DNA of 64,000 nt from Sulfurimonas sp. SAG-AH-194-C21. Its GTDB lineage: Bacteria > Campylobacterota > Campylobacteria > Campylobacterales > Sulfurimonadaceae. How positions within the stretch are numbered: the stretch's first letter is position 1; each line of letters begins with the position of its first letter. This document shows positions 1-64,000 of the stretch, one piece after another. The translations under genes were made by a program, and so were the position numbers. The DNA lies in contig NZ_JAEMVC010000006.1 in assembly GCF_029215985.1 (NCBI RefSeq), positions 1-64,000 on the forward strand. Direction: 5' to 3'. The notes under the pieces were generated by a model that was not told where the DNA came from, ran no database searches, and was given only the letters and a program-made list of their open reading frames with translations.

Positions 1-2024
1 ACAAGTACTTTCTCTTTTTCTAAAGCTCTCTCATACTCTATGTCTATGGCATCTCTATTTTTTGTTCTAAGGTATACACTTCTAAGAGTAATGCCATCAT
101 AGTTATAGATGATACTATCACTTGAGACATTTGGTCGTTTTAGTGAGTCTATAACTATGATATTTTCATACTCTAAACCCTTTGACTTATGAACAGTCAA
201 AACTCGAACACCACTGATGTCTGAAGAAGCGGCTGCCGTGTCAAGACGTTCATATTCAAAAAGTAACGCTTCTACATCACTATACCTAACCACTGAGTTT
301 AAAAAACGCACTAAGTGAAAATCATCACTAAAAAGCTTGTACTTATCTATCGCATATTTAACTATATCTAAGAGTTTAGTTTTGTTAAAGTCTGCTCTAT
401 AAATCTTTATAGGAGTTTGCTCTATAAGTGCAAAAAAGTTATGTCTATATATCTCTTTATTAAAGTAAAGATACTTGAGATACTCCAAAATCGCTTTTAC
501 ACTTTTCTGGTTGATGAGTTTAGTTGTTGTCTCTGTCACTACTTCTATATGCTCATCTAAAAGAGCATTTTTTATAGCTTCGCCATCTCCATTTGTCGCA
601 CATAAAATAGCTATTGAGTTGCTATCTGCTCCAAGACTAAGAAACTCTTTTACTTGAGTTATAACCTCTTCTAAGGGCTCATCATTTTGGGTAACTGCTA
701 CATAACCCCCATCAGCACCACTGCGAACTAACTGGTCTGAGTAGTTATGTATCTTTTGCTTAAATGAGCGGTTAACAAACTCTATAACCTCTTTTTGTGA
801 ACGATAATTTGTCAGTAGCTTTTGTACCTCAGTCGCATTTTGCTCGACAACTGTACCAAAAAGAGCCGAGACACCACCACGAAACCTATAAATAGACTGT
901 TTAACATCACCAACAAAAAAGAAACTTCCATTTTCAAAGATACCTGATCCAGAAGTAATCTCCTCAATAAGTGGTTTTAGAATTTCATACTGTGTTATGC
1001 TTGTATCTTGAAACTCATCGAGTAGCATATGTTCTATCTTTGCATCGAGCCTAAAGTATAAAAACTCACTATCATCTAGCTTGTGTAAAATAGTATGAAC
1101 TAAAGAAGTAACATCTGAAAAGCTAAGTTCACTATCTTCCATGTAAAGGCCTTTTTTTGCCTTTTGGTAGATATCTACTAACTCACTTAAAGCGTAAAAA
1201 AAGTTCTGCTCTTTAGCTTTGTAGTAGCCTTTAACAGCTTCTTGAATAGTATGAAGATTTTGATTCATCTCAAGCGAAAAACATTTTTTAAAGACCCAGT
1301 ACTCAAGCGACTCTTTAACTATCCAAGACTTAGTCAGTAACTCTTCAAAACTCTCTGCGTTTACAGCTTTTATAAGTGAAGCCGATGCACCCTTGCAGTT
1401 ACTCACTATAGTTTGTAGGTTTGACAATGCAACTAAGGCATCTTTTTCAAACGTATCTGTACTTGTTTGCACAAAAGTTATGTTTGAGAGTTCCTCTTTT
1501 TTGAGATAAAAAGCATCTAAAAGTGTAAATATATCTGTCACTCTTTTTTTCGATTCTAAAGAGAGGTTTATAAGTTGACTGCGTTTACCCGCAACACTTA
1601 CCTCTTTTAAAAATCTCTCTAAAAGTTTTTGTTCATGTTGTGAAGCAAAGGTAGAAAAGTCTGGCATAAGTGAGGCATACAGAGAAAACTTTCTTAAAAT
1701 GTGCGTAAAAAAACTATCAATAGTCATAATCTTCGTATGAGCATTTAAAAACTCATTTAAAATTGTATCTCTTTGACTTAGTAAGTATTCAACAGAAAGC
1801 TCGGTCACTTTTGCTATCTCAAAGCGTTCATCGCGATTTTCCAACTCTTCTAAAGTCTCAACAACCCTCTCACTCATTTCATGAGCCGCTTTATTTGTAA
1901 AAGTTAGTGCTAGAATTTTTGTTGGATCCGAACCACGAAATAAAAGTGAGAGATAACGCACAACAAGCATAAAAGTCTTTCCACTTCCTGCACTCGCTTC
2001 ATAAGCTAAGTTAGTTATTAACAT
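1..2024 (-). CDS. addA: AddA/RecB-like UvrD-family helicase, partial (C-terminus off the window)
   Basis: This gene is missing from the ORF track because it runs off the left edge; I translated it by hand from an ATG at 2022-2024. The frame contains a Walker A box (ASAGSGKTF) right at the N-terminus, LLDEFQDTS (motif II), VGDVKQSIYRFRGG (motif III) and TVHKSKGLE (motif V), which define an SF1A UvrD/RecB-type helicase. About 674 codons are visible. Family knowledge: with an AddB partner it unwinds and degrades DNA ends to start RecA-dependent double-strand-break repair. The start lies 3 bases after the stop of the multicopper oxidase, and no strong Shine-Dalgarno is seen, so it may be translationally coupled. 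The AddB gene is one gene further upstream. Whether the C-terminus carries a nuclease domain cannot be seen here. Confidence 0.93.
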   Translation of the reverse strand, partial: MLITNLAYEASAGSGKTFMLVVRYLSLLFRGSDPTKILALTFTNKAAHEMSERVVETLEELENRDERFEIAKVTELSVEYLLSQRDTILNEFLNAHTKIMTIDSFFTHILRKFSLYASLMPDFSTFASQHEQKLLERFLKEVSVAGKRSQLINLSLESKKRVTDIFTLLDAFYLKKEELSNITFVQTSTDTFEKDALVALSNLQTIVSNCKGASASLIKAVNAESFEELLTKSWIVKESLEYWVFKKCFSLEMNQNLHTIQEAVKGYYKAKEQNFFYALSELVDIYQKAKKGLYMEDSELSFSDVTSLVHTILHKLDDSEFLYFRLDAKIEHMLLDEFQDTSITQYEILKPLIEEITSGSGIFENGSFFFVGDVKQSIYRFRGGVSALFGTVVEQNATEVQKLLTNYRSQKEVIEFVNRSFKQKIHNYSDQLVRSGADGGYVAVTQNDEPLEEVITQVKEFLSLGADSNSIAILCATNGDGEAIKNALLDEHIEVVTETTTKLINQKSVKAILEYLKYLYFNKEIYRHNFFALIEQTPIKIYRADFNKTKLLDIVKYAIDKYKLFSDDFHLVRFLNSVVRYSDVEALLFEYERLDTAAASSDISGVRVLTVHKSKGLEYENIIVIDSLKRPNVSSDSIIYNYDGITLRSVYLRTKNRDAIDIEYERALEKEKVL

Positions 2025-2027
2025 TTA

Positions 2028-3503
2028 TTACTCAACAGTAAATTGTCCCATCATTCCGGCATCTTCATGCTCTAAAAAGTGGCAATGATACATATATGGC
2101 AATGTAGTATCTGTATAGTCTGTCATTTTGATCAAAATTCTTACCTTTTCATTTGGTGGAATTATAACTGTGTCTTTATAGCCTTTCTCATTTTCAGCCA
2201 CAGCACTTGCTAAGCCATTTCTATCTAAAACTCTAAAATGACTCGCATGAATATGAAAGTTATGTGTCGCATTCATAGTGTTTGTCACTTCCCATACTTC
2301 TGTCTGATTCACAGGTACTCTTTCATCGATTCTATCTATATCCATCTCTTTATTATTGATAGTTAATATTGGATTTCCTCCACCTGTGCCCTCTAAAGTA
2401 AAGAGTCGAGTTTTGGCAGATAAGCTTTCATCAACAACATCAAGTGTACCTGTTAAAGTTGATGGTAAGTTCTGCACAGCACTAGCAGTGTTTCCAACAT
2501 TTATAGAGAGTATCGTAGCGCTTCTTGCATCAATGGTCTCTGTCACATTTAATTTTATAGTTGAGTTACTATCCCCTGAGAGGTCAACAACTATCTCAGC
2601 ACGCTCTCCAGGACTTAGTCTTACTTTTGCTAATGAAATAGGACTCGATAAAAAAGAGTTGTCTCCTGCTATCTGAGAAAATCCTCTTCCATCACTAAAA
2701 CTAAAGTCATATACACCCGCATTACTTCCATTAAGAAGTCTCAGTCTTAAAAGACCAGTTTTTGCATCAAAAATAGGATTTACTTGACCATTTACAATGA
2801 AAATATCCCCACGATAACCTCGCATGATATCTCTATTAGTTGGATTATAACTGAGCTCTCCATTGTCATCAAAAATACGGTCTTGCACGACAAGAGGTAT
2901 ATCATCCACTCCATATGTTTTTGGTAGTGCTAAAGCTTGACTTTCACTATCTTCAAGAATTATCATACCGGCTAAACCTTTGTAAACATGCTCTGCTGTT
3001 TTACCCATTAAGTGAGGATGGTACCAGTTTGTACATGCTTTTTGATTCACAGTATAGGTCGCTTTTAAACTAGAACCTGCGACAATTTTTTGATGAGGAC
3101 CACCATCCATACTAGCTGGAAGATGCATACCATGTCCATGTATAGTTGTGTCTTCTTTTAAATTATTTTGGTAAGTAATATCGACCTTATCTCCATCTTT
3201 AAGAAGAAGTGTTGGACCTAAGAGACTTCCATTTATCCCATATGTTTGAGTCTTTACTTCATTATAAAATGAGTGTGAGCTCTCTTGGATAGTCAAATTA
3301 TAACTCTTTACTCCCGTTATAGCATCTGCTGTAGGGTCTAATAATGTAGGAATGTTAAGAGGATCTCCTGTTTTTAAAGTCAGTGTAGCTGGAGTTGTGG
3401 GAGTTGGAGCGGGTGTACTACTTCCACTATCACTACTACCACAACCCGTCATTAAGAACAGTGCAGTAACTGCACTTAATTCTATAAAATTTCTTCTTTG
3501 CAT
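2028..3503 (-). CDS. Periplasmic multicopper oxidase (CueO/CotA/laccase-like)
   Basis: A 491-aa protein with all the copper motifs of a three-domain multicopper oxidase: HGHGMHLP and WYHPHL near the N-terminus, and HNFHIHASHF and MYHCHFLEHED near the C-terminus, the last giving the type 1 Cys/His and nearby Met ligands. The N-terminus starts QRRNFIELSA, like a Tat twin-arginine motif, and then reaches MTGCGSS, which resembles a lipobox, so export and lipid anchoring are likely. A Ser/Pro/Thr-rich linker follows. Substrate cannot be told; cuprous copper, metals or phenols are the family's usual choices. A good RBS (AAGGATAG) precedes the ATG, and a 64-bp AT-rich gap upstream may hold its own promoter. 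It sits between addB and addA, an unusual place. Confidence 0.92.
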   Translation of the reverse strand: MQRRNFIELSAVTALFLMTGCGSSDSGSSTPAPTPTTPATLTLKTGDPLNIPTLLDPTADAITGVKSYNLTIQESSHSFYNEVKTQTYGINGSLLGPTLLLKDGDKVDITYQNNLKEDTTIHGHGMHLPASMDGGPHQKIVAGSSLKATYTVNQKACTNWYHPHLMGKTAEHVYKGLAGMIILEDSESQALALPKTYGVDDIPLVVQDRIFDDNGELSYNPTNRDIMRGYRGDIFIVNGQVNPIFDAKTGLLRLRLLNGSNAGVYDFSFSDGRGFSQIAGDNSFLSSPISLAKVRLSPGERAEIVVDLSGDSNSTIKLNVTETIDARSATILSINVGNTASAVQNLPSTLTGTLDVVDESLSAKTRLFTLEGTGGGNPILTINNKEMDIDRIDERVPVNQTEVWEVTNTMNATHNFHIHASHFRVLDRNGLASAVAENEKGYKDTVIIPPNEKVRILIKMTDYTDTTLPYMYHCHFLEHEDAGMMGQFTVE

Positions 3504-3567
3504 TTTACTATCCTTAAATATAATTTAACTAAATTGTATCATAATAGTATAAGTGAAATATTAGTGA

Positions 3568-5913
3568 TTAATCTCGTCCGCACATTACAGCATATTCACA
3601 GTATTTACACTGAGCCAAATCTTCGCAGAGGATAAAGTCTATAGACTCAACTTGAAGCAGATCTTTTATGTGAGACTGTAGTATCTCTAGCTTTTCATTT
3701 AAAAAGGCTTCAGGTACTATTTCCACTTCTTTTAAGTCATAAAAAGCACAGCTTGTCACATCACCTAGTGCTTGCGTTAAAAGATAGTAGAACTCTAACT
3801 GAAAGTCTGTTGCCTCTGTAAAGTTGTTTTTATTATAAAGTTTATACGAGCCTGTTTTATAATCAAGCACTTCTATCTCATTATCGCGTTTATCTACTCT
3901 ATCTATCTGACCCATAAGCGTCATACCTGCATACTCAACACTAAAACTCTCTTCACAAGAGTAAACCTCAAAACCATCTGTAAATCTTTGTATCTCTTTT
4001 GCATAAAATTTTTGCAGTCGTTTTTTTTGTAAACTAATGAGATACTTATCAAGTTCACTTTTTCCACACTGTATATCTAACTCTTTTTCTAAGTCTTTTT
4101 GTAACTCTCTAGCATCTTCATAAGAGTTTTTCTTTGAGTAGACTTCCTTGAGTGCTAAATGCACTACATTTCCAATCTCATACTCTTGGGGTACATCTTG
4201 AGGTATATCATGCCCATACAATTTTTGGATATATTTATGATAATACCTGCGTTTACAAGTGAGATAAGTTTTTAGTCTAGTAGCTGAAAGTTTTACATCT
4301 TTAAAACTATAATCCAGCGCGATACTTACAGGTTCAACTACACTCTTTTTTTCGCGTTTAAAAAGAATATTTGCATAGTCTAACTCTTCATGTATTTTCT
4401 CATCTTTTATACTAAGCTGTTTTAAAAACCTCGAAGCAGAACTTTCGCTTGAGTTCACAAAACATAAAGCCACTTCTTTAGAAGAGTTAATTAGCATCTC
4501 ATAATAGTGCTTTTGCAAGTTCTCTCTATCACTCATAGTTGGAAGGTTTGCATTTTCTCGCACTGCTGTATTTAAAAACATATCTTTATCACTGCGTTTA
4601 GGTACATTTTTATCATCAAAGTCCATAATGATGACAGCATCAAACGCCACACTTCTAGTCTCAAGTACACCCATGACAGTAACCTTACCACCACGAACAT
4701 CATCTAAAGTTCGTCCAGCTAGTCTTTGCATAAACAGACTCAGTAGAGACTTGATGTTCATCTCTTGCATAAAAGATATTATTTTCTCAAAACTATACAA
4801 CTCTTCATTAAAAATCTTCAACTCTTTTTTATCATGAATAAACTCACAAATTTCAGATAAAAAAGCTATAAAGTCTATCTCTTTTAGGCTACTCTTGTAA
4901 ATACTTCTGAGCTTTTCATAAAGTTCATCTCCAACTCTATTCAACCTCGCATAATTTTCTTGTGAATCAAGATCTAGCCTTTTTATACTTGCATTTAGTT
5001 TGATATAAATATCACTAGCAACAAAAGGCTCACCCATCGCAAAGTTAAAGTTACACTTCTCATCAAATATCTTCAACATTGAAGTTCTACTCTCATCAGG
5101 AAGTATTACTGCAATATTTTCTGCTTTATAACCTTTTTGCACAAATTCATATATCTTCTTTTTAACAAATGAAACTTGCAAAAGAGCTTCGCTAAAACTC
5201 TCACACTCTACATTTTCATTTTTAATTACTTTGTTTTTTTCGAGTACTTTTTTATCATTTAAAGATATAAGATATTCATATCCAGCTTCTAACTCTATAC
5301 CTAAGTCTAAAAATCGTGTCTGCATTTTTGTGTTAAAAGCACTTGTTGTAAACTCTATTTGTAATTCTGCAAAGTTAGTATAAGTCTCTAATAACTCAAA
5401 CTCAAAGTTTGTCAGATGTCCTGCGATCTTTACTCTAGTATCTTGATGATTTTTTGCATAGGCTTCATTAAACTCATAAAGTTTTGGTAAAAAAATTCTA
5501 TCAAGATATTTTCTCTCATTACAAAGTTTTTCATAGCGTTTATAAAGTTCTATAAGGATAGTTATATGCTCTTCATACTCAGCATATAAATCAGCAGAGG
5601 CCAACTCATTTATATCATATAACTCAGCAGATATTTCCTCAAAAAACTTAAATATATAAGAACTGTTTTTGGTAAAAGTAAAGAAGTTTCTCTCGATTTG
5701 TAGGTTAGAGAATTCAGAAAAATCTGAAGCTTCTAAAAGTAGTAACACACGACTATCTTCATCTATAAACTGATAGCCATTCACAATACATAACTGTGAA
5801 ATAAAATCGCTCATAGTTATGTAGTTTGGGAGGAAAAGGGATTCTTCGCGAAGTTGCAATTGCTGGTCTCTGATTGCGCGAGCAGAGGGTAGTACTAAAG
5901 TTCTCTCATCCAC
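3568..5913 (-). CDS. addB: AddB-like PD-(D/E)XK exonuclease
   Basis: A 781-aa protein. The C-terminal third has the RecB/AddB nuclease signature: GQIDRVDKRDNEIEVLDYKTGSYK carries the D...(D/E)XK residues. A cysteine in TYLTCKRRYY together with the terminal cluster (CEDLAQCKYCEYAVMC) matches the four-cysteine iron-sulfur staple of AddB nucleases. The N-terminal two thirds look like an inactive helicase fold (for example KVTVMGVLETRSVAFDAVIIMDFDD resembles motif IV/V of UvrD proteins), and no Walker A is present, as expected for AddB. It should act with the AddA-like helicase encoded two genes downstream on the same strand. It starts 11 bp after the FixH stop, so the addB-MCO-addA run may be read from the cbb3 region or from an internal promoter. 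Confidence 0.88.
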   Translation of the reverse strand: MDERTLVLPSARAIRDQQLQLREESLFLPNYITMSDFISQLCIVNGYQFIDEDSRVLLLLEASDFSEFSNLQIERNFFTFTKNSSYIFKFFEEISAELYDINELASADLYAEYEEHITILIELYKRYEKLCNERKYLDRIFLPKLYEFNEAYAKNHQDTRVKIAGHLTNFEFELLETYTNFAELQIEFTTSAFNTKMQTRFLDLGIELEAGYEYLISLNDKKVLEKNKVIKNENVECESFSEALLQVSFVKKKIYEFVQKGYKAENIAVILPDESRTSMLKIFDEKCNFNFAMGEPFVASDIYIKLNASIKRLDLDSQENYARLNRVGDELYEKLRSIYKSSLKEIDFIAFLSEICEFIHDKKELKIFNEELYSFEKIISFMQEMNIKSLLSLFMQRLAGRTLDDVRGGKVTVMGVLETRSVAFDAVIIMDFDDKNVPKRSDKDMFLNTAVRENANLPTMSDRENLQKHYYEMLINSSKEVALCFVNSSESSASRFLKQLSIKDEKIHEELDYANILFKREKKSVVEPVSIALDYSFKDVKLSATRLKTYLTCKRRYYHKYIQKLYGHDIPQDVPQEYEIGNVVHLALKEVYSKKNSYEDARELQKDLEKELDIQCGKSELDKYLISLQKKRLQKFYAKEIQRFTDGFEVYSCEESFSVEYAGMTLMGQIDRVDKRDNEIEVLDYKTGSYKLYNKNNFTEATDFQLEFYYLLTQALGDVTSCAFYDLKEVEIVPEAFLNEKLEILQSHIKDLLQVESIDFILCEDLAQCKYCEYAVMCGRD

Positions 5914-5924
5914 AATATTATGCC

Positions 5925-6425
5925 TTAGAACTCATACGATCTTGGGTTTCGAGTGTCTGTTTTAATATTTAAAAAACGTTCTATATCATCTATACTCACT
6001 TTAGCAATTATATTCCACACACCTTGTTTTGGAAACTTCTCCATAGTAAAGCTATAAACACCATTATCTACACTAGGATTTTCTAATGTCTTATCAAACT
6101 TATCGGTCTCTGGTCTACTTATGGCGATTTTTATCGTAGCATTATTCAAAACTGTACCATCTTTAGTAGTCACTCTGTATGCGATAACTGGAGAATCACC
6201 TGATATTTTTCCTGTAATATATTCGATTTTATAAAGTATATCAAACGCCATTCTTTTTTTGATAAAGTCGTTAGCGTTTAAGTCTGCATCTTGATACTTT
6301 GTCATATAAGCATCACTCTCTTGAATTGCAGAACTCTCTGTAATAAAAATAGTCGCGATACAAAAGCTAAATACTAATGTAATAGCAGCGCCGATGGCAT
6401 AAGGCCAAGCTCTTCCTTTACTCAT
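5925..6425 (-). CDS. fixH: FixH-family protein, cbb3 oxidase accessory
   Basis: A small membrane protein of about 166 aa: one N-terminal transmembrane helix (YAIGAAITLVFSFCIATIFI) followed by a periplasmic beta-rich domain ending in GVWNIIAKVSID, which is typical of FixH/CcoH-type proteins. Family knowledge: FixH/CcoH assists assembly or stability of cbb3 oxidase. The track starts at 6428, but the first ATG is only 3 nt from the GGAG and the second (6423-6425) is 6 nt away, so I take the second. It overlaps the preceding TPM-like gene by 8 bp and is the last gene of the ccoNOQP cluster. Confidence 0.75.
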   Translation of the reverse strand: MSKGRAWPYAIGAAITLVFSFCIATIFITESSAIQESDAYMTKYQDADLNANDFIKKRMAFDILYKIEYITGKISGDSPVIAYRVTTKDGTVLNNATIKIAISRPETDKFDKTLENPSVDNGVYSFTMEKFPKQGVWNIIAKVSIDDIERFLNIKTDTRNPRSYEF

Positions 6426-7131
6426 CATCTGCTCCTTTTTTCTTGAACTTGTTTCTTAAGTATAAAAATAGAGCATACAATAAAAAACCATAAAAAAGTG
6501 TTTTTATAATCATCAAAGGGTATTGTGAAGATTCACTTACACCATTATCTAAAGTCAAGTCATGTGCCGAAGCCACCTGCATAGATATGTCTAAGTAGCC
6601 ATTATACATGGCTGCTGAATACTTACCAGTTTGATCACCCTTAACCTTGTTACCAAGGAGAGGTAATATCGATCCGCCTGAGTTACTCATAAGCTCTTTT
6701 ATATCATCAAAACTTCTAGCAAAGAGAACAGAGATAAAAAAAGCTTGAACCGGTGATGCTACAGGACTTAGCACTTGGTTTTTATTAAAATATTTATATA
6801 AAGAGACATCACTTGTCCAGATATTTACATTTTTATCAAGTTCTGAGAACATTAAAACTATTGTAGGTTTTGAGAACTCTGAAAGCAGTTCTTTTTCATA
6901 AACTTCTATCGTTTGATTTTGCGGTACTTCTTTAAGCATTACTAGCTTTAAAGCAACTCCTGTTTTATCAAAAAGTTCTGAACCTAAGGTCTCAATATTT
7001 TGTGCGAACTTATCATTATGTATTATTTCATCTTTATATAAATACTCTGCTCCAACTTCTGTTTGAAAAAAAATGGTGATTATAAGGGCAAGAAGCCCTT
7101 TAATAAATTTGTGCAACTTAAACCTAACCAA
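6418..7131 (-). CDS. TPM-domain-like membrane protein in the cbb3 operon
   Basis: A 237-aa protein with an N-terminal signal sequence (FIKGLLALIITIFFQ), a soluble domain of about 110 residues that resembles the TPM domain (ETLGSELFDKTGVALKLVML), and a C-terminal transmembrane helix followed by a basic tail (RNKFKKKGADDE). Its topology suggests an anchored periplasmic domain. The start is unclear: the track uses TTG at 7129-7131, which overlaps the stop of the 29-aa gene by 8 bp, but a TTG at 7114-7116 has a better spaced TTAGG. The role is not known; position inside the cbb3 cluster suggests oxidase assembly or membrane quality control, by inference only. Confidence 0.65.
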   Translation of the reverse strand: MVRFKLHKFIKGLLALIITIFFQTEVGAEYLYKDEIIHNDKFAQNIETLGSELFDKTGVALKLVMLKEVPQNQTIEVYEKELLSEFSKPTIVLMFSELDKNVNIWTSDVSLYKYFNKNQVLSPVASPVQAFFISVLFARSFDDIKELMSNSGGSILPLLGNKVKGDQTGKYSAAMYNGYLDISMQVASAHDLTLDNGVSESSQYPLMIIKTLFYGFLLYALFLYLRNKFKKKGADDE

Positions 7132-7213
7132 TATAAAGGTGGTTTGGTGTAAGTACAGCGTAAAGAGTAAAAGCAGCCATAAGAACTAACCCTAATGCAA
7201 TAAGCTTATCCAT
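7124..7213 (-). CDS. 29-aa membrane microprotein inside the cbb3 operon (not in ORF track)
   Basis: Reading the 80-bp gap between DUF4006 and the TPM-like gene gives an ATG ORF of 29 codons beginning MDKLIALGLVLMAAFTLYAV and ending NHLYIG. It has one hydrophobic helix and is preceded by AGGAGTTTAGG, a strong Shine-Dalgarno. Its start is 1 bp after the DUF4006 stop and its end overlaps the next gene by 8 bp, so the spacing is exactly that of an operon gene. Size and shape are those of small oxidase subunits (CcoQ/CcoM/CydX type), but I do not recognise the sequence as any of these. Confidence 0.75.
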   Translation of the reverse strand: MDKLIALGLVLMAAFTLYAVLTPNHLYIG

Positions 7214-7214
7214 C

Positions 7215-7430
7215 CTAAACTCCTTTTACATCTATAATATGTTTTGAACTATTTGTATCAAACATCTTAATAGATTTTTCATCTTTTATATCATAATAAT
7301 CAGTTGCATGATTATTTTGAGCACCTATAGCAAAGTACATAAGAACGCCGAGTGCTATTAAAAGCACTACAACTGCGACACCAAACCCTAAAAGTCCGTC
7401 AAATGCAAAAACATTTCTAGAATCATTCAT
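7215..7430 (-). CDS. DUF4006-family small membrane protein
   Basis: A 71-aa protein with an N-terminal FAFDGLLGFGVAVVVLLIALGVLMYFAIG transmembrane region and a short polar tail containing YYDIKDE. I recognise this as the DUF4006 family found after ccoP in Campylobacterota. Its start lies 1 bp after the ccoP stop. It is probably part of cbb3 assembly or a small accessory subunit, which is inferred from this conserved position. Confidence 0.75.
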   Translation of the reverse strand: MNDSRNVFAFDGLLGFGVAVVVLLIALGVLMYFAIGAQNNHATDYYDIKDEKSIKMFDTNSSKHIIDVKGV

Positions 7431-7431
7431 C

Positions 7432-8364
7432 TTATTCTCCTTTACTTAAACTAATAATATAAGCACTCACTGCCTCTTTTTGTTTAGCATTGAGTCTATC
7501 AAACGCAGGCATAGCTCCAATAGAACCTTTTTTACCATGGTTCAATACATTTACTAAGAGTGTCGTATCGTATGATGCAATATTTGGAGCAAGATCACTA
7601 ATACCTTTTCCATCTGTACCATGACAAGAAGCACATGCACCAGCGAATACATCTGCACCTTCACCACTCATACCATTTGCAACATAAACTGAAACAGCAT
7701 CAATTTCTGAATCTGTAATTGGAGCATAGTCTTTATTTGCATTCATTAAACCATCACGACCAGGCATTGAAGAACCTTCATTCATCAATGAGTTTGTAGA
7801 ACCATTAACAATAACATCTTTTACCGTAACCGATTCTAGTCTAACAGTTAAGTCAGCAGCTTTTCCATCAATACCATCAGCCGCAAGTCCATGACAAACT
7901 TTACACTCAGCCAAAAATACAGACTCACCCATCTCTACAAGTCTATCACCTGTAATAGATGCATACTCTTTTTCAAATTTTGCATTGTGTACAGCAACAT
8001 CTTCATTATACTCACCGATTTGTGAATATGAATTTACTGGATAACCAGCTACAAAATACCATATTCCCCAAACCATAGTTGCTAAATATATAATTGCCCA
8101 ACCTGTTGGTATGGGGTTATAGTACTCACCAATACCATCCCAATTCTCATCAGCTAAATCGCCATCTGCAGTATCTACTTGCATCTGACGAACATATTTT
8201 ATTACAACAAAAACTGTAATTATTACAAGTGCTACTGCACCTGCAACTGCAAGCATATTAACGATATCACCATTAAATCCACCCTTAGATCCAATAACTG
8301 ATACATATGTAAAAGCGAGCATTGCAACGGTAACAATAATACCCCAAAGATAAATCTTATTCAT
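7432..8364 (-). CDS. ccoP: cbb3-type cytochrome c oxidase subunit III (diheme)
   Basis: A 310-aa protein. Two N-terminal transmembrane helices (near residues 5-30 and 85-105, the second being GWAIIYLATMVWGIWYFV) lead into two cytochrome c domains with the heme sites CKVCH and CASCH. A Met ligand candidate lies in MPAFDRL. It feeds electrons from soluble cytochrome c to CcoO and CcoN. It is the fourth gene of the ccoNOQP order, 9 bp after ccoQ. The N-terminus has two helices, as in Campylobacterota CcoP, rather than the single helix of many Proteobacteria. Confidence 0.96.
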   Translation of the reverse strand: MNKIYLWGIIVTVAMLAFTYVSVIGSKGGFNGDIVNMLAVAGAVALVIITVFVVIKYVRQMQVDTADGDLADENWDGIGEYYNPIPTGWAIIYLATMVWGIWYFVAGYPVNSYSQIGEYNEDVAVHNAKFEKEYASITGDRLVEMGESVFLAECKVCHGLAADGIDGKAADLTVRLESVTVKDVIVNGSTNSLMNEGSSMPGRDGLMNANKDYAPITDSEIDAVSVYVANGMSGEGADVFAGACASCHGTDGKGISDLAPNIASYDTTLLVNVLNHGKKGSIGAMPAFDRLNAKQKEAVSAYIISLSKGE

Positions 8365-8373
8365 ATATCTCTC

Positions 8374-8577
8374 CTATTTTTTTTTCTTGCTAGATGTAGC
8401 ATTTACCGGAGTATCTGCTATATCATCTTTTAATGCCATATTGCTATAGTTTTCATAATCGACACCATCAGCATCTTTTCTTCTGCTATATAAATGATAT
8501 ATATAAGCATAAAGTCCAATAGCTAGACCAGCTGTCATTATAAAGTAGCCATAAGCTTGTAACTGAGCAATATCCAT
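8374..8577 (-). CDS. ccoQ: cbb3-type oxidase small subunit IV
   Basis: A 67-aa protein with one transmembrane helix (YGYFIMTAGLAIGLYAYIYHLY) followed by a short charged tail that ends in a lysine run (SSKKKK). Position between ccoO and ccoP and size identify it as CcoQ, which stabilises the assembled oxidase in other bacteria. It follows ccoO by 11 bp. Confidence 0.88.
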   Translation of the reverse strand: MDIAQLQAYGYFIMTAGLAIGLYAYIYHLYSRRKDADGVDYENYSNMALKDDIADTPVNATSSKKKK

Positions 8578-8588
8578 GTTTTAACCTT

Positions 8589-9281
8589 TTACTTAAGACT
8601 ATTCATATATGCAATAATTGCAACAATCTCTGGAATCTTACCACTTGCTACAGCATCTTTGATATCTTGATCTTTCATATCAGCAACTATCACTTTTGCC
8701 TCTTCTAAAGCCAAGGCATTTGCCTCTGCAATAGAGTCTCCCATCTTAATAATTTTACTACTTCCATCTTTCATAGGAATAGGCGTATTATAAGGTGTTG
8801 AGAAGAACTGTGCTATTGTTAACTGCTCAGCGTATGCTGTTGCAACATCTGTTTCGTTCTCATATAACCAAGTGTATTTCGGCATGATTGAACCAGGAAC
8901 AACGGCAGCTGGGTCTTTCATATGATTTTCATGCCAGTCAGTTGTACGGTAGTTACCTACACGCATCAAGTCTGGACCAGTACGTTTTGAACCCCAAAGA
9001 AATGGTCTGTCATATGCATACTCACCACTTAATGAGTAGTGACCATAACGGTCAGTCTCTGATTTAAATGGACGAATAAGTTGTGAATGACAGGCATTAC
9101 AAGAATTTTTAATATAGACATGACGTCCTGCTAACTCTAAAGTTGAGTAGGGAGCAGTCCCTACTAATGGTCGTGATGCTTGAGCAAAGTTTGGAACGAT
9201 TTCTACTAAACCAGCAAATGCAATCACAACAAAGACACTCAATGCAAAAAAGAACGGATGTTTTTCTAACCAATGAAACAT
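8589..9281 (-). CDS. ccoO: cbb3-type cytochrome c oxidase subunit II (monoheme)
   Basis: A 230-aa protein with an N-terminal anchor (FFFALSVFVVIAFAGLVEI) and a single heme c site CNACH in YIKNSCNACHSQLIRPF, the CcoO signature. A later Met in SIMPKYTWLY is the likely axial ligand. Length and motif match the FixO/CcoO family. It passes electrons from CcoP to CcoN and lies 15 bp after ccoN. Confidence 0.96.
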   Translation of the reverse strand: MFHWLEKHPFFFALSVFVVIAFAGLVEIVPNFAQASRPLVGTAPYSTLELAGRHVYIKNSCNACHSQLIRPFKSETDRYGHYSLSGEYAYDRPFLWGSKRTGPDLMRVGNYRTTDWHENHMKDPAAVVPGSIMPKYTWLYENETDVATAYAEQLTIAQFFSTPYNTPIPMKDGSSKIIKMGDSIAEANALALEEAKVIVADMKDQDIKDAVASGKIPEIVAIIAYMNSLK

Positions 9282-9296
9282 AATATAATCCTTTTA

Positions 9297-10793
9297 CTAA
9301 GCGCCCATAGGCGATGCATTTTGTAAATCTGACTCTTCAACACGAGGAGCAGATGTAGTTTTATAAATATTGTATACGAACATAACAAAACCAATTAGGT
9401 ACAGAGTACCACCAACAGCACGAATCGTATAATAAGGGTGCAATACAGTAACTGTATCGATGAATGAGTAAGCTAAGTTACCAAATTCATCGTGTGCACG
9501 CCACATCATACCTTGAGTGATTCCTGCGATCCACATAGATGTGAAGTATAAAACAACACCTAATGTTTGAATCCAAAACTGCATATTCATTAAACTTCTT
9601 GAGTAAATCTCACGTCTAAAGATACGAGGAGCCATATGATAAATAGCTGCAATAACCATAAATCCAACCCAACCAAGAGCACCATCATGAACATGACCGA
9701 TAATCCAGTCAGTAAAGTGAGCAATAGCATTAACAGATTTGATAGCTTGAATAGGACCTTCTAATGTTGAGAACATGTAAAAAGTAGACCCGAGAACCAT
9801 AAACTTAATCAATGGAGATGAAGCCACTTGTTGCCACTCACCTTTCATTGTAAGTAGCATGTTAATCGCTGAACCCCATGAAGGAAGAATAAGAATTACT
9901 GAAAATATTGAACCCATAGTCTGCATCCAATCCGGAACAGTTGAATAAAGAAGGTGATGACCACCAGCCCAGATATAAACGAACATTAATCCCCAAAACG
10001 AAAGTAAAGACAATTTATAAGAATAAATCGCTTGACCTGACTCTTTAGGTAAAAAGTAGTAAATCATCGCAATGATTGGAGTTGTTAAAACAAAAGCAAC
10101 TGCGTTATGACCAAACCACCACTGAACAAGTGCATCATTAGTTCCAGCATACATAGATACTGAATGCCACCATGCACCAATCATTGTCTCACCAGCTGGT
10201 GAAGTAGCAATGATAGTTGGAATTTCCATATTATTAAAGAGGTGAAGCATCGCAACTGCTAAAAATGTAGCAATGTAATACCAAACTGAAATATAAAGAC
10301 TCTTTTCACGTCTATAACCAACAAGTCCTGCAATACCAGCACCCCATAGTAACCATACAACTGTAATAGCTAAATCAATAGGCCACTCAAACTCTGCATA
10401 CTCTTTAGATGTAGTAATACCCATAAGTAAAGATGCAACAATAACTGCAGAAGCAGCAAAGTACAACCAAAAATGCAGTTTACCCATAAACATCAATGTT
10501 TTAGACTCTGCCATTGATACCTTAAGTACACGTTGACCAACATAGTACCATGATGCCCAAACAGCACTCAGTACAAAACCATAAATCACACTATCCGTAT
10601 GTAGAGGTCTTAGACGGCTAAAGTTAGTATATTCAGCTAAGTCTTCCCCTAAAAAAGTATTAAACTCTGGATACGCCATTTGCCATGCTAATATAACCCC
10701 TATAAGCATACCAATTGTCCCTACAAATAGTGCATTCATTATAAACAACTTAGAAACACTATAGTCGTATTCTAATGGACCATTCTTATTCAT
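9297..10793 (-). CDS. ccoN: cbb3-type cytochrome c oxidase catalytic subunit I
   Basis: A 498-aa, roughly 12-helix protein of the C-family heme-copper oxidases. Visible ligand regions include LRPLHTDSVIYGF (low-spin heme His), WWFGHNAVAFVLT (CuB His), AGGHHLLYS (CuB His pair) and DWIIGHVHDGALGWVGF (heme His pair). It reduces oxygen to water at high affinity and pumps protons. It is first in the operon, with a strong AAGGAG 7 nt before the ATG and a 131-bp AT-rich upstream gap that must carry the promoter. Confidence 0.97.
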   Translation of the reverse strand: MNKNGPLEYDYSVSKLFIMNALFVGTIGMLIGVILAWQMAYPEFNTFLGEDLAEYTNFSRLRPLHTDSVIYGFVLSAVWASWYYVGQRVLKVSMAESKTLMFMGKLHFWLYFAASAVIVASLLMGITTSKEYAEFEWPIDLAITVVWLLWGAGIAGLVGYRREKSLYISVWYYIATFLAVAMLHLFNNMEIPTIIATSPAGETMIGAWWHSVSMYAGTNDALVQWWFGHNAVAFVLTTPIIAMIYYFLPKESGQAIYSYKLSLLSFWGLMFVYIWAGGHHLLYSTVPDWMQTMGSIFSVILILPSWGSAINMLLTMKGEWQQVASSPLIKFMVLGSTFYMFSTLEGPIQAIKSVNAIAHFTDWIIGHVHDGALGWVGFMVIAAIYHMAPRIFRREIYSRSLMNMQFWIQTLGVVLYFTSMWIAGITQGMMWRAHDEFGNLAYSFIDTVTVLHPYYTIRAVGGTLYLIGFVMFVYNIYKTTSAPRVEESDLQNASPMGA

Positions 10794-10924
10794 ATAATCT
10801 CCTTATATATTAAAAATAAAGACTAAAGCTTAATAAAAGCTTACGTAATATCTTTACATTTTATATATTAGCAGTAAAACAATTTAATTAACCTTAAAAG
10901 TAAAATTTATAATAACTATATGTT

Positions 10925-11425
10925 TTAATTATCTTTTGTCATTGCAGCTAGTAAATCACTATTCTCTTCTTGCATTTGAGAAAATGATGCTTTTAATTTT
11001 TCCTGTAATACTTCATCACTCAAGTTATCACCTGCGAACTCACTATAATGTTTAAAAAAATCACTATAAGGTGTAATACCTACAGCAAGCACCATATTAA
11101 GGTCTACATCACTAAAATATGTCTTCCAAGATGGTGTTATTTTTTTGATAACACTTTTTCTATTCATATAAATAATTATAAACACTATCATCATCATAAT
11201 GGACATAAAAACTATAAACATAACTATCTGAGTAACTAGTCCAACTTTTTCATAAACATAATCATTAAAAATAGCAAAAAACTCCATAAAAGGCATTGCC
11301 AGAATAATAGCTTTAATAACTAGACTACTCATACCACCAATAGGTGCACCATTATAGAGACTTAGTTTTTTTCCATTTTTGTTTGTAAAGGTAGATAGTA
11401 TCGATTTGAGGGGGTAAGTTGACAT
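10925..11425 (-). CDS. Conserved-looking membrane protein of unknown function
   Basis: A 166-aa protein with two or three hydrophobic helices (VIKAIILAMPFMEFFAIF and VTQIVMFIVFMSIMMMIVFIIIYM) and a charged C-terminal half rich in helix-forming residues. I do not recognise the family. It sits alone between the ctaB terminator and the ccoN promoter region, transcribed in the same direction as both oxidase operons, so an oxidase-related role is possible but only by context. Confidence 0.6.
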   Translation of the reverse strand: MSTYPLKSILSTFTNKNGKKLSLYNGAPIGGMSSLVIKAIILAMPFMEFFAIFNDYVYEKVGLVTQIVMFIVFMSIMMMIVFIIIYMNRKSVIKKITPSWKTYFSDVDLNMVLAVGITPYSDFFKHYSEFAGDNLSDEVLQEKLKASFSQMQEENSDLLAAMTKDN

Positions 11426-11484
11426 AAATTTTCCTAAAATTATCTAAATAAATTTAAGAAATTATAGCAGAGGAATCTAAAAGT

Positions 11485-11514
11485 TTAGAAAATAGAGGAA
11501 ACTCTATTTTCTAA
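11485..11514 (-). terminator. Hairpin terminator of the cox operon
   Basis: A perfect 13-bp inverted repeat (TTAGAAAATAGAG / CTCTATTTTCTAA) with a 4-nt loop overlaps the ctaB stop codon. On the minus strand it is followed by ACTTTTAG, a weak T-stretch. It probably ends the coxA-ctaB transcript. Confidence 0.75.
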
Positions 11515-12380
11515 GATAATGCATTAAATTTTAACATCTCATCAATAGTAACTAAAATAATAGTTAATAAAAATGCAGCATTAATTTGGTAAAAAACTTT
11601 TCTTGCATGTTTGAGTTCAAAACTTTTATATAAAAGTTGTAAACTACTAGCAAAGCCAAGCAATCCAGTTATTACAAGTAATATCATAATTACATCACTT
11701 GCTGGATTAAATATGCTAACCATAAAAATACCAGTTTGTATAGTAAAAATAAGCCATACAAAAGTAAGCTTTTGTAATGTGTTTCTTCCAAAAAGACGCA
11801 TTGCTGTTGGATATCCACCATTATCATAATCACCATAAAACAGCATAACAAGTAACCAGAAATGTGGTACCTGCCATACAAAGTAAAAAAGACCTAAGGC
11901 ATAAAACTCAACTTCTCCTAAACCATGTCCAGCTGTAATCCAACCAATAGCGGGAGGAATAACACCTAAAATAGCACCAGGAACAACAGCTAAAGCACTT
12001 TTCTTCTTTAAAGGAGTATATACAATGTTATACCAAATAAATGCAAATAAAAATAAATTTACACCTACCATTCCAATAATCGAGTAAATTAATGCAAGTG
12101 AAGAGAGAATTAAAATAACAGCAATAATAACACCTGAAAGTGGTGACCACTTTCCAGATGCAATTGGTCTGTTTTTTGTGCGTTCCATTAAAGCATCTTC
12201 TTTATACTCTTGCACCTGATTAAGAGTTGAAACTCCCATCGCTACAAGAAGTACAGCAAGAGTTGAGAGGAACATGTCCGCTCCTATCTCACCTTTTGCC
12301 ATAATATAGGCAAAAAGTGCAGATAGACTTACTGCAAAAGAGAGAACAAACTTCGTAAGAATTCTAAGGTCTCTAAGCAT
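11511..12380 (-). CDS. ctaB: Protoheme IX farnesyltransferase (heme O synthase)
   Basis: A 289-aa UbiA-family prenyltransferase with many transmembrane helices and the family motif NQVQEYKEDALMERTKNRPI, which carries the Asp/Glu residues that bind Mg-farnesyl diphosphate. A second conserved region is YTPLKKKSALAVVPGAILGV. It farnesylates heme B to heme O for the neighbouring oxidase. Start and coxB stop overlap as TAATG, so translation is coupled. No heme A synthase (ctaA) is in the window. Confidence 0.94.
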   Translation of the reverse strand: MLRDLRILTKFVLSFAVSLSALFAYIMAKGEIGADMFLSTLAVLLVAMGVSTLNQVQEYKEDALMERTKNRPIASGKWSPLSGVIIAVILILSSLALIYSIIGMVGVNLFLFAFIWYNIVYTPLKKKSALAVVPGAILGVIPPAIGWITAGHGLGEVEFYALGLFYFVWQVPHFWLLVMLFYGDYDNGGYPTAMRLFGRNTLQKLTFVWLIFTIQTGIFMVSIFNPASDVIMILLVITGLLGFASSLQLLYKSFELKHARKVFYQINAAFLLTIILVTIDEMLKFNALS

Positions 12381-13576
12381 TACTTCGCTTCAAGATACTC
12401 TGCAATAGCTGCAACTTCTTCTTCTGACACATAAGGGAATGCTGGCATAGTACCAATCATACCCTCTTTACCATGCTTTAATACATTACGTAAAAGGTCT
12501 ACATCGTAAGTTACAAGACTTGGAGATGTACCGTACTGACCTTTACCATCTTCACCATGACATGAACTACATGCTGCGAATGAAGCAGGCTGTGTACCAG
12601 TCATACCACCAGCTACATACTCTGCAATCTCTACAGCATCAGTGCCTGAAGCCATACCAGCTGGCATTTCGCCCATAGCATAACCAAGTTTATTTTGACC
12701 GTTATTGATAACATCTAATACTTGCTCTTTAGTCAATCTTCTAGTTTGAAGTGTAGGTCCAACAAGTCTCTTATCAGAATTTACTGCATGACAGCTTTTA
12801 CATCCGTGTTGTTGTAATATTGCATCACCTGAGTTAGCATAATCACCCTCTGGTGTATCAGCATTACTATTGAACCAAGCATTATACTTATCAATTGGAA
12901 GTACAACAACTCTAGAGTACATGTACGAGTGATCAGTACCACAGTACTCAGCACACTCAACTTCGTATTCGCCAACTACAGAAGAATTAAACCACTGTTT
13001 AGTTATACGACCTGGAACAACATCCTCTTTTATACGGAAAGCTGGGACAAAAAATGCATGTAAAACATCATCAATCGGTGCTGTCATATTTAAGATAATA
13101 TTCGAATTAACTGGTACATAAAGTGCTGATTTGCCCATTGTACCTTTGTTAATAAGTTTTCCGTTTTCATCATATGTAGGTTTAGTATATGCTCCACCAA
13201 GTTTATGAACAAATCCATTTGCATTCGCAGGGTATTCATATCTCCATTTCCATTTACTACCTTCAACTTCAATAACTATACTATCATCAAGTGCTGGCAT
13301 AGTTCTAGCCGTAACCATTGATGTGTATCCGTACCAAAAACATACAAATAAAGTGATTGTAGGAACAACAGTCCATACAATCTCTAAAAGTGTATTATGA
13401 GTAACATTTTGGATGTCCTCATTTTTTACATTACTTTCGCGATACTTCCATGCTAAATAAACCATTGGAAGAACAACAGAAGCAAAAAGAACTAGTGAAA
13501 TCCATAAGTTGATTTCAAGAGCTTGTTGAATGTGTTCTGCGATTACTACACCGCTTGTATTAAATCCTTGTAACAT
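12380..13576 (-). CDS. coxB: Cytochrome c oxidase subunit II with two fused cytochrome c domains
   Basis: A 398-aa protein: two N-terminal transmembrane helices, then a cupredoxin domain with the CuA motif CAEYCGTDHSYM, then a first cytochrome c domain (CKSCHAV) and a second (CSSCHGE, followed by MPAFPYV as a Met ligand). One C-terminal cytochrome c domain is usual for caa3-type subunit II; two are less common. It should accept electrons and pass them through CuA to subunit I. It lies after coxD rather than before coxA, and is coupled to ctaB. Confidence 0.95.
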   Translation of the reverse strand: MLQGFNTSGVVIAEHIQQALEINLWISLVLFASVVLPMVYLAWKYRESNVKNEDIQNVTHNTLLEIVWTVVPTITLFVCFWYGYTSMVTARTMPALDDSIVIEVEGSKWKWRYEYPANANGFVHKLGGAYTKPTYDENGKLINKGTMGKSALYVPVNSNIILNMTAPIDDVLHAFFVPAFRIKEDVVPGRITKQWFNSSVVGEYEVECAEYCGTDHSYMYSRVVVLPIDKYNAWFNSNADTPEGDYANSGDAILQQHGCKSCHAVNSDKRLVGPTLQTRRLTKEQVLDVINNGQNKLGYAMGEMPAGMASGTDAVEIAEYVAGGMTGTQPASFAACSSCHGEDGKGQYGTSPSLVTYDVDLLRNVLKHGKEGMIGTMPAFPYVSEEEVAAIAEYLEAK

Positions 13577-13585
13577 ATGGCCTCC

Positions 13586-14020
13586 TTAGTGCTCTGAGTG
13601 TGCAGATTCATGACTAGCACCACTCGTATGTTCTGATGTAGAATGACTAGAATCAGAGCTTGTTGAGTGGTGACCAGCTGTTGGGCTACCAGCACTCGTT
13701 GCTGCTGATGATATATGACTCTCATCTGCATATTGAAAATTCTGTACATCGTAAATAACGATTGTGAAGAAAAAGAAAACTATGAAAACAGCAAAAGAGA
13801 CTGTCCAACCTATTAAAGTTTCACCTTTGAGGTGCATATAATAAAATAAAATTATAATTGCTTTAATTAGACCAATTAATAACTGTACAACAAAAGTAGC
13901 ATCTGTTAAGAACATACTTGGCTGAATAAAAGTAACAGTAGTTAAAAGCAAAAGTCCGATAAGAACTTTGTAGTAACCACCTTTTTCTTCTTGATAATTT
14001 ACTGTAGCATTAGTGCTCAT
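13586..14020 (-). CDS. coxD: Cytochrome c oxidase subunit IV-like protein with His/Ser-rich tail
   Basis: About 144 aa. Three transmembrane helices (YYKVLIGLLLLTTVTFI, VVQLLIGLIKAIIILFYYMHL and WTVSFAVFIVFFFFTIVIYDV) match the small prokaryotic subunit IV family. The track start (TTG, MEDIV) is unlikely: GGAGG at 14028-14032 points to the ATG at 14018-14020 (MSTNATVNY). The last 35 residues are a His/Ser-rich tail (GHHSTSSDSSHSTSEHTSG) that could bind metal; this is a visible oddity, its role is unknown. It overlaps coxC by 11 bp. Confidence 0.85.
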   Translation of the reverse strand: MSTNATVNYQEEKGGYYKVLIGLLLLTTVTFIQPSMFLTDATFVVQLLIGLIKAIIILFYYMHLKGETLIGWTVSFAVFIVFFFFTIVIYDVQNFQYADESHISSAATSAGSPTAGHHSTSSDSSHSTSEHTSGASHESAHSEH

Positions 14021-14750
14021 TACTATGTCCTCCAAAAAGTGATCCTATGTCAGGAATATGGTATCCACCAGCATCTGCACCAATCATATAAAAATAAGGG
14101 AAAACAAATACCCAGATTAAGTGAACTAAATCCCAGTAAAGTGCAATATTCCAGTGAAGGATATGGTGCTCAGGAGTTACTAAACCAGCATTAATACGCT
14201 TTAGTAACCATAACATAAGACCAATACCTATGATAATGTGAAAACCGTGTAAACCAGTCATTGTAAAGTACATTCCAAAGAATAGTATTTGACCAAATGG
14301 CTTAGAATGTGCATTTCCAGACTGAAGTGCATCAAGACCTAAGAAAACACCATGTTGGTACTCTAAAGACCACTCAATTGCTTTTACTCCAAGAAATAAA
14401 AATGCAAAAAAGATTGTAGCCCAGATCATAAGTTTAGCACCCTTAATATCACCACTACGCATCTTAAGTAAACCAAGACCCATAGTAAGTGCAGAAATAA
14501 GTAGTACTACTGTATTAAAACCACCAAGAACTCTATTGAGTCCTGCAGATGCTTCTATATAATCTGCATGGTGAAGTGTAAAGTAATATGTAAGAACCAT
14601 AAACATAGCTCCAAACATAAGAACTTCAGTTAACATAAATAACCAAAATCCTAATTTACCACCGTAAAAGTCACCTTGCCAACCTTGAACTTCATGTTCA
14701 ACGCCATCGCGAGTAGTCGCGATTTCTGGTACGTATGCGTGATCAGACAT
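14010..14750 (-). CDS. coxC: Cytochrome c oxidase subunit III
   Basis: A 246-aa protein with about six to seven transmembrane helices. The family signatures WLFMLTEVLMFGAMF, TMTGLHGFHIIIGIGLML and HWNIALYWDLVHLIWVFVFPYFY near the C-terminus are all present. It stabilises subunit I. Its start shares a base with the coxA stop (14750) and its end overlaps coxD, so the genes are tightly coupled. Confidence 0.96.
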   Translation of the reverse strand: MSDHAYVPEIATTRDGVEHEVQGWQGDFYGGKLGFWLFMLTEVLMFGAMFMVLTYYFTLHHADYIEASAGLNRVLGGFNTVVLLISALTMGLGLLKMRSGDIKGAKLMIWATIFFAFLFLGVKAIEWSLEYQHGVFLGLDALQSGNAHSKPFGQILFFGMYFTMTGLHGFHIIIGIGLMLWLLKRINAGLVTPEHHILHWNIALYWDLVHLIWVFVFPYFYMIGADAGGYHIPDIGSLFGGHSNEH

Positions 14751-16405
14751 TAGTCAATCCTTTTCATAGTTTCGTAATCAAATTTAACCACTGGTTCACC
14801 ATGGTGATACTCATATGGATTAAAATCTACATAAGGAACTTTTGTATGGTTCTCTAATGGTGGTGGTGATGTTGGTAAGTGCCACTCTAAAGTAGTTCCT
14901 TCCCATGGGTTAGTACCTGAAAGCTCGCCCTTGTTCCAAGAACTTAAGAAGTTCCAAAACATAAGAACTAAACCAGCTAAAATAACAATTGCACCGATAC
15001 CAGAAATTTGGTGATAAATCTCAAATTCAGGAAGGTAATCAAAATAACGTCTTGGCATACCGTAGTAACCAGCGATAAACATTGGGAACCAAAGTAAGTT
15101 AATACCTACAAAGTTTAACCAAAAAGCAACTTTTGCTGTTGTTTCATTGTACATTCTACCAGTAACTACTGGGAACCAATAGTGAAGACCAGCGAAGAAT
15201 AAGAATACAACTCCACCAAGAATAGCATAGTGAAAGTGAGCAACAGAATAGTAAGTATCTTGAAGGTGAATATCAGCACCAACCATAGCGATAGTTACAC
15301 CTGTAAGACCACCAATTGCGAAAGTCACAATAGTACCTAGTGCCCATAACATTGGTGTTTTAAGGATAACTTTACCCTTGTACATTGTAGCAATCCAGTC
15401 ATAAAACTTAATACCTGTTGGAATAGCAACAAAGAATGTAAGGAATGAGAAAATTGTTTTAGCAATATCTGACATACCAGAAGTAAAAAGGTGGTGACCC
15501 CATACTAAATAACCAATACCTGCGATTGATGCAGATGAAAGTGCGATTGTACGGTAACCAAAAATTTCTCTTCTAGAAAATACAGGAATAATTTCTGACA
15601 TGATACCAAATGCTGGTAAAATCATTAAATAAACTGCTGGGTGAGAGTAAATCCAAAATAGGTGCTCAAAAAGTACTGGATCTCCACCTTTAGCAGGATC
15701 AAAAATACCAATACCGAAGTACTTCTCTAAAATTGCAAGAATCAGTGTAATACCTACAACTGGAGTTGCAAGAAGTTGAATCCATGCTGTTGCATAAATT
15801 CCCCATACAAATAAAGGCATTTTGAAAAAATCCATACCTGGAGCACGAAGACGGTGAATAGTTACAAGAAAGTTAAGACCTGTAAGAATTGAAGCCATTC
15901 CAAGAACAAATGCTGCTACAAGTGTAGTAATAACGTTTGTGTCTGTGTTTAAACTATATGGAGCATAAAATGTCCAACCTGTATCTGCAAAACCGTTACC
16001 AGTCCATAAAGATGAAAGTGCAATTAAACAACCTAAAATATATAACCAGAATGTAAACCAGTTAAGACGTGGGAAAGATACATCTTTGGCCCCAATCATT
16101 AATGGCATAACGATATTACCAAATACTGCTGGAATACCTGGAATAATAAATAAGAAAACCATAATAACACCGTGAAGTGTAAAGGCTTGATTAAATGTAT
16201 CACCATCCATAATTTGTGCACCTGGTGCAAATAACTCTATTCTCATTGCCATTGCCGTAGCGATTGCAATAAAAAAGAATGTGAACATAACTGCTGCATA
16301 CATAATACCAATACGTTTATGGTCTATTGTAAGTAGCCACTGCATAACTTTGGTCTTTGGGTGTCCAATTGCACAGTGTGTTTCGTCGAAATAACTTTTA
16401 CTCAT
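14750..16405 (-). CDS. coxA: Heme-copper oxidase subunit I, type A2 signature (caa3-like)
   Basis: About 551 aa with roughly 12 helices. The CuB/cross-link region reads YSHPAVYLMILPAFG: the Glu of type A1 enzymes (GHPEVY) is replaced, and the YS pair that marks the A2 subfamily is present. HH of CuB is in VWGHHLF and the heme ligands in HFHYAILGGV. The track start adds 17 residues; the ATG at 16403-16405 (MSKSYFDETH) has AAAGGAGAAGACA before it, so I use that. It overlaps the sco gene by 8 bp. Electron donor is presumably the cytochrome c domains of CoxB. Confidence 0.95.
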   Translation of the reverse strand: MSKSYFDETHCAIGHPKTKVMQWLLTIDHKRIGIMYAAVMFTFFFIAIATAMAMRIELFAPGAQIMDGDTFNQAFTLHGVIMVFLFIIPGIPAVFGNIVMPLMIGAKDVSFPRLNWFTFWLYILGCLIALSSLWTGNGFADTGWTFYAPYSLNTDTNVITTLVAAFVLGMASILTGLNFLVTIHRLRAPGMDFFKMPLFVWGIYATAWIQLLATPVVGITLILAILEKYFGIGIFDPAKGGDPVLFEHLFWIYSHPAVYLMILPAFGIMSEIIPVFSRREIFGYRTIALSSASIAGIGYLVWGHHLFTSGMSDIAKTIFSFLTFFVAIPTGIKFYDWIATMYKGKVILKTPMLWALGTIVTFAIGGLTGVTIAMVGADIHLQDTYYSVAHFHYAILGGVVFLFFAGLHYWFPVVTGRMYNETTAKVAFWLNFVGINLLWFPMFIAGYYGMPRRYFDYLPEFEIYHQISGIGAIVILAGLVLMFWNFLSSWNKGELSGTNPWEGTTLEWHLPTSPPPLENHTKVPYVDFNPYEYHHGEPVVKFDYETMKRID

Positions 16406-17186
16406 TGTCTTCTCCTTTTTTTTGATGGTCTTCTTCTCTTCTGCCTGATCTAACAAGCCAAATGAAAAATACCAATACTATACTTAACATTACTGTTGCT
16501 GCTATTTTTTCCCAAACAAAAACATATGTTTTTCCTTTTGGGTCATATGCAAAACAAAAAAGTAATGTTTTCGCGATTGTTGGTCCTACTGTACCGTCTG
16601 CAGCTTCTAAAACTGACATTTTCACATCAAATGGAAGTTGGTCAATACCATTAAGGTATCTCGTAATCTTTCCATCTGGAGCTAATGCTATCAGAGCTGC
16701 ACCGTGTATATACTCTACATTTCCATTAGACAATACGTCTTTTTCGAAATAAAATCCAACTTCATCTGCAAGAACCTTAGAACTACCATCTTTTCCAATA
16801 ACAAAGTTCCAAGCATCCTCATCAAATTCTCTCGTCATTGATGTTAGAAGATTTCTCTTCTTAGCTGCTGCTAAAGGAGCTGTTTCAGTTTCTGCGAAAC
16901 TTACTGTTAGCACTCGATAATCAACATTTTCTTCTAAATCTAATCTACCCAACATATCAGCCATATCATTTAGTTGCGGTGTACATATACCTGAGCATCT
17001 AAAATAATTCAGTGTTAATAGTGTTGGCTTGCCGTCCATTAATTCTCTGAGGGTAACTACCTCTGATTTTTCATTAATAAACTTCAAATCAAGTGAAACA
17101 CTATCCCCTAATTTTTCTTTTATACCTAATTCACTTGCATATAAAAAACTCATGAATACAGATAAGACTAATAAATATCTAAGCAT
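16398..17186 (-). CDS. Sco1/SenC-type copper chaperone, first copy
   Basis: About 262 aa with an N-terminal signal peptide, the thioredoxin-like copper site CSGICTPQ and the distal His in YIHGAALIAL, plus a C-terminal transmembrane helix (AATVMLSIVLVFFIWLV). SCO proteins deliver copper to the CuA site of subunit II. The track start (17201) is five codons upstream of ATG 17184-17186, which has TTAGGAGA in front and gives a better signal peptide. It overlaps coxA and is closely similar to the next gene. Confidence 0.92.
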   Translation of the reverse strand: MLRYLLVLSVFMSFLYASELGIKEKLGDSVSLDLKFINEKSEVVTLRELMDGKPTLLTLNYFRCSGICTPQLNDMADMLGRLDLEENVDYRVLTVSFAETETAPLAAAKKRNLLTSMTREFDEDAWNFVIGKDGSSKVLADEVGFYFEKDVLSNGNVEYIHGAALIALAPDGKITRYLNGIDQLPFDVKMSVLEAADGTVGPTIAKTLLFCFAYDPKGKTYVFVWEKIAATVMLSIVLVFFIWLVRSGRREEDHQKKGEDNE

Positions 17187-17307
17187 AGATTCTCCTAACA
17201 TCTTAATTTCCCCAATATAAATACTGAAAAATACCCGAAATTATACTTAATCATAGATTAAGAATACTTGAATTAGTTATTATTATTTTTTATATAACCT
17301 ATTATAT

Positions 17308-18087
17308 TTACTTATCTTTTTCCGACTCGTTCTCTTTTCTTTTACTACCTCTTATAAGATATACAAATAAACCTATAACTACACTCATCATCAATACAGC
17401 CCATATTTTACTACCCATTTTAACCATAATGAAACCATCTTGTTTCTTAGAAAAACAGTATGGGGAATTTTTTGAAATCGTCGGAGAAACCATCTCTTTT
17501 TTTGCTTCTCCTAACGCCATCTCTACATCTGTTGATAACTGTTCAATTCCACTCATATACCGTGTGATTTTCCCTGTTGGAGAGAGAACAATTAACGCCG
17601 CACCATGAATATAATCTACTTGTCCATTTGCTGCTACTGTTTTTTCAAATTTGAACCCTACACTGTCTGCTAATTTTCCTGAACTATTATTCTCTCCAAT
17701 AACAAAATGCCATGCATCTTGAACATATGATCTGTTCATAGAGTGAATGAGATTTTTCTTCTTTGCAACTGCTAAGTCTGGTGTTTCATCTTCTGCAAAA
17801 TCAACAGTTATCACTTTATAGTCAGTGTTCTCTGCTAAATGTAATCTACTTAACATGATAGCCATGTCATTAAGTTGTGGAGAGCAGATACCTGCACATT
17901 TAAAGTAGTTTAATGTAAGAAGTGTTGGTTTCCCATCCATAAGTTCTTTCAGTGTTACACGCTCTGATTGCTCATTAATAAAAATAAGATCAAGAGGAAC
18001 AGTGTCCCCAAGTTTTTCGTTTATACCAAGACCTTCTGAGTGAAGTAGTTGTAGACATAAGAGTAGTATTGTTAGATATTTGACCAT
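17308..18087 (-). CDS. Sco1/SenC-type copper chaperone, second copy
   Basis: A 259-aa paralogue of the adjacent Sco protein, sharing its start (ELGIKEKLGD versus GLGINEKLGD), the copper site CAGICSPQ, YIHGAALIVL and a C-terminal anchor. By eye the two are well over half identical, which suggests a local tandem duplication. One may serve CuA of CoxB and the other another copper site or thiol redox, but the sequence does not say which. It is 121 bp upstream of the first copy, so a promoter could lie between. Confidence 0.92.
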   Translation of the reverse strand: MVKYLTILLLCLQLLHSEGLGINEKLGDTVPLDLIFINEQSERVTLKELMDGKPTLLTLNYFKCAGICSPQLNDMAIMLSRLHLAENTDYKVITVDFAEDETPDLAVAKKKNLIHSMNRSYVQDAWHFVIGENNSSGKLADSVGFKFEKTVAANGQVDYIHGAALIVLSPTGKITRYMSGIEQLSTDVEMALGEAKKEMVSPTISKNSPYCFSKKQDGFIMVKMGSKIWAVLMMSVVIGLFVYLIRGSKRKENESEKDK

Positions 18088-18162
18088 TTGTAACCTTTAA
18101 CTAGAGTAATTTTTTGGAATTATACTGAAGTTATAGTTGATTTAATGTTAAGTAAAAATAGC

Positions 18163-18591
18163 TTATAGAAGTTTTTTAGGTTGAAAAAGTAGAAGTGCAG
18201 CTAAGGCAATACAAGAAAAAAGGAGGAAAAAAAGTACATTTGCAGAGAGTTTGAAGGCTATAACTCCAAAAACTGTATTACCTTGAATTATCAAGAATAG
18301 TAGTACCTTTGTGTGTTTTGTTAGTTTTACTTTAAACTCATTTGTTACAGGATTCTTTTTCATATATAATATATGTCTATGCATGAGTATATAATAAATA
18401 ATAAAAAGTTCAATTATTTTATACACAATTAAAGCATATACGAAGTACATATTATACTTCCCATCAAAATATTGGGGACAAGAGAGGGTAACAAAGAAGT
18501 TAAAAACAAGTGCTAAACTTGCAAAAAGTGCAAGTACTTTTAGTATAAACGACTTGCGTTTTTCTAAAGTACTAACTAACTCTTGCATCAA
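18163..18591 (-). CDS. Small four-helix membrane protein, unknown
   Basis: A 142-aa protein with four clear hydrophobic helices (for example VLALFASLALVFNFFV and YFVYALIVYKIIELFIIYYIL) and basic loops (HRHILYMKKN). I do not recognise the family. It overlaps the end of carA by 20 bp on the same strand, so it is probably co-transcribed with carA. Confidence 0.6.
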   Translation of the reverse strand: MMQELVSTLEKRKSFILKVLALFASLALVFNFFVTLSCPQYFDGKYNMYFVYALIVYKIIELFIIYYILMHRHILYMKKNPVTNEFKVKLTKHTKVLLFLIIQGNTVFGVIAFKLSANVLFFLLFSCIALAALLLFQPKKLL

Positions 18592-19726
18592 GCATTAAAG
18601 TAAGAAATTCACTAAAGATATAAGCACTCTCTTTTGGACCAGGACTAGCTTCTGGGTGATGCTGTACTGAAAAGATTGGTTCATTCTTATATTTTAAACC
18701 TTCAATAGTATTATCAAAAAGGTTCGTATGTGTAACTTCTGCAATCTCAATAATATTATCAGGAACATTATAGTTATGATTTTGTGCTGTAATCTCAACT
18801 AGTCCTGTTTTTTCATTTTTAACAGGATGATTTCCACCATGGTGACCGAACTTCAGTTTAAATGTGTCGTAACCATGAGAAATTGAAAGGAGTTGATGAC
18901 CTAAACAGATAGCAAAAATTGGAATTTTTGCATCTATGAGTATTTTAATCTGCTCTTGTTCTTTTTTAAGTACAAGTGGATCACCTGGACCATTTGAAAG
19001 GAAAACACCATCAATAGTTTTACTCTTATACTGTGTTATTAAATCCTCAGCTTTAAAGTCATTAGGAATAACATTTACACCGATACCAGCAGATACTATC
19101 TCATTTAATATGTTGCGTTTAACACCAAAATCTATAACAGCTACATTAGCCTTAATTTCTGGTGCATCATCAAACTCAAATCCACTCATTTTGTTATAAG
19201 TACTTTGAGTATGCTTATAAGCTTTTTTAGTACTCACTTCTTCGATGTAGTTTACATCTTCTATTCGAGGTGCATCTGATAAAAGCTGTTTGAGCTCTTC
19301 TTTGTTAGAAATCTTTGTTGAGGCTATCATCATCATAGCACCCTCATCCCTAATCATTTTTGTTAGGTATCTTGTATCTATCTCACAAATTCCCATAACA
19401 TTATGTTGTGCTAAAAACGCAGCAAGTGATTGTTCTGCTCTAAAGTTTGAGTAGCGTTCTTGGTACTTACGAACTATCATACCTTTGGCATGTGCACCTT
19501 TACTTTCCATATCTTGAGCATTAACACCAACATTTCCTATTTCAGGCATTGTAAATGTGACAAACTGACCAGCATATGAAGGATCACTCATAATTTCTTG
19601 GTAACCAGTAAGGGAAGTATTAAAAACTATCTCACCTACAACTGTAGTATCAGCTCCAAAACTTTTCGCTTCTAAATAAGTTCCATTTTCAAGATATATA
19701 TATACTTTTTTTAACAAACTGCTCAT
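18572..19726 (-). CDS. carA: Carbamoyl-phosphate synthase small (glutaminase) subunit
   Basis: A 384-aa protein. The N-terminal half has TVVGEIVFNTSLTGYQEIMSDPSYAGQ, the CarA signature; the C-terminal class I glutamine amidotransferase domain has the nucleophile in AICLGHQLL and the His/Glu pair in HHPEASPGP. It hydrolyses glutamine and passes ammonia to CarB for arginine and pyrimidine synthesis. CarB is not in the window. It follows the DUF507 gene by 5 bp. Confidence 0.97.
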   Translation of the reverse strand: MSSLLKKVYIYLENGTYLEAKSFGADTTVVGEIVFNTSLTGYQEIMSDPSYAGQFVTFTMPEIGNVGVNAQDMESKGAHAKGMIVRKYQERYSNFRAEQSLAAFLAQHNVMGICEIDTRYLTKMIRDEGAMMMIASTKISNKEELKQLLSDAPRIEDVNYIEEVSTKKAYKHTQSTYNKMSGFEFDDAPEIKANVAVIDFGVKRNILNEIVSAGIGVNVIPNDFKAEDLITQYKSKTIDGVFLSNGPGDPLVLKKEQEQIKILIDAKIPIFAICLGHQLLSISHGYDTFKLKFGHHGGNHPVKNEKTGLVEITAQNHNYNVPDNIIEIAEVTHTNLFDNTIEGLKYKNEPIFSVQHHPEASPGPKESAYIFSEFLTLMLDARVS

Positions 19727-19731
19727 ATTTG

Positions 19732-20283
19732 TTACTCCATGCCTCGTTTCATCATCTCTTCACGGTAAATTTTTTCGTGTAAGATGTCAAACTCATCAGT
19801 CCCAGGAATATATCTCTTCTTATACGAACGGATTTTATCCATAACAGCATCTTCTATCTCAGAAGCATCAGCTATAAAACCAGTTATTGCATTATAGATA
19901 ATATTTTTAATACGGTTTTCTGTTACATCAAAATGAATAAGGTCTTCTTCATACAGTTCATCAAGGATTTTATGACTGATGTCTGAAAAGCGCTCTTCAT
20001 AGTTTAAAATTACACCAAATTCAGGTGCAAGCTTTTTCTTAATCATGAAAAAAAGTTGGCGTTCATCCACTAGTTGAAACTCTATCTCTTCTTCATTCTC
20101 ATCACAAATAAGATCAACTTTATCTTCTAAAGCCATCTCTTGTTTTACATTTGCTTCAAGTATTTTAACTGCTTCACCGGCAACAGGCTCTAAACCTTTA
20201 GTCATAGTCACAACGCCACTTTTATTTAAATCGATTGCAATCTTAGTAGATATATGAGGAATAGTTTTTAGTGATAGTTTCAT
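19732..20283 (-). CDS. DUF507-family protein
   Basis: A 183-aa acidic, mostly helical protein that I recognise as DUF507, which occurs next to carA in Campylobacterota. It begins MKLSLKTIPHISTKIAIDL and ends with a charged region (YRKRYIPGTDEF-like, then REEMMKRGME). No catalytic motif is visible and its function is unknown. It forms a likely operon with carA. Confidence 0.8.
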   Translation of the reverse strand: MKLSLKTIPHISTKIAIDLNKSGVVTMTKGLEPVAGEAVKILEANVKQEMALEDKVDLICDENEEEIEFQLVDERQLFFMIKKKLAPEFGVILNYEERFSDISHKILDELYEEDLIHFDVTENRIKNIIYNAITGFIADASEIEDAVMDKIRSYKKRYIPGTDEFDILHEKIYREEMMKRGME

Positions 20284-20357
20284 GAGCGAGTACCCTACTT
20301 ATTTATTAAATTTGAACATTTTACTATAAGTAAGGTAAAAATCTTATTAGAGCGATA

Positions 20358-20867
20358 TTATTTACTAAGAAGTTGTGTCAATTCTGAGGCTTTTTTAGCA
20401 TCCATCTTTGTTAAAATTTTCCCTACCACTTTTGGTTTGAGTGATTGCAAAATCATCATTGCATCTTTTGCATCCATATCGGAGAGAATTCCTGAAGCTG
20501 CTGCGGGTTTCATTTTTGAAAATGTTTGAGCAATTTTACTCATTTTTGTAGATTTGAGCTCTTTAAGTGCTGCTTCATTTTTCTGCATCATCTTTTTTAT
20601 ACTTTTCTCTTTTTCCATTATATCTGCTAATTTAGCATCAACTTCTTCTTCTTGTATAGAGAGTTTTTCTCCCTTTTGTTTGAGCAGTTCTTCTGTGGCA
20701 ATTTTTAATGCACTGAGCGCTTGTTTTTGCTCATCTATGCGTTCTAACTCAACAAGTAGCTCGTTTTTTCTCTCTTTAAAAATTTCTGTACATTCAAAAA
20801 GTCTATCACTTGTTTGTAGTGAAAAAAGTGATGATGTAAATAGTGCGATAAGTAGTAATAGTTTCAA
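20358..20867 (-). CDS. MotE-like flagellar stator chaperone / coiled-coil periplasmic protein
   Basis: A 169-aa protein with a signal peptide (MKLLLLIALFTSSLFS), a long coiled coil (about residues 25-110, full of E, K, L heptads), and a C-terminal MgtE-N-like domain (MKPAAASGILSDMDAKDAMMILQSLKPKVVGKILTKMD). This is the layout of the Campylobacterota MotE protein, which chaperones the stator protein MotB. The gene overlaps the FliJ-like gene upstream by 4 bp (ATGA), which fits a flagellar role. Confidence 0.75.
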   Translation of the reverse strand: MKLLLLIALFTSSLFSLQTSDRLFECTEIFKERKNELLVELERIDEQKQALSALKIATEELLKQKGEKLSIQEEEVDAKLADIMEKEKSIKKMMQKNEAALKELKSTKMSKIAQTFSKMKPAAASGILSDMDAKDAMMILQSLKPKVVGKILTKMDAKKASELTQLLSK

Positions 20868-21298
20868 GAAACTTCCTTTGTTGTAGTGCTTTTTTTATAA
20901 GTCATAAGTGCTATTTCATCTAACTCTTTAGCCTCTTCGCGTTTTTGTTTTTTAAGTTCTTCTTTTATCTCTTCTAATTCAAGATAGTTGAATTTTTCAT
21001 ATTCTACCATATCTAATTTTAGTTGTGCTGACGCATTAGAAATTTCAGTTCTTGCAAATTCAGTCCACTCTTGGTTGTGCGCGATTATGGCTCTTTGTGA
21101 GTCTAGAAGTGTTCGGGCAGCTAAAAAGTCAGAGATTTGTCCGGCAGTTGGAGAAGGAATATTTTTAAGTTCTATAAAGGAGAGTTCTAGTGCAACAAGG
21201 GCACTATTTAAGTTCGCATTTGCACTCTGAAGTACTCTCTCACTCTTTTGCATAATGTTTTTTTTAACACTGACAAGTGAAGTATATCGAGTCTTCAT
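20864..21298 (-). CDS. fliJ: FliJ-like flagellar export protein
   Basis: A 144-aa protein that is almost entirely a coiled coil, with the size and pattern of FliJ (long helices, Q/E/K rich, no other domain; ends KKSTTTKEVS). FliJ works at the flagellar type III export gate with FliI and FliH. The call rests on helical pattern and on the MotE-like neighbour, since FliJ is poorly conserved in sequence. Confidence 0.65.
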   Translation of the reverse strand: MKTRYTSLVSVKKNIMQKSERVLQSANANLNSALVALELSFIELKNIPSPTAGQISDFLAARTLLDSQRAIIAHNQEWTEFARTEISNASAQLKLDMVEYEKFNYLELEEIKEELKKQKREEAKELDEIALMTYKKSTTTKEVS

Positions 21299-21311
21299 AG
21301 TTTATAAACCT

Positions 21312-22559
21312 TTAGAGTATTATTGTATCATCTCTTTCAGGTGATGTAGAGATGATACCAACTTTAGTTTTACTAATCTCTTCTATTGTTTTAACAAAGT
21401 CTTGCGCATCTTTAGGAAGAGCATCAAAAGTTCTAGCACCTACAGAGTTATTCCAGCCTTTAAAAGTTTTGTAAATTGGTGTAACATCATTTAGGTTTGA
21501 TGGCATGTAGTCAATCTCTTTACCCTCATACTCATAAGCAACACAAAGTTTCACTTCATCAAAACCGTCAAGAACATCAAGTTTCATAAGTGCTAGTTCA
21601 TCACAACCATTTAAACGTGCTGCATGACGAGTAGCTACGGCGTCAAACCAACCACAACGTCTTGCTCGACCTGTTGTAGTACCAAACTCATTCCCTTGTT
21701 CGCCTAAACGCTGACCATCTTTACCAAAGTCTTCAGAAGGAAAAGGTCCATTACCAACGCGAGTACAGTAAGCTTTTACGATACCGATAACTTTACCGAT
21801 ATCTTTAGGGTTAATACCAAGACCAGTACAAGCGCCAGCAGATACAGTTGCAGATGAAGTAACATAAGGATAAGTTCCATGATCAATATCAAGAAGAGTA
21901 CCTTGAGCACCCTCTAAAAGAATCTTTTTGTTATCATCAAGAGCTTTCCAGATAAGTTGTGTTGTATCTGTAATAAAAGGAGCTAGTTTTTCTTTGTAAC
22001 CCTCTAACTCTGCAAGAAGCTCAGCTTCTTTTGGAGTTGCAATATCATAAATATCAAAAATCTGTCTATTTTGCTCAAAATACTCAATAATAGAAGCTGT
22101 AAGTTTTTTAGGATTTAAAAGCTCACCAACACGAAAACCAGTACGGTTAATTTTGTCAGCATAAGCAGGTCCAATTCCCTTACCAGTTGTACCAATAGCC
22201 TTGTCGCCTTTAAGACGCTCTTTAGCTTGATCAATTAGTGCATGGTAGTAAAGATTTAAGTGTGCTTTATCAGAGATAAAAAGACGACCTTCAAGACCTT
22301 CAAACTGAACCATTTCTTTGATGATTGACTCAGGAGAAAGTACTACACCATTTCCAACTACATTTATAGCTTTTGGATTAAGTACTCCCGAAGGAACGAG
22401 GTGAAGAGCAAACTTAACGCCATCAACCCAGATAGTATGTCCAGCATTATGACCACCTTGAGAACGACATACCATATCGTACTCACAAGCTAATCTATCA
22501 ACTATCTTACCTTTACCTTCATCACCCCATTGAATTCCTACTATTAAATCTGCTTTCAT
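21312..22559 (-). CDS. purA: Adenylosuccinate synthetase
   Basis: A 415-aa protein with the GTP-binding start [17 protein letters not shown], the IMP-binding [24 protein letters not shown] and the C-terminal guanine-binding [11 protein letters not shown]. It converts IMP and aspartate to adenylosuccinate using GTP. Its start codon shares a base with the hisZ stop (22559), so the aminotransferase-hisZ-purA genes form one coupled unit. Confidence 0.98.
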
Positions 22560-23416
22560 TATATTTCCTTACTTATTATTTCTTCGCATAAAGCGTCTGT
22601 GTATATTGCGAAACCTACTGATGTAAGGTCCTCATTTTTATATCTTCCACCACGTGCAAAGACTTCATTGCCTTTTATACATCTAAAAAACACTTCATCG
22701 TAGTAAAGCATTTTTGCATAGTACATTGGGGCTAAAACTGTGTTCTCACACTTCATATCGCTGCAAAGATTTTTCATCTTTTGAAGTTCAACTACAATTT
22801 GCTCAGGAGCAATAGCCATAACTTCATCAATCTGATCTACATACTGTAAGTAAACTAGTTTTGTTAACCACTCTACTTTTAAACTTATAAACTTATCTAT
22901 GTTTATGTGTTTAAAATCTTCTATACTCAAAGTGTCAAATATCTCAACAAGAAGTTCAGGTATTTTAATATTTGAAATTTGTGTGAGTGGTGCTACATCT
23001 AACTTCTCAAAAATTGCAGTTGCTAAATTCACTACACTAGAGAGTTTTTTCTCACCCATAAACTCTACGCCAACCTGATACTGTTCAGTAGTTGGGTATG
23101 TTACAACAGGCTGAATATAAAACCATTTTTTATGCTCTGTATTAGAACCTAATCTCTTCTGGATTATACGCACAACATCTATAGTAGAATCTGCACGAAG
23201 TGAGATAGGATTGTTCTCTGCATCATTTACACGAATGAGTTGGCGTTTATCTGCTATGCTTAAGTGCTGGTGGTATGAAAACATCGGTGTAACTATCTCT
23301 TGGTAACCATTTGCATCAAGTATCTCACTCGCTACATTTTCTATACGGCGTTTTACTTTTGCTGATGCACCAAAGTATAACTTACTCCCGTTAGGAATTT
23401 CATGCTCTAGTATCAT
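22559..23416 (-). CDS. hisZ: HisZ-like ATP phosphoribosyltransferase regulatory subunit (class II aaRS-like)
   Basis: A 285-aa protein with the catalytic-core fold of histidyl-tRNA synthetase ([35 protein letters not shown]) but lacking the anticodon domain. Length and residues match HisZ, which activates short-form HisG in the first step of histidine synthesis. No hisG is seen here. It is joined to the upstream aminotransferase by a one-base stop/start overlap. Confidence 0.82.
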
Positions 23417-24528
23417 TATTTCCCCATTCCGAAAGTGATTTCGTTAAAGATTTTGTTAGCTGTTCCATCATAAGTACGACGACCAAGTTTAGCTAAACAT
23501 AATTCAACTGCGTTTACAACCCAAGCCATCTCATAGTTAGAAATAAGACCCATTTGGTTGATTCTAAAAATCTTACCCTTAAGGTGGTCTTGTCCACCAG
23601 CAACATTTACTTCAAAGTCAGTTTTTAAAAGATTTCTGATTTCTGCTGCGTTTTCATCATCTACCGTACTCATCGAAGAAGCAGGAGTTGATGGGTAGAT
23701 ATGTAAACCTATCGCTTTTAATGCTGAGCTTACTGCGTTTGCTCGAGTAGCTGTATCTGTATAAAGTTTTTCAATCCCACCATCAGCTTCAATACTCTCT
23801 AAAACTTCTAAAAGTCCTATAGTTAAAGTAGTTGCTGCAGTATAAGCTGTAGTATTTTGACGCTGTTTCTTAATCTCAGATGCAAGATTTAAGTAATAAC
23901 CAATACCAGAACCAATAGTTTCTATAGCTGCATTTGATAAACCTAAAATAGCTAAACCAGGTGGTAACATAAGTGCTTTTTGACTTCCCGCGATGAGGCA
24001 GTCAATGTTTGTCACATCAATTGACTCAACACCAACAGCAGTAATACCATCAGCGATAATCATAATTTTAGGATTTATTGCCTTAACAGCCTTTGCAATC
24101 TCTTCAACAGGATGACGAAGACCACCTGCTGATTCACTTATTTGAACGGCAATAGCATCGATGTCTGCGTTTGCTTTGACTGCTTTTACAATCGCTTCAA
24201 CACTTACGGGTGTATTCCACTCATTTTTAATCTCTTCATTGTTAAGTCCATGAGCGATAGCAATTTTACCAAAACGCTCACCAAACTTTCCAGAATTAAC
24301 AGAGAGTAGAGTATTTTTACAGAGGTTAATTACTGCAGCTTCCATAGCACCAGTACCAGACGATGCAATCATAACTACTTCATCAGTTTTAAAAAGATTA
24401 AAAAGATGTTTACGAGTTTTCTCAAAAATTGCTTCAAATTCTGGTGTACGGTGGTGCATTGTCTCAGCAGACATAGCATTACGAACATTTTGTGGAACTG
24501 GAGTTGGACCGGGTGTAAAAAGTAACAT
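23416..24528 (-). CDS. Class V PLP aminotransferase (alanine-glyoxylate / serine-type family)
   Basis: A 370-aa fold-type I aminotransferase. It starts with the typical LLFTPGPTPVPQNVRNAMS, has the PLP-phosphate region ASSGTGAMEAAVINL, the Asp contacting the pyridine ring in IIADGITAVGVESID and the Schiff-base lysine in AGSQKALMLPPGLAI. Candidates for its reaction are alanine-glyoxylate, serine-glyoxylate or (as proposed in some Campylobacterota) phosphoserine transamination; the sequence alone does not choose. It is the first gene of the hisZ-purA unit. Confidence 0.85.
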   Translation of the reverse strand: MLLFTPGPTPVPQNVRNAMSAETMHHRTPEFEAIFEKTRKHLFNLFKTDEVVMIASSGTGAMEAAVINLCKNTLLSVNSGKFGERFGKIAIAHGLNNEEIKNEWNTPVSVEAIVKAVKANADIDAIAVQISESAGGLRHPVEEIAKAVKAINPKIMIIADGITAVGVESIDVTNIDCLIAGSQKALMLPPGLAILGLSNAAIETIGSGIGYYLNLASEIKKQRQNTTAYTAATTLTIGLLEVLESIEADGGIEKLYTDTATRANAVSSALKAIGLHIYPSTPASSMSTVDDENAAEIRNLLKTDFEVNVAGGQDHLKGKIFRINQMGLISNYEMAWVVNAVELCLAKLGRRTYDGTANKIFNEITFGMGK

Positions 24529-24596
24529 ATAATTTCCTACGAGATTTTAGTGTTTAATAAAAACCTCGTATTATATCGAAATAACTTTAAAAAGAA

Positions 24597-24989
24597 TTAT
24601 TTTTTCATTCGCATTGTAATACTGTCAAGTGTTTTAAAAATAGCATCTTCTTGAAAAGGTTTTACCATATAACCGTTGGCACCTTTTTTTATCATCTTTA
24701 AAACAGACTCTTTTGAGCCTTCTGTCGTTGCCATAATGATACGGGTTTTATTCCATACTTTATTTGCACGGACAGCTCCTACAACTTCTTCACCAGTCAT
24801 ATTGGGCATATTCCAATCTAAAAGCATAATATCAATTTTTTGTTTACCCATAATGTCCATAGCAACTAAACCATCTTCTGCTGTAAAAATATTTAATTCT
24901 TTCCACTCAGGTTTTTTAAAAAACCGAGTTATAGTATTAGTTAAAACACGTCTTACAATTTTACTATCATCAACTATCAATATATTCAT
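24597..24989 (-). CDS. CheY-like single-domain response regulator
   Basis: A 130-aa receiver domain only. The acidic pocket is in LIVDDSK, the phospho-acceptor Asp in MLLDWNMPN, the switch Thr in IMATTEGSK and the Lys in MVKPFQ. It has no output domain, so it should act on the flagellar motor or on partner proteins. It is likely a single gene, with the aminotransferase promoter (possible -10 TATAAT) just downstream. Confidence 0.93.
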   Translation of the reverse strand: MNILIVDDSKIVRRVLTNTITRFFKKPEWKELNIFTAEDGLVAMDIMGKQKIDIMLLDWNMPNMTGEEVVGAVRANKVWNKTRIIMATTEGSKESVLKMIKKGANGYMVKPFQEDAIFKTLDSITMRMKK

Positions 24990-25076
24990 ATTATTCTCCT
25001 GACACTTTATGCTAAAATGTTATTTAATTTAAGTTTATCATATTAGAATAAATTTTATCTTTAAAAAAGGAAATAG

Positions 25077-25847
25077 ATGGATATTTTTAATACTATAATT
25101 CTAGGTGTAATCGAAGGTTTTACAGAGTTCTTACCGATCTCTTCAACCGGCCACCTCATAGTTGCAAGTGAGTTTTTAGGATTAGAGCAGACAAATGTTA
25201 CAAAAGCTTTTGAGGTTATCATTCAGTTTGCTGCAATTTTAGCTGTCTATTTTAACTACCAAGATAAATTTACCATCAAGAAGATAGACCTATGGAGTAA
25301 AGTATTTCTTGCTTTTCTTCCTATTGGGGCCGTTGGTTTTATCTTCTCACATCAAATCAAAGAACTTTTTAGTATTAACATAGTTGCTGTAATGTTTATA
25401 GTCGGTGGTGTCATCTTTTTAGTCGTAGAGAAGTTTTTTATTCCTAAAGAGAGCGAGCAGATAGACGATGTTGAAGCAGTTACTTACAAGCAGGCTTTAT
25501 TTATCGGTTTTGCACAAATTTTTGCTCTTATTCCCGGAACTTCTCGTGCGGGTTCGACTATCATAGGGGCTCTACTTGTTAAGCTCAGTCGTAAAGCAAG
25601 TGCTGAGTTTAGTTTTTTGCTGGCGTTTCCTGTAATGAGTGCAGTTACAGCATATGATTTACTTAAACACTATAAAGAGTTCGATACACAACACCTACTC
25701 TCTTTAGGTATAGGTTTTATTGTTTCATTTATAGTTGCGTTTATCACCATAAAACTCTTTTTAAAGTTTTTAGAGAAGTTTACTTTTGTAGTGTTTGGAA
25801 TATATAGAATAATTTTTGGAATCGCACTTTTAATTATATTTAACTAG
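25077..25847 (+). CDS. uppP: Undecaprenyl-diphosphatase
   Basis: A 256-aa integral membrane protein of the BacA/UppP family. The two family motifs are clear: [15 protein letters not shown] near the N-terminus and [10 protein letters not shown] in the second half, with their Glu, Ser, His and Arg residues. It recycles undecaprenyl pyrophosphate to the monophosphate carrier for peptidoglycan synthesis and can give bacitracin tolerance. AAAAAGGAAATAG precedes the ATG. It is divergent from cheY-like. Confidence 0.96.
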
Positions 25848-25899
25848 TGGAATATATTTTGCTTATATTTTCATAACATCTAATGTTAAAGGAGATATC

Positions 25900-25992
25900 A
25901 TGCAGAAGTTTAGCAGATATAACGCCCACTTACATATGTTTTTACTAGATTTAGAAATTAAATTTTGTAAATTAAGCGTTAAATTTTTATAA
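25900..25992 (+). CDS. Possible 30-aa ORF behind a strong Shine-Dalgarno (not in ORF track)
   Basis: Downstream of uppP an ATG at 25900-25902 opens a 30-codon frame (MQKFSRYNAHLHMFLLDL...) to a TAA at 25990-25992. The sequence TTAAAGGAGATATC in front of it is a near-ideal ribosome binding site at good spacing, which is rare by chance. The product is basic and half hydrophobic. It overlaps the end of the convergent rdgB gene by 3 to 6 bp. No homologue is known to me; it could also be a leader peptide or noise. Confidence 0.5.
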   Translation: MQKFSRYNAHLHMFLLDLEIKFCKLSVKFL

Positions 25993-26574
25993 TGTTTTAA
26001 GTACTTTTTTCGCGAGAGAAAGGGCCTTAGAACGATGTGAAAGTTTTCTTTTTGTCTCATCATCTAACTCACCTAAAGTTTTATCAAATCCTAGTGGTAT
26101 AAACATAGGGTCATATCCAAATCCGCCCTCACCTTGTGCCTGTGTTAAAGCTGTTCCATACATCCATCCATGAACAGTTCTCTCAATATCTTTGGTTACT
26201 ATTGCCATAGCTGCTGTATAGAATGCGGGGGAGCTATCTACACCAGTTTTTTTAATGTTTTTCATAAGAGTATTTAAGTTGTCTTTATCAGTAGCATCTT
26301 CGCCACCATAACGGGCACTATAAATTCCAGGTGCACCATTAAGTGCTTCTACACTGATACCACTGTCATCTGCTAGAACTATCACACTATCATCTCCAAG
26401 TGCATTAAAGACTGCATATGCCTTAAGTAGAGCATTGTCTTTAAAAGTATGCGCATCTTCAATAATCTCAAACTCATCAATGAGTTCAGTATAAGGAATG
26501 ACTTCAAAATCCTCACACATTGCTTTTATCTCTCGTACTTTACCCTTGTTAGATGTAGCTAAAACTAATTTCAA
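25987..26574 (-). CDS. rdgB: XTP/dITP diphosphatase (Ham1/RdgB)
   Basis: A 195-aa protein with the Ham1 signatures LATSNKGKVREIK, VLADDSGISVEALNGAPGIYSARY and GFGYDPMFIPLG. It removes non-canonical purine nucleoside triphosphates from the pool. It lies 27 bp after the HD-GYP regulator on the same strand, though on the whole the two are probably not functionally linked. Confidence 0.95.
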   Translation of the reverse strand: MKLVLATSNKGKVREIKAMCEDFEVIPYTELIDEFEIIEDAHTFKDNALLKAYAVFNALGDDSVIVLADDSGISVEALNGAPGIYSARYGGEDATDKDNLNTLMKNIKKTGVDSSPAFYTAAMAIVTKDIERTVHGWMYGTALTQAQGEGGFGYDPMFIPLGFDKTLGELDDETKRKLSHRSKALSLAKKVLKTL

Positions 26575-26601
26575 ACTATTTCCTTCTCTTAAAAAACTAT
26601 T

Positions 26602-28164
26602 TTATTTCTCAAAATTAAATGCCTCATCTGACATATTATCTGCATATTCTTCAAGTAATTCCAAAATTGTATCTAATCTAGCTAAAAATGCATCCACAAC
26701 CTTAGGGTCAAACTGATGTCCACTCTCTTCTTTGATAAGATTAAGCACTTTTTCCATCGGCCAAGCATCTTTATACACTCGTTTTGAACTTAAAGCATCA
26801 AAAACATCACATAGAGCAGTGATTTGTGCATATACATGGATTTCACTCCCCTTTAAACCTTGAGGATACCCTTTACCATCATAGCGTTCATGGTGTTCAT
26901 GTGCTACTACCGCTGCTACTTTCATTAAACGTTTGTCAGAATTATGTAATAAATCATAGCCTTTTTGTGCATGACTCTTCATAAGTTCAAACTCATCATC
27001 AGTCAGTTTACCTGGTTTTTTCAGTACTCTATCTGGTATAGCAATTTTACCAATATCATGCATAGGAGCAGAACAAAAAACCTCTTCAACTTCACTACTT
27101 GAGAGTCCCAACTCTTCTGCTATCTCTTTTGCAAAGTAGGCTACACGTTTAACATGCATGCCTGTCTCACGAGAACGCTGTTCCGCCATCTCACTCAACA
27201 TAAAGATAGTCTCTTTTTGACTCTCTTTTATCTCATAACTCAGTAAAAGGTTATCGTATGTCATTACAATATTTTTTACAAAAATATTTAAAAGACTCTC
27301 CTCAATAGCAAGAGAAGATATATCCCCATCAAAAAGCATCAACATACTAGTTTTTTCACCATTATCGTTATACATCACAAAACATTTGTCATTTTTCACA
27401 TTGCTTTTACTCTGTACAGCTTTTGCAATTGTCTCTTTATATGTTAGCTCTAAAAGATTGTGACATTCATCCTTATGACTAAAAACACCCATACCAGTTT
27501 CAAAACTAAGAGTATCATCATTATAAAATGCCATATAAACAGAAAGTTCATCATTCATGGAAGATGGGTCATGTATTAAGGAGACTACTTGTTCCAAAAG
27601 ACCAGCAAAAAATGTATCTATTGAATGGAAATGAATTATCGAGGCAGTTGAAGCAAGAACTTTTTCTAAACCTAATTTATTTTTTTCAATTTTTACCAAT
27701 CCTGAGTATGAACGTAATGCTGTAATCATACTAGAGAAAAGCTTTTCAGAGGTGAGTTCTGATTTGTTTTTATAGTCATTAATATCATAATCAACGATTA
27801 CTCTCTCTTCTGGTGCCTGACCCGGCTGACCTGTTCTTAAAATTATACGTACAATATCATTGTGAAGCTTCTCTCGTATAACCTTTACTAAGTCTAACCC
27901 AGCACTATCTGTTTCCATGACTACATCTAAAAGTATCACAGCGATATCTGGAACCTCTACTAACTTTTCCTCTGCTTCTTTTGCACTGTATGCATGGTAG
28001 AGTTCAAGTTTTCTTCCTTGAAACTCAATACGGCGAAGTACTAGTTTTGTTACATCATGAATTGAAGGTTCATCATCTACTATTAGTACTTTATACCTTG
28101 ATAAAGTTTCTAACTCTTCTTCTTCTACCTCTTTAAATTGTAAAAATCCATCATCATTAAACAT
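26602..28164 (-). CDS. Response regulator with DUF3369-like middle and HD-GYP phosphodiesterase
   Basis: A 520-aa protein. Residues about 25-150 are a receiver domain (VLIVDDEPSIHD, Asp in VILLDVVMETDSAG) with the typical LRTGQPGQAPEERVIVDYDINDYK that leads into a DUF3369-type region. The C-terminal HD-GYP domain has MHDIGKIAIPDRVL and HHERYDGKGYPQGL, so the metal-binding HD and GYP residues are intact and c-di-GMP hydrolysis is likely. The start follows the histidine kinase by 1 bp, so the two form a two-component pair. It is a paralogue, in its receiver, of the regulator at 60272. Confidence 0.92.
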   Translation of the reverse strand: MFNDDGFLQFKEVEEEELETLSRYKVLIVDDEPSIHDVTKLVLRRIEFQGRKLELYHAYSAKEAEEKLVEVPDIAVILLDVVMETDSAGLDLVKVIREKLHNDIVRIILRTGQPGQAPEERVIVDYDINDYKNKSELTSEKLFSSMITALRSYSGLVKIEKNKLGLEKVLASTASIIHFHSIDTFFAGLLEQVVSLIHDPSSMNDELSVYMAFYNDDTLSFETGMGVFSHKDECHNLLELTYKETIAKAVQSKSNVKNDKCFVMYNDNGEKTSMLMLFDGDISSLAIEESLLNIFVKNIVMTYDNLLLSYEIKESQKETIFMLSEMAEQRSRETGMHVKRVAYFAKEIAEELGLSSSEVEEVFCSAPMHDIGKIAIPDRVLKKPGKLTDDEFELMKSHAQKGYDLLHNSDKRLMKVAAVVAHEHHERYDGKGYPQGLKGSEIHVYAQITALCDVFDALSSKRVYKDAWPMEKVLNLIKEESGHQFDPKVVDAFLARLDTILELLEEYADNMSDEAFNFEK

Positions 28165-28165
28165 T

Positions 28166-29176
28166 TTATACTCCTTTTATTGGCATATACATATTCACTT
28201 CTATACCTCTATTTTTTTCTGATTCTAATTCTATTTTTCCACCAAAAGAGCGGGTGACAATATTATAAATGATATGTGTCCCTAAACCACTTCCACCTTT
28301 ATCTCTTTTAGTTGTGAAAAAAGGTTCAAAAAACTTCTCTTGTTCCTCTTTGCTGAGTCCAACACCATCATCTTTATACAAGATATGTAAAGTATTATTT
28401 TCATACTCAACTTTTATGAAAATATTTCCTTTTTGAATATCTGTAAATGCATGGAGTAAAGAATTATCGATTAAGTTTGTGATTACCTGAGCAATTTCAC
28501 CTGCTTTGATCTCTAAAATCAAGTTCTCATTACACTCCACTACTACCTGATGCTGTGTTTTTTTAATTTTATTGTTTAAAGAAAGAATCACCGAGTTAAT
28601 ATACTCTCTGATATTTATCTCTCGTAGTTCACCTGATGTTTGATCTACAGAAATAGATTTAAAAGAATTAATCAAAGAAGCTGCTCGATCTAAGTTTTGT
28701 AGAATAATTTCAGTGGAACTCACTGCTGTATTTATAAACTCGTCAAAATCACTCTGTTTTACTTTTTGTGCCTCATAAAGTTTTACAAACTCCTTAGAAG
28801 CGTGCTTAAGAAGCGAAGCTGCTGTCACTGAAACACCTATGGGTGTGTTAATTTCATGTGCGACACCTGCAACTAAACCACCTAATGATGCCATCTTTTC
28901 CTTTTGAATTAATTGTATTTGAGTTTTTTTAAGAGTATCAATATTATATTCCAAGCTCACTTTTAATTTCTTTTCACTTTCTACAAAGTAGAAACAAAGA
29001 CTAAATATAATTAGGATAACAACTATACTATTGAGGGCAAAGAAATAGGATAAAGGTATAGATGCCTGATAGTATAGGTACAGAGTGACACTACCCCAAA
29101 GAGTAGCCCCTAGACTCATCAAAGCTCCTATAGAAATAAAAAATAGGTTCTGTTTTTGTTGCTTATTTGTTTTCAT
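28166..29176 (-). CDS. Membrane sensor histidine kinase
   Basis: A 336-aa protein with two transmembrane helices near the N-terminus, almost no periplasmic loop, a short coiled coil and the kinase core: H-box MASLGGLVAGVAHEINTPIGV, N-box ITNLIDNSLLHAF, G1 box DDGVGLSKEE and G2 GGSGLGTHII. With such a small sensor region it probably senses something in or near the membrane. It pairs with the HD-GYP regulator that starts 1 bp after it. The H-box is nearly identical to that of the kinase at 58657. Confidence 0.92.
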   Translation of the reverse strand: MKTNKQQKQNLFFISIGALMSLGATLWGSVTLYLYYQASIPLSYFFALNSIVVILIIFSLCFYFVESEKKLKVSLEYNIDTLKKTQIQLIQKEKMASLGGLVAGVAHEINTPIGVSVTAASLLKHASKEFVKLYEAQKVKQSDFDEFINTAVSSTEIILQNLDRAASLINSFKSISVDQTSGELREINIREYINSVILSLNNKIKKTQHQVVVECNENLILEIKAGEIAQVITNLIDNSLLHAFTDIQKGNIFIKVEYENNTLHILYKDDGVGLSKEEQEKFFEPFFTTKRDKGGSGLGTHIIYNIVTRSFGGKIELESEKNRGIEVNMYMPIKGV

Positions 29177-29333
29177 TTTAAAAATCCATATTCACCAAAT
29201 TGATTATATTATATTCCTAATTAAATCAATCTAATCTTAATATAGATTGATAACCTATAATATTATTTGTAAAAAAGCTTCTATAAACGATATTTTAAAT
29301 ATACTTCCCTAACTATACTATAAAGGGCTACAT

Positions 29334-30659
29334 ATGTTTAAAAAAGTGTTACCACTCTCATCTATTATCTTCTTAAGGTTTTTAGGACTATTTTTAGTTT
29401 TACCTGTTCTCTCTGTTTATGCACTCGACCTTGAAGGTGCTACACCTTTTCTCGTTGGTATCATCGTTGGTGGTTATGCACTAACTCAGGCTATTTTTCA
29501 ACTTCCATTTGGAATGTTAAGTGATAAAATAGGTCGTAAACCTACTATCCTTTTTGGTCTTATCATCTTCATCGTAGGTTCTCTTATCTGTGCTTATTCT
29601 GATGATATCTACATGCTAATGGTTGGTCGTTTCCTTCAAGGTGCTGGAGCAATTGGTTCAGTTGCAACTGCTATGGTCTCTGATCTTGTTGAAGAAGAGA
29701 AACGCGGTAAAGCAATGGCTATCATGGGTGGATTTATCGCTATGAGTTTTGCTCTTGCTATGGGTCTTGGTCCTGTTATCGCTTCAAGTTACGGTATCAG
29801 TTCTATATTTTTTATTACTACAGTACTTGCGACTGTATCTATTGTTATTCTTTTTACTAAGGTTCCAACTCCTCCAAAAATCAGACATGTTTATCATGAT
29901 GATTCAAAAACTTTAGATATCTTAAAAGATAACAACTTATTAAATATGATTATCATAAATACACTACAAAAAGGTCTTATGACTATGGCGTTTGTACTTA
30001 TTCCAATCATTTTAACAAAAGAGCAGTATGGTTTTAACTGGGAAAAGTCAGAGTTATGGATGGCATATCTTCCCGCTATGATTGCCGGTCTTGTTGCTAT
30101 GGGTCCTGCTGCTGTATTTGGTGAGAAGAAAAATATCCCTAAACAGATATTTTTAATATCTATAGTTCTTTTCCTAGCATCATTTATAATCATGGGTTTC
30201 ACAAATGACAGTACAGTTTTTGTTGTTGGTGTTGTTCTTTTCTTTGTTGGATTTAACATGATGGAGCCACTAGTTCAGTCTATGATAAGTAAGTTTGCAA
30301 AAGTACACCAAAAAGGTGCCGCTCTTGGTATCTCAAACTCATCAGCATATTTCGCAACTTTCTTAGGTGGAACATTTGCAGGTATCTACCTCGACTTTAG
30401 TGACAGAGAAACATTAACTGCTAGTGTTGCAGGTATCATCGTTTTATGGTTAATCTGGACTGCGTTAAAGCTTCAAAATCCAACAAGACACTCTCACCTA
30501 TACATAAGTGAAGATGATGTTGATTTTGACAAGTTAGGTGCCTTAGAAAATGAGCATATCGCAGAATGGTATATCAATGAGACAGAAAACCTTGTTGTTA
30601 TCAAGTATGTAAAAGATGCAATCGAAGAAGATGATTTAAAAGCCAAAGTAATTAAATAG
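29334..30659 (+). CDS. MFS transporter
   Basis: A 441-aa protein with 12 hydrophobic helices and the MFS motif A region GMLSDKIGRKPTILFGLI between helices 2 and 3. The start KKVLPLSSIIFLRFLGLFLVLPVLSVYA fits a drug/solute antiporter of the DHA type. A cytosolic C-terminal tail of about 55 residues (VVIKYVKDAIEEDD) is longer than usual and acidic. Substrate unknown. It is followed 12 bp later by the PAP2 gene, so the two may be co-transcribed. Confidence 0.92.
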   Translation: MFKKVLPLSSIIFLRFLGLFLVLPVLSVYALDLEGATPFLVGIIVGGYALTQAIFQLPFGMLSDKIGRKPTILFGLIIFIVGSLICAYSDDIYMLMVGRFLQGAGAIGSVATAMVSDLVEEEKRGKAMAIMGGFIAMSFALAMGLGPVIASSYGISSIFFITTVLATVSIVILFTKVPTPPKIRHVYHDDSKTLDILKDNNLLNMIIINTLQKGLMTMAFVLIPIILTKEQYGFNWEKSELWMAYLPAMIAGLVAMGPAAVFGEKKNIPKQIFLISIVLFLASFIIMGFTNDSTVFVVGVVLFFVGFNMMEPLVQSMISKFAKVHQKGAALGISNSSAYFATFLGGTFAGIYLDFSDRETLTASVAGIIVLWLIWTALKLQNPTRHSHLYISEDDVDFDKLGALENEHIAEWYINETENLVVIKYVKDAIEEDDLKAKVIK

Positions 30660-30671
30660 ATATTTAGTTAC

Positions 30672-31202
30672 ATGTTTAAAAAAAATCTGCTTGTCATTGC
30701 TTTTCTTCTCCTGTCAAATACACTTTATGCAAATGATAAAGCAGTAGGCTTAGCAGGAGACATTCTCGCGGCCCTTATTCCCATTGGAAGCTATGCTGGC
30801 ACATTTTATATGGATGATAGTAAAGGAAGAATCGCATTTTACAAATCTATTGGGACTACTGTAGCTGTAACATATGCACTTAAGCTCAGCATCAATGCAC
30901 CCAGACCAGACAAAAGTAATAACAATTCTTTTCCTTCTGGTCATACTTCACTCACATTTTCAAGTGCTGTTTTTTTACATAAACGCTACGGATTCAAATC
31001 TGCCTTACCTGCTTATATTGGAGCAGCTTTTGTAGGGTATAGTCGTGTTTATGCGAAAAAACACTATACAAGAGATGTAATTGCTGGTGCAGCTATTGGT
31101 GCATTAAGTTCATGGTTTTTCACAGATAAACTTAAAAAAATTAAGCTCAATGCTGTTGTAGTCAATAACTATACAACTTTACTAGTAACTTATAAATTTT
31201 AA
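30672..31202 (+). CDS. PAP2-family phosphatase
   Basis: A 176-aa protein with a signal sequence, several membrane-associated helices and all three PAP2 motifs: KLSINAPRPD, NSFPSGHTSL and SRVYAKKHYTRDV. It is expected to remove phosphate from a lipid phosphate or pyrophosphate at the outer face of the inner membrane (phosphatidylglycerol phosphate, undecaprenyl pyrophosphate or lipid A precursors). The substrate cannot be read from sequence. Confidence 0.9.
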   Translation: MFKKNLLVIAFLLLSNTLYANDKAVGLAGDILAALIPIGSYAGTFYMDDSKGRIAFYKSIGTTVAVTYALKLSINAPRPDKSNNNSFPSGHTSLTFSSAVFLHKRYGFKSALPAYIGAAFVGYSRVYAKKHYTRDVIAGAAIGALSSWFFTDKLKKIKLNAVVVNNYTTLLVTYKF

Positions 31203-31220
31203 TTTACTTTAGAAAAAAAA

Positions 31221-31229
31221 TGATATAAT
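31221..31229 (+). promoter_or_regulatory. Extended -10 promoter element upstream of the lipoprotein gene
   Basis: TGATATAAT matches an extended -10 (TGN plus TATAAT). No good -35 is seen at 17 bp. It lies 66 bp before the ATG at 31295, giving an AT-rich leader of about 60 nt that contains a TTTTAGA/TCTAAAA inverted repeat. Confidence 0.55.
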
Positions 31230-31294
31230 GTTGAAAATAATTTTTAGACTCTTTTTTATGGATTAGATTCTAAAATAAAAACAGGACTGATAAA

Positions 31295-32932
31295 ATGATG
31301 AAAATCGTAAAAATGATACCTTTAGCCGCATCACTTGTGTCTATTTTAATGGTAAGTGCTTGTAGTGATAATAATGACAATTCACAAGTTGCTCCAACAG
31401 CCGGTGTAGTTTTTGATGGTGCTATTAATGGTGCTACAGTTTGTATTGATGTAAATGGAAATGGCCTGTGTGATGCAGGTGAGGCATCTGCAGTAACAGA
31501 TGTTTTTGGAAACTTCTCAATAGATGGACAAGGTGCAAAAGGCCCTTTAGTTATGAGTGGTGGTAAAGATATGGGTACAGGGCTTCCTTTTACTGGTGTT
31601 CTTAGTGCTCCTGCTGGTTCAACAGTAGTAAACCCAACTACTTCAATAATTCAATCTTTAGTAAAAGCTGGTTCAACAGCGGCTGAAGCTGAAACTACAA
31701 TCAAAAAGGCACTTGGTATAAAATCTGATGCTGCTTTAACTTCATACAATCCATTTACAGCTGCGGATGCTGGTGACCCTGATGCAAAAGAAATCTTAGC
31801 AGCACAATCACAACTTCAGACATTAGTACATGCAGTAGCTTCTTCAGTTGCTGGTGTAGATGCAGGAACATCGATAGCAGATGCGATGTCTGATGCAGTA
31901 TCAAATATAGCTGCAAGCCTCGAATCAGCGGTTAAAATTGCTGGTGATAAAGATGTAGTAATTTCAAATAAACTTATTTCTGATGCAGTTAAAGCAACTG
32001 CCAACACTGTTTTAGCAGATAAGCCTGCAGCACAAGTTGCTGTTAAAGCAGTTGCTGATAGTGTAGCTATTCTTGCCGTTTCAGCTGCAATTCTAACAAA
32101 AGAAAATGTTGAAAAAGCAGATATTAAGGACATAGCTATTGTTTCGGATACCGGAATCATAGTTGCAAATGATACAATGCAAACTGCTATTACTAAAAGT
32201 AGTGCAAGTGCACGTGTTGAAACTGAAAAACTAACAGTAGAAGATGTGGCAAAAATTCAAGCGGCACAAGCCGCGCAAGAAGCTGTAGAGGCAAAAATTG
32301 CAGCTGAAGCTCTACAAGTTGCTTTAAAAATTGCCGAAAAAATTGCAGCAGACAAAGCACTTGAAGAGAGTGCAACACAAGCAAATATAGTTGCAGCCCA
32401 AGAAGCAGCAGCAGCACAAGCGCAAGCAGAAGCAAAAAAAGCACAAGCAGAAGCTGATGCAGCAGCAGCAAAAGAAAAAGCAGCCAACCTAGAGATACAA
32501 ATTGCTGCTACTGAAGCCAAAGCGAAACAAGAAGCAGCTATCTTAGAACAAGCAGAAGCTGATGCAGTAAAAGCACAAGCAGAAGCTGAACAAGCAGCAG
32601 CTGAGCAAGCAGCTAAAGATGCCGCAGATGCAGCAGATGCAGCAGCTGCCGCACAAGCAGCAGCAGAGGCAGAGGCAGCACATGCCGCAGCCATTAAAGC
32701 AGCTAAAGATGCCGCAGATGTCGCAGCAGAACAAGCAGCAGCAGAAGCAGCAGCTAAAGATGCCGCAGCTAAAGCAGCAGCAGAAGAAGCAGCACTAGAA
32801 GCAGAACAAGCAGCAAAAGATGCTAAAATAGCAAAAGAGGCAGAAGAAGCATGTAATAAAGATGGAGGTAAGTACAATCCTGATTCAGGTGAGTGTGTAA
32901 TACCACCAATTCCAACTGGTGGAAACTCTTAA
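31295..32932 (+). CDS. Lipoprotein with long alanine-rich coiled coil
   Basis: A 545-aa protein. The signal ends in a lipobox (LMVSACSDN). Residues about 35-65 hold GATVCIDVNGNGLCDAGEASAVTD, an EF-hand-like calcium loop of the kind found in carboxypeptidase-regulatory and dockerin-like modules. A middle region of about 200 residues is Ala/Ser/Val rich. From about residue 320 to 520 the protein is an uninterrupted Ala/Glu/Lys/Gln helix with repeated units such as AAKDAADAA, then a Cys-Cys tail (EACNKDGGKYNPDSGECVIPP). This suggests a long rod-like outer-membrane or peptidoglycan-associated protein. The minus-strand ORFs under it are low-complexity shadows. The yjbH-like gene follows. Confidence 0.85.
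   Translation: MMKIVKMIPLAASLVSILMVSACSDNNDNSQVAPTAGVVFDGAINGATVCIDVNGNGLCDAGEASAVTDVFGNFSIDGQGAKGPLVMSGGKDMGTGLPFTGVLSAPAGSTVVNPTTSIIQSLVKAGSTAAEAETTIKKALGIKSDAALTSYNPFTAADAGDPDAKEILAAQSQLQTLVHAVASSVAGVDAGTSIADAMSDAVSNIAASLESAVKIAGDKDVVISNKLISDAVKATANTVLADKPAAQVAVKAVADSVAILAVSAAILTKENVEKADIKDIAIVSDTGIIVANDTMQTAITKSSASARVETEKLTVEDVAKIQAAQAAQEAVEAKIAAEALQVALKIAEKIAADKALEESATQANIVAAQEAAAAQAQAEAKKAQAEADAAAAKEKAANLEIQIAATEAKAKQEAAILEQAEADAVKAQAEAEQAAAEQAAKDAADAADAAAAAQAAAEAEAAHAAAIKAAKDAADVAAEQAAAEAAAKDAAAKAAAEEAALEAEQAAKDAKIAKEAEEACNKDGGKYNPDSGECVIPPIPTGGNS
32609..32768 (+). repeat. Internal near-identical DNA repeats in the Ala-rich coiled coil
   Basis: The string GCAGCTAAAGATGCCGCAG occurs three times, at about 32609, 32699 and 32750, within a GCA-rich stretch. 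The first two copies share 22 bases. The spacing (90 and 51 nt) keeps frame and gives helical repeats, so the coiled coil can grow or shrink by slippage or recombination. Confidence 0.7.
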
Positions 32933-32943
32933 TTTATTATTTA

Positions 32944-32969
32944 ACTAAGTAGAATTTTTTCTACTTAGT
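32944..32969 (+). terminator. Strong hairpin after the lipoprotein gene
   Basis: A perfect 11-bp stem (ACTAAGTAGAA / TTCTACTTAGT) with a TTTT loop follows the stop by 11 bp. There is no T-tract after it, so it may be a weak terminator or an mRNA-stabilising 3' hairpin between this gene and the yjbH-like gene. Confidence 0.6.
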
Positions 32970-33019
32970 ACTCTCTATTCTTCTCTCGTTCCAAATTCCC
33001 CTTTTTTAAAGGTAGCATA

Positions 33020-35137
33020 ATGTTATTTCAAAAGTATTTTTTTATTTTTACCCTCCTTTTTAGTAGCCTTCAAGCCAATGATATGATTTCGTCTATGACA
33101 AATCAAGGATTTACAGGTCTGATAAACACACCTAATGCAGGTACCATGCAAGAGGGTGATCTTACTTTTCACTTTGACAATCAATTTGATAATGCACTTA
33201 AAGGGTATGATTATAAAAAGCCTGATAAAGGGAATGAAAACTATATCTTTGGTGCAGGGCTTTTTTCTTTTATAGAGATACAAGGAAGACTCTCCGAAAC
33301 ACCAGGCTATCATAGAGACCTCTCAGCAAACCTAAAAGTAAAACTTCCATATACACATAAATATCTACCTAATTTTGCTATAGGTGCTCAAGATATTGGA
33401 AGTGCTGCCAATTTTTATGGTAACTACTATGGCGTTATGGATAAAGAGTTCTGGTTTGTACGAGCTTCACTTGGGTATGGATACTCTACCGTTGAAAATG
33501 AAAAAAGAAAAAGAATGGATGGTCTTTTTGGAGGACTAGAAGTAAAAACATTTGACTGGCTTTATTTCTTAGTAGAAGATGACTCTGTTGAGCAGTTTGC
33601 TGGAGTCCGTATTCATATGCCAAAGAGTTGGACTTCTTACTTTAAACTCAATACTCTTATCTCCACTAATATCACACAAGAGTATGCAACGAGTGTAAGT
33701 GTAAACCTAAGTTTTCCACTGTATGAAAATATAAAGTCTTATAGTGCTAACTCAGTCAAAACTTATACACAAGAAGTAGCTGCATATAGAGTAGAAAATA
33801 AAGAGGACATAGGGACGAAGGTAGTTATTCCAAAAGTTGAAATTAAAAAAACCGAAATACCAAAAATTTCTCTCCAAGAGATAAAGAAAAGATTTACAGA
33901 TTTAGGCTTAGAGAATATATCCTTAGCAACAAAAGAAGAGACAATATATGTAGCCTATGAAAATAATGTTTTTCTTTTTAATGAACTAGATGCTATTGGT
34001 GTGATTGTAGGTACGTTAAATGAGAGTAATTACAAGTACTTTATACTTGAACCTAAGCATAGCAAAACGACACTATTTGCACTCTCTGGAGACTTAGATA
34101 AGGCAAGAGAGTTTTACAACAATCCTAGCTCACTTAGCAAAGCAATCTTCACAGCTTCACTACAAAAAACCTTACCAATAAAACTTGAAAATTACACTTT
34201 TAATGCAAGAGAAGAAAATGACACACAATTCAAATTACGTGTCGAATTTTCTCCTGTAGTGCGAACATTTGTTGGAAATGAGTTTGGTATGTTTAACTAT
34301 AAACTCTGGCTAAGAACAAAACTCCAAGTTAACCTATACAAAAGTATAGACATTACAGCTGTTGGCGATATACATATAAATGATTCTCAAATTGATGATA
34401 ATCGCTATGATTGGTTTCTCAAACTCTATGAAAAAGGCTCTAGTATACAAAGTTTGATGCTCCACTACAATACAAATCTATTAGGTGGTATTAATACATT
34501 GAGTCTTGGAACATTTGAAGAATTATTTATAGGTGGTATTGACCAGTATATTTATAACTATGAAAATCACACTATTAAATTAAAAGGTGGTTATTTTTCT
34601 CAGTTTCAAGATGGTGATCCATATAAAGAGAAATATCTTGGTAAAAAATCAGTACGCTATTTCTTTATGGCAAAGTATAGTTATCTATTTGAAGATTATG
34701 ACACCTTTGCAGAGATTAATGCTGGACAATACTGGAATCAAGATCTTGGTTTTGATCTAAAGTTAAAGAGATATTTTGGTGATGTTGCAGTTTCCTTGAC
34801 CTATGAGCAGAGTAAAACTATGCAAGATAACAGTTTACTCTCTGAGAGTACCGATAAGTATGTAGGGATAGCTCTAGAGATTCCACTAACACTAAGACAT
34901 ACCCCATCTTTTAAATATGGTCAAATACGAGGAACAAACTCTTTTGAGTATAAACTTAGAAGTACTATTGCTAGGGAGGATGGAACAAATAACTTAGTCT
35001 TAGGTGGAAACTACAATCCTAAAATAGCATTAGATTCCCAAGACTACTTCTATAATAGAAATAGGTTACAACTCTCTTACTTAAAAACACATGCTTTTAG
35101 ATTTATAGAGTCTTATGAGAAGTATACAAAGAAGTAG
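33020..35137 (+). CDS. YjbH-like outer-membrane exopolysaccharide/capsule protein
   Basis: A 705-aa protein with a signal peptide (FFIFTLLFSSLQAN) and the YjbH-family start GFTGLINTPNAGTMQEGDLTFHFDN. Two parts are beta-strand rich (about 20-250 and 420-700), fitting outer-membrane barrels, with a linker of about 150 residues between them. YjbH proteins work in exopolysaccharide secretion; other such genes (yjbEFG) are not next to it. The stop codon lies inside a hairpin shared with the convergent infC gene. Confidence 0.8.
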   Translation: MLFQKYFFIFTLLFSSLQANDMISSMTNQGFTGLINTPNAGTMQEGDLTFHFDNQFDNALKGYDYKKPDKGNENYIFGAGLFSFIEIQGRLSETPGYHRDLSANLKVKLPYTHKYLPNFAIGAQDIGSAANFYGNYYGVMDKEFWFVRASLGYGYSTVENEKRKRMDGLFGGLEVKTFDWLYFLVEDDSVEQFAGVRIHMPKSWTSYFKLNTLISTNITQEYATSVSVNLSFPLYENIKSYSANSVKTYTQEVAAYRVENKEDIGTKVVIPKVEIKKTEIPKISLQEIKKRFTDLGLENISLATKEETIYVAYENNVFLFNELDAIGVIVGTLNESNYKYFILEPKHSKTTLFALSGDLDKAREFYNNPSSLSKAIFTASLQKTLPIKLENYTFNAREENDTQFKLRVEFSPVVRTFVGNEFGMFNYKLWLRTKLQVNLYKSIDITAVGDIHINDSQIDDNRYDWFLKLYEKGSSIQSLMLHYNTNLLGGINTLSLGTFEELFIGGIDQYIYNYENHTIKLKGGYFSQFQDGDPYKEKYLGKKSVRYFFMAKYSYLFEDYDTFAEINAGQYWNQDLGFDLKLKRYFGDVAVSLTYEQSKTMQDNSLLSESTDKYVGIALEIPLTLRHTPSFKYGQIRGTNSFEYKLRSTIAREDGTNNLVLGGNYNPKIALDSQDYFYNRNRLQLSYLKTHAFRFIESYEKYTKK

Positions 35138-35152
35138 CGAGACTACTTCTTT
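35128..35152. terminator. Bidirectional hairpin between yjbH-like and infC
   Basis: A perfect 10-bp stem (AAAGAAGTAG / CTACTTCTTT) with loop CGAGA spans the yjbH-like stop codon and lies just before the end of infC on the other strand. It can stop transcription from both sides, though the T-tracts are short. Confidence 0.65.
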
Positions 35153-35156
35153 AGTT

Positions 35157-35675
35157 CTACTTCTGTGGTGTTACGTACATGTTAAAGTAACGCCCTTCAA
35201 ACTTCGGTGGCTTTTCCATAACACCAAGATCTTCTACCATTGGCCAAACACGAAGAAGAACTTCTTTTCCAGCTTCTGGGTGAGCCATCTCACGACCACG
35301 TAAAAATACTCTAAACTTAACATGAAAACCTTTTTCTAAAAATTCTCTTGCATGCTTCACTTTAAAGTTCATGTCGTTCTCAGCAATTTTAACTGAAAGT
35401 TTAATCTCTTTAACAACAATCTTTACTTGATTTTTACGTTGTTCTTTAAGTTTTTTCTCTTCTTGATATCTGAACTTACCGTAGTCCATAATTTTCGCAA
35501 CAGGAGGTTTCGCATCTGGAGCGATTAGAACTAAGTCTAAGTCAAGCTCATTCGCTTTTTCCATTGCATCATCAAAAGAGATAATCCCTAGAGATTCTCC
35601 TCCATCTATATTACATCTTAACTCTGTTGCACGAATATCGTCATTCATTATGACACGGTTTTTCTTTTGGTTCAA
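35157..35675 (-). CDS. infC: Translation initiation factor IF-3
   Basis: A 172-aa protein with both IF-3 domains: [21 protein letters not shown] at the N-terminus and [22 protein letters not shown], then [14 protein letters not shown] in the C-terminal 30S-binding domain. The start is a TTG (35673-35675) inside the thrS stop (TTTTTGAAC), with GAGG 7 nt before it. Rare start codons are well known for infC, where they allow IF-3 to control its own synthesis. The usual rpmI-rplT genes do not follow; the next gene is convergent. Confidence 0.96.
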
Positions 35676-37480
35676 AAATTTACCTCATTTATTTTAGTTT
35701 GTATAAGTTTTAGAAATTCTTCTTCACTTATAGTGTATTGTTCTCTAGTTCTTCTATCACGGACTGAGATAGTTTTATTTTCTATCTCTTCATCGCCAAT
35801 AACGACAATCATAGGAACACGAGTTTTTTCAGCCACACGAATACGTTTATTTAACGAATCGTTTTTAGCATATATTTCACTATCGGCATTAATATCAATA
35901 AGTTTATCTGATAGAAGCTTAGCATATTCTTTATGCGTTTCAGCTACTGGAACGATAGCTACCTGAGTTGGAGCAATAAACATTGGGAACTCACCAGCAT
36001 AATGCTCAGTTAAAATTCCGATAAAACGCTCAAATGAACCAAGAATAGCACGGTGAATCATAACAGGTTGAATTTTTTCATTATTCTCACCATTATATTC
36101 AAGTCCGAAACGCTCAGGAAGATTATTATCTAACTGAATCGTTCCACACTGCCACTCTCTACCAATAGCGTCAAGAATTTTGATGTCGATTTTCGGACCA
36201 TAAAAAGCTCCGCCACCTTCATCTATTGTATAAGGAAGATTATTTTTCTCCATTGCACTTATAAGAGCCGCTTCTGATTTTTCCCAAACTAAAGCATCAC
36301 CAACCGCTTTTTCAGGTTTAGTGCTTATTGTCATGTTGTATTTAAAATCAAAAGTAGTCATGATTTTATCTACAAAGTCTACAACTTCGATGATTTGTTC
36401 TTCTATCTGATCTACAGTACAAAAAATATGTGCATCATCTTGTGTAAATTCTCTTACACGAAAAAGCCCATGAAGAGCACCAGTCATCTCATGACGGTGA
36501 ACAACACCATACTCAAAGTATTTGATTGGTAAGTCACGGTAAGAGTGAAGTTCATCTTCATATACTTTTATGTGACCAACACAGTTCATCGGTTTAACAC
36601 CAAATTCTATGTCGTCAATCTGAGTGAAGTACATGTTCTCACCATAATTTTGGTAATGCCCAGAAGTTTTCCAAAGATCAGCACGAAGCATTTCAGGACC
36701 ACGAACTGGCTGATACCCGTGTTTACGGTGAGCTTTAAATAAAAGTCCCTCTAAACGAGCACGAAGACGTCCACCCGCTGGAAGCCAGATAGGAAAACCT
36801 GCTCCAACTTCTTCACGGAAAGTAAAGAGTTTCATCTCATTACCAATCTTACGGTGGTCGCGTTTAGCAGCTTCTGCAAGCATAGTCATATGGTTTTTAA
36901 GAGACTCTTTATCTGCAAACGCAATCCCGTAAATACGAGTAAGCATCTCATTTTTAGAATCACCACCAAGATAAGCACCCGCTATTTTTGTTAGTTTAAA
37001 GTAACGAATTAAACCAATAGATGGTAAGTGAGGTCCACGACATAAGTCTTCAAACTCACCTTGTTTGTATATAGAGATAGTATCATCTTTAATTCTCTCC
37101 ATAACCGCTAGTTTTAAGTGGTCATCTTTGAATTTTTCTTTCGCTTCATCCATAGAGATTTCATACTTTTCAATCTTATACTTTTTCTTAGCAAATGAAA
37201 GCATCTGCTTTTCTATTTTTTTAAGATCGCCCTCACCTATTTCAGATGCAGTTTTAAAGTCATAGTAAAAACCCTCTTTAACAGTTGGTCCTACATAAAA
37301 CTCTGCATCTGGATAGAGTGACTTAATAGCCTGAGCCATTAAGTGTGCAGTTGAGTGACGAAGTACATCTAAAGACTCAGGAGAGTTATCTAAAACTATC
37401 TCTTCACCCTCAATTCCACGTTGTTCTGCTGTAACAAGATCTACTATTTCATCATTATATTTTATTGCAATTGCGCTCAA
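35672..37480 (-). CDS. thrS: Threonyl-tRNA synthetase
   Basis: A 602-aa class II synthetase. The N-terminal editing domain has [13 protein letters not shown]; the catalytic core has KPMNCVGHI and [17 protein letters not shown] with Zn-binding Cys/His, and the class II motif 3 region precedes the anticodon domain at the C-terminus. Only about 40 residues precede the editing domain, so the TGS domain found in longer ThrRS is missing, which fits the Campylobacterota form. Its stop overlaps the infC start. Confidence 0.97.
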
Positions 37481-37509
37481 TCTTTATTTCCTTTGTACGA
37501 ATTATTTTC

Positions 37510-37758
37510 TTAACTTGCTAATTTTTCTAAAGCAGAAAATTCTGAAATTTCTACCATTGCTTGTTTATTTTTAGCTTCTAAAACAATACGTTCTAAAAGT
37601 TCTGCATTATCATCATCTATCCACTCTGCCGAGCACTGTTCACAGACAGTTGCCGGAACATGACGAACTACAACAACTCCAAAACCTAAATCGGCTGTAA
37701 AAGTTGTAGTGGATTTGACTTTATAACCATTACATAAAGGGCATCTACTCTGCATCAT
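37510..37758 (-). CDS. YgiT-type zinc-finger protein (MqsA-like antitoxin)
   Basis: An 82-aa protein with a four-cysteine zinc site (CPLCNGY and VPATVCEQC), then a short region (AEWIDDDNAELLERIV) typical of YgiT/MqsA N-terminal domains. No HTH domain follows, so it is a short form. It overlaps the DUF4258 gene upstream by 14 bp; such pairs are annotated as toxin-antitoxin modules. RBS AAGGAAAA precedes the ATG. Confidence 0.85.
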   Translation of the reverse strand: MMQSRCPLCNGYKVKSTTTFTADLGFGVVVVRHVPATVCEQCSAEWIDDDNAELLERIVLEAKNKQAMVEISEFSALEKLAS

Positions 37759-38041
37759 TTTTCCTTGTGATTAAATCTTCTTCGAAGTGTTTTAAATCTG
37801 GTTCATATGCAGTGATAATGTAGAGTTCTTTAGACTTTTCATCAAAAGAAGCCACAACATGTAAAGGTTTTTGACCTTCTATGTAAGCAAGTAAAAAACT
37901 TGCAAAAGGTTTATCATCTTCATATTTTTCAATTATTATACCATTTTCAATTGCAAGCTTTACATCTACACGAAAAATACCTCTCTCGAGCATTCTTCCT
38001 AGTGCATGTTTTTGCCAATAAATATGTGTATAATTTTTCAC
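37745..38041 (-). CDS. DUF4258-domain protein (putative toxin)
   Basis: A 98-aa protein with a GTG start and the DUF4258 pattern: WQKHALGRMLERGI..., then IEKYEDDKPFASFLLAYIEGQKPLHVVASFD..., a small alpha-beta fold like BrnT/RelE-type toxins. It is the upstream partner of the YgiT-type protein, the toxin-first order seen in mqsRA. Toxicity is inferred from the pairing, not shown by the sequence. Confidence 0.75.
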   Translation of the reverse strand: MKNYTHIYWQKHALGRMLERGIFRVDVKLAIENGIIIEKYEDDKPFASFLLAYIEGQKPLHVVASFDEKSKELYIITAYEPDLKHFEEDLITRKNDAE

Positions 38042-38050
38042 TATCTAATA

Positions 38051-39736
38051 TTATAATTCAGTTTTTAAAATTGCACCACTTGATGCGTTTGACACTAAAA
38101 GTCTATATCGTTTTAGCCACTTAGATGTAACATCATTGAGATGTGGTTTCCAATTAGCACGACGTTTTTCAATAATAGCGTCACTTACATTTAACTCTAA
38201 TAGGTGAGCATCAGTGTCAAGTTCTATCTCATCACCATCTTCGATAAACGCGATAAGTCCACCTTCAGCTGCTTCAGGAGAGATATGACCTATAGAAGCA
38301 CCACGAGTAGCACCTGAGAATCTACCATCTGTTATAAGTGCAACAGACTCGCCTAAACCCATACCCATAATAAGTGAAGTAGGAGCAAGCATCTCTTGCA
38401 TACCAGGACCACCTTTTGGACCCTCATAACGGATAACTACAACATCACCAGCTTTAACTTTGTGACTCATGATGCCGTCTATCGCTTCTTGTTGAGAGTT
38501 AAAGCATATTGCAGAACCTTTAAACTGTCTCATACCAGCAGCAATACCTGCAGTTTTAACAACAGCACCCTCTAGCGCAAGGTTTCCAAAAAGGATAGAT
38601 AATCCACCTACTTGAGAGTAAGCATTTTCATTAGTACGGATAACATCACTACCAACAATCTCACAGCCTTCTATTCGCTGGGCTAAAGTCTCACCAGTAA
38701 TCATTAAAGCATCAAGGTTTAAAAGGCCATGGCGTTTAGAAACTTCTGCCATAACTGCATTTACACCACCAGCTTTATTTACATCATCCATGTGAACATC
38801 ATATCTTGATGGAGAGATTTTAGAGATATGTGCTACTTTATCTGCAATTTTATTAATATTTTCTATCTTATATTCTATGTCTGACTCTCTAGCAATCGCT
38901 AAAAGGTGAAGTACTGTGTTCGAGCTTCCACCCATCGCCATATCTACAACAAAGGCATTATGAATTGCTTTTTCATTTAAAACATTTTTCATATTGTACT
39001 TAGGGTCTTCCATTTTTGCTAACTCAACAACTCTGCGAGCCGCTTTTTTAACAAGCTCAATACGTTCAGGAGTCATCGCAAGTATAGTTCCATTTCCAGG
39101 AAGTGCTATACCCATCGCTTCACAAAGTGTGTTCATAGAGTTTGCTGTAAACATACCAGAACAAGAACCACCTGATGGACATGCTTCACACTCTATCTCG
39201 TATAACTCTTCATCTGTCATCTTACCATCAGCATGTTTTCCAACAGCCTCAAACGCAGTAGCAAGGTCAATAGGTGTACCATCTTTCTTATGCCCAGCAG
39301 CCATAGGACCACCTGAAACAAAAATAGTTGGAACATTAACACGAAGAGCACCCATAATCATACCTGGAACAATTTTGTCACAGTTAGGTATACATATCAT
39401 CGCATCAAGTTTATGAGCATTCATAACAGTCTCTATAGAGTCCGCAATAATCTCACGAGATGGAAGCGAGTAAAGCATACCATCGTGACCCATAGCGATT
39501 CCATCATCAACACCAATCGTGTTAAAAACAAATGGTACACCACCAGCTTCACGGATTGCCTCTTTTACAATCTCTCCATATTCATGAAGAAAAAAGTGTC
39601 CTGGGATAATGTCTATGTAAGAGTTCGCAACACCAATGAATGGCTTGTCAAAATCTTCATCTTTTAAACCTGTCGCACGTAACAATGAACGGTGAGGAGC
39701 CTTATCAAAGCCCTTCTTAATTGTATCACTTCTCAT
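38051..39736 (-). CDS. ilvD: Dihydroxy-acid dehydratase
   Basis: A 561-aa protein with the iron-sulfur cysteines in [13 protein letters not shown] and [20 protein letters not shown], and the IlvD/Edd signature near [16 protein letters not shown]. Near the end, [16 protein letters not shown] is also typical. It makes the 2-keto acid precursors of valine, leucine and isoleucine. It precedes the DUF4258/YgiT pair by 9 bp on the same strand. Confidence 0.98.
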
Positions 39737-39816
39737 AAAAAGCCTTTTAAATAAAATATATATATTAACTATTAATGTGATTATAGCATTTTTTTTACAA
39801 TTTGTCCTAAAAACTC

Positions 39817-39845
39817 TTTACAAATGAAAAACAATCGGCTATAAT
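39817..39845 (+). promoter_or_regulatory. Near-consensus promoter of the tRNA cluster
   Basis: TTTACA (39817-39822) and TATAAT (39840-39845) are 17 bp apart, the ideal spacing. The first tRNA starts 41 bp after the -10 box. All four tRNA genes that follow are probably one transcript. Confidence 0.85.
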
Positions 39846-39886
39846 TCCGGCTCACTTACAGACTTAAGTCGTGTAAGAGTATGGAT

Positions 39887-39961
39887 GCGGGAGTAGCTCA
39901 GCGGTAGAGCATAACCTTGCCAAGGTTGGGGTCGCGAGTTCGAACCTCGTCTCCCGCTCCA
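39887..39961 (+). tRNA. tRNA-Gly (GCC)
   Basis: The cloverleaf has acceptor GCGGGAG / CTCCCGC, D-arm AGCTC..GAGC, anticodon loop TTGCCAA (GCC) and T-arm with GTTCGAA. The CCA end is encoded. Confidence 0.97.
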
Positions 39962-40000
39962 TTTTATTTTTAAATACTAAACTGTGATTTCATAGCAGAT

Positions 40001-40087
40001 GCCCGGATGGCGAAATTGGTAGACGCAGGGGACTTAAAATCCCCCGGTAGCAATACTGTGCCGGTTCAAGTCCGGCTCCGGGCACCA
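40001..40087 (+). tRNA. tRNA-Leu (TAA)
   Basis: Acceptor GCCCGGA / TCCGGGC, anticodon loop CTTAAAA (TAA), a long variable arm (CGGTAGCAATACTG) as expected for Leu, and T-arm GTTCAAGTC. The CCA end is encoded. Confidence 0.97.
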
Positions 40088-40105
40088 TTGATATGAAAGA
40101 TAACT

Positions 40106-40179
40106 GGTGCCATCGCCAAGTGGTAAGGCCGTAGCCTGCAAAGCTACTATCCCCAGTTCAAATCTGGGTGGCACCTCCA
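40106..40179 (+). tRNA. tRNA-Cys (GCA)
   Basis: Acceptor GGTGCCA / TGGCACC, anticodon loop CTGCAAA (GCA), T-arm GTTCAAATC and an encoded CCA end. Confidence 0.97.
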
Positions 40180-40209
40180 GTTTAATTATTTATACTACAA
40201 CAAACACGT

Positions 40210-40298
40210 GGATCTTTGGCAGAGTTGGTCGAATGCACCGGTCTTGAAAACCGGCGAGGGTTACACCTCCCAGAGTTCGAATCTCTGAGGGTCCACCA
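40210..40298 (+). tRNA. tRNA-Ser (TGA), integration target
   Basis: Acceptor GGATCTT pairs with AGGGTCC (two G-T pairs), the anticodon loop is CTTGAAA (TGA), and a long variable arm (GCGAGGGTTACACCTC) marks Ser. CCA is encoded. The last 27 bases are repeated at 49173 and the last 24 at 51746, so this gene is the attachment site of the two elements downstream and remains intact. Confidence 0.97.
40272..40298 (+). repeat. Attachment site copy 1 (3' end of tRNA-Ser)
   Basis: The 27-bp T-arm and acceptor end of tRNA-Ser (AGAGTTCGAATCTCTGAGGG and the next 7 bases) is identical to 49173-49199. It is the left boundary of the first element. Confidence 0.95.
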
Positions 40299-40370
40299 CT
40301 TCTAAACATACAATAAACCCCCTAAAATAAGCACTTCAATAGCTACTTTAAGTTTTCATCTAAATACTCT

Positions 40371-40391
40371 TTGCTACCCTATTGCTACCCA
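40371..40391 (+). repeat. Integrase arm-type site, left end
   Basis: TTGCTACCCTATTGCTACCC plus A, in which TTGCTACCC occurs twice 11 bp apart. The same 21 bp recur at 49027-49047 near the other end. A further ACTACCCTATAA lies about 15 bp inside. This pattern fits arm sites bound by a tyrosine integrase N-terminal domain. The rest of the 200-bp gap 40299-40499 is AT-rich with no gene. Confidence 0.75.
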
Positions 40392-40499
40392 TTAATGAAA
40401 AAATCATTACTTTACTACCCTATAACCTCAACATTTTATAAAAACTATAATATAATTTTACTATTCCTATATAAATAATTTAAAAGAAATTAAAAGAAA

Positions 40500-41750
40500 T
40501 TAAAATGTATTGTTTCTTGTATTGTTAGCAAGTTTAATATGTTCATCTATTGTCTCTAAAAACATTACTTTACCAAAATCATCATCTTCATCAAACTTCT
40601 TATTTTTGTACTCATTAATAGAATTTTCAAAATCACTATCATAAATAAGTTTATAATCTGTACTCTTATCAGTAGGACCAAAGCACTTTACAAAAGTCTT
40701 ATAATCATTTTGACTAATAAACTCGCTCTTATCTATATAGCCATTATTAATAAAAGAGAATTTAAAATCATTTAAGTTGATATTTTTTAGCATAATATTT
40801 ATAATACTCCCATAAAAACCATTTACTCCTGTTTTTGTAGGATAGTAGCCATATAAAACTTGTTGTTTAACACATAGGTTATAGTATTCATTTAATATTT
40901 CTTCTAATGGCTCTTTATTCTTTTTAGTATTTCTAATCATATCTCTAAGTTCTGTTCTTCTATTTTTAAAGCTTGCCGGATTATAATTAAATTCCATTTC
41001 TATTTCTATTTTATTTCCATCAATATCTTCACCTTTTGGTAAATAAAAATCTCTTGTTGCTAATATAATTTCTTGTAATAACTCTATTGGAGAAACTTTT
41101 TTTAAAACTGTTACAGTAGTTATTCTTTGTACTGACTCAAATAAATCATCTAAGCTTATATTTGAGTATTTAACACATAATTTAATTTTATTAATAAACT
41201 TTTCTTGAGCCATTTCTATAACTTCATAGTCATTTTTAACATAGTCAATAAGATGTCCTCTTGGATTAAACTTATGTGGATAAAAATTCATTAAATAATA
41301 AAGTCCCATTGAATAGTGAGAAATAGCTTGTTTATATTTTTTTTCTTTTTGTACTAATAAACCTCTTTGATACTCAACATTTATACATAACTTAGTGTCT
41401 TTTTTTTCAATACCCTCTATTGCTAAATCTTGAAGAATACTCCACTTTACATCATTAGGGAGTGCCTTGCCTAATCTTGTTTCAAAGTCCTTTATGGACT
41501 CTTTTTCTCTTACATCATAATCATCTACGAGAGTTCTAAGGGTATTGTCATTTTCAACTATCTTGTAAGGAATAAAGTGAGTTTGTGTAGTTTTATTTGT
41601 GGAGCTATTATTATGTCTTGTTAACGGTATATTATCTCTCATTAAAGGCTTATCGCTTAATGGAACTTTTTCAACTTCATCTTTTTTATTTTTTTTCAAA
41701 ATGTAGATAGTTGTAAATACAATCACTATTAAAATAAGGTAAAGAGTCAT
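40500..41750 (-). CDS. Membrane-anchored protein of unknown function (element cargo)
   Basis: A 416-aa protein with one N-terminal helix (LYLILIVIVFTTIYIL), a polar Ser/Thr/Asn linker, and a large helical domain; AIEGIEKKDTKLCINVEYQRGLLVQKEKKYKQAISHYSMGLYYL resembles a pair of TPR repeats. The rest (to the Asn-rich end) is not recognised. It is last in the cargo block, 12 bp after the thermonuclease. It could be a periplasmic or cytosolic scaffold, depending on the orientation of the anchor, which I cannot fix. Confidence 0.7.
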   Translation of the reverse strand: MTLYLILIVIVFTTIYILKKNKKDEVEKVPLSDKPLMRDNIPLTRHNNSSTNKTTQTHFIPYKIVENDNTLRTLVDDYDVREKESIKDFETRLGKALPNDVKWSILQDLAIEGIEKKDTKLCINVEYQRGLLVQKEKKYKQAISHYSMGLYYLMNFYPHKFNPRGHLIDYVKNDYEVIEMAQEKFINKIKLCVKYSNISLDDLFESVQRITTVTVLKKVSPIELLQEIILATRDFYLPKGEDIDGNKIEIEMEFNYNPASFKNRRTELRDMIRNTKKNKEPLEEILNEYYNLCVKQQVLYGYYPTKTGVNGFYGSIINIMLKNINLNDFKFSFINNGYIDKSEFISQNDYKTFVKCFGPTDKSTDYKLIYDSDFENSINEYKNKKFDEDDDFGKVMFLETIDEHIKLANNTRNNTF

Positions 41751-41762
41751 TTGTAATATCCT

Positions 41763-42254
41763 TTATTTTTTACCGATACAATCAATATTATAGTTTTTCC
41801 ATAATCCACGATTAAACTGTTTGGCTTCTTTAGATAACTTATGATATTTACTTTTTAATTCACTTGGAACATATTTCTCATAAGGCATTGCATAACCATC
41901 TTTAACCATTAGCTCGTTAAATATTCCTTTAGAAGTATATACAACACATAGAGAACGATTATATTTATCTTTACCAGTTACATCATATTTATATGATTTT
42001 CCAACCTTAACAAGCGTTTGAGCATGTACTGTGGATTGCTTACCCATTTTAACCATAGTATCTAAAGTAAAGTTTTTACATTGCTTTACATCTCGTTTAG
42101 CTTTTTTATTTCTGTATGACTCTGGAGTATCAATATAAAGTATTCTGCATTTATCATTTGTGAAGTATAGAGTGTCTCCATCTACTACTTTTTTCAGAAC
42201 TCCAACTTGAGCATTTAGCGTTAATGATATAAATACTAATACAAGTAATTTCAT
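41763..42254 (-). CDS. Secreted thermonuclease-family (SNase) protein
   Basis: A 163-aa protein with a signal peptide (LLVLVFISLTLNA) and a staphylococcal-nuclease fold: VVDGDTLYF, CRILYIDTPESYRN with the Asp and Arg metal/catalytic positions, DKYNRSLCVVY and the ELMVKDGYAMPYEKY end. The C-terminus has KEAKQFNRGLWKNY. It should cut DNA or RNA outside the cytoplasm. Start is 3 bp after the SHOCT gene. In an integrated element such an enzyme could act on incoming DNA. Confidence 0.88.
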   Translation of the reverse strand: MKLLVLVFISLTLNAQVGVLKKVVDGDTLYFTNDKCRILYIDTPESYRNKKAKRDVKQCKNFTLDTMVKMGKQSTVHAQTLVKVGKSYKYDVTGKDKYNRSLCVVYTSKGIFNELMVKDGYAMPYEKYVPSELKSKYHKLSKEAKQFNRGLWKNYNIDCIGKK

Positions 42255-42257
42255 AGA

Positions 42258-42644
42258 TTAGAGAATACTTGCTTTTTGTGCATTAAACTCTTCTTCTGTA
42301 ATCAAGCCTTTTTCAAGCATATCTGCAAGTTTAATAAGTTTATCTATAGAATCTGTTTTTGAAGAATCCTTAGTATCAACTTCTTTCTTATCACCAAGAA
42401 TTTTATCTTTCATCACTTGATACTCTTCTTCTGCAATATCACTTGCTTTCTTTTCAACTTTAGGTTTCTTTTTCTCAACTAATTTTTCTTTTACATCACC
42501 ATGTTTCATAAAAAAAGCGAATAATAGTCCAAAAGGTCCAAATACAAAGCCAATAAAAAACCAACCTATTGCACTTCTATTTCTGTTTGATGCTAGTAAT
42601 GCTGCAAATATTCCGAAGAATAACCATAGAAAAAAATATCCCAT
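42258..42644 (-). CDS. Membrane protein with C-terminal SHOCT domain
   Basis: A 128-aa protein. Two N-terminal helices (FFLWLFFGIFAALLA, AIGWFFIGFVFGPFGLLFAFFM) are followed by a Lys/Glu-rich linker and a C-terminal SHOCT motif (IDKLIKLADMLEKGLITEEEFNAQKASIL). SHOCT domains often bridge membranes and partner proteins. It lies between the lipoprotein and the thermonuclease genes, in the same direction. Confidence 0.78.
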   Translation of the reverse strand: MGYFFLWLFFGIFAALLASNRNRSAIGWFFIGFVFGPFGLLFAFFMKHGDVKEKLVEKKKPKVEKKASDIAEEEYQVMKDKILGDKKEVDTKDSSKTDSIDKLIKLADMLEKGLITEEEFNAQKASIL

Positions 42645-42673
42645 TTATACTATATTTTTTATAGATTCAAACA

Positions 42674-43048
42674 TTATTTACATTCTACATCTAGGGAATA
42701 TGTAGATTGACTTTTATTATCACTAAACTGTTGATTTCCAAATGATTGAGTAGTAGAGCTTGTCCCTTTATTGGACATATCAACATTACTTATTGCATAA
42801 TCGTTAAATCCTTGTTCAGCACATAATTCTTTGGCTCTTTTGTAAGTATATTTCATGACCTTATTAGTATCATCATTTACACTACCTGTATAACTAACTT
42901 TATATCTATTACTTCCAATATTAAAATCAGAATAACCAACTTTTGAAGCCCATCCTGAACCACCATACTTTTTATACTCAATACCCGCTGCACCACACCC
43001 AGTTAATACAGCTAATACTGTCAATATTCCTAAAATGTTCTTTTTCAT
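42674..43048 (-). CDS. Small lipoprotein, unknown
   Basis: A 124-aa protein with a lipobox (LAVLTGCGAAG), then a compact domain with two later cysteines (LCAEQGF, DVECK). Likely surface or periplasmic. I do not recognise the family. It is the first gene of the cargo block and divergent from the XRE regulator, with an 11-bp inverted repeat between their starts. Confidence 0.75.
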   Translation of the reverse strand: MKKNILGILTVLAVLTGCGAAGIEYKKYGGSGWASKVGYSDFNIGSNRYKVSYTGSVNDDTNKVMKYTYKRAKELCAEQGFNDYAISNVDMSNKGTSSTTQSFGNQQFSDNKSQSTYSLDVECK

Positions 43049-43067
43049 TCTAATCCTTTATTTACTA

Positions 43068-43100
43068 TATATAACAATGTTTATATAGTATTGTTATATA
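43068..43100. promoter_or_regulatory. Operator-like inverted repeat between lipoprotein and XRE genes
   Basis: A perfect 11-bp inverted repeat (TATATAACAAT, then 11 bp, then ATTGTTATATA) lies in the 108-bp divergent gap. It is likely a binding site for the XRE regulator and would control the cargo block and the regulator itself. Confidence 0.65.
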
Positions 43101-43156
43101 GCATTCTATATTGATAAACTTCATGTAAATTAAAAAGACTATAAAAGTAGTGAAAT

Positions 43157-43435
43157 ATGAAAGATTTATCTGTAGTAAATGAAGAAGAGTTACTGATTTT
43201 TTATGAGACTATCTCTAAAAATGTTAAAAGATTACGAAAAGAAAAAAATAAACCTCAATTAGATTTAGTTTTAGAGATGGGATTAAAATCAACTTCATTT
43301 TATAGTAAGTGTGAAAACCTAAAAGATAATCATCATTTTAATATGGAGCATATCTATAAAATTGCAATTGTTCTCAATGTAGATATTTGTGAATTTTTCA
43401 AAGATATAAAAACAACAACCTCAACAAATCTATAA
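43157..43435 (+). CDS. XRE-family transcriptional regulator of element 1
   Basis: A 92-aa protein with a cro/C1-type helix-turn-helix (VKRLRKEKNKPQLDLVLEMGLKSTSFYSKCENLKDNHHFNMEHIYKIAIVLNVDICEFF). It is the only plus-strand gene of the element and is divergent from the lipoprotein gene. By position it is the likely repressor of the cargo block. Confidence 0.85.
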   Translation: MKDLSVVNEEELLIFYETISKNVKRLRKEKNKPQLDLVLEMGLKSTSFYSKCENLKDNHHFNMEHIYKIAIVLNVDICEFFKDIKTTTSTNL

Positions 43436-43443
43436 ACTACACT

Positions 43444-43617
43444 TTACTCTATTTCAATATAAATACAATTTTTAAATGATGGAAATTCTTTGTCAAACTC
43501 TTCTTTTGTATATTTTTTATCTCTATAGGTACATATATCATCTATAAAAAATACAATATCATTAGTGTCTTTATGCTTTTTTTCTTCTAACTTTTGAAGT
43601 CTTAATTTTATATTCAT
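43444..43617 (-). CDS. 57-aa ORF overlapping neighbour by ATGA (not in ORF track)
   Basis: A 57-codon ORF (MNIKLRLQKLEEKKHKDTND... ending IYIEIE) whose ATG overlaps the TGA of the preceding 46-aa ORF (ATGA). The product is charged, with a helical N-terminus and a C-terminal beta-type end. Stepwise ATGA overlaps in three genes running the same way strongly suggest real translated genes. No family recognised. Confidence 0.7.
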   Translation of the reverse strand: MNIKLRLQKLEEKKHKDTNDIVFFIDDICTYRDKKYTKEEFDKEFPSFKNCIYIEIE

Positions 43618-43754
43618 GACTTCAGCACTGTAATTATATGTCCTGTACCCTCACTAATATCCTTAATTGCTATAACTCCATAACTGACTATCTCTCTTTT
43701 GTCTTTTACTTTAACAATCGCTTCTAGTTTCAAGACTCTTTTTTTCAAACTCAT
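43614..43754 (-). CDS. 46-aa ORF overlapping neighbours by ATGA on both sides (not in ORF track)
   Basis: A 46-codon ORF (MSLKKRVLKLEAIVKVKDKR... ending ITVLKS). Its start overlaps the stop of the terminase-small-like gene and its stop overlaps the start of the 57-aa ORF, both as ATGA, with GGAAGAG just before the start. Basic, coiled N-terminus. No family recognised. Confidence 0.72.
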   Translation of the reverse strand: MSLKKRVLKLEAIVKVKDKREIVSYGVIAIKDISEGTGHIITVLKS

Positions 43755-44209
43755 GACTCTTCCAATAGTGTTATTCGTTTGTCAAGTTCGTTCACTTCAT
43801 AAGCCTTAGTAAATGTATCTAATAAGGACTTTAATTGGTTCGCCTTATCATCGCTTATACTTCCATCAGAAACTGCTTTAAAGATACTAGAAATGACTTT
43901 TAACACATCATCACTGTTCTTTAAATTTATGGAGTTAAAAGTATCATCAAACAACCTCAACTTTTTAGCTAAAAATATTTGTACTGTTGGATTATCAAGA
44001 TTAACTGCATTATTCATAAGTGATTTACTTATCTCATGCCTAAGTTCTTTTCTTGCGTCTTTTATAGTGTCCATAAACTCCATATTAGCATACATAAGGC
44101 TCTTTGATATATTAAGAGCTTCTTGTATCTGTTTGTCATTGAAACCAGCCTTTGCTAGTTCATGAGCTTCTTGGATTACACTATCATTAATTTTTGGTTT
44201 TCGTGGCAT
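43751..44209 (-). CDS. Terminase-small-subunit-like HTH protein
   Basis: A 152-aa protein that starts PRKPKINDSVIQEAHELAKAGFNDKQIQEALNISKSLMYANMEF, a homeodomain-like HTH of the kind found in phage terminase small subunits. The rest is helical (DDVLKVISSIFKAVSDG) with a C-terminal coiled-coil tail (DKRITLLEES). In satellites such a protein redirects packaging of the helper phage. A simple transcription factor is the alternative. Confidence 0.6.
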   Translation of the reverse strand: MPRKPKINDSVIQEAHELAKAGFNDKQIQEALNISKSLMYANMEFMDTIKDARKELRHEISKSLMNNAVNLDNPTVQIFLAKKLRLFDDTFNSINLKNSDDVLKVISSIFKAVSDGSISDDKANQLKSLLDTFTKAYEVNELDKRITLLEES

Positions 44210-44228
44210 TTTCTTTTTCCTTTATGTA

Positions 44229-44328
44229 AATAATGTTTTATATTCGCTGTAATAGTGTAATTAACTGTAATTGACAAACAAGCCTATTACAGAAAATTAC
44301 ATATTTACACTATATAAGAAACATTATT
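44229..44328. other. Iteron-like repeat cluster, candidate replication origin of element 1
   Basis: The gap between the helicase gene and the terminase-small-like gene holds three direct TGTAAT(A/T) repeats (44248, 44256, 44266), facing copies on the other strand (CTATTACAG at 44284, AATTACA at 44295, TTTACACT at 44304) and an outer perfect 10-bp inverted repeat AATAATGTTT / AAACATTATT. Such clusters are typical of P4-type origins or repressor operators. Located next to the P4-type helicase/primase genes. Confidence 0.6.
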
Positions 44329-45877
44329 AGTTGTCTTTTACGAAATATCCTCTTGCGGATTTTCCATTTATAGTTTTAGTATCAGATTTAAAACCTAAGC
44401 TTTTTAGTCTTCTTCCAAATTTATTTTTATTTAATGGATATTTTCCATCATCTTTGGTCGATTGACTATATTCTGCATATAGTTCTGCTAATGGTTTAAA
44501 ATACTCATCATATTCTGTTGTAGAATAGTTATGCTCTTCAATAAATAGAGAAACACTATCAGACTCTTTTTTATACTGTTCTATCGCATCAGTAACTTTC
44601 TGAGAATCCGAAAATTTCTTTGCTTGTAGTATTCTTTCAAGTCCTATGAGTATCCAGTTTAATACACCACTTAACTCATTATCAATAATTTTATTATGAA
44701 GCTCTGTATCTCTTTTTTCTTTTGCTATTGTCTTATCAAAAGGGATGATAATAAATCTTCTAAAGACAGCTTCATTATGTTCATTTACACTTGGCAACTC
44801 ATTTGCATTAAATATCATTTTTGTATTACTCTCTAGCATAAAGGGATTGCCATATTTTAATCTTGCTTGTACTGGCTCTCCACTTACTAATCTTTTAAAA
44901 ATATCAATATCAATATTTTTACCTCTGATTTCACTCCCATAATTAACAAGCTTATCTTTTAGTAAGGCTCTGTTGGACTCTCCGCTATTCCTATCTGTTA
45001 AGTCTCCTAAGCTCATCATAGATATATTTGTTTTTCCTAACAAGGCTATTAAAATTTCAAAGTAGACACTCTTACCATTTGCACCACTTCCATAAAGAAC
45101 TAAAGCTTTTTCTAGTTTAAGATGATTGATGAAAATATACCCTGCATACTCTTGTAATACCTTTTGACTATCTTCATCAAGAACATCATTTAAGTATTTC
45201 TTGAATATAGGAGCTGTAGCTTTTTTGTTGTATTCAAAGGGTAAAACATATTTGAGAAAATCATCTCTTTTATGCTCTCTTAATTTTACTGAATTTTGTG
45301 TAACTTCTAAAGTACCATTTAAACAATTCAAAAGTACAACTTTCTTATTGTCAGGTGCTCTATAAAAATCAGAACTTGCCAAAAACTGCTTGTATAAATC
45401 ATCCTTAAATCTATGTGTTTCAGCTTTTGCAGGGCTATAAAAATTCATTTTCTTAGCAATACTTTTAAAGAATTTATATAAATCATCTTTAAAACATTGA
45501 GTCCAGTATCTTCCATTATAAAGATAAATAAAATCATTCTCTCGTGCTAAATTCCATCCTTGTTTTTTACCAATAGAAATAAGTTTATGTGCTATCGCTA
45601 CTATGTAAAGATTATCAGGGATTTTAGTTATAGAAATTAGTCCTGCATCATCTGTAAATTTTAATAGAGGATCTTTAATTTCTGTATTTAAAACTTTTAC
45701 TAAACTAATATCATTTGGGATACTATTTATCATTAATTTAAAAATTTCATCTGTTTCTAGGTTTTTGTTTATTTGTTCTTTTTCAGCTATAATAGTAACA
45801 TCTGTCTTACTATTTCCCTCATCATTTAAGACCACTTTTGATGAGGTGTTTAGGTCTTTTTGTAAGTTTTCAAGCAT
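44327..45877 (-). CDS. P4-family phage/plasmid helicase-primase (D5-like)
   Basis: A 516-aa protein. The SF3 helicase domain has the Walker A site VLYGSGANGKSVYFEILIAL and downstream MIFNANELPSVNEHNEAVFRRFIIIPF, as in P4 alpha and D5 proteins. The N-terminal 200 residues carry the D5-N type region. The C-terminus ends with a small HTH-like tail (FGRRLKSLGFKSDTKTINGKSARGYFV). It should unwind the element's DNA at its origin. It overlaps the primase-like gene by 8 bp. Confidence 0.9.
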   Translation of the reverse strand: MLENLQKDLNTSSKVVLNDEGNSKTDVTIIAEKEQINKNLETDEIFKLMINSIPNDISLVKVLNTEIKDPLLKFTDDAGLISITKIPDNLYIVAIAHKLISIGKKQGWNLARENDFIYLYNGRYWTQCFKDDLYKFFKSIAKKMNFYSPAKAETHRFKDDLYKQFLASSDFYRAPDNKKVVLLNCLNGTLEVTQNSVKLREHKRDDFLKYVLPFEYNKKATAPIFKKYLNDVLDEDSQKVLQEYAGYIFINHLKLEKALVLYGSGANGKSVYFEILIALLGKTNISMMSLGDLTDRNSGESNRALLKDKLVNYGSEIRGKNIDIDIFKRLVSGEPVQARLKYGNPFMLESNTKMIFNANELPSVNEHNEAVFRRFIIIPFDKTIAKEKRDTELHNKIIDNELSGVLNWILIGLERILQAKKFSDSQKVTDAIEQYKKESDSVSLFIEEHNYSTTEYDEYFKPLAELYAEYSQSTKDDGKYPLNKNKFGRRLKSLGFKSDTKTINGKSARGYFVKDN

Positions 45878-46934
45878 TACTTAATCCCTCTCTTATTTCA
45901 TCTTCAAGTAGTTTTTCTATTTTGGATATATCTTTTACATAGTTCACAAAATCCATAAAATCAAAATTCTCATTTACATCAACATCGTACCCGCCAAACG
46001 ATAAAACATAGTTAGCTATTAAGTCCTGCATTTCTATAGGCTTAATGATGTTACATATATCTTCTAACTCTTCTTTTATAGGCTTAATAGTATCTCTACA
46101 CGATTTGTCATTATCAAGTAGCAAAAAGAGATTTTTATGTTTTAGTTTAGGCTTGATTTCATTTTGAAACTGTAAATTATCTTTTATACCTTTTGCGATT
46201 GAGTCCGATTGAAATATCATATAATCAAGTTCAAATAGTCTACATATAATTGCTTCTTTCATTCCATAACAACAAAATATATAATCACTATTTAATCTAT
46301 GAGGTATGTATTTCTTATCCCCTAAAGTTTTCCATTTTATAGGTTTGCCCTCTTTGTCTTTAGCATGCTGTATCGCTATAGTTCTAATCTCATCATTTTC
46401 CTTTAAAACAATGGCTAGACTTTTATTGTATTTGTCATATACGAGCATATCTTTTAAAACTGTTTGAACATTACTACACTGCTTTAATATATCTATATCT
46501 ATAATCTTGGATATAAGCCCACTTGGCATGCCGTTAAGCTTCATTTGATTGTAGATGTTCTTTATGTCGTACTTTGGTTTTTTTGGCTCTATTTTAGGCT
46601 CTAAGTGTGTTCCTATTGATAAAAAATCAGCTACTAACTTGATAGCCTCTACTAAACCTATTCTAAGAAAAAACTGTATATAGTCTAGTATATCGCCACC
46701 ACTAAATCCTTTTACCGTTCCAAACTGTGATATATACCCCTTATCGGATATAACCATTGATGTATCATTTACAAATTGATAACTCTTATTTATATCAATT
46801 CCCATACTCTCTAAAAACCTCTTGACTGTGTCTCTGTCTCTAATATGAGGCTCTATCTGAGCTTTGAGTTCTTTACTCTTATCTATAGGGCTTTTTTTAG
46901 CCTTATGTTTTGTAAAATCTATTATTTCTGACAT
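45870..46934 (-). CDS. Primase-like protein with Toprim region
   Basis: A 354-aa protein. The N-terminal third resembles the DnaG zinc/RNAP region (SDKGYISQFGTVKGFSGGDILDYIQFFLRIGLVEAIKLVAD) but has no zinc cysteines. The C-terminal third has HKNLFLLLDNDKSCRDTIKPI, like the Toprim acidic pair. It sits between the AlpA-like gene and the helicase, so a priming role is probable. Confidence 0.72.
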   Translation of the reverse strand: MSEIIDFTKHKAKKSPIDKSKELKAQIEPHIRDRDTVKRFLESMGIDINKSYQFVNDTSMVISDKGYISQFGTVKGFSGGDILDYIQFFLRIGLVEAIKLVADFLSIGTHLEPKIEPKKPKYDIKNIYNQMKLNGMPSGLISKIIDIDILKQCSNVQTVLKDMLVYDKYNKSLAIVLKENDEIRTIAIQHAKDKEGKPIKWKTLGDKKYIPHRLNSDYIFCCYGMKEAIICRLFELDYMIFQSDSIAKGIKDNLQFQNEIKPKLKHKNLFLLLDNDKSCRDTIKPIKEELEDICNIIKPIEMQDLIANYVLSFGGYDVDVNENFDFMDFVNYVKDISKIEKLLEDEIREGLSNA

Positions 46935-46935
46935 T

Positions 46936-47181
46936 TTAAGCCGTTTTTACTGTTTGACTTAGATATTCAGCAACATCTATAATATTAAACCTAACACTTG
47001 CATTTTTTGAAGTACCTAGTTTAATATAGTTCGGTCCTAAGCCTTTTGAAATATTGAGATTTATACTTGACTCGGATATACCTATTTCATTTGCAAGTTC
47101 TGATTTGTTTAGTGTGAGTTTCTTGTATTTATCGCTTAGATAATTACATAGCTGTTCAGCCTGTGGATTTGTGAAGTGCAT
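46936..47181 (-). CDS. AlpA-like small DNA-binding protein
   Basis: An 81-aa protein with a helix-turn-helix (LNKSELANEIGISESSINLNISKGLGPNYIKLG, then VRFNIIDVAEYLSQ), the winged pattern of AlpA/MerR-like excisionase regulators of satellites. It lies 1 bp upstream of the primase gene and probably starts the replication operon or activates excision. Confidence 0.75.
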   Translation of the reverse strand: MHFTNPQAEQLCNYLSDKYKKLTLNKSELANEIGISESSINLNISKGLGPNYIKLGTSKNASVRFNIIDVAEYLSQTVKTA

Positions 47182-47253
47182 TTGTTGCTTCCTTGTTTAA
47201 GATAGCAACAGTTTAGAAAAGTTAGTAATGAAAAACTAAAATACTTTTTACGT

Positions 47254-47940
47254 CTAAATATATGGATTCTTGACTGTATTATCTATACTCTTATGTCTGA
47301 TTTCTTTTCTGGATATATTTGTATATAGTTTATAGAAAGTATCAATTATTCTTTTTATGTTAGTGTCTGTATTATGATATTTTTCCGAATATTGATACAC
47401 ATGATAAATAATTAATTGGTTCTCTTTTATGTGATGGTGAAAATTTATATATTCATTTAAAGTAGTTGAAAAATGTTTTTGCAATTTATTATTTTCATCT
47501 AACTTTATCGCCTCTAAAACTTTCTTCATAGCTGGATTGTTAGCTGTATATTGTCTATATAAATTTGAATACCTAACAAAAAAAATATAAATATCCTCAT
47601 AATACTTTTTAGCATCTTTTTTGACTTTTGATAAGAATATAGACCTAAAATAATTATCTTCATATAGTTCTTTAAATCGTTTTTGAGATTCTTGCAAATC
47701 TGGAGTGTATGTGTTGTTTTTTTTATCAATATTTTTCGCTGTTAATGAATAAATATTTAAGTCACTATCATACTTTTTTATCTTATTGATTGTATTCTCA
47801 AATATACTTAGCTTTATATCAAAAGTTAAATTGTTAATTTCATCACTATCTAAATAACCATTTCTTCTCAAATATTCATTATTATTTTCTTCATTCTCTA
47901 ATTGAGTTCGTTTTTTCGAAGTAACTAAAGTTATACTCAT
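47254..47940 (-). CDS. Hypothetical protein overlapping the integrase
   Basis: A 228-aa, Asn/Lys/Tyr-rich, helical protein. No motif is recognised. Its start overlaps the integrase stop by 4 bp (ATGA), so the two are translated together. A role as recombination directionality factor or in immunity is possible but unsupported. Confidence 0.65.
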   Translation of the reverse strand: MSITLVTSKKRTQLENEENNNEYLRRNGYLDSDEINNLTFDIKLSIFENTINKIKKYDSDLNIYSLTAKNIDKKNNTYTPDLQESQKRFKELYEDNYFRSIFLSKVKKDAKKYYEDIYIFFVRYSNLYRQYTANNPAMKKVLEAIKLDENNKLQKHFSTTLNEYINFHHHIKENQLIIYHVYQYSEKYHNTDTNIKRIIDTFYKLYTNISRKEIRHKSIDNTVKNPYI

Positions 47941-49025
47941 AACCCTAATCCCTTAACACTGTCACGACCTGAGTCTGGAGCTAATTTTGCATATCTAAGA
48001 GTCATATTTATATCTTTGTGATTAAGTAGTTTTTGAATGGTAAATATAGGAGTACCATTTATTGCAAGATTTGAAGCGAATGTATGCCGTAAAGAATGTA
48101 TTACTACTCTATGTTTAGGGTCTGTTACATCTTTGTTAAATAAAGTATTTAAAATTCTTTGTACTTTATCTTTCAACTGATCGTATAAATTAGCTTTATT
48201 ATCCTGTAGAATAGGAGTATCAAGTTTTATGCCTTTAATTCGATTCTCTAAAAGAGACTCCAACTCATCACTACATAAAAATGCCGTGTATCTCTCATTG
48301 TTTTTTTCATCAAGTATATTGATTATTTTTGTATTGAAATTTATATCTCTTTTTGTTAGCTTTGTAATAGCTCCAACTCTTGCACCTGTTGTTAATGCTA
48401 ATAATATAAATATATGTACCTGTTCATCTTCTTTTGTATATTCAAGTAGTGTTTTAATTTCATCTTGATTTAAATATCTCTCTCTTGCATTATCTACTTT
48501 TAGACTTTTTACTTTTTTTGTAGGATTGAGTGTTTTTAAAATTTCTTTATCAATAGCATAATTAAAAACTGTACTTAGTTCTCCTATAATTGTATTAACC
48601 ATCTTTGGAGAGTATTCTTTAATCTTTGTTGCTTGTAATTTTTCTATCTCATTGACTGTGATACTTGTTATATCTCTATGCCCTAATATCGGAGTAATAT
48701 GTAATTCAAATTTTCTTCTTGATAACTTATTATTTCTATTATGATTTTCTTTTAAATCGTAACTATCTTTTGCAACACTATCAAGCGTTATAATATTTTT
48801 CTTTTTTCTCTTTAACTGAGGGTCCTCTCCTAATTTCATTTTATTTATTAATTCACTTCTTTTATTATATGCGAATATTTCAGTAATGCCCACTAACTTC
48901 TTACCAACTGTAAACCATACTTTACGACCCTCATCATCTTTATAGTTGATTGAGTAACTTATATCGCCGTTTAGTAATTGATTACGATATACCCCTGCAT
49001 ACTTTTTACTTTTTACTCTTGACAT
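47937..49025 (-). CDS. int: Tyrosine-recombinase integrase of element 1
   Basis: A 362-aa protein. The C-terminal catalytic domain has the R of TTGARVGAITKL, the HSLRHTFAS box (His and Arg), the His of NHKDINMTLRYAKLAP and its Tyr nucleophile. The middle core-binding part carries NTIIGELSTVFNYAI; the N-terminal arm-binding domain (SKKYAGVYRNQLLNGDISY) is AP2-like. It catalyses integration into tRNA-Ser. It starts at 49025, just 1 bp from the arm-type repeat 49027-49047, so it can repress its own promoter. Confidence 0.95.
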   Translation of the reverse strand: MSRVKSKKYAGVYRNQLLNGDISYSINYKDDEGRKVWFTVGKKLVGITEIFAYNKRSELINKMKLGEDPQLKRKKKNIITLDSVAKDSYDLKENHNRNNKLSRRKFELHITPILGHRDITSITVNEIEKLQATKIKEYSPKMVNTIIGELSTVFNYAIDKEILKTLNPTKKVKSLKVDNARERYLNQDEIKTLLEYTKEDEQVHIFILLALTTGARVGAITKLTKRDINFNTKIINILDEKNNERYTAFLCSDELESLLENRIKGIKLDTPILQDNKANLYDQLKDKVQRILNTLFNKDVTDPKHRVVIHSLRHTFASNLAINGTPIFTIQKLLNHKDINMTLRYAKLAPDSGRDSVKGLGL

Positions 49026-49026
49026 T

Positions 49027-49047
49027 TTGCTACCCTATTGCTACCCA
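49027..49047 (+). repeat. Integrase arm-type site, right end
   Basis: The same 21 bp as 40371-40391 in direct orientation, again two TTGCTACCC units 11 bp apart. It lies directly upstream of the integrase start codon and 126 bp inside the attachment site. Confidence 0.75.
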
Positions 49048-49172
49048 TATTTTATAAAACTTTACAATAGTATAGCAAACTTAGTATAATTTTGAGGTTA
49101 ATTATAAGCCTATTTATAGGACTATTAAGAAGTATTTGTAAAACTTTAAGAAACTTAGCAAATAGTATAATT

Positions 49173-49199
49173 TAGAGTTCGAATCTCTGAGGGTCCACC
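49173..49199 (+). repeat. Attachment site copy 2, right end of element 1 and left of element 2
   Basis: Exact 27-bp copy of the tRNA-Ser 3' end (40272-40298). It is followed by TCCATC rather than the CTTC seen after both the tRNA gene and copy 3. The stretch 49048-49172 between arm site and this copy is AT-rich; TAGCAAAC and TAGCAAAT repeats are all that I see in it. Confidence 0.95.
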
Positions 49200-49341
49200 A
49201 TCCATCTATTCAACAACATCCAAAACAGTCCAATAACCCCCTAAATTACAAACAATCATCAAAATTAGCATCCAACACAATTCACTACCATTTTATGAAG
49301 CTGATTCTTAACTCAATATAAAATCGCGGACTTTATAGAAA

Positions 49342-49432
49342 GTGGCCGAATCATCTCCGTCATAGGTGGCCGGATACTCACCATTTTTAGTGGCCGGATG
49401 ATTTCGCGAGGGGTGGCCGGTTTGCTCCGTTT
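49342..49432 (+). repeat. Four tandem ~24-bp repeats resembling an IS21-family terminus
   Basis: GTGGCCG(G/A) begins at 49342, 49366, 49390 and 49413, with 24, 24 and 23 bp spacing, and TCATCTCCGTCA or variants follow. Repeated transposase-binding sites of this kind are typical of IS21-type ends. No istA or istB gene is nearby, so this is an orphan end. The match to IS21 is from memory of the motif style and needs a search. Gap 49200-49341 upstream has no visible gene. Confidence 0.6.
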
Positions 49433-49667
49433 TTTGCAAATAGCCAATAATCAAAAACAGAAAGAGTTCTCAATAAGTGCAAACCTTTCTTCAGCTACTA
49501 CCTACTCAAACTTTGAACAAACAGGGAAAATATCACTCCTAAACTTTATAAAGGTATTTCGAGCCTTTGGAAGAATAGCGGAGCTTGATAATCTACTTAA
49601 AACTACTATTGCAGATAGAATAGACAGTGTAAAAAATTCTAAAAAAGAGAAAAAAAGGATAAGGTAA
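49398..49667 (+). pseudogene. Truncated XRE/HipB-like antitoxin, fused to the IS-like end
   Basis: The track ORF starts inside the tandem repeats, so its first about 14 residues (MISRGVAGLLRF) come from the IS-like end. After that LQIANNQKQKEFSISANLSSATTYSNFEQTGKISLLNFIKVFRAFGRIAELDNLL closely follows a HipB/XRE HTH with the RALG..LDNLL tail. The native start and a short N-terminal piece seem lost. It may still be expressed, but as a fusion. It converges with hipA rather than preceding it. Confidence 0.62.
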
Positions 49668-49730
49668 GGCATTCAGAAAATATACTTTTCACTTAATTAT
49701 AATTTAATATTTATTCTGTTAGATGAGTTT

Positions 49731-49758
49731 CATTATTTACACTATAGTGTAAATAATG
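49731..49758. repeat. 28-bp perfect palindrome
   Basis: CATTATTTACACTA followed at once by its exact reverse complement, with no spacer. It lies in the 192-bp gap between the convergent XRE remnant and hipA. The half-site shares TTTACACTA and GTAAATAATG with the repeat cluster 44222-44313 of element 1. With no loop and no T-tract it is an unlikely terminator; a dimer binding site or origin remnant fits better. An AGTCTA/TAGACT repeat follows nearby. Confidence 0.8.
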
Positions 49759-49859
49759 CTTAATAATTAAGTCTATTCACTATATTAGACTCTTGATTTA
49801 TGCTTTAATGTAAATAGAAATCCAAAGTAGTTAGGTAAAAGCATAAATATACGATTTAC

Positions 49860-51434
49860 CTACTTCTTCTGAACAGCCAACAATCCACCAGCAGTATCAA
49901 CTAAACCCAGTGCATCAATAATTCCAAGTTTTTTAAGGCTAATGATTTTTTCTCGAAACATACTGTTTATTTTACTAGAGAACCCCTTATAACTAGAGAC
50001 TCTTGTATTTTGAACGGGTAATGGATGTTCTCTCTCAAACTCTTCTAACTTTTTTATATATTCAGGTATTTTCGTGATATATGTATACGTAATTCCTCTA
50101 GCTTCTTTTTTAAATAAACTCTCGCTTATACCTACAAGTTTAGCAAGTTTGTAAAAGTCATCTAACTTCCAATTTTTTGGCTTCTTATGCTGGTCTTTAA
50201 GAGGAAGACCCAAGTCCAAACTCTCGCCATTATAGACCCCAACCGAAATAAGATCATACAGTGGAGCAAGAATATACTTTTTATTTCCAATCTCAAGTGC
50301 ACCTATATTTTTTAGATGTAAATCAGCATGTTTTATAAGATAACTGTAGTAGTAAAACATCAGGGCTTTAAGCTTAGCCTCTTTAGATGTGAGTTTTTTA
50401 TTTATCGCAACAAAGAGTTCTTCACTACTACTTTTGTATTTATCTGTACTTTTAATCCCCATAACCTGTGCGAAGTCTACTTGGTTGTACTTTAGTCTGT
50501 TTATTCGGTCATATCTTTTTGTAACATAGTGATAATCAACATCTTTTGCTTTTACTACCCCACTATAAGGAACATCAAATCCTAACTCATTTTTAGCAAA
50601 TGTCATAAATAGATGCTCATTTATTGCAATATAAGGGTAGTATCTTTTTTTAGCATTTTCATCAGGATTGAAGTAATTACTTTGCATTTTATTTCTAGGC
50701 TTTAAAAGATACTCTGCATTTTGAGACTCGACTATTTTGTTATCTACAATATTTATATCAACTTTTGTCTGGTAACCACTTAGGTCTGAGTGTTCTGTAT
50801 TTGCAGTAGCATCAAGTATTTCATCTGCAATCATAATTTTTGCATCTATAATATTTGGGAAAATATTCTCACCAAGTATCTCGTTTTTAACACTAATCCA
50901 ATTTACTCTTTTACCATAACTTGGCTTGTATTTAAAGAGTTCTTCTAAACGAACAAAGTCTAGTGCTCCATGAGAGTTGTTAAGTCCCTCTAATATATCA
51001 GCAATATCATCTTTATCATTGAGAAGTCTATCTCTTCTGTCATATTCTGGAATTAAGTTCTCAAAATATGGGAAAAGCTCTATTGATTTGCTTATCTGAT
51101 TTTTAGGTAAACCTTCAAACTCATCTGCACTATATTTATCATCATATTCAAAACTATACTCGCCCCCACCATAACTAAGAGTACCTACACTATTTCCACT
51201 CATAAATACAACAAGTTTGATGATAGAGTCTTGTGGATTAAATACTCTTGTATATTCTCTATCACTTGTTGTTCCTGTAGCCTCAATTAACTCTTGTTCA
51301 ATAAGCCTTTTAAGTGCTCTTTGTGCTGTTCTTTTTAAAATTCCAGTATTGTCTAATACATCACTCAGTTGCACTTTAAGATTTTTAGATATAAATTCAA
51401 GTATAACAAGTTCATTCTTATTTAAATTCTGCAT
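49860..51434 (-). CDS. HipA-family kinase with own N-terminal winged helix (YjjJ/HipH-like)
   Basis: A 524-aa protein. Residues 5-55 form a winged HTH (ELVILEFISKNLKVQLSDVLDNTGILKRTAQRALKRLIEQELI). The HipA body shows HSDLSGYQTKVDINI (ATP-loop region), KRYDRIN, YLIKHADLHLKNIG (catalytic HxDxHxxN) and LAPLYDLIS (the metal Asp). HipA kinases phosphorylate targets such as GltX; the fused HTH recalls the single-gene E. coli YjjJ. Two repeated operator-like blocks lie just upstream (51449-51546). It may be an autonomous toxin or regulator. Confidence 0.85.
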   Translation of the reverse strand: MQNLNKNELVILEFISKNLKVQLSDVLDNTGILKRTAQRALKRLIEQELIEATGTTSDREYTRVFNPQDSIIKLVVFMSGNSVGTLSYGGGEYSFEYDDKYSADEFEGLPKNQISKSIELFPYFENLIPEYDRRDRLLNDKDDIADILEGLNNSHGALDFVRLEELFKYKPSYGKRVNWISVKNEILGENIFPNIIDAKIMIADEILDATANTEHSDLSGYQTKVDINIVDNKIVESQNAEYLLKPRNKMQSNYFNPDENAKKRYYPYIAINEHLFMTFAKNELGFDVPYSGVVKAKDVDYHYVTKRYDRINRLKYNQVDFAQVMGIKSTDKYKSSSEELFVAINKKLTSKEAKLKALMFYYYSYLIKHADLHLKNIGALEIGNKKYILAPLYDLISVGVYNGESLDLGLPLKDQHKKPKNWKLDDFYKLAKLVGISESLFKKEARGITYTYITKIPEYIKKLEEFEREHPLPVQNTRVSSYKGFSSKINSMFREKIISLKKLGIIDALGLVDTAGGLLAVQKK

Positions 51435-51448
51435 TCTCTTTCCCTCTT

Positions 51449-51546
51449 GTGACAGCTAGTGACATTTTTCTATATTTAATTATTTTTTAATATTATAGCA
51501 ATATTTTCAACTTATGACAACTTATGACATTTTCTATATATTTAAT
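51449..51546 (-). promoter_or_regulatory. Direct-repeat operator upstream of hipA-like gene
   Basis: Two imperfect copies of a block of 32 to 33 bp (51449-51480 and 51514-51546). Each has two TGACA boxes 10 bp apart (TGACAGCTAGTGACA and TGACAACTTATGACA), then TTTTCTATAT and TTTAAT. This phasing suggests four binding half-sites on one DNA face for a regulator, possibly the winged helix of the HipA-like protein itself. The rest of the 399-bp gap 51435-51833 has no convincing gene; the 60-aa track ORF at 51524 overlaps these repeats. Confidence 0.65.
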
Positions 51547-51672
51547 AATAAATACAGTTTCAATTAATATTAAAATAAAAAGAAAGGGGATAATAAGTTC
51601 AGCTAAAGATAAGCTTACGAAAAGTAACATTACCAAAAAATATATGTTTTACAATCTGCATAGATCTATTTT

Positions 51673-51693
51673 TTGCGGTAAAGGTTGCGGTAA
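51673..51693 (+). repeat. Arm-like repeat near right end of element 2
   Basis: TTGCGGTAA occurs twice, 12 bp apart, 52 bp inside attachment copy 3. The arrangement is like the TTGCTACCC pairs of element 1 but with a different sequence, so it would suit a different integrase. No integrase gene is present nearby. Confidence 0.5.
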
Positions 51694-51745
51694 TAACATA
51701 AAGTAAATTCTTAAAGATACCTATTTTATGGGGATTTAGATAGGT

Positions 51746-51773
51746 GTTCGAATCTCTGAGGGTCCACCACTTC
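51746..51773 (+). repeat. Attachment site copy 3
   Basis: GTTCGAATCTCTGAGGGTCC and the next 8 bases repeat 40275-40302 exactly, including the CTTC that follows CCA in the tRNA-Ser locus. It is probably the original right-hand end of the tRNA gene region before the insertions. Confidence 0.9.
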
Positions 51774-51833
51774 AATCCCCTATTTTACTTACCTTTATGA
51801 CAAAAACATATATTATAATTCTTTTTTAATAAA

Positions 51834-53348
51834 CTAGACAAAACACTCATCAATTATATTTTCTATACTGTCAACCTCATCTCTTGTCATTTTTTCATAA
51901 TACTTTTCTTGTTTATTTTTAGAGAGTTTTCCATCATTTTGCAGTATAAATGTTATTAAGCTTTTTATTTTATTGTCTGGTATTTCAATAAAGTTGTTAA
52001 TCTCCTGATATGCTTTATCAAAAGAACTTAAATAACTAAGCTCATTGGGTAATGTTTCTTTTATTGTTTTTTCTACAGACTCATAAATGAATTCACAACT
52101 CTGAGTACAATTAATATATCTATACAAATCTTGAGTATCATTGATAACTTTTACATTTCCTAAAGCTGTAGCTTCCCAATCAATCAAATTCATTAACGGT
52201 AATGTATGGGCTACTAAAATATCTCTATATGTTTCTATTGTCTCTAAAATAACATTAGATATTGGAAAGATTATCCCTTTTGGATAAAAATTTCTATATG
52301 CTAGAACATGATGAATTATATATCTATGTATTCTTCCATTTCCATCTTCTAGGGGGTGAATGTACACAAAAGAAAAAGCGATTATAACAGCATGTAAAAT
52401 AGGATCTATTTCATCACTACTGAGGATTTCATTTAACTCAATCCAGTCTTGGAGTAGATTATTCAAGTCTTCACTTTTAGCCCCTATAAATTCAGGTAAA
52501 GGGTAGTTCTCCCTATCTCTTTGACCTAAAAACACTTCTTCATCTCTAAGACCTATTTTCATAAACCTTGAATCTTCTAAAAGTATCGCATGAAGTCTCT
52601 CTATCTCCGCAATACTTAAGTCTACTTTACCAGCTTCATTGATTATCTTTCCCCAGTTCTCAATTCTATTTTTACTAGGTCTCTCTCCTTCTATTTCAAA
52701 TGATGCCTTTGAATCTGATAATAGTAGAAAACTTGCAGCTCTTCTAACTAAGGATTTAGACACTGCTCCAATAACATTTGATATATCCTTACTTAAATCT
52801 CGATCTATATAATCTTGTAGTCGATTGGTCTTTATAATAATTGGACACATTTTTGCAGTTCCAAGAAGATTATTATTAAGCTTGTGTCTTTGAGATTTTA
52901 TTGGATGGTTTTTGACTATATACTTCTTAGCATCTAAAAGGTCATCATACTTTCCAACTGGAAGATCATCAATTGGCAATTGTTCATCTAGTAAGAATTC
53001 ATACAAGAACCATATCTTCTTACTAAGTATACGTTTAGGATTAATTTGAATATAGTTGATTAAACTCTCTTGTGTCAATACCTTTAAAATTGATTTTATT
53101 ACAAGTAAATCTATCATTTCATGCTTCAGTGCAAATTCTAAATTAGCATATGGATTTTCTTCAACACTTAGCTGTAAATCAAAAACAGTCCAACTATTTT
53201 TTTGTATCTTTTGTGATGCTAATCTTTTTTCGCTTATGCAAGATAGTTCTCTTAAAGGCATCCTCAAATGAAAATGATATAGTAACCAGGAGTATCCAAT
53301 TAACCTACAAGAACTTGGTAGTATTTCATTTTGAAAAGCTAACGGCAT
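51834..53348 (-). CDS. Fic-family AMP transferase with N-terminal inhibitory motif
   Basis: A 504-aa protein. The Fic active site is HPLEDGNGRIHR (residues near 345). An SFEIEG sequence about 120 residues earlier matches the (S/T)xxxE(G/N) inhibitory motif, so it is a class II, self-inhibited Fic enzyme. The first 200 residues (KIWFLYEFLLDEQL) fit the wHTH/adapter region often seen in such proteins. It transfers AMP (or another nucleotide part) to target proteins. It sits next to attachment copy 3, and no separate Fic antitoxin is seen. Confidence 0.88.
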   Translation of the reverse strand: MPLAFQNEILPSSCRLIGYSWLLYHFHLRMPLRELSCISEKRLASQKIQKNSWTVFDLQLSVEENPYANLEFALKHEMIDLLVIKSILKVLTQESLINYIQINPKRILSKKIWFLYEFLLDEQLPIDDLPVGKYDDLLDAKKYIVKNHPIKSQRHKLNNNLLGTAKMCPIIIKTNRLQDYIDRDLSKDISNVIGAVSKSLVRRAASFLLLSDSKASFEIEGERPSKNRIENWGKIINEAGKVDLSIAEIERLHAILLEDSRFMKIGLRDEEVFLGQRDRENYPLPEFIGAKSEDLNNLLQDWIELNEILSSDEIDPILHAVIIAFSFVYIHPLEDGNGRIHRYIIHHVLAYRNFYPKGIIFPISNVILETIETYRDILVAHTLPLMNLIDWEATALGNVKVINDTQDLYRYINCTQSCEFIYESVEKTIKETLPNELSYLSSFDKAYQEINNFIEIPDNKIKSLITFILQNDGKLSKNKQEKYYEKMTRDEVDSIENIIDECFV

Positions 53349-53516
53349 TTTACCTACTCTCTATGGGATTTCATGAAATAATTCGGGATTTTATTAATTT
53401 ATAAACAAAATTCTGTTTTTTTCATTATTTAGCTAAAGTATAACATATTTTTATCTTATCCATGTTATTTAGAGTATATAGAATATAATAAGAACTAAAA
53501 AAGTAAGGAATTAAAA

Positions 53517-53948
53517 ATGTACACAGTATATCTAGCCGGGGAAATTCACTCTAATTGGAGAGAAGAAATTATTATGGCTTGTAAAGATTTTGATCTTGAG
53601 TTTCTTACACCTGAACATGACCATGATAGTAGTGACCATGTAGGGAAAAATGTACTCCAAGATCAAGGTAGTGACTTTCATAACGACCATATAAGTGCAA
53701 AAATCAATTCTATGAGAAGTCATACTTACATAAAAAGAGCCGACATAGTTGTAGTGAAGTTTGGACCAAAGTATAAGCAATGGAATGCGGCGTTTGATGC
53801 TGGATTTGCTACTGCACTTGGTAAAAAACTCATTGTTATTCACCCTGATGAGTTTATTCATGCCTTAAAAGAGATTGACGGGGCTGCTTCTGCAGTTGTA
53901 AACTCTGAGTCACAAGTTGTAGGGATCCTCAAACATTTAATTAGATAA
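53517..53948 (+). CDS. YtoQ-family protein
   Basis: A 143-aa protein that I recognise as YtoQ (starts YTVYLAGEIHSNWREEI, then EFLTPEHDHDSSDHVG, later FDAGFATALGKKLIVIHPDE). It has the look of nucleoside 2-deoxyribosyltransferase-like folds: glycine-rich start and late Asp/Glu. Function is not established. It runs toward the H1-like gene, with a hairpin between them. Confidence 0.82.
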   Translation: MYTVYLAGEIHSNWREEIIMACKDFDLEFLTPEHDHDSSDHVGKNVLQDQGSDFHNDHISAKINSMRSHTYIKRADIVVVKFGPKYKQWNAAFDAGFATALGKKLIVIHPDEFIHALKEIDGAASAVVNSESQVVGILKHLIR

Positions 53949-53960
53949 CTCCTATACTAT

Positions 53961-54047
53961 ATGAAGGTGTCTATTGTAGAAAAAGGTAAAGATGTTCAAA
54001 AGTCTGCTAAAAAAGGACATCATTACAATGTCCTTTTAAAAATCTAA
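53961..54047 (+). pseudogene. Diverged, cut-short copy of the 33-aa basic gene (56685)
   Basis: The sequence CTATACTATATGAAGGTGTC...AAAAAGGTAAAGATGTTCAAAAGTCTGCTAAAAAAG aligns closely with the start of the gene at 56685 (CTATATTATACGAAGGAGTC...). It has an open frame of 28 aa (MKVSIVEKGKDVQKSAKKG...), but the native ATG is altered, the RBS (GGAGT) is now GGTGT, and the 3' part is replaced by a terminator hairpin. It is most likely a remnant of a duplication. Confidence 0.65.
54011..54037. terminator. Bidirectional hairpin terminator between ytoQ and H1-like gene
   Basis: Perfect 10-bp stem AAAAGGACAT / ATGTCCTTTT with a 7-nt loop. T-rich stretches follow on both strands (TTTT and TTTTTT), so it can stop transcription from both sides. 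Confidence 0.8.
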
Positions 54048-54050
54048 AAA

Positions 54051-54278
54051 CTATTTTTTCTTCGTTGCTTTTTTAGGTGTTGGAGCTTTTTTTACTACTT
54101 TTTTTGCTACTTTCTTAACATCTTTTTTTGCAGTAGGTTTCTTTTTTGTTGCAGTTTTTACAATTTTCTTTGTTACTTTCTTTGCTGTATTTTTTGCAAT
54201 ACTTTTTTTTGCTACTGCTTTTGTTACCGCTTTTTTAGCTACTAATTTCACTACTTTCTTTTTTAATACTTTTGCCAT
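54051..54278 (-). CDS. Lysine/alanine-rich histone H1-like protein
   Basis: A 75-aa protein made almost only of Lys, Ala, Val, Thr (KKVVKLVAKKAVTKAVAKK, ending KKAPTPKKATKKK), like histone H1 C-terminal tails and bacterial H1-like proteins. It should bind DNA or RNA non-specifically and may compact the nucleoid. A clear AAAGGAGTCC RBS precedes the ATG. Confidence 0.8.
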   Translation of the reverse strand: MAKVLKKKVVKLVAKKAVTKAVAKKSIAKNTAKKVTKKIVKTATKKKPTAKKDVKKVAKKVVKKAPTPKKATKKK

Positions 54279-54414
54279 AATATGGACTCCTTTAAATTGA
54301 CTAAACTGATTATAAGCTTATTAATATTCTTTGTCAACAATATCTGTCACCATTATGTAATAGACTAGTAACGCATAGAGCCTATAATTTTTCATCTATT
54401 TTAGAAGGAATAAA

Positions 54415-56127
54415 ATGATTGATATAGAGATGATGATTAAAAAGAAGTATCCAAAACTTCAAAATAACAAGATTATTAAAGGTGCAATCAAAAAGTTTTC
54501 TAATGCGATTGTACACCAAAGTGAAATCAACAATTTTATAGAAGACAACTCTCACTTAGGTGCTTTTGAGTTTATAGACAATGCACTTGAAGAACTAAAC
54601 TTCAGCTATACAACCTCCAGTTCAGATATAGAAAATATTCCAGCGACTGGTAGGGTTGTCATAGTTTCTAATCATCCTCTTGGAGGACTTGATGCGTTTG
54701 CTCTTATCAAGCTCATTCGGTCTATCAGGAGTGATATAAAAATTGTTGCTAATGACTTTTTAACTGCCATTTCTCCTCTAAAAGAAATTATCATAAACAT
54801 TAATAGCTTTAAAAACAGACAAGATAAAGCATCTATACATAAGATATATGAATCCCTTCATGCAGAAGAAGCTCTTATAATATTTCCAGCAGGGGAAGTA
54901 AGTCGGGCTCGACCATCAGGTATAAAAGATGGTGCATGGAAAAAAAGTTTTTTAAAGTTTGCATCAAAAACTGATGCTCCAATTCTTCCTGTATTTATAG
55001 GTGGAAAAAACTCAACTACTTTTTACTCTGTCTCAGCACTCAACAAAAAGCTCTCCATCCTTTTACTTGCAAATGAGATGTTTTTACAAAAAAACAAAGA
55101 AATTAATATAATTGTTGGTGAAATCATTCCAAAAGAAAACATTCAACCAAAGTCTATTCAAAAAGAGACGCTTGTTAAACTATATAAAAAACATACCTAC
55201 GGTTTAAGAAAAGGAAAAAGCTTATTTCAAACACAAAAGCCAATTGCCTTAGCTGAAGATAGACGAAGTCTAAAAAAAGAGTTAAAAGAGTCTGAACTTT
55301 TAGGTGCTACAAAAGATGGTAAAAAGATCTACCTATATGAATGGTCAAAAAACAACTCTAGTGTTTTAAATGAGCTTGGAAGACTCAGAGAACTCTCCTT
55401 TAGAAAAGTAGGAGAGGGTATTAACAAAAAACGCGATATTGACAAATATGATAGATACTATAAACACATCATTCTTTGGGATAATGAAGACTTAGAAATT
55501 GTGGGAGCTTACAGAATAGGTGTTGTGAGTGAAATAGTAGAGAGTTTATCTCCTAATGCACTCTATACAAATTCTCTTTTTGATTACACAAAAAGATTTG
55601 ATAAGTACTTAGACAACACCATAGAGTTAGGACGTAGTTTTGTGCAACCAAAGTACTGGGGAAGTCGGGCATTAGACTACTTATGGCAGGGAATTGGTGC
55701 ATATTTAAGTACCTACCCTAATATAAAATACCTCTTAGGTCCAGTAAGTATTAGTGGCGTTTACCCAACACTAGTCAAAGATATGATTTTATACTTTTAC
55801 AGCACTTATTTTGGAGATATCAGTAAAATCGTACTTGCAAGACAGCCTTATGTACTTACTCTTGAAAATACTAACCTCACCAGATTTATATCTGAGCTTA
55901 AACATGATGATTATAAACATGACTTTAAAGTACTCAAAAAATCTTTATCTCTTTTAGGGTTTAGCATTCCAACTATGTATAAACAGTATAGTGATTTATG
56001 TGAGGATAAAGGTGTAAAATTCTGTGCTTATAATATTGATAAAGAGTTTTCAAACTGTATTGATAGTTTCATAATTTTAGAGGTTGATAAGATTAAACCT
56101 AAGCAACGCCAGCGATATTTTTTGTAA
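54415..56127 (+). CDS. OlsF-like bifunctional acyltransferase (PlsC-type plus GNAT-type)
   Basis: A 570-aa protein with two parts. The N-terminal about 270 residues are a lysophospholipid acyltransferase: VSNHPLGGLDAF (HX5D form), FPAGEVSRARPSG and LPVFIGGKNS. The C-terminal about 290 are a GNAT/hemolysin-type N-acyltransferase with LGRSFVQPKYWGSRALDYLWQGI and LLGPVSISGVYP. This layout matches OlsF, which makes ornithine lipids in two steps from ornithine and acyl-ACP and is known from some Campylobacterota. Single-gene unit with AGAAGGAATAAA as RBS. Confidence 0.82.
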   Translation: MIDIEMMIKKKYPKLQNNKIIKGAIKKFSNAIVHQSEINNFIEDNSHLGAFEFIDNALEELNFSYTTSSSDIENIPATGRVVIVSNHPLGGLDAFALIKLIRSIRSDIKIVANDFLTAISPLKEIIININSFKNRQDKASIHKIYESLHAEEALIIFPAGEVSRARPSGIKDGAWKKSFLKFASKTDAPILPVFIGGKNSTTFYSVSALNKKLSILLLANEMFLQKNKEINIIVGEIIPKENIQPKSIQKETLVKLYKKHTYGLRKGKSLFQTQKPIALAEDRRSLKKELKESELLGATKDGKKIYLYEWSKNNSSVLNELGRLRELSFRKVGEGINKKRDIDKYDRYYKHIILWDNEDLEIVGAYRIGVVSEIVESLSPNALYTNSLFDYTKRFDKYLDNTIELGRSFVQPKYWGSRALDYLWQGIGAYLSTYPNIKYLLGPVSISGVYPTLVKDMILYFYSTYFGDISKIVLARQPYVLTLENTNLTRFISELKHDDYKHDFKVLKKSLSLLGFSIPTMYKQYSDLCEDKGVKFCAYNIDKEFSNCIDSFIILEVDKIKPKQRQRYFL

Positions 56128-56198
56128 CACTTTCTTGACATATATCATGATTAACATTATATGTTTATGCTAAACTATACAAAATAAAGGGGATTACA

Positions 56199-56630
56199 AT
56201 GGGACTAATATATGCAGAACAAGTTGAAGAAATGGATGTTGAGGAGATGCAAGAGACACATGAAAATGAGATACAAATTTTAAATGACATTGATAAGCTT
56301 GCTACACAGTGTCAAATACAAAAAACACCTACTGATGCACTAGAAGCAAAACTTCATGAGTATGTTGACCATGTAACAAAGCACTTTGCCAATGAAGAAC
56401 GCCTCATGCAAAAGTATAACTTTCCAAAGTATGAGATGCATAAAACAGCACATGATATCTTTTTATCAGATTTGGAGCATAGTAGTAGAGAGTGGAGAAA
56501 GTATGGAGACTTTAAAAAGATTCTTAACTTTATACGTAAAACACCTGAATGGATTGTTCTACATGTAAATTCAGTTGATGCTCCAACAGCTACTTATCTT
56601 GCTCAAAAGATGCAAATTGAGACCGATTAA
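56199..56630 (+). CDS. Bacteriohemerythrin-family protein
   Basis: A 143-aa four-helix protein with the non-heme diiron ligands: THENE, HVTKHFANEERLM (HxxxE), YEMHKTAHDIF (HxxxH) and LHVNSVDAPTA (HxxxxD). It binds oxygen or senses it in the cytoplasm. It is an isolated gene, ending about 55 bp before the 33-aa basic gene. Confidence 0.88.
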   Translation: MGLIYAEQVEEMDVEEMQETHENEIQILNDIDKLATQCQIQKTPTDALEAKLHEYVDHVTKHFANEERLMQKYNFPKYEMHKTAHDIFLSDLEHSSREWRKYGDFKKILNFIRKTPEWIVLHVNSVDAPTATYLAQKMQIETD

Positions 56631-56684
56631 ATAAAGATTACGATACAATTAATGAATCTACTATATTATACGAAGGAGTCCATT

Positions 56685-56786
56685 ATGGCAAAAGGTCAAG
56701 ATAGTCAAAAGTCTGCTAAAAAAGCACCCACTAGAACTTTAAAAGAAAAAAGAGAAGACAAAAAAGCTAAAAAAGCAGGAAAATAA
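56685..56786 (+). CDS. 33-aa very basic protein (not in ORF track)
   Basis: Reading after the hemerythrin gene gives MAKGQDSQKSAKKAPTRTLK then EKREDKKAKKAGK. A strong AAGGAGTCC lies 5 nt before the ATG. One third of its residues are Lys. A damaged copy occurs at 53961. Its 5' sequence (cgaaggagtccattATGGCAAAAG) resembles the start of the H1-like gene, so the two may be related small nucleic-acid-binding proteins. Confidence 0.75.
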   Translation: MAKGQDSQKSAKKAPTRTLKEKREDKKAKKAGK

Positions 56787-56830
56787 TAGTATCACTGTCT
56801 CTTTATGAGACATATACTTAACTTCGTACT

Positions 56831-57016
56831 TTAGAGTACTAGATAGTCCTCTTCACATGTTTCATAACTTATCTCATAATCATTAGAATCACTATTTGAT
56901 TTTTCTTCATACTCAAAATCACCATCGTAATCATCGTCGTATTCATATACATATGCATATTCTCTAGTGCTGTTAAACTCTTCATCATCCTTGGTGTGGT
57001 CAATATAAACTAACAT
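56831..57016 (-). CDS. 61-aa very acidic protein
   Basis: A 61-aa protein rich in Asp, Glu, Tyr and Ser (YVYEYDDDYDGDFEYEEKSNSD). AAAGGAT lies 7 nt before the ATG. It has no motif I know. Its partner might be the 33-aa basic or H1-like proteins, by charge only. Small hairpins (TGTCTC/GAGACA) separate it from the 33-aa gene. Confidence 0.55.
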   Translation of the reverse strand: MLVYIDHTKDDEEFNSTREYAYVYEYDDDYDGDFEYEEKSNSDSNDYEISYETCEEDYLVL

Positions 57017-57144
57017 GATAAATCCTTTTATCTATAAGTTAAACTATATCTATATCGTACTTTATGAAAATTTCTTAAAATTATAATCGTTCTAAGTTGC
57101 TAAATAATTATGTTAGACTTCAATAAACTATAAAAAGGTTTGTC

Positions 57145-57696
57145 ATGAAAAACTCTTCACAGGGTCTCCCCGGGTGTGAGGGCGAACATATACTGCAAAA
57201 AAAGTACAACAAGCAAGAGAGTGCTAAAAGGTTCTATGATAAAGAAGTCTATCCATATATAACTGATGTTATGAAAGACTTTATCAACAAACAAACCATG
57301 CTCTTTATCGCGACTTCAGACAAAAATGGAGAGAGTGATAGCTCTTTTAGAAGTGGTCAAGAGGGTTTTGTAACTGTACTGAGTAAGGAGAAGCTCATAT
57401 ACCCTGAGTTTAATGGGAATGGTGTCATGGCCTCCCTTGGAAACATCTCAGAAAATGGACATATAGGAATGCTCTTTATTGACTTTTTTGATACTTTAAC
57501 AGGTTTACATATAAATGGAAAAGCTACAATAGTAGACGCACAAGAGTTTGATACACATCTTACTAAAAAAGAGTGTTTAGAAGTCTCTCAAGCTATTAAA
57601 CTACTAACTCAAGTGCAGATTACTTGGATTTTAGTTGAAGTAGAAGAGGCTTATATCCATTGTTCAAAAAACATACCCAAATTACAAAAAGAATAG
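57145..57696 (+). CDS. Pyridoxamine-phosphate-oxidase-like FMN-binding protein
   Basis: A 183-aa protein with a split-barrel PNPOx pattern: FINKQTMLFIATSDKNGESDSSFRSG, LIYPEFNGNGVMASLGNISENGHIGMLFIDF and LHINGKATIVD. These often act as FMN or heme/F420-binding redox proteins. No substrate is shown. It is a single gene, upstream of the signalling cassette. Confidence 0.8.
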   Translation: MKNSSQGLPGCEGEHILQKKYNKQESAKRFYDKEVYPYITDVMKDFINKQTMLFIATSDKNGESDSSFRSGQEGFVTVLSKEKLIYPEFNGNGVMASLGNISENGHIGMLFIDFFDTLTGLHINGKATIVDAQEFDTHLTKKECLEVSQAIKLLTQVQITWILVEVEEAYIHCSKNIPKLQKE

Positions 57697-57783
57697 AAGT
57701 TTTTCTTATCTTTGATTATTAAGCTTAGCTTTTATTAAATATAGATAGTATATAATTAACTAAAAAAAACTAAAAGGCATACC

Positions 57784-58650
57784 ATGAATTCTATGAACTC
57801 TAAAATTATATCTCTACTGTTTTCATTTTTTTTCGTATCAAGCCTATATGCAAGTGAAGTAGAACACTTTTTTGTTGTGAGTGGTGTAGTAATCAACAGT
57901 GGAAACTCTAAAAAGATAGAAAATTTTATACAGATGCTAGAAGATAAGAGTGGTTATAAACTCAAACCATATTATGTACGTTCTTATGAGCACTTATCAC
58001 AAGTACTACAAGATAACCCAGATGCTCTAGCATGGACATGTGGTGCTCCTTATGTAGAAGATGCTATCAAAGATGGACAACAGCTTATAGCAGTACCACT
58101 TTATAAGGGAGTACCCACTTATAGTAGTTTTATCGTGAGTAGAAAAAGTGACCCAGGCAAAAGTATACTCGACTTTAAGTCTAAAATTTTTACCTACTCA
58201 GACCCTCGTTCAAACTCAGGTTTTGTTGCTCCTGCTTCAGAACTTCAAAAACACGGTTATAAAATAGGGACTTTTTTTAGTGTAGAAATTTATGCGGGTA
58301 TTCATGAAAAAAGTATCGAAGCAATTTATAGAGGTTTAGCCGATGTAGCTGCCATTGATGAATATGTTTGGATTGAGTACACCAAAACTCATCCACATCT
58401 TAAAGAACAGTTACATGTCATTCAAAAGATTGGTCCTTATGCGTTTACACCTATTGTAGCTGGAAAAGATGTAGATAAAAAAACTATTAAAAAACTACAA
58501 GAGGCATTAGTAGGTATGAGTAAAGTAGAACTACAGACATTTAAAAATGATTTTAATATGGATGGTTTTGTGATAAAAGATAAAACATTTTTTCAAAGTA
58601 TCAAAACAAATATGCTTGTAGTTGGAATTGACTTAGAAGTTGAGAAATAA
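57784..58650 (+). CDS. PhnD/PtxB-like periplasmic binding protein of a sensory cassette
   Basis: A 288-aa protein with a signal peptide (LLFSFFFVSSLYAS) and the fold of phosphate/phosphite/phosphonate binding proteins: ALAWTCGAPYVEDA, SSFIVSRKSDPG, IFTYSDPRSNSGFVAP and ADVAAIDEYVW. No ABC permease or ATPase gene is next to it; a histidine kinase begins 6 bp later. So it probably brings the signal to the kinase rather than feeding a transporter. Ligand unknown. Confidence 0.85.
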   Translation: MNSMNSKIISLLFSFFFVSSLYASEVEHFFVVSGVVINSGNSKKIENFIQMLEDKSGYKLKPYYVRSYEHLSQVLQDNPDALAWTCGAPYVEDAIKDGQQLIAVPLYKGVPTYSSFIVSRKSDPGKSILDFKSKIFTYSDPRSNSGFVAPASELQKHGYKIGTFFSVEIYAGIHEKSIEAIYRGLADVAAIDEYVWIEYTKTHPHLKEQLHVIQKIGPYAFTPIVAGKDVDKKTIKKLQEALVGMSKVELQTFKNDFNMDGFVIKDKTFFQSIKTNMLVVGIDLEVEK

Positions 58651-58656
58651 CAGCAT

Positions 58657-60279
58657 ATGAACTGGATACTCACTTCCTTTAAACGCCAAATAGTACTCAT
58701 ACTTTTTATATGTATGTTTGTACTTGGTTTTGGTTCAATCACAAAAAACTATTTTGATAGTAAAGAACAGTTAAATATGATTTTAGAGTCTCAAGTAATG
58801 CAACTTAACAATCGATTTGCACTCTCTATCTCTTCTAAAATATTTTATAATGAACTGTATGAAATCTCAGATGCTATTTTTAGCCTCTACGAGTACAACC
58901 ATAAAAGTGCTCAAGATTCTGGTGCACTTTTCCTTATAAAAGATATCGCTGTTGTTGATACAAAACAAAAAATTATAGGGCACTCTCATCCTAGGGAGTA
59001 CTTTATAGGTAGCACATATATAGAAGAGTTTGTTGGTATTGAAGGGAGCACTCAAGAGTACTATAATATTGACTGGAATAAAGAGCACACTAATCTTTAT
59101 ATTAAAACGCCACTCTATTCAGGATCCAAAGATATTATTGCTTACCTTTATATGAACATCGATCCTCTCTTTCTCAGTACTAAAGAAAAAGAAATTTTTA
59201 ATCAACTCTTTATTTTTGGAGCTGTTTTTATCCTACTTATAGTGTTTGTGAGTTTACTACTCGCAAGACTTATCGATAAACCCATAGATGAGATAATAGA
59301 AGGTTTAGAAGATATAGGCTCGGGAAATCTAAAGTTTACCTATAGTGTCCAAAGAAAAGATGAGTTTTATACACTTGCAAAAGTTTTACTCAGTGCTGAC
59401 AAAAGAATTTTAGAACAAAATGAGGAACTACTAGAGATTCAGACTACTCTTGAAGATATGGTTGATGAAAGAACAGCCGAATTAAACACAACACTTGATA
59501 ATCTACAAAAATTTCAAAAACAACTTGTTGAAACTGAGAAGATGTCAGCGTTAGGTTCACTTGTAGCAGGTGTAGCGCATGAAATTAACACACCTATTGG
59601 TGTGAGTCTTACAGGGATTACTTTTATAGAGAGTGAAACAAAAACTATACGAAAATCACTAGAAGATGAGACACTCGGTAAAAATGCACTCGCTGATTAC
59701 TTTGATACGGTCGTAACTATGTCTGGATCTATGCATTTAAGTCTACTGAGTGCCGCAAAACTTGTCCGTTCTTTCAAGCAAGTAGCTATTGATCAACATA
59801 CAGAAGATAAACGCCACTTTAATTTAAAAGATTATTGCAATGAAGTACTTGTTAGTTTAAATAATAAACTCAAATATGAGAAAGTTACAATCAAAAATGA
59901 GGTGCAAGCTAATATAGAGATACATTCTTATGCTGGGATTTTTTCACAAATCTTTACAAACTTTATCATGAACTCTTTAGTACATGCTTTTGATGAAACA
60001 ACTACGGACAATGAAGTAGTTTTACAAGGCTGGATTGAAGATGGTAGTCTGTATCTTATATATGAAGATAACGGAAAAGGTGTTGATGAGAAAAATATTA
60101 AAAAGATATTTGATCCTTTCTTTACAACCAAACTTGGTAAAGGTGGCTCAGGATTAGGACTAAACATAATTTATAACCTTATAGTCCATAAACTAAAAGG
60201 TGATGTATATTGTACCAATAAAGACAGAGGAATGACTATGACTATAACTATACCAATGCAGGAACTCACAAGTGAATGA
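58657..60279 (+). CDS. Sensor histidine kinase
   Basis: A 540-aa kinase: transmembrane helix 1 (IVLILFICMFVLGFGSI), periplasmic sensor of about 150 residues, helix 2 (LFIFGAVFILLIVFVSLLLA), HAMP (RLIDKPIDEIIEGLEDIGSGNL), coiled coil, H-box MSALGSLVAGVAHEINTPIGV, N-box and G-box DNGKGVDEKN, GGSGLGLNII. It should sense via the PhnD-like protein and pass phosphate to the next gene, with which it overlaps by 8 bp. Its core is related to the kinase at 28166. Confidence 0.93.
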   Translation: MNWILTSFKRQIVLILFICMFVLGFGSITKNYFDSKEQLNMILESQVMQLNNRFALSISSKIFYNELYEISDAIFSLYEYNHKSAQDSGALFLIKDIAVVDTKQKIIGHSHPREYFIGSTYIEEFVGIEGSTQEYYNIDWNKEHTNLYIKTPLYSGSKDIIAYLYMNIDPLFLSTKEKEIFNQLFIFGAVFILLIVFVSLLLARLIDKPIDEIIEGLEDIGSGNLKFTYSVQRKDEFYTLAKVLLSADKRILEQNEELLEIQTTLEDMVDERTAELNTTLDNLQKFQKQLVETEKMSALGSLVAGVAHEINTPIGVSLTGITFIESETKTIRKSLEDETLGKNALADYFDTVVTMSGSMHLSLLSAAKLVRSFKQVAIDQHTEDKRHFNLKDYCNEVLVSLNNKLKYEKVTIKNEVQANIEIHSYAGIFSQIFTNFIMNSLVHAFDETTTDNEVVLQGWIEDGSLYLIYEDNGKGVDEKNIKKIFDPFFTTKLGKGGSGLGLNIIYNLIVHKLKGDVYCTNKDRGMTMTITIPMQELTSE

Positions 60280-61972
60280 TGCACTTTTTTTAGTGGATGA
60301 TGTAAAAGCTACTGTTGAGAAGGGTAGCATTAAAATCCTTGTAGTAGATGATGAAGTCTCAATTCACACCATAACAATAGGTGCTTTAAAAAACAAACTT
60401 TTTGATGATAAAAAACTAGAGATATTAACTGCTTTAAGTGGGGCAGAGGCAAAACAAATTTTAAATGAACATGACGATATTCATCTAGCCCTCATTGATG
60501 TAGTGATGGAAACACCAGAGGCTGGACTTGAACTTGTCGAGTACATAAGAGATGAGTTGAAAAATGAGATGATTCGACTTGTTCTTCGTACAGGACAGCC
60601 TTCACAAGCACCAGAAGAGCATGTTATAAACCATTATGATATAAACGACTATAAAGAAAAAACAGAACTCACAGCACAAAAGCTTTATACTCTTGTCCGA
60701 ACTTCTATCAAGCAGTATCAGCAGTATCAAGCACTCAAAGATAGCAGAGATGTTATATATGAAAAGATGACTACGAGTGAGTTAACTAAACTACCAAACC
60801 GTATGAAACTTAACGAATCCCTAGATTCTGAGGGAAGAAAATCACTGATACTTGTTAATATAGATGATTTTAGTACCATAAACGAAACACAAGGTTTTAC
60901 TGTGGGAGACAGTCTGTTAAAGGACTTTGCTTCGTACTTAAACAATGAATTTACTAAAAGCATGAAAATATTTCATCTTCATAGTGATATTTTTGCTATT
61001 TTGTGTTTCAATGTCGATACGAAAGAGGTAGAAACTTGTATGCAGGATTTAAAACAAAAAATTTCTGGACATGTTTTTTGTATTGATAATCTGAACTTAC
61101 ATCTCACAGTAAGTCTTGGCATAGTACTCCACGAGAAGGGAAACCTCATACAAAAAGCAGAGTTTGCTATAAAAGAAGCGAGAAACTTAGGAAAAAATAA
61201 TGCTCAAATTTATACGGATGATTTAAATATAATTCGTACCATTCATGCGAATTCTAAGTGGACACAAAGACTACGAGAAGCTATAAAAGAAGATAAAATT
61301 CATGCCTATTTCCAAGCAATCAAAAACTATAAAACAGGTGAAGTCCAGAAGTATGAAGCCCTTGTGCGTTTGGAGTATGATGGAGAGATATATACCCCTT
61401 ATCATTTTATTGATGCCGCATTTTATAGTGGATTTATTTATGATATATTTAAAATTATGTTTAAGAAGACTTGTCAAAAGGCACAAGGCAATACATATGA
61501 GTTTAGTGTAAACATTAGTGAGTATGACTTAAAAGAAGAGAGTTTCTTTGAGTATGTTCAGACTACACTTAAAGAGCATAAAATAGATGCAGCTCGTATT
61601 AGTTTAGAAATTTTAGAGTATAAAAGTGTCTCCAACGATGAAAAGATTAAAAAACTCATTAATGACCTACATGATTTTGGGTTTAAAATCTCTATTGATG
61701 ATTTTGGAACACAGTGTTCAAACTTCTCACAACTTAATGATCTGCCAATTGACTTTATAAAAATTGATGGAAGTTTCATCAAAGACATAGTAAATAATGA
61801 AAACTCTCAAATTGTTTCAAGAACCATTATAGACTTTGCACGCCATAAAAAAATACCGGTAATAGCAGAATTTGTATGTGATGGTGATGTATATCAGTAT
61901 GTCAAAGATATTGGTGCTGACTATGCTCAGGGGTATTTTATCTCAGAGCCACAGCCTGAGCTTTTAAAGTAA
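60272..61972 (+). CDS. Response regulator with degenerate GGDEF and intact EAL domain
   Basis: A 566-aa protein: receiver (ILVVDDEVSIHT, Asp in LALIDVVMETPEA, LRTGQPSQAPEEHVI), then GGDEF region where the active motif is replaced by HSDIFAI, so cyclase activity is unlikely, then an EAL domain with YEALVRL, NISEYDL, EILE, IDDFGTQCSNF, KIDGSFI and QGYFISEP, all catalytic residues present. It should hydrolyse c-di-GMP under control of the kinase before it. The receiver is a paralogue of that at 26602. Confidence 0.92.
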   Translation: MNDALFLVDDVKATVEKGSIKILVVDDEVSIHTITIGALKNKLFDDKKLEILTALSGAEAKQILNEHDDIHLALIDVVMETPEAGLELVEYIRDELKNEMIRLVLRTGQPSQAPEEHVINHYDINDYKEKTELTAQKLYTLVRTSIKQYQQYQALKDSRDVIYEKMTTSELTKLPNRMKLNESLDSEGRKSLILVNIDDFSTINETQGFTVGDSLLKDFASYLNNEFTKSMKIFHLHSDIFAILCFNVDTKEVETCMQDLKQKISGHVFCIDNLNLHLTVSLGIVLHEKGNLIQKAEFAIKEARNLGKNNAQIYTDDLNIIRTIHANSKWTQRLREAIKEDKIHAYFQAIKNYKTGEVQKYEALVRLEYDGEIYTPYHFIDAAFYSGFIYDIFKIMFKKTCQKAQGNTYEFSVNISEYDLKEESFFEYVQTTLKEHKIDAARISLEILEYKSVSNDEKIKKLINDLHDFGFKISIDDFGTQCSNFSQLNDLPIDFIKIDGSFIKDIVNNENSQIVSRTIIDFARHKKIPVIAEFVCDGDVYQYVKDIGADYAQGYFISEPQPELLK

Positions 61973-61997
61973 GTAAACGCTGTGATATAATAAAAAC

Positions 61998-63326
61998 ATG
62001 AAACTATCCCACCTACAACAAATTATTAAATATTTACATCATTTTGAGAAGATATCAGCTGTACATAGAGTAAGCGATACCATCATAAAAATAGTATTTG
62101 ATAAGAGGGATGCCATCTACTTTAATATGTCTCGCTCAAACTCAAGCATGTTTAAGTGCGAAGAGTACCCCCGCTCAAAAATCTACAATGCACCTTTTGA
62201 TGTACTTATAGCTAAACGCTTTAATCGCTCAAATATTTTAAGTATAGAACTACTTAATGATGATAAAATAATCCGCATGAAAACTTCTATCGCCTCTGCT
62301 TATAAAGAGGAGATAACATATATACAGATAGAGTTTACGGGGAAGTATACTAATGTTATTATCTTAGATGAGCAAAACATAGTGCTTGAAGCATTGCGTC
62401 ATGTTGACCTCTATTCTTCATTTCGAGAGGTACGGGTAGGACAAAAACTACTAGATGTTCCTAACGCTCCTTTTAGTGCAAAAGAGTATCCCCTAGAGAG
62501 TGTTGAAGAGTTTTTATACTCTGTGCATACAGGTGAGCAAAATGCACAACTAGATAATCTCAAAAAGCAAAGAGTTGCACAACTGCGTAAAAAACTCAAA
62601 AAACTGCAAAAGCTTTATGACAAGCTAGACTCCCAAGAAGACTTAGAAAAAGTAGCCACAAAAAATGAGTACTATGGAAACCTAATGCTCTCAAATGTAC
62701 ATAACTTTAAACCCTACTCCAAAAAACTACTTTTAGATGATTATGATGGAGAAAAGATAGAGTTACACATAGATAAAGAGTGTCCCACCGCGTTTGTCGT
62801 GAGTAACATGTTCTTTAGTAGAAGTAAAAAAGCCAAACAAAAGGCTAAACACCTCCATATAGAAGAAGAATCTCTCTCTTCTAAGATAGAGCATATAAAA
62901 CTTTTTATACATACTGTTACAATGGCTTTAGATATAGCAAAGATTGAGTTGTTGTTTCCTAAAAAAGTACAAAATAAAAAAATAAAAGTCAATGATAGTG
63001 TCGAGTCTTTTTGGATAGAGGGTTATAAAGTACAACTCGGAAAGAATGAAAAAGGGAATATAGTCCTCCTAAAAAATGCAAGAGCAAAAGATATCTGGAT
63101 ACACTTAAAAGAGCAGCCCTCATGCCATGTAATCATCACAACAGACAAACAAAGTCTGCCTGAAAACATCATAAAATCAGCTGCAAGACTCTGTGTAGAT
63201 TTTACGACAACTTCACAAGATAAGTATTTGGTCGATTATACTCCTCGTAGAGAAGTAACTATTCAACATGGTGCTAATGTACTTTACAATAAATATAAAA
63301 CGATAGAGATAGACACAAGGAGTTAA
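61998..63326 (+). CDS. NFACT-family protein (RqcH-like, short form)
   Basis: A 442-aa protein. The N-terminal NFACT-N part (YNAPFDVLIAKRFNRSNILSIE), a coiled coil near residues 195-215 (LKKQRVAQLRKKLKKLQKLYDKL), and the C-terminal NFACT-R domain (NARAKDIWIHLKEQPSCHVIITT) are present. RqcH-type proteins bind split 50S subunits and add alanine tails to stalled chains. It is shorter than the about 570-residue Gram-positive forms, as is usual here. The next gene starts 2 bp later. Confidence 0.85.
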   Translation: MKLSHLQQIIKYLHHFEKISAVHRVSDTIIKIVFDKRDAIYFNMSRSNSSMFKCEEYPRSKIYNAPFDVLIAKRFNRSNILSIELLNDDKIIRMKTSIASAYKEEITYIQIEFTGKYTNVIILDEQNIVLEALRHVDLYSSFREVRVGQKLLDVPNAPFSAKEYPLESVEEFLYSVHTGEQNAQLDNLKKQRVAQLRKKLKKLQKLYDKLDSQEDLEKVATKNEYYGNLMLSNVHNFKPYSKKLLLDDYDGEKIELHIDKECPTAFVVSNMFFSRSKKAKQKAKHLHIEEESLSSKIEHIKLFIHTVTMALDIAKIELLFPKKVQNKKIKVNDSVESFWIEGYKVQLGKNEKGNIVLLKNARAKDIWIHLKEQPSCHVIITTDKQSLPENIIKSAARLCVDFTTTSQDKYLVDYTPRREVTIQHGANVLYNKYKTIEIDTRS

Positions 63327-63328
63327 TT

Positions 63329-63643
63329 ATGGCATCAATTGGACCCGTAGCAAATGCAATTTTTACAAACCAGATGACTCCTGCTGCTGCAACTGCACAA
63401 AATGCAAATCAAAATCGTGTAGACTTTCAAAATATGATTGCGCAATCTCAGGTACAAGAAAAAGATGAAAAAGTTTTAGAAGTCCGTCCAGCCGAAGAGA
63501 ACAAAGAGGTGGATGAAGATAAAGAGCATACTCGTGATGAAGCTGATAGGGAAAATCAAAGAAGTCCTAAACATGAAGACGATGACGATGGTGATGACAC
63601 AGATGACGATGAACCACTCTACAAACTAGATATTAAAGTTTAG
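63329..63643 (+). CDS. Acidic low-complexity protein, unknown
   Basis: A 104-aa protein with a short ordered N-terminus (MASIGPVANAIFTNQMTPAAAT) followed by an Asp/Glu-rich disordered tail (EDDDDGDDTDDDEPLY). It could be a flagellar or surface protein fragment by its start, but this is a guess. It has a GGAGTTAATT RBS inside the end of the NFACT gene and is likely co-transcribed with it. Confidence 0.6.
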   Translation: MASIGPVANAIFTNQMTPAAATAQNANQNRVDFQNMIAQSQVQEKDEKVLEVRPAEENKEVDEDKEHTRDEADRENQRSPKHEDDDDGDDTDDDEPLYKLDIKV

Positions 63644-63669
63644 TTAAAAATTTAAACACTGGAAAACAG

Positions 63670-64000
63670 ATGAAAAAAATAGTTATTTTACTCCTTATAA
63701 GCCTAAGCCTTTTTGGTGCAAATGTCGATAAATTTGCAAAAGAGATGGGTTTTGAACGCGACTATAAAACAGCCCTTAGTAAAGCAAAAAAAGAAGATAA
63801 AGTTTTAATGATGGTACTAGGGGCAGATTACTGTCCTTGGTGTCGTAAGTTTGAGCGAAAAACACTGAACTCTTCACTTTTGAAGTCGCGTTTACAAACA
63901 GAAGTAGTAACACTAGTAGTGGATAAAAAGTTTGATATAGAGAGTTTTCCTGAGCAATTCCGTACACAATTTACACCAAAAGTCTTTTTTATCAACCCAA
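63670..64000 (+). CDS. Thioredoxin-like secreted protein, partial (3' end off the window)
   Basis: Not in the track because it runs off the right edge. From ATG 63670 the frame gives a signal peptide (MKKIVILLLISLSLFGA) and a thioredoxin-like domain with the redox site ADYCPWCRKFERKT, then TPKVFFINP, which fits the cis-Pro region. About 110 residues are visible. It likely works in periplasmic thiol chemistry or cytochrome c maturation. Confidence 0.85.
   Translation, partial: MKKIVILLLISLSLFGANVDKFAKEMGFERDYKTALSKAKKEDKVLMMVLGADYCPWCRKFERKTLNSSLLKSRLQTEVVTLVVDKKFDIESFPEQFRTQFTPKVFFINP

Follow-up and report, generated by a model that had tools for sequence, protein, structure and literature searches.

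A conserved 29-residue membrane protein of a Sulfurimonas cbb3 oxidase operon identified as the ortholog of Campylobacter jejuni CcoY

Introduction

The closest described system is the operon for the low-oxygen cbb3-type oxidase of Campylobacter jejuni, which Garg et al. 2021 give as ccoNOQP-ccoX-ccoY-ccoZ-ccoH: ccoX (cj1486c) encodes a DUF4006 protein, ccoY is cj1485c, and ccoZ (cj1484c) encodes a TPM-domain protein (PMC8267372). C. jejuni CcoY (Cj1485) has 33 residues and one central membrane helix. Deletion of ccoX or ccoH abolished cbb3 activity; deletion of ccoY or ccoZ lowered it without abolishing it, and copper did not rescue the defect (PMC8267372).

Two details of this published work bear on how the phenotype is read. 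The cassette in the ccoY mutant has a promoter and no terminator (PMC8267372); this, together with the activity that is left in the ccoY mutant and lost in the ccoH mutant, makes a strong polar effect on ccoH unlikely. Complementation of this mutant by its own gene is not mentioned in the accessible portion of the same paper. Mass spectrometry of a C. jejuni blue-native band named nine proteins, and CcoY is not among them (PMC8267372). The predicted tryptic products of CcoY comprise only one long hydrophobic peptide, which may be the reason for its absence from this list; the absence from the band thus weighs little as evidence. The main text of the C. jejuni Ribo-seq paper has no mention of Cj1485 or CcoY.

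Results

A short gene between ccoX and ccoZ

The window analysed here is a 64,000-nucleotide stretch from Sulfurimonas sp. SAG-AH-194-C21, in which a cbb3 oxidase operon lies on the minus strand. It includes the catalytic subunit gene ccoN (9297..10793; TIGR00780 at 658.7 bits, over the cut-off, and Pfam COX1), followed by ccoO for the monohaem subunit (8589..9281; Pfam FixO, E=6e-82), ccoQ (8374..8577; Pfam FixQ, E=2.5e-12) and ccoP for the dihaem cytochrome c subunit (7432..8364; Pfam FixP_N and Cytochrome_CBB3). Next comes ccoX (7215..7430), the Cj1486 counterpart, whose 71-residue product is a DUF4006 protein (Pfam PF13179, E=1.3e-21). Further downstream are the Cj1484 counterpart ccoZ (6418..7116), a 232-residue TPM-fold protein when read from TTG 7116 (BLASTP E=4e-16 against C. 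jejuni-type CcoZ), and the ccoH/FixH-like Cj1483 counterpart (5925..6428; Pfam PF05751, E=2.8e-6). CcoZ is 84% identical to that of Sulfurimonas sp. isolate NORP9, the nearest named relative seen.

Three side observations concern this neighbourhood. CcoQ scores 60.5 bits with NCBIfam TIGR02736, whose cut-off is 61.55, so that annotation by curated family would just fail to name it. A 166-residue protein that has hydrophobic segments and matches no Pfam family convincingly is encoded at 10925-11425, flanked by ccoN and a UbiA-family gene (11511-12380). A multicopper oxidase gene (2028-3503) lies on the same strand further downstream, after the oxidase cluster and a PD-(D/E)XK nuclease gene (3568-5913).

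Between ccoX and ccoZ, also on the minus strand, an open reading frame with an ATG start (7124..7213) encodes a 29-residue, single-helix membrane microprotein, MDKLIALGLVLMAAFTLYAVLTPNHLYIG. Its only hydrophobic segment spans residues 4-22, with a mean Kyte-Doolittle value of 2.34. The ccoX stop (7215-7217) is one base away from the ATG, and a Shine-Dalgarno sequence read from the DNA, AAGGAG (7220..7225, minus strand), lies within the 3' end of ccoX, 6 bases ahead of the start; it is kept in relatives. The original prediction of a one-helix frame with a strong Shine-Dalgarno between DUF4006 and a TPM-like gene is thus borne out in its coordinates, signal and hydrophobic segment. With the TTG 7116 start, ccoZ follows after a gap of 7 bases, with no overlap. 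In its longest form (6418-7131), the TPM-like gene starts at TTG 7131 and overlaps ccoY. This overlap probably reflects nothing more than the start chosen: the TTG that is conserved in relatives is the one equivalent to 7116, and ccoZ almost certainly starts there on comparison of these sequences.

Evidence for coding and selection

Matches to the 29-residue frame at E<=1 occur in 49 of 60 relatives, including nearly all genomes of the same genus. Almost all of the matched frames are full length, without internal stops and in the same frame within the genus, and the frame is present in more distant families of the order as well. Over 30 same-genus sequences, pooled pN/pS is 0.27; shuffling the codon columns of the alignment 200 times gave a null of 0.98 +/- 0.25, with a minimum of 0.54. 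In the same-genus alignment, variation at the three codon positions is 0.13/0.07/0.33. Because neither a lack of conservation in relatives nor a pN/pS ratio of 1 was found, the frame at 7124-7213 is a real protein-coding gene under purifying selection; the two checks that accompanied the original prediction, conservation and the ratio of synonymous to non-synonymous change, both came out in its favour.

Taken by itself, a length of 29 codons is unremarkable, and the window holds many frames of similar size, which would fit a chance frame in a short intergenic gap. Here, however, position, length, frame, ribosome-binding site and sequence are all conserved phylum-wide; conservation and pN/pS together rule a chance frame out, with a residual likelihood close to nil.

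It is also very improbable that the frame serves mainly as a leader for translational coupling to ccoZ, so that its translation matters and its product does not. Such a role would fit the tight spacing, ccoY and ccoZ overlapping by ATGA in C. jejuni and lying 7-11 bases apart in Sulfurimonas-type genomes, but it is the amino-acid sequence that is under purifying selection, and the C-terminal motif is conserved across families.

Identity with CcoY

The 29-residue protein is identical to the 33-residue C. jejuni-type CcoY at 16 of 29 positions (E=2e-10), and in a profile-profile comparison the genus profile matches the Campylobacter profile with a probability of 99 (E=3.8e-18). The C. jejuni-type locus used for comparison, G150, encodes MSKALEYLIVIGLVAAAAITAWSVLTVNHLHIG in the slot between ccoX and ccoZ; its 33 residues equal the published CcoY length. 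Of twelve primers published for NCTC 11168, eleven match this locus exactly and the twelfth has one mismatch, and Campylobacter jejuni records encode the G150-type CcoY at 91-94% identity. Placement and shape agree too. The frame sits between ccoX (DUF4006) and ccoZ (TPM) of the ccoNOQP operon, with ccoH next, and these CcoX, CcoZ and CcoH homologues make the order ccoNOQP-X-Y-Z-H collinear with that of C. jejuni; its 29 residues and segment 4-22 correspond to the CcoY type, about 30-35 residues with one central hydrophobic helix. On these grounds, we identify the frame as ccoY, the Sulfurimonas-type ortholog of C. jejuni Cj1485, which places it in an already described family and not in a new one.

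No entry of the Pfam, NCBIfam or PDB libraries that we searched with the 29-residue protein covers CcoY: neither Pfam nor NCBIfam gave a match at E<=1, and 32 CcoY members produced isolated weak matches to unrelated families only. These searches bear on whether CcoY is a homologue of CydX, CioY or another named family of oxidase microproteins. Such proteins are of the same kind, short, with one helix and encoded near the end of an oxidase operon; C. jejuni CioY, for instance, has 34 residues and serves CioAB (PMC11955535). The absence of family matches at E<=1 makes such a homology extremely unlikely, and the CydX/YbgT-type model in particular matched neither the 29-residue protein nor any of the 32 members. 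FixQ and TIGR02736 likewise gave no match to CcoY, the true ccoQ being the gene at 8374-8577.

Distribution across Campylobacterota

We drew 200 genomes from the phylum, applied a cut-off of E<1e-5 to the CcoY profile and compared the resulting tables by hand. DUF4006 is present in 191 of the 200. The profile matches 127 genomes, that is, 127 of the 128 DUF4006-positive genomes outside one family, f14; the sole exception, G042, has a match in the right place at E=0.002. The nine genomes without DUF4006 give no match at E<1e-5, and all nine also lack ccoN. Across the Campylobacterota sampled, ccoY accompanies the cbb3 operon almost without exception. Among 80 named ccoY loci, 79 carry names of Campylobacterota members and one is titled only "bacterium"; as these loci were selected with the pattern VLT[PV]NH, the uniform NHL motif there is not independent evidence.

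Genomes of f14, which appears to be Helicobacteraceae-like, are not reached by the CcoY profile built from the other families. In all 16 loci read, the ccoY slot holds a single-helix protein of 33-41 residues with an invariant Glu-Lys before the helix (the divergent slot protein is recorded at L055, L068, L070, L075, L081-L084, L086 and L088-L095; at L090 we chose the start inside a longer reading). Profile-profile comparison of this form with CcoY gives a probability of 80 (E=1.3e-5), and the two are likely homologous. Another form is found in f9, presumably Arcobacteraceae, where CcoY retains the helix and terminal glycine and the NHL motif is absent, with tails such as FFDSSRIFVG (L051, L054, L073 and L079).

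Gene order ties ccoY to ccoZ and ccoH

The ccoX-ccoY junction is interrupted in families f4 and f18 by ccoG, which encodes a cupric reductase homologue with FixG_C and Fer4 domains (L102, 3664-5133; L103, 3264-4670; L104, 2553-3974). In the single f4 locus read from end to end, ccoZ and ccoH come immediately after ccoY. As ccoY stays with ccoZ-ccoH despite the insertion, gene order favours ccoZ and ccoH over ccoX as the functional partners of CcoY.

The AlphaFold model of CcoZ (pLDDT 84) matches TPM-domain structures. It resembles the photosynthetic TPM proteins TLP18.3 and Psb32, the latter an assembly factor of photosystem II, and weakly resembles a subunit of the mycobacterial bcc-aa3 supercomplex (E=0.017). 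These likenesses agree with what Garg et al. proposed (PMC8267372).

Topology and proposed role

In 73 of 74 named CcoY sequences, Lys or Arg occurs within the first nine residues, and there is none in the last 12. This charge distribution suggests that the N-terminus is inside and the C-terminal tail periplasmic: the N-terminus (Met-Asp/Glu-Lys) would lie in the cytoplasm, followed by one transmembrane helix, and the conserved VLTPNHL[FY][IV]G tail would lie on the periplasmic face. CcoY is most likely a single-helix accessory or assembly subunit, a prediction for which the evidence of need for activity comes from C. jejuni only. It would act late, with CcoZ and CcoH, stabilising the assembled CcoNOQP oxidase and perhaps also the contact between this oxidase and the cytochrome bc complex, in a role other than copper delivery. 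We give a probability of about 0.7 to this reading as a whole, in which the frame is ccoY and its helix acts late with CcoZ and CcoH to stabilise CcoNOQP and not to deliver copper.

The main rival is a permanent, stoichiometric subunit bound to CcoN or CcoP, in the manner of CcoM of Pseudomonas stutzeri and with no special tie to CcoZ. CcoM resembles CcoY in size (36 residues, PMC10433244) and in its single helix, and the strict co-occurrence of CcoY with the cbb3 operon would suit such a subunit. Yet ccoY remains tied to ccoZ where ccoG intervenes, CcoY has so far not been identified in the complex, and no PDB chain matched it at E<=10 with either the protein or the profile as query; the library includes 5djq, and CcoM was compared through this library alone. 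We consider a permanent subunit rather unlikely and prefer late assembly or stabilisation together with CcoZ and CcoH. More specifically, CcoY and CcoZ could tie the cbb3 oxidase to cytochrome bc in a supercomplex, with the periplasmic NHL tail in the contact, a proposal that we regard as doubtful. The PDB copy searched holds no structure of a Campylobacterota cbb3 oxidase or of CcoY.

Discussion

The frame had been proposed as a possible new extra subunit of the Campylobacterota cbb3 oxidase. Novelty falls away, as a 2021 study had already named the family and reported a knockout: in PMC8267372, the C. jejuni ortholog Cj1485 has the name ccoY and a deletion phenotype. What holds is that the cbb3 operon of Campylobacterota encodes a conserved small protein with a single helix, of the same general sort as CcoM or CydX. 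CcoY stays a putative subunit: it is not among the proteins named from the blue-native band, and we found no structure of a Campylobacterota cbb3 oxidase in the PDB copy searched.

To the published name and phenotype, the present analysis adds the range of ccoY across the phylum, the divergent f14 form, the gene-order tie to ccoZ-ccoH and the absence of a family model. A short frame is settled as a gene worth annotating and can be given a name and the phenotype published for it; none of the family models in the searched libraries would pick it up, despite its near-universal company with the cbb3 operon. Since ccoY is spread across Campylobacterota, non-pathogenic sulfur-oxidising relatives can be used for studying oxidase assembly.

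Among known systems, CcoQ/FixQ is likewise a small single-helix cbb3 subunit of the same operon, but it is a separate gene with its own family. CioY and CydX share with CcoY the short single-helix form and a place at the end of a terminal-oxidase operon, whereas they belong to another enzyme class, the bd-type oxidases, and show no family match. CcoM of Pseudomonas stutzeri, also a short single-helix cbb3 accessory protein, is a demonstrated subunit, which CcoY is not, and comparison through the PDB library detected no sequence relationship between them. From Cj1485 itself, the Sulfurimonas protein differs in length, 29 against 33 residues with four fewer at the N-terminus, and in the junction with ccoZ, a seven-base gap and a TTG ccoZ start in place of the ATGA overlap of C. 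jejuni. It shares with Cj1485 the slot between ccoX (DUF4006) and ccoZ (TPM), the single helix and the V-L-T-x-N-H-L-x-[IV]-G tail.

Follow-up and report, generated by a model that had tools for sequence, protein, structure and literature searches.

Locus and boundaries

The sequence analysed here (the window) is a stretch of 64,000 nt from Sulfurimonas sp. SAG-AH-194-C21 (assembly GCF_029215985.1, contig NZ_JAEMVC010000006.1, positions 1-64,000). It contains an AT-rich insert of 8.9 kb at positions 40272-49200, which is bounded by a 27-bp copy of the 3' end of a tRNA-Ser(UGA) gene. The boundary features are as follows.

40210-40298, + strand: tRNA-Ser(UGA), identified by ARAGORN; the integration target, whose 3' end is attL
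40272-40298: att core copy 1, 27 bp, exact repeat of copy 2
49174-49200: att core copy 2, 27 bp, exact repeat of copy 1; attR of the insert
51746-51773: att core copy 3 (28 bp), which closes the tandem island
49860-51434, - strand: HipA-like kinase, 524 aa (PF07804, E 5.7e-33), in a second segment outside the 8.9-kb insert proper

The repeat core, AGAGTTCGAATCTCTGAGGGTCCACCA, is identical at 40272-40298 and 49174-49200. The exact 27-bp repeats in tRNA-Ser(UGA) reported in an earlier, sequence-only reading of this DNA are thus confirmed, although the right copy ends at 49200 rather than 49199. That reading described a single element; the 8.9-kb unit stands, but a third att copy at 51746-51773, which is identical at 28 of 28 positions to the tRNA end plus four bases, had been overlooked. 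Because of this copy, the island must comprise at least two tandem segments, the second of which is also bounded by att copies, contains no integrase and holds the HipA-like gene. A clean empty site for the insertion was not found: the candidate checked, in genome G264, was rejected since flank agreement extended over just 26 bp, followed by apparent repeats of another element.

Integration and predicted excision genes

The right part of the insert carries the genes for site-specific recombination, and putative binding sites of the integrase are found at both ends.

47937-49025, - strand: tyrosine integrase, 362 aa (PF00589, E 3.3e-24; catalytic motifs)
47254-47940, - strand: iolg-type gene, 228 aa, overlapping the integrase gene by 4 nt (ATGA)
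46936-47181, - strand: AlpA-like excisionase/activator, 81 aa (phrog_1300 excisionase, E 0.013; homologues)
40372-40390: integrase arm-type sites at the left end, TGCTACCC twice with 11-bp spacing
49028-49046: integrase arm-type sites at the right end, TGCTACCC twice with 11-bp spacing

The integrase had been recognised before, and both its profile match and its residues (TGARxG, HSLRH and the catalytic Tyr) agree with that assignment; it is 63-68% identical to the tRNA-Ser integrases of G541 and G571. In a comparison of the three elements with related integrases (the present one, G571 and G541), the arm-site pairs are found 94-97 bp inward of the left att and 148-149 bp short of the right att, and the sequence of the sites differs between the elements in step with the integrase. 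The earlier AlpA assignment holds by homologues and gene order but is weak by profile. The protein matches neither PF05930 nor PF12728 by its own sequence, and is 53% identical to the AlpA of G571 and 33% (E 2e-7) to that of G541; proteins in the same position in relatives match PF12728 (G130, E 2.9e-8) or phrog_66 (G541, E 8.8e-9).

Predicted replication genes and candidate origin

45870-46934, - strand: primase-like protein, 354 aa (CHC2/Toprim-like by eye)
44327-45877, - strand: P4-family primase C-terminal/D5 helicase, 516 aa (TIGR01613, PF19263, PF08706)
44210-44326: candidate replication origin, with two opposed groups of repeats (TGTAAT/ATTACA, five in all)

The helicase scores 198 bits against TIGR01613 (cut-off 108.7; E 1.1e-58), in accordance with its earlier description as P4-type. 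In the Pfam search it matches DUF5906 (E 1.4e-17) and D5_N (E 7e-13), and DUF3987 is not matched. The primase-like protein has no match to a Pfam profile; it is 36% identical to the gene at the same position in G018, so that the earlier primase call is backed by this homologue and by gene order but is weak by profile. The iteron cluster of that reading consists of five repeats in the 118-bp gap between the helicase and TerS genes. They exceed chance modestly, being equalled in 44 of 2000 shuffles.

Cargo and regulator

40500-41750, - strand: cargo protein, 416 aa (hydrophobic N-terminus, weak TPR)
41763-42254, - strand: SNase-type nuclease, cargo (PF00565, E 6.5e-17; signal-like N-terminus)
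42258-42644, - strand: membrane SHOCT protein, 128 aa, cargo (PF09851, E 6.4e-11)
42674-43048, - strand: predicted lipoprotein, 124 aa, cargo (lipobox by eye; LPAM below cut-off)
43157-43435, + strand: Cro/CI-type regulator, 92 aa, candidate repressor (phrog_2967, E 2.6e-7)

The nuclease is 80-81% identical to its counterpart in the G541 element, which carries TerS and TerL genes (see below). The regulator, encoded by the sole + strand gene of the insert, has relatives in G337 (42%) and G571 (31%). Contig C25, which matches the regulator region with 87% DNA identity, was considered as a helper prophage and rejected: it is chromosomal, and the match is just a regulator near the contig end.

The small terminase candidate and its neighbours

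43751-44209, - strand: predicted small terminase subunit (TerS), 152 aa (HTH, long helix, C-terminal coil)
43614-43754, - strand: LE protein, 46 aa, motif RVLKLE, with 4-nt overlaps with both neighbours
43444-43617, - strand: LE protein, 57 aa, N-terminal motif RLQKLE

The 152-aa protein, previously called terminase-small-like, matches phrog_309 (TerS) with E 2.4e-7, the profile similarity falling mainly on the HTH half. Its closest homologue is the TerS of G070 (43%), which in turn matches the TerS of Roseobacter phage CRP-902 (E 1e-8), whose gene directly precedes those of TerL and portal. The chain of homologues thus runs from the 152-aa protein to a TerS adjoining TerL in complete phages; the 152-aa sequence itself gives no phage match at E 0.01, and the bridge passes via the G070 homologue only. 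Between relatives, dN/dS is about 0.1, which indicates purifying selection. Structure prediction reproduces a TerS-like layout of HTH, helix and coil, but the monomer models are of low confidence (pLDDT 64 and 73.5) and the fold searches yield no significant match, the best PDB match of a homologue's model being a weak one to Sf6 TerS. These sequence relationships make it very probable that the protein is a genuine TerS.

The two LE proteins are small and fast-evolving. Their N-terminal motif, R[ILV]xxLE, resembles the C-terminal coil of TerS, with which it is shared.

Related elements and search for a helper

The search for related elements revealed five further carriers of this TerS in four genera of Campylobacterales. 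They are about 4-10 kb long (the smallest 4.1 kb) and always have the TerS gene beside an LE protein; genes for TerL, capsid, portal or tail were not recognised in them. In G541 and G574, the equivalent slot is occupied by a Terminase_2-type TerS and a Terminase_3 TerL. TerS-based packaging is not universal, since a number of sister elements built on this core have no terminase gene at all; some of these carry defence cargo. Related integrase and AlpA genes also occur on islands of 20-37 kb. The closest such pair is on a 37.5-kb insert of G571 in the same tRNA gene, which was considered, from its size, as a helper prophage and rejected: it is an island of restriction-modification and biosynthesis genes with no TerL.

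Two other candidates were set aside. A Rep-like protein of the relatives (RxDxAIDY..KIYNK..RLEF) had been read by eye as a rolling-circle initiator or a MobT-type relaxase; we leave it unnamed because neither reading is supported by Pfam, PHROGs or PDB. MT835758, a 19-kb record labelled 'Bacteriophage sp.' with 44.5% helicase identity, resembles a contig of bacterial origin into which a small element has integrated.

Searches of the insert against Pfam, PHROGs and NCBIfam gave no match to families of virion structural proteins, relaxases or conjugation proteins, in agreement with the earlier statement that structural genes are missing. That reading had also proposed a search for a helper prophage with a matching large terminase; none was found in the element's own assembly (88% complete), in which neither TerL (PF03354, phrog_2) nor HK97 capsid (PF05065) was matched, a result compatible with satellites of virulent phages. 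Pattern scans of the viral contigs in IMG/VR gave no close relative for any of the three proteins TerS, helicase and Rep.

Comparison with known satellites

By gene content and order, the insert is nearer to PICMIs and Gram-negative PICIs than to P4. Of the earlier comparison with P4 and PICI, the PICI-type organisation stands, but the P4 match is confined to the helicase.

PICMIs are phage-inducible chromosomal minimalist islands of Vibrionaceae, in which int is overlapped by 4 nt by iolg and followed by alpA and a DUF5906 primase/helicase gene (PMC10803314). Their AlpA belongs to PF05930 or PF12728, and their primase combines DUF3987 with DUF5906. The insert likewise is a small tyrosine-integrase element with the int-iolg overlap, an AlpA-like gene and DUF5906, and without capsid genes. 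It differs in its target (tRNA-Ser(UGA) rather than fis), in separate primase-like and helicase genes, in longer cargo, in its phylum, and in having TerS and LE proteins, whereas PICMI115 lacks terS (PMC10803314). It resembles Gram-negative PICIs (PMC6092414) in its specific att site, in the order of int, alpA-type regulator, primase/replication genes, candidate ori and cargo, and in having no virion structural genes, terS being optional in that group; the origin after the replication module of such PICIs has iterons, whereas the repeats here are modestly above chance, and the insert also has a Cro/CI-type gene. With enterobacterial P4 it shares the P4-family primase C-terminal/helicase domain and a small AlpA/Vis-type regulator, but it encodes TerS, its gene order differs, and sid, psu, delta and epsilon are unmatched among its ORFs (Pfam, PHROGs). 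SaPI-type Gram-positive PICIs also address helper packaging through TerS, and the small neighbour here is possibly Ppi-like; however, neither ppi nor cpm is matched, the core is of AlpA rather than Stl/Str type, and the phylum is another.

Interpretation

The exact att repeats in tRNA-Ser, the arm-site pairs, the TerS chain and the family of TerS+LE elements lead us to conclude that the 8.9-kb unit is probably an integrated satellite of tailed phages that carries TerS, a variant of the PICMI/PICI type. The satellite interpretation of the sequence-only reading is thereby the best supported one: the TerS homologue test, the TerS and TerL in sister slots and the lack of recognisable conjugation genes in the relatives examined all favour it.

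Helper-phage infection or induction would relieve the small Cro/CI-type repressor, and AlpA, the integrase and the iolg-type gene product would excise the element at the tRNA-Ser att site. The primase-like protein and the P4-family helicase would then replicate it, probably from the repeats just after the helicase gene. We infer that packaging is redirected at this stage: the satellite TerS would mark the replicated DNA and recruit the helper large terminase, the satellite DNA thereby being loaded into helper-made heads. Terminase activity might be adjusted or blocked by the LE proteins encoded beside TerS. In a new cell the element would re-integrate in tRNA-Ser and deliver its cargo of nuclease and membrane proteins.

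An integrative mobilizable or plasmid-like island, with a P4-type primase-helicase, spread by conjugation or natural transformation and retaining the TerS-like gene as a leftover or a DNA-binding regulator, is an unlikely alternative. P4-family helicases are also found on many plasmids, and the terminase-less sister elements with defence cargo and the 20-37 kb islands would suit such an origin, but TerS is under purifying selection and has a conserved partner gene, sister elements have true TerS and TerL, the element has neither a relaxase nor a conjugation gene, and no such gene was recognised among the relatives that were examined.

It is less likely still that the 152-aa protein is an HTH regulator or replication accessory and that the element is packaged by pac/cos mimicry in the manner of PICMIs. 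The concentration of profile similarity on the HTH half, the PICMIs without terS and the related elements without the gene would allow this; homologues annotated as TerS and adjoining TerL, the slot equivalence with TerS+TerL and the HTH, long helix and coil layout all argue for TerS. Least probable is a decayed prophage in which genes for integration and replication and a single packaging gene have survived, since, although complete phages also have TerS and P4-type helicases, all frames are intact, the operon is tightly packed with 4-nt overlaps, TerS is under the constraint noted above, and the same reduced, repeat-bounded set recurs at 4-10 kb in other genomes.

We found no earlier report of phage satellites in Campylobacterales in the open-access literature, and the related mini-elements suggest a satellite family. 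A more tentative proposal, which we regard as possible rather than probable, is that the family extends across the order with one PICMI-like core (int, overlapping iolg, alpA), into which replication modules (P4-type primase-helicase or the small Rep-like protein) and packaging modules (TerS+LE, TerS+TerL without capsid, or none) would be swapped, the LE proteins perhaps acting on the terminase as decoys or tuners. If this is true, the TerS+TerL type would be a satellite that supplies the whole terminase while lacking both capsid and portal, and such variants would widen the range of satellite terminase strategies known. That a conserved TerS is paired with LE proteins that change quickly suggests an arms race at the packaging step. 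Should this interpretation hold, a modular family of satellites exists in Campylobacterales, and its TerS offers a handle on the identity of the helper.

Boundaries and gene organization

As the sequence-only reading had noted, the 27-bp 3' end of the tRNA-Ser(UGA) gene recurs exactly at the far end of the insert. At the left boundary, G+C content drops from about 38-39% to 25-30%. A third copy of this att core, unnoticed in that reading, closes a second segment of 2.6 kb, which encodes a HipA-like protein and contains no integrase and no paired arm sites. The att copies exceed in length and exactness what chance would give, and they lie on the tRNA 3' end.

Att copies and genes of the insert
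40210-40298: tRNA-Ser(UGA) gene
49174-49200: second att copy, identical
51746-51773: third att copy
43157-43435, plus strand: Cro/CI-type gene, one plus-strand gene of the insert
Minus strand, in order from the right end: integrase, 228 aa, AlpA-like 81 aa, 354 aa, helicase 516 aa, 152 aa, 46 aa, 57 aa, four cargo genes

The integrase gene overlaps the 228-aa gene by 4 nt, and 4-nt overlaps also join the 152-, 46- and 57-aa genes; the genes therefore form a compact, intact operon. The Cro/CI-type regulator region has an 87% DNA match at G000:C25:24220-24594, close to one end of a chromosomal contig and with a lipoprotein gene alongside.

The HipA-like protein of the second segment (49201-51773) has 524 aa and a winged HTH N-terminus, and short GTGGCCGGAT-like repeats at 49345-49425, ahead of an 89-aa ORF, are a possible transposon remnant. 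Just beyond the third att copy lies a 504-aa Fic protein (51834-53348) that matches the phage-defence candidate PDC-S24 (E 2.7e-166). G556 and G541 have comparable att-bounded segments at the same tRNA, which contain Fic or HipA genes and lack an integrase; the G556 Fic protein, within such a segment, is 94% identical to that of the window.

Integrase and probable arm-type sites

The tyrosine integrase is confirmed by a PF00589 match (E 3e-24) and by its catalytic motifs. Pairs of TGCTACCC with 11-bp spacing lie inside both element ends (40372/40383 and 49028/49039), and that strand of the window has no further copy of the motif (0.4 expected). Inserts in the same tRNA of G571 and G541 encode integrases 68% and 63% identical to that of the element, and they contain matching pairs of TGYTACCC and TGGTAACC, respectively. 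In all three, the pairs, which we take as arm-type integrase sites, are equally far from their att cores, at 94-97 bp and 148-149 bp. The site sequence co-varies with the integrase, which is good evidence that the attP works.

Within the presumed genus this tRNA is a hotspot: further 3'-end copies lie 3.9-37.5 kb downstream in eight genomes inspected. The 37.5-kb island of G571 (C7:55578-93447), whose integrase, AlpA and regulator are 68%, 53% and 31% identical to those of the element, carries restriction-modification and biosynthesis-like genes, and is the same mobility core with a much larger load.

Replication module

The 516-aa protein scores 198 bits against TIGR01613 (cut-off 108.7), which bears out the proposed P4-type helicase and identifies it as a P4-family primase C-terminal/D5 helicase. 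Its nearest relatives (42-48%) belong to similarly small integrase elements of Bacteroidales and Campylobacterales, several of them tRNA-adjacent. The proposed primase is partly upheld: the product of the preceding 354-aa gene is 36% identical to that of the same-position gene of G018, but it has no profile match, and by eye it reads as a probable Toprim-type primase. The reported iteron cluster corresponds to two groups of opposite orientation, together five TGTAAT/ATTACA repeats, in the 118-bp gap after the helicase; this is the densest spot of the element and a candidate replication origin, but 44 of 2000 shuffles reached the same density.

One Bacteroidales element with a related helicase, beside tRNA-Lys (L016), encodes at 6498-6911 a Terminase_2-like TerS, recognized by eye, and no TerL; this may be a parallel TerS acquisition.

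Related elements in Campylobacterales

The search for related elements that the sequence-only reading had proposed found five more with this TerS, which occurs in 6 of 399 sampled Campylobacterales genomes, including the element's own.

Further TerS elements
G141: 4056 bp, tRNA-Leu(UAG), 32-bp repeats
G070: 10341 bp, tRNA-Leu(CAA), 32-bp repeats
G130: about 6.5 kb, weaker 17-bp repeats
G248: about 8.0 kb, weaker 17-bp repeats
G119: short contig

The 4-nt overlap of the integrase with the next gene is shared by the element and those of G070, G119, G130 and G248. Downstream of the TerS and LE genes, the G070 element encodes a 485-aa Gly-rich protein (L023/L024 concatenated, 16233-17690) with no PHROGs family match.

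Probable small terminase

The claim that the 152-aa protein is terminase-small-like holds on three counts: a phrog_309 match, homology of its G070 relative to a phage TerS, and elements that encode both TerS and TerL. The phrog_309 match has E 2.4e-7 for the element and 9e-13 for the G070 homologue, which is 43% identical. The latter protein has a match to the TerS of Roseobacter phage CRP-902 (E 1e-8) and weaker ones to those of Weissella and Staphylococcus phages; both CRP-902 and WCP30 encode TerS directly ahead of TerL. The element's TerS is 22% identical to that of CRP-902 (single-comparison E 1e-5). Similarity to phage TerS lies mostly within the HTH half, which is the weak point of the TerS case. 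Between G130 and G141, TerS has dN 0.15 versus dS 1.26. The predicted structures (pLDDT 64 and 73.5) show an HTH, a long helix and a C-terminal coil; fold searches returned no significant matches, although Sf6 TerS ranked top for the better model.

In G541 and G574, a Rep-like gene immediately precedes a Terminase_2-type TerS (phrog_51, E 8e-13 and 1e-10), after which comes TerL (E about 2e-53 and 2e-56 for Terminase_3); the nuclease domain is present in G574, while the G541 scan covered the N-terminal part only. Helicobacter pullorum prophages of about 32-40 kb encode a TerL 47% identical to this one, which hints that such prophages may be the sort of helper to seek. The G541 element (at about 12.9-25 kb in the joined L071+L072) contains int, AlpA, Rep-like, TerS and TerL genes, and an SNase 80-81% identical to that of the window. 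Scans of nine other G541 proteins gave no portal, capsid or tail family, and a search for the element's ends found none.

LE proteins

TerS is adjoined by one or two LE proteins of 46-108 aa in all six elements. The motif R[ILV]xxLE is found near the N-terminus of 8/8 LE proteins and near the C-terminus of 6/6 TerS; within the first 30 aa it occurs in 6 of 1018 background ORFs, some of which may be LE proteins themselves. LE identity is 23-24% between elements whose TerS are 72-78% identical. We infer that LE proteins may act as a decoy or modulator, like Ppi or Rpp of known satellites.

Relation to known satellites

PICMI consist of int, iolg with a 4-nt ATGA overlap that is needed for excision, alpA and a DUF5906 primase; they lack terS and insert at fis (PMC10803314). 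Gram-negative PICI have int, alpA and primase-rep followed by ori, with terS optional (PMC6092414). To judge from its genes, the element is organized like both. Its insertion outside fis and its terS depart from the PICMI definition, and the traits that define PICIs are phage-dependent; we therefore file it as a putative PICI/PICMI-like satellite, a new variant, rather than placing it in either class. Known satellites include some that encode both a capsid and a terminase (cf-PICI, Mulch/Flayer; PMC10690885); we found no description in the open-access literature of one with TerS and TerL and without a capsid, as in G541. With 88% completeness and 103 contigs, the element's own assembly may have left out a helper prophage; since the satellite PICMI115 has a virulent phage as its helper, the lack of a prophage is a weak argument either way.

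A Rep-like gene replaces the primase-helicase in G070, G130, G141 and G248, and the same core occurs without a terminase in G337, G018, G230, G226, G190, G272, G314 and G163. The core is thus stable, and the modules for replication and for packaging are exchanged.
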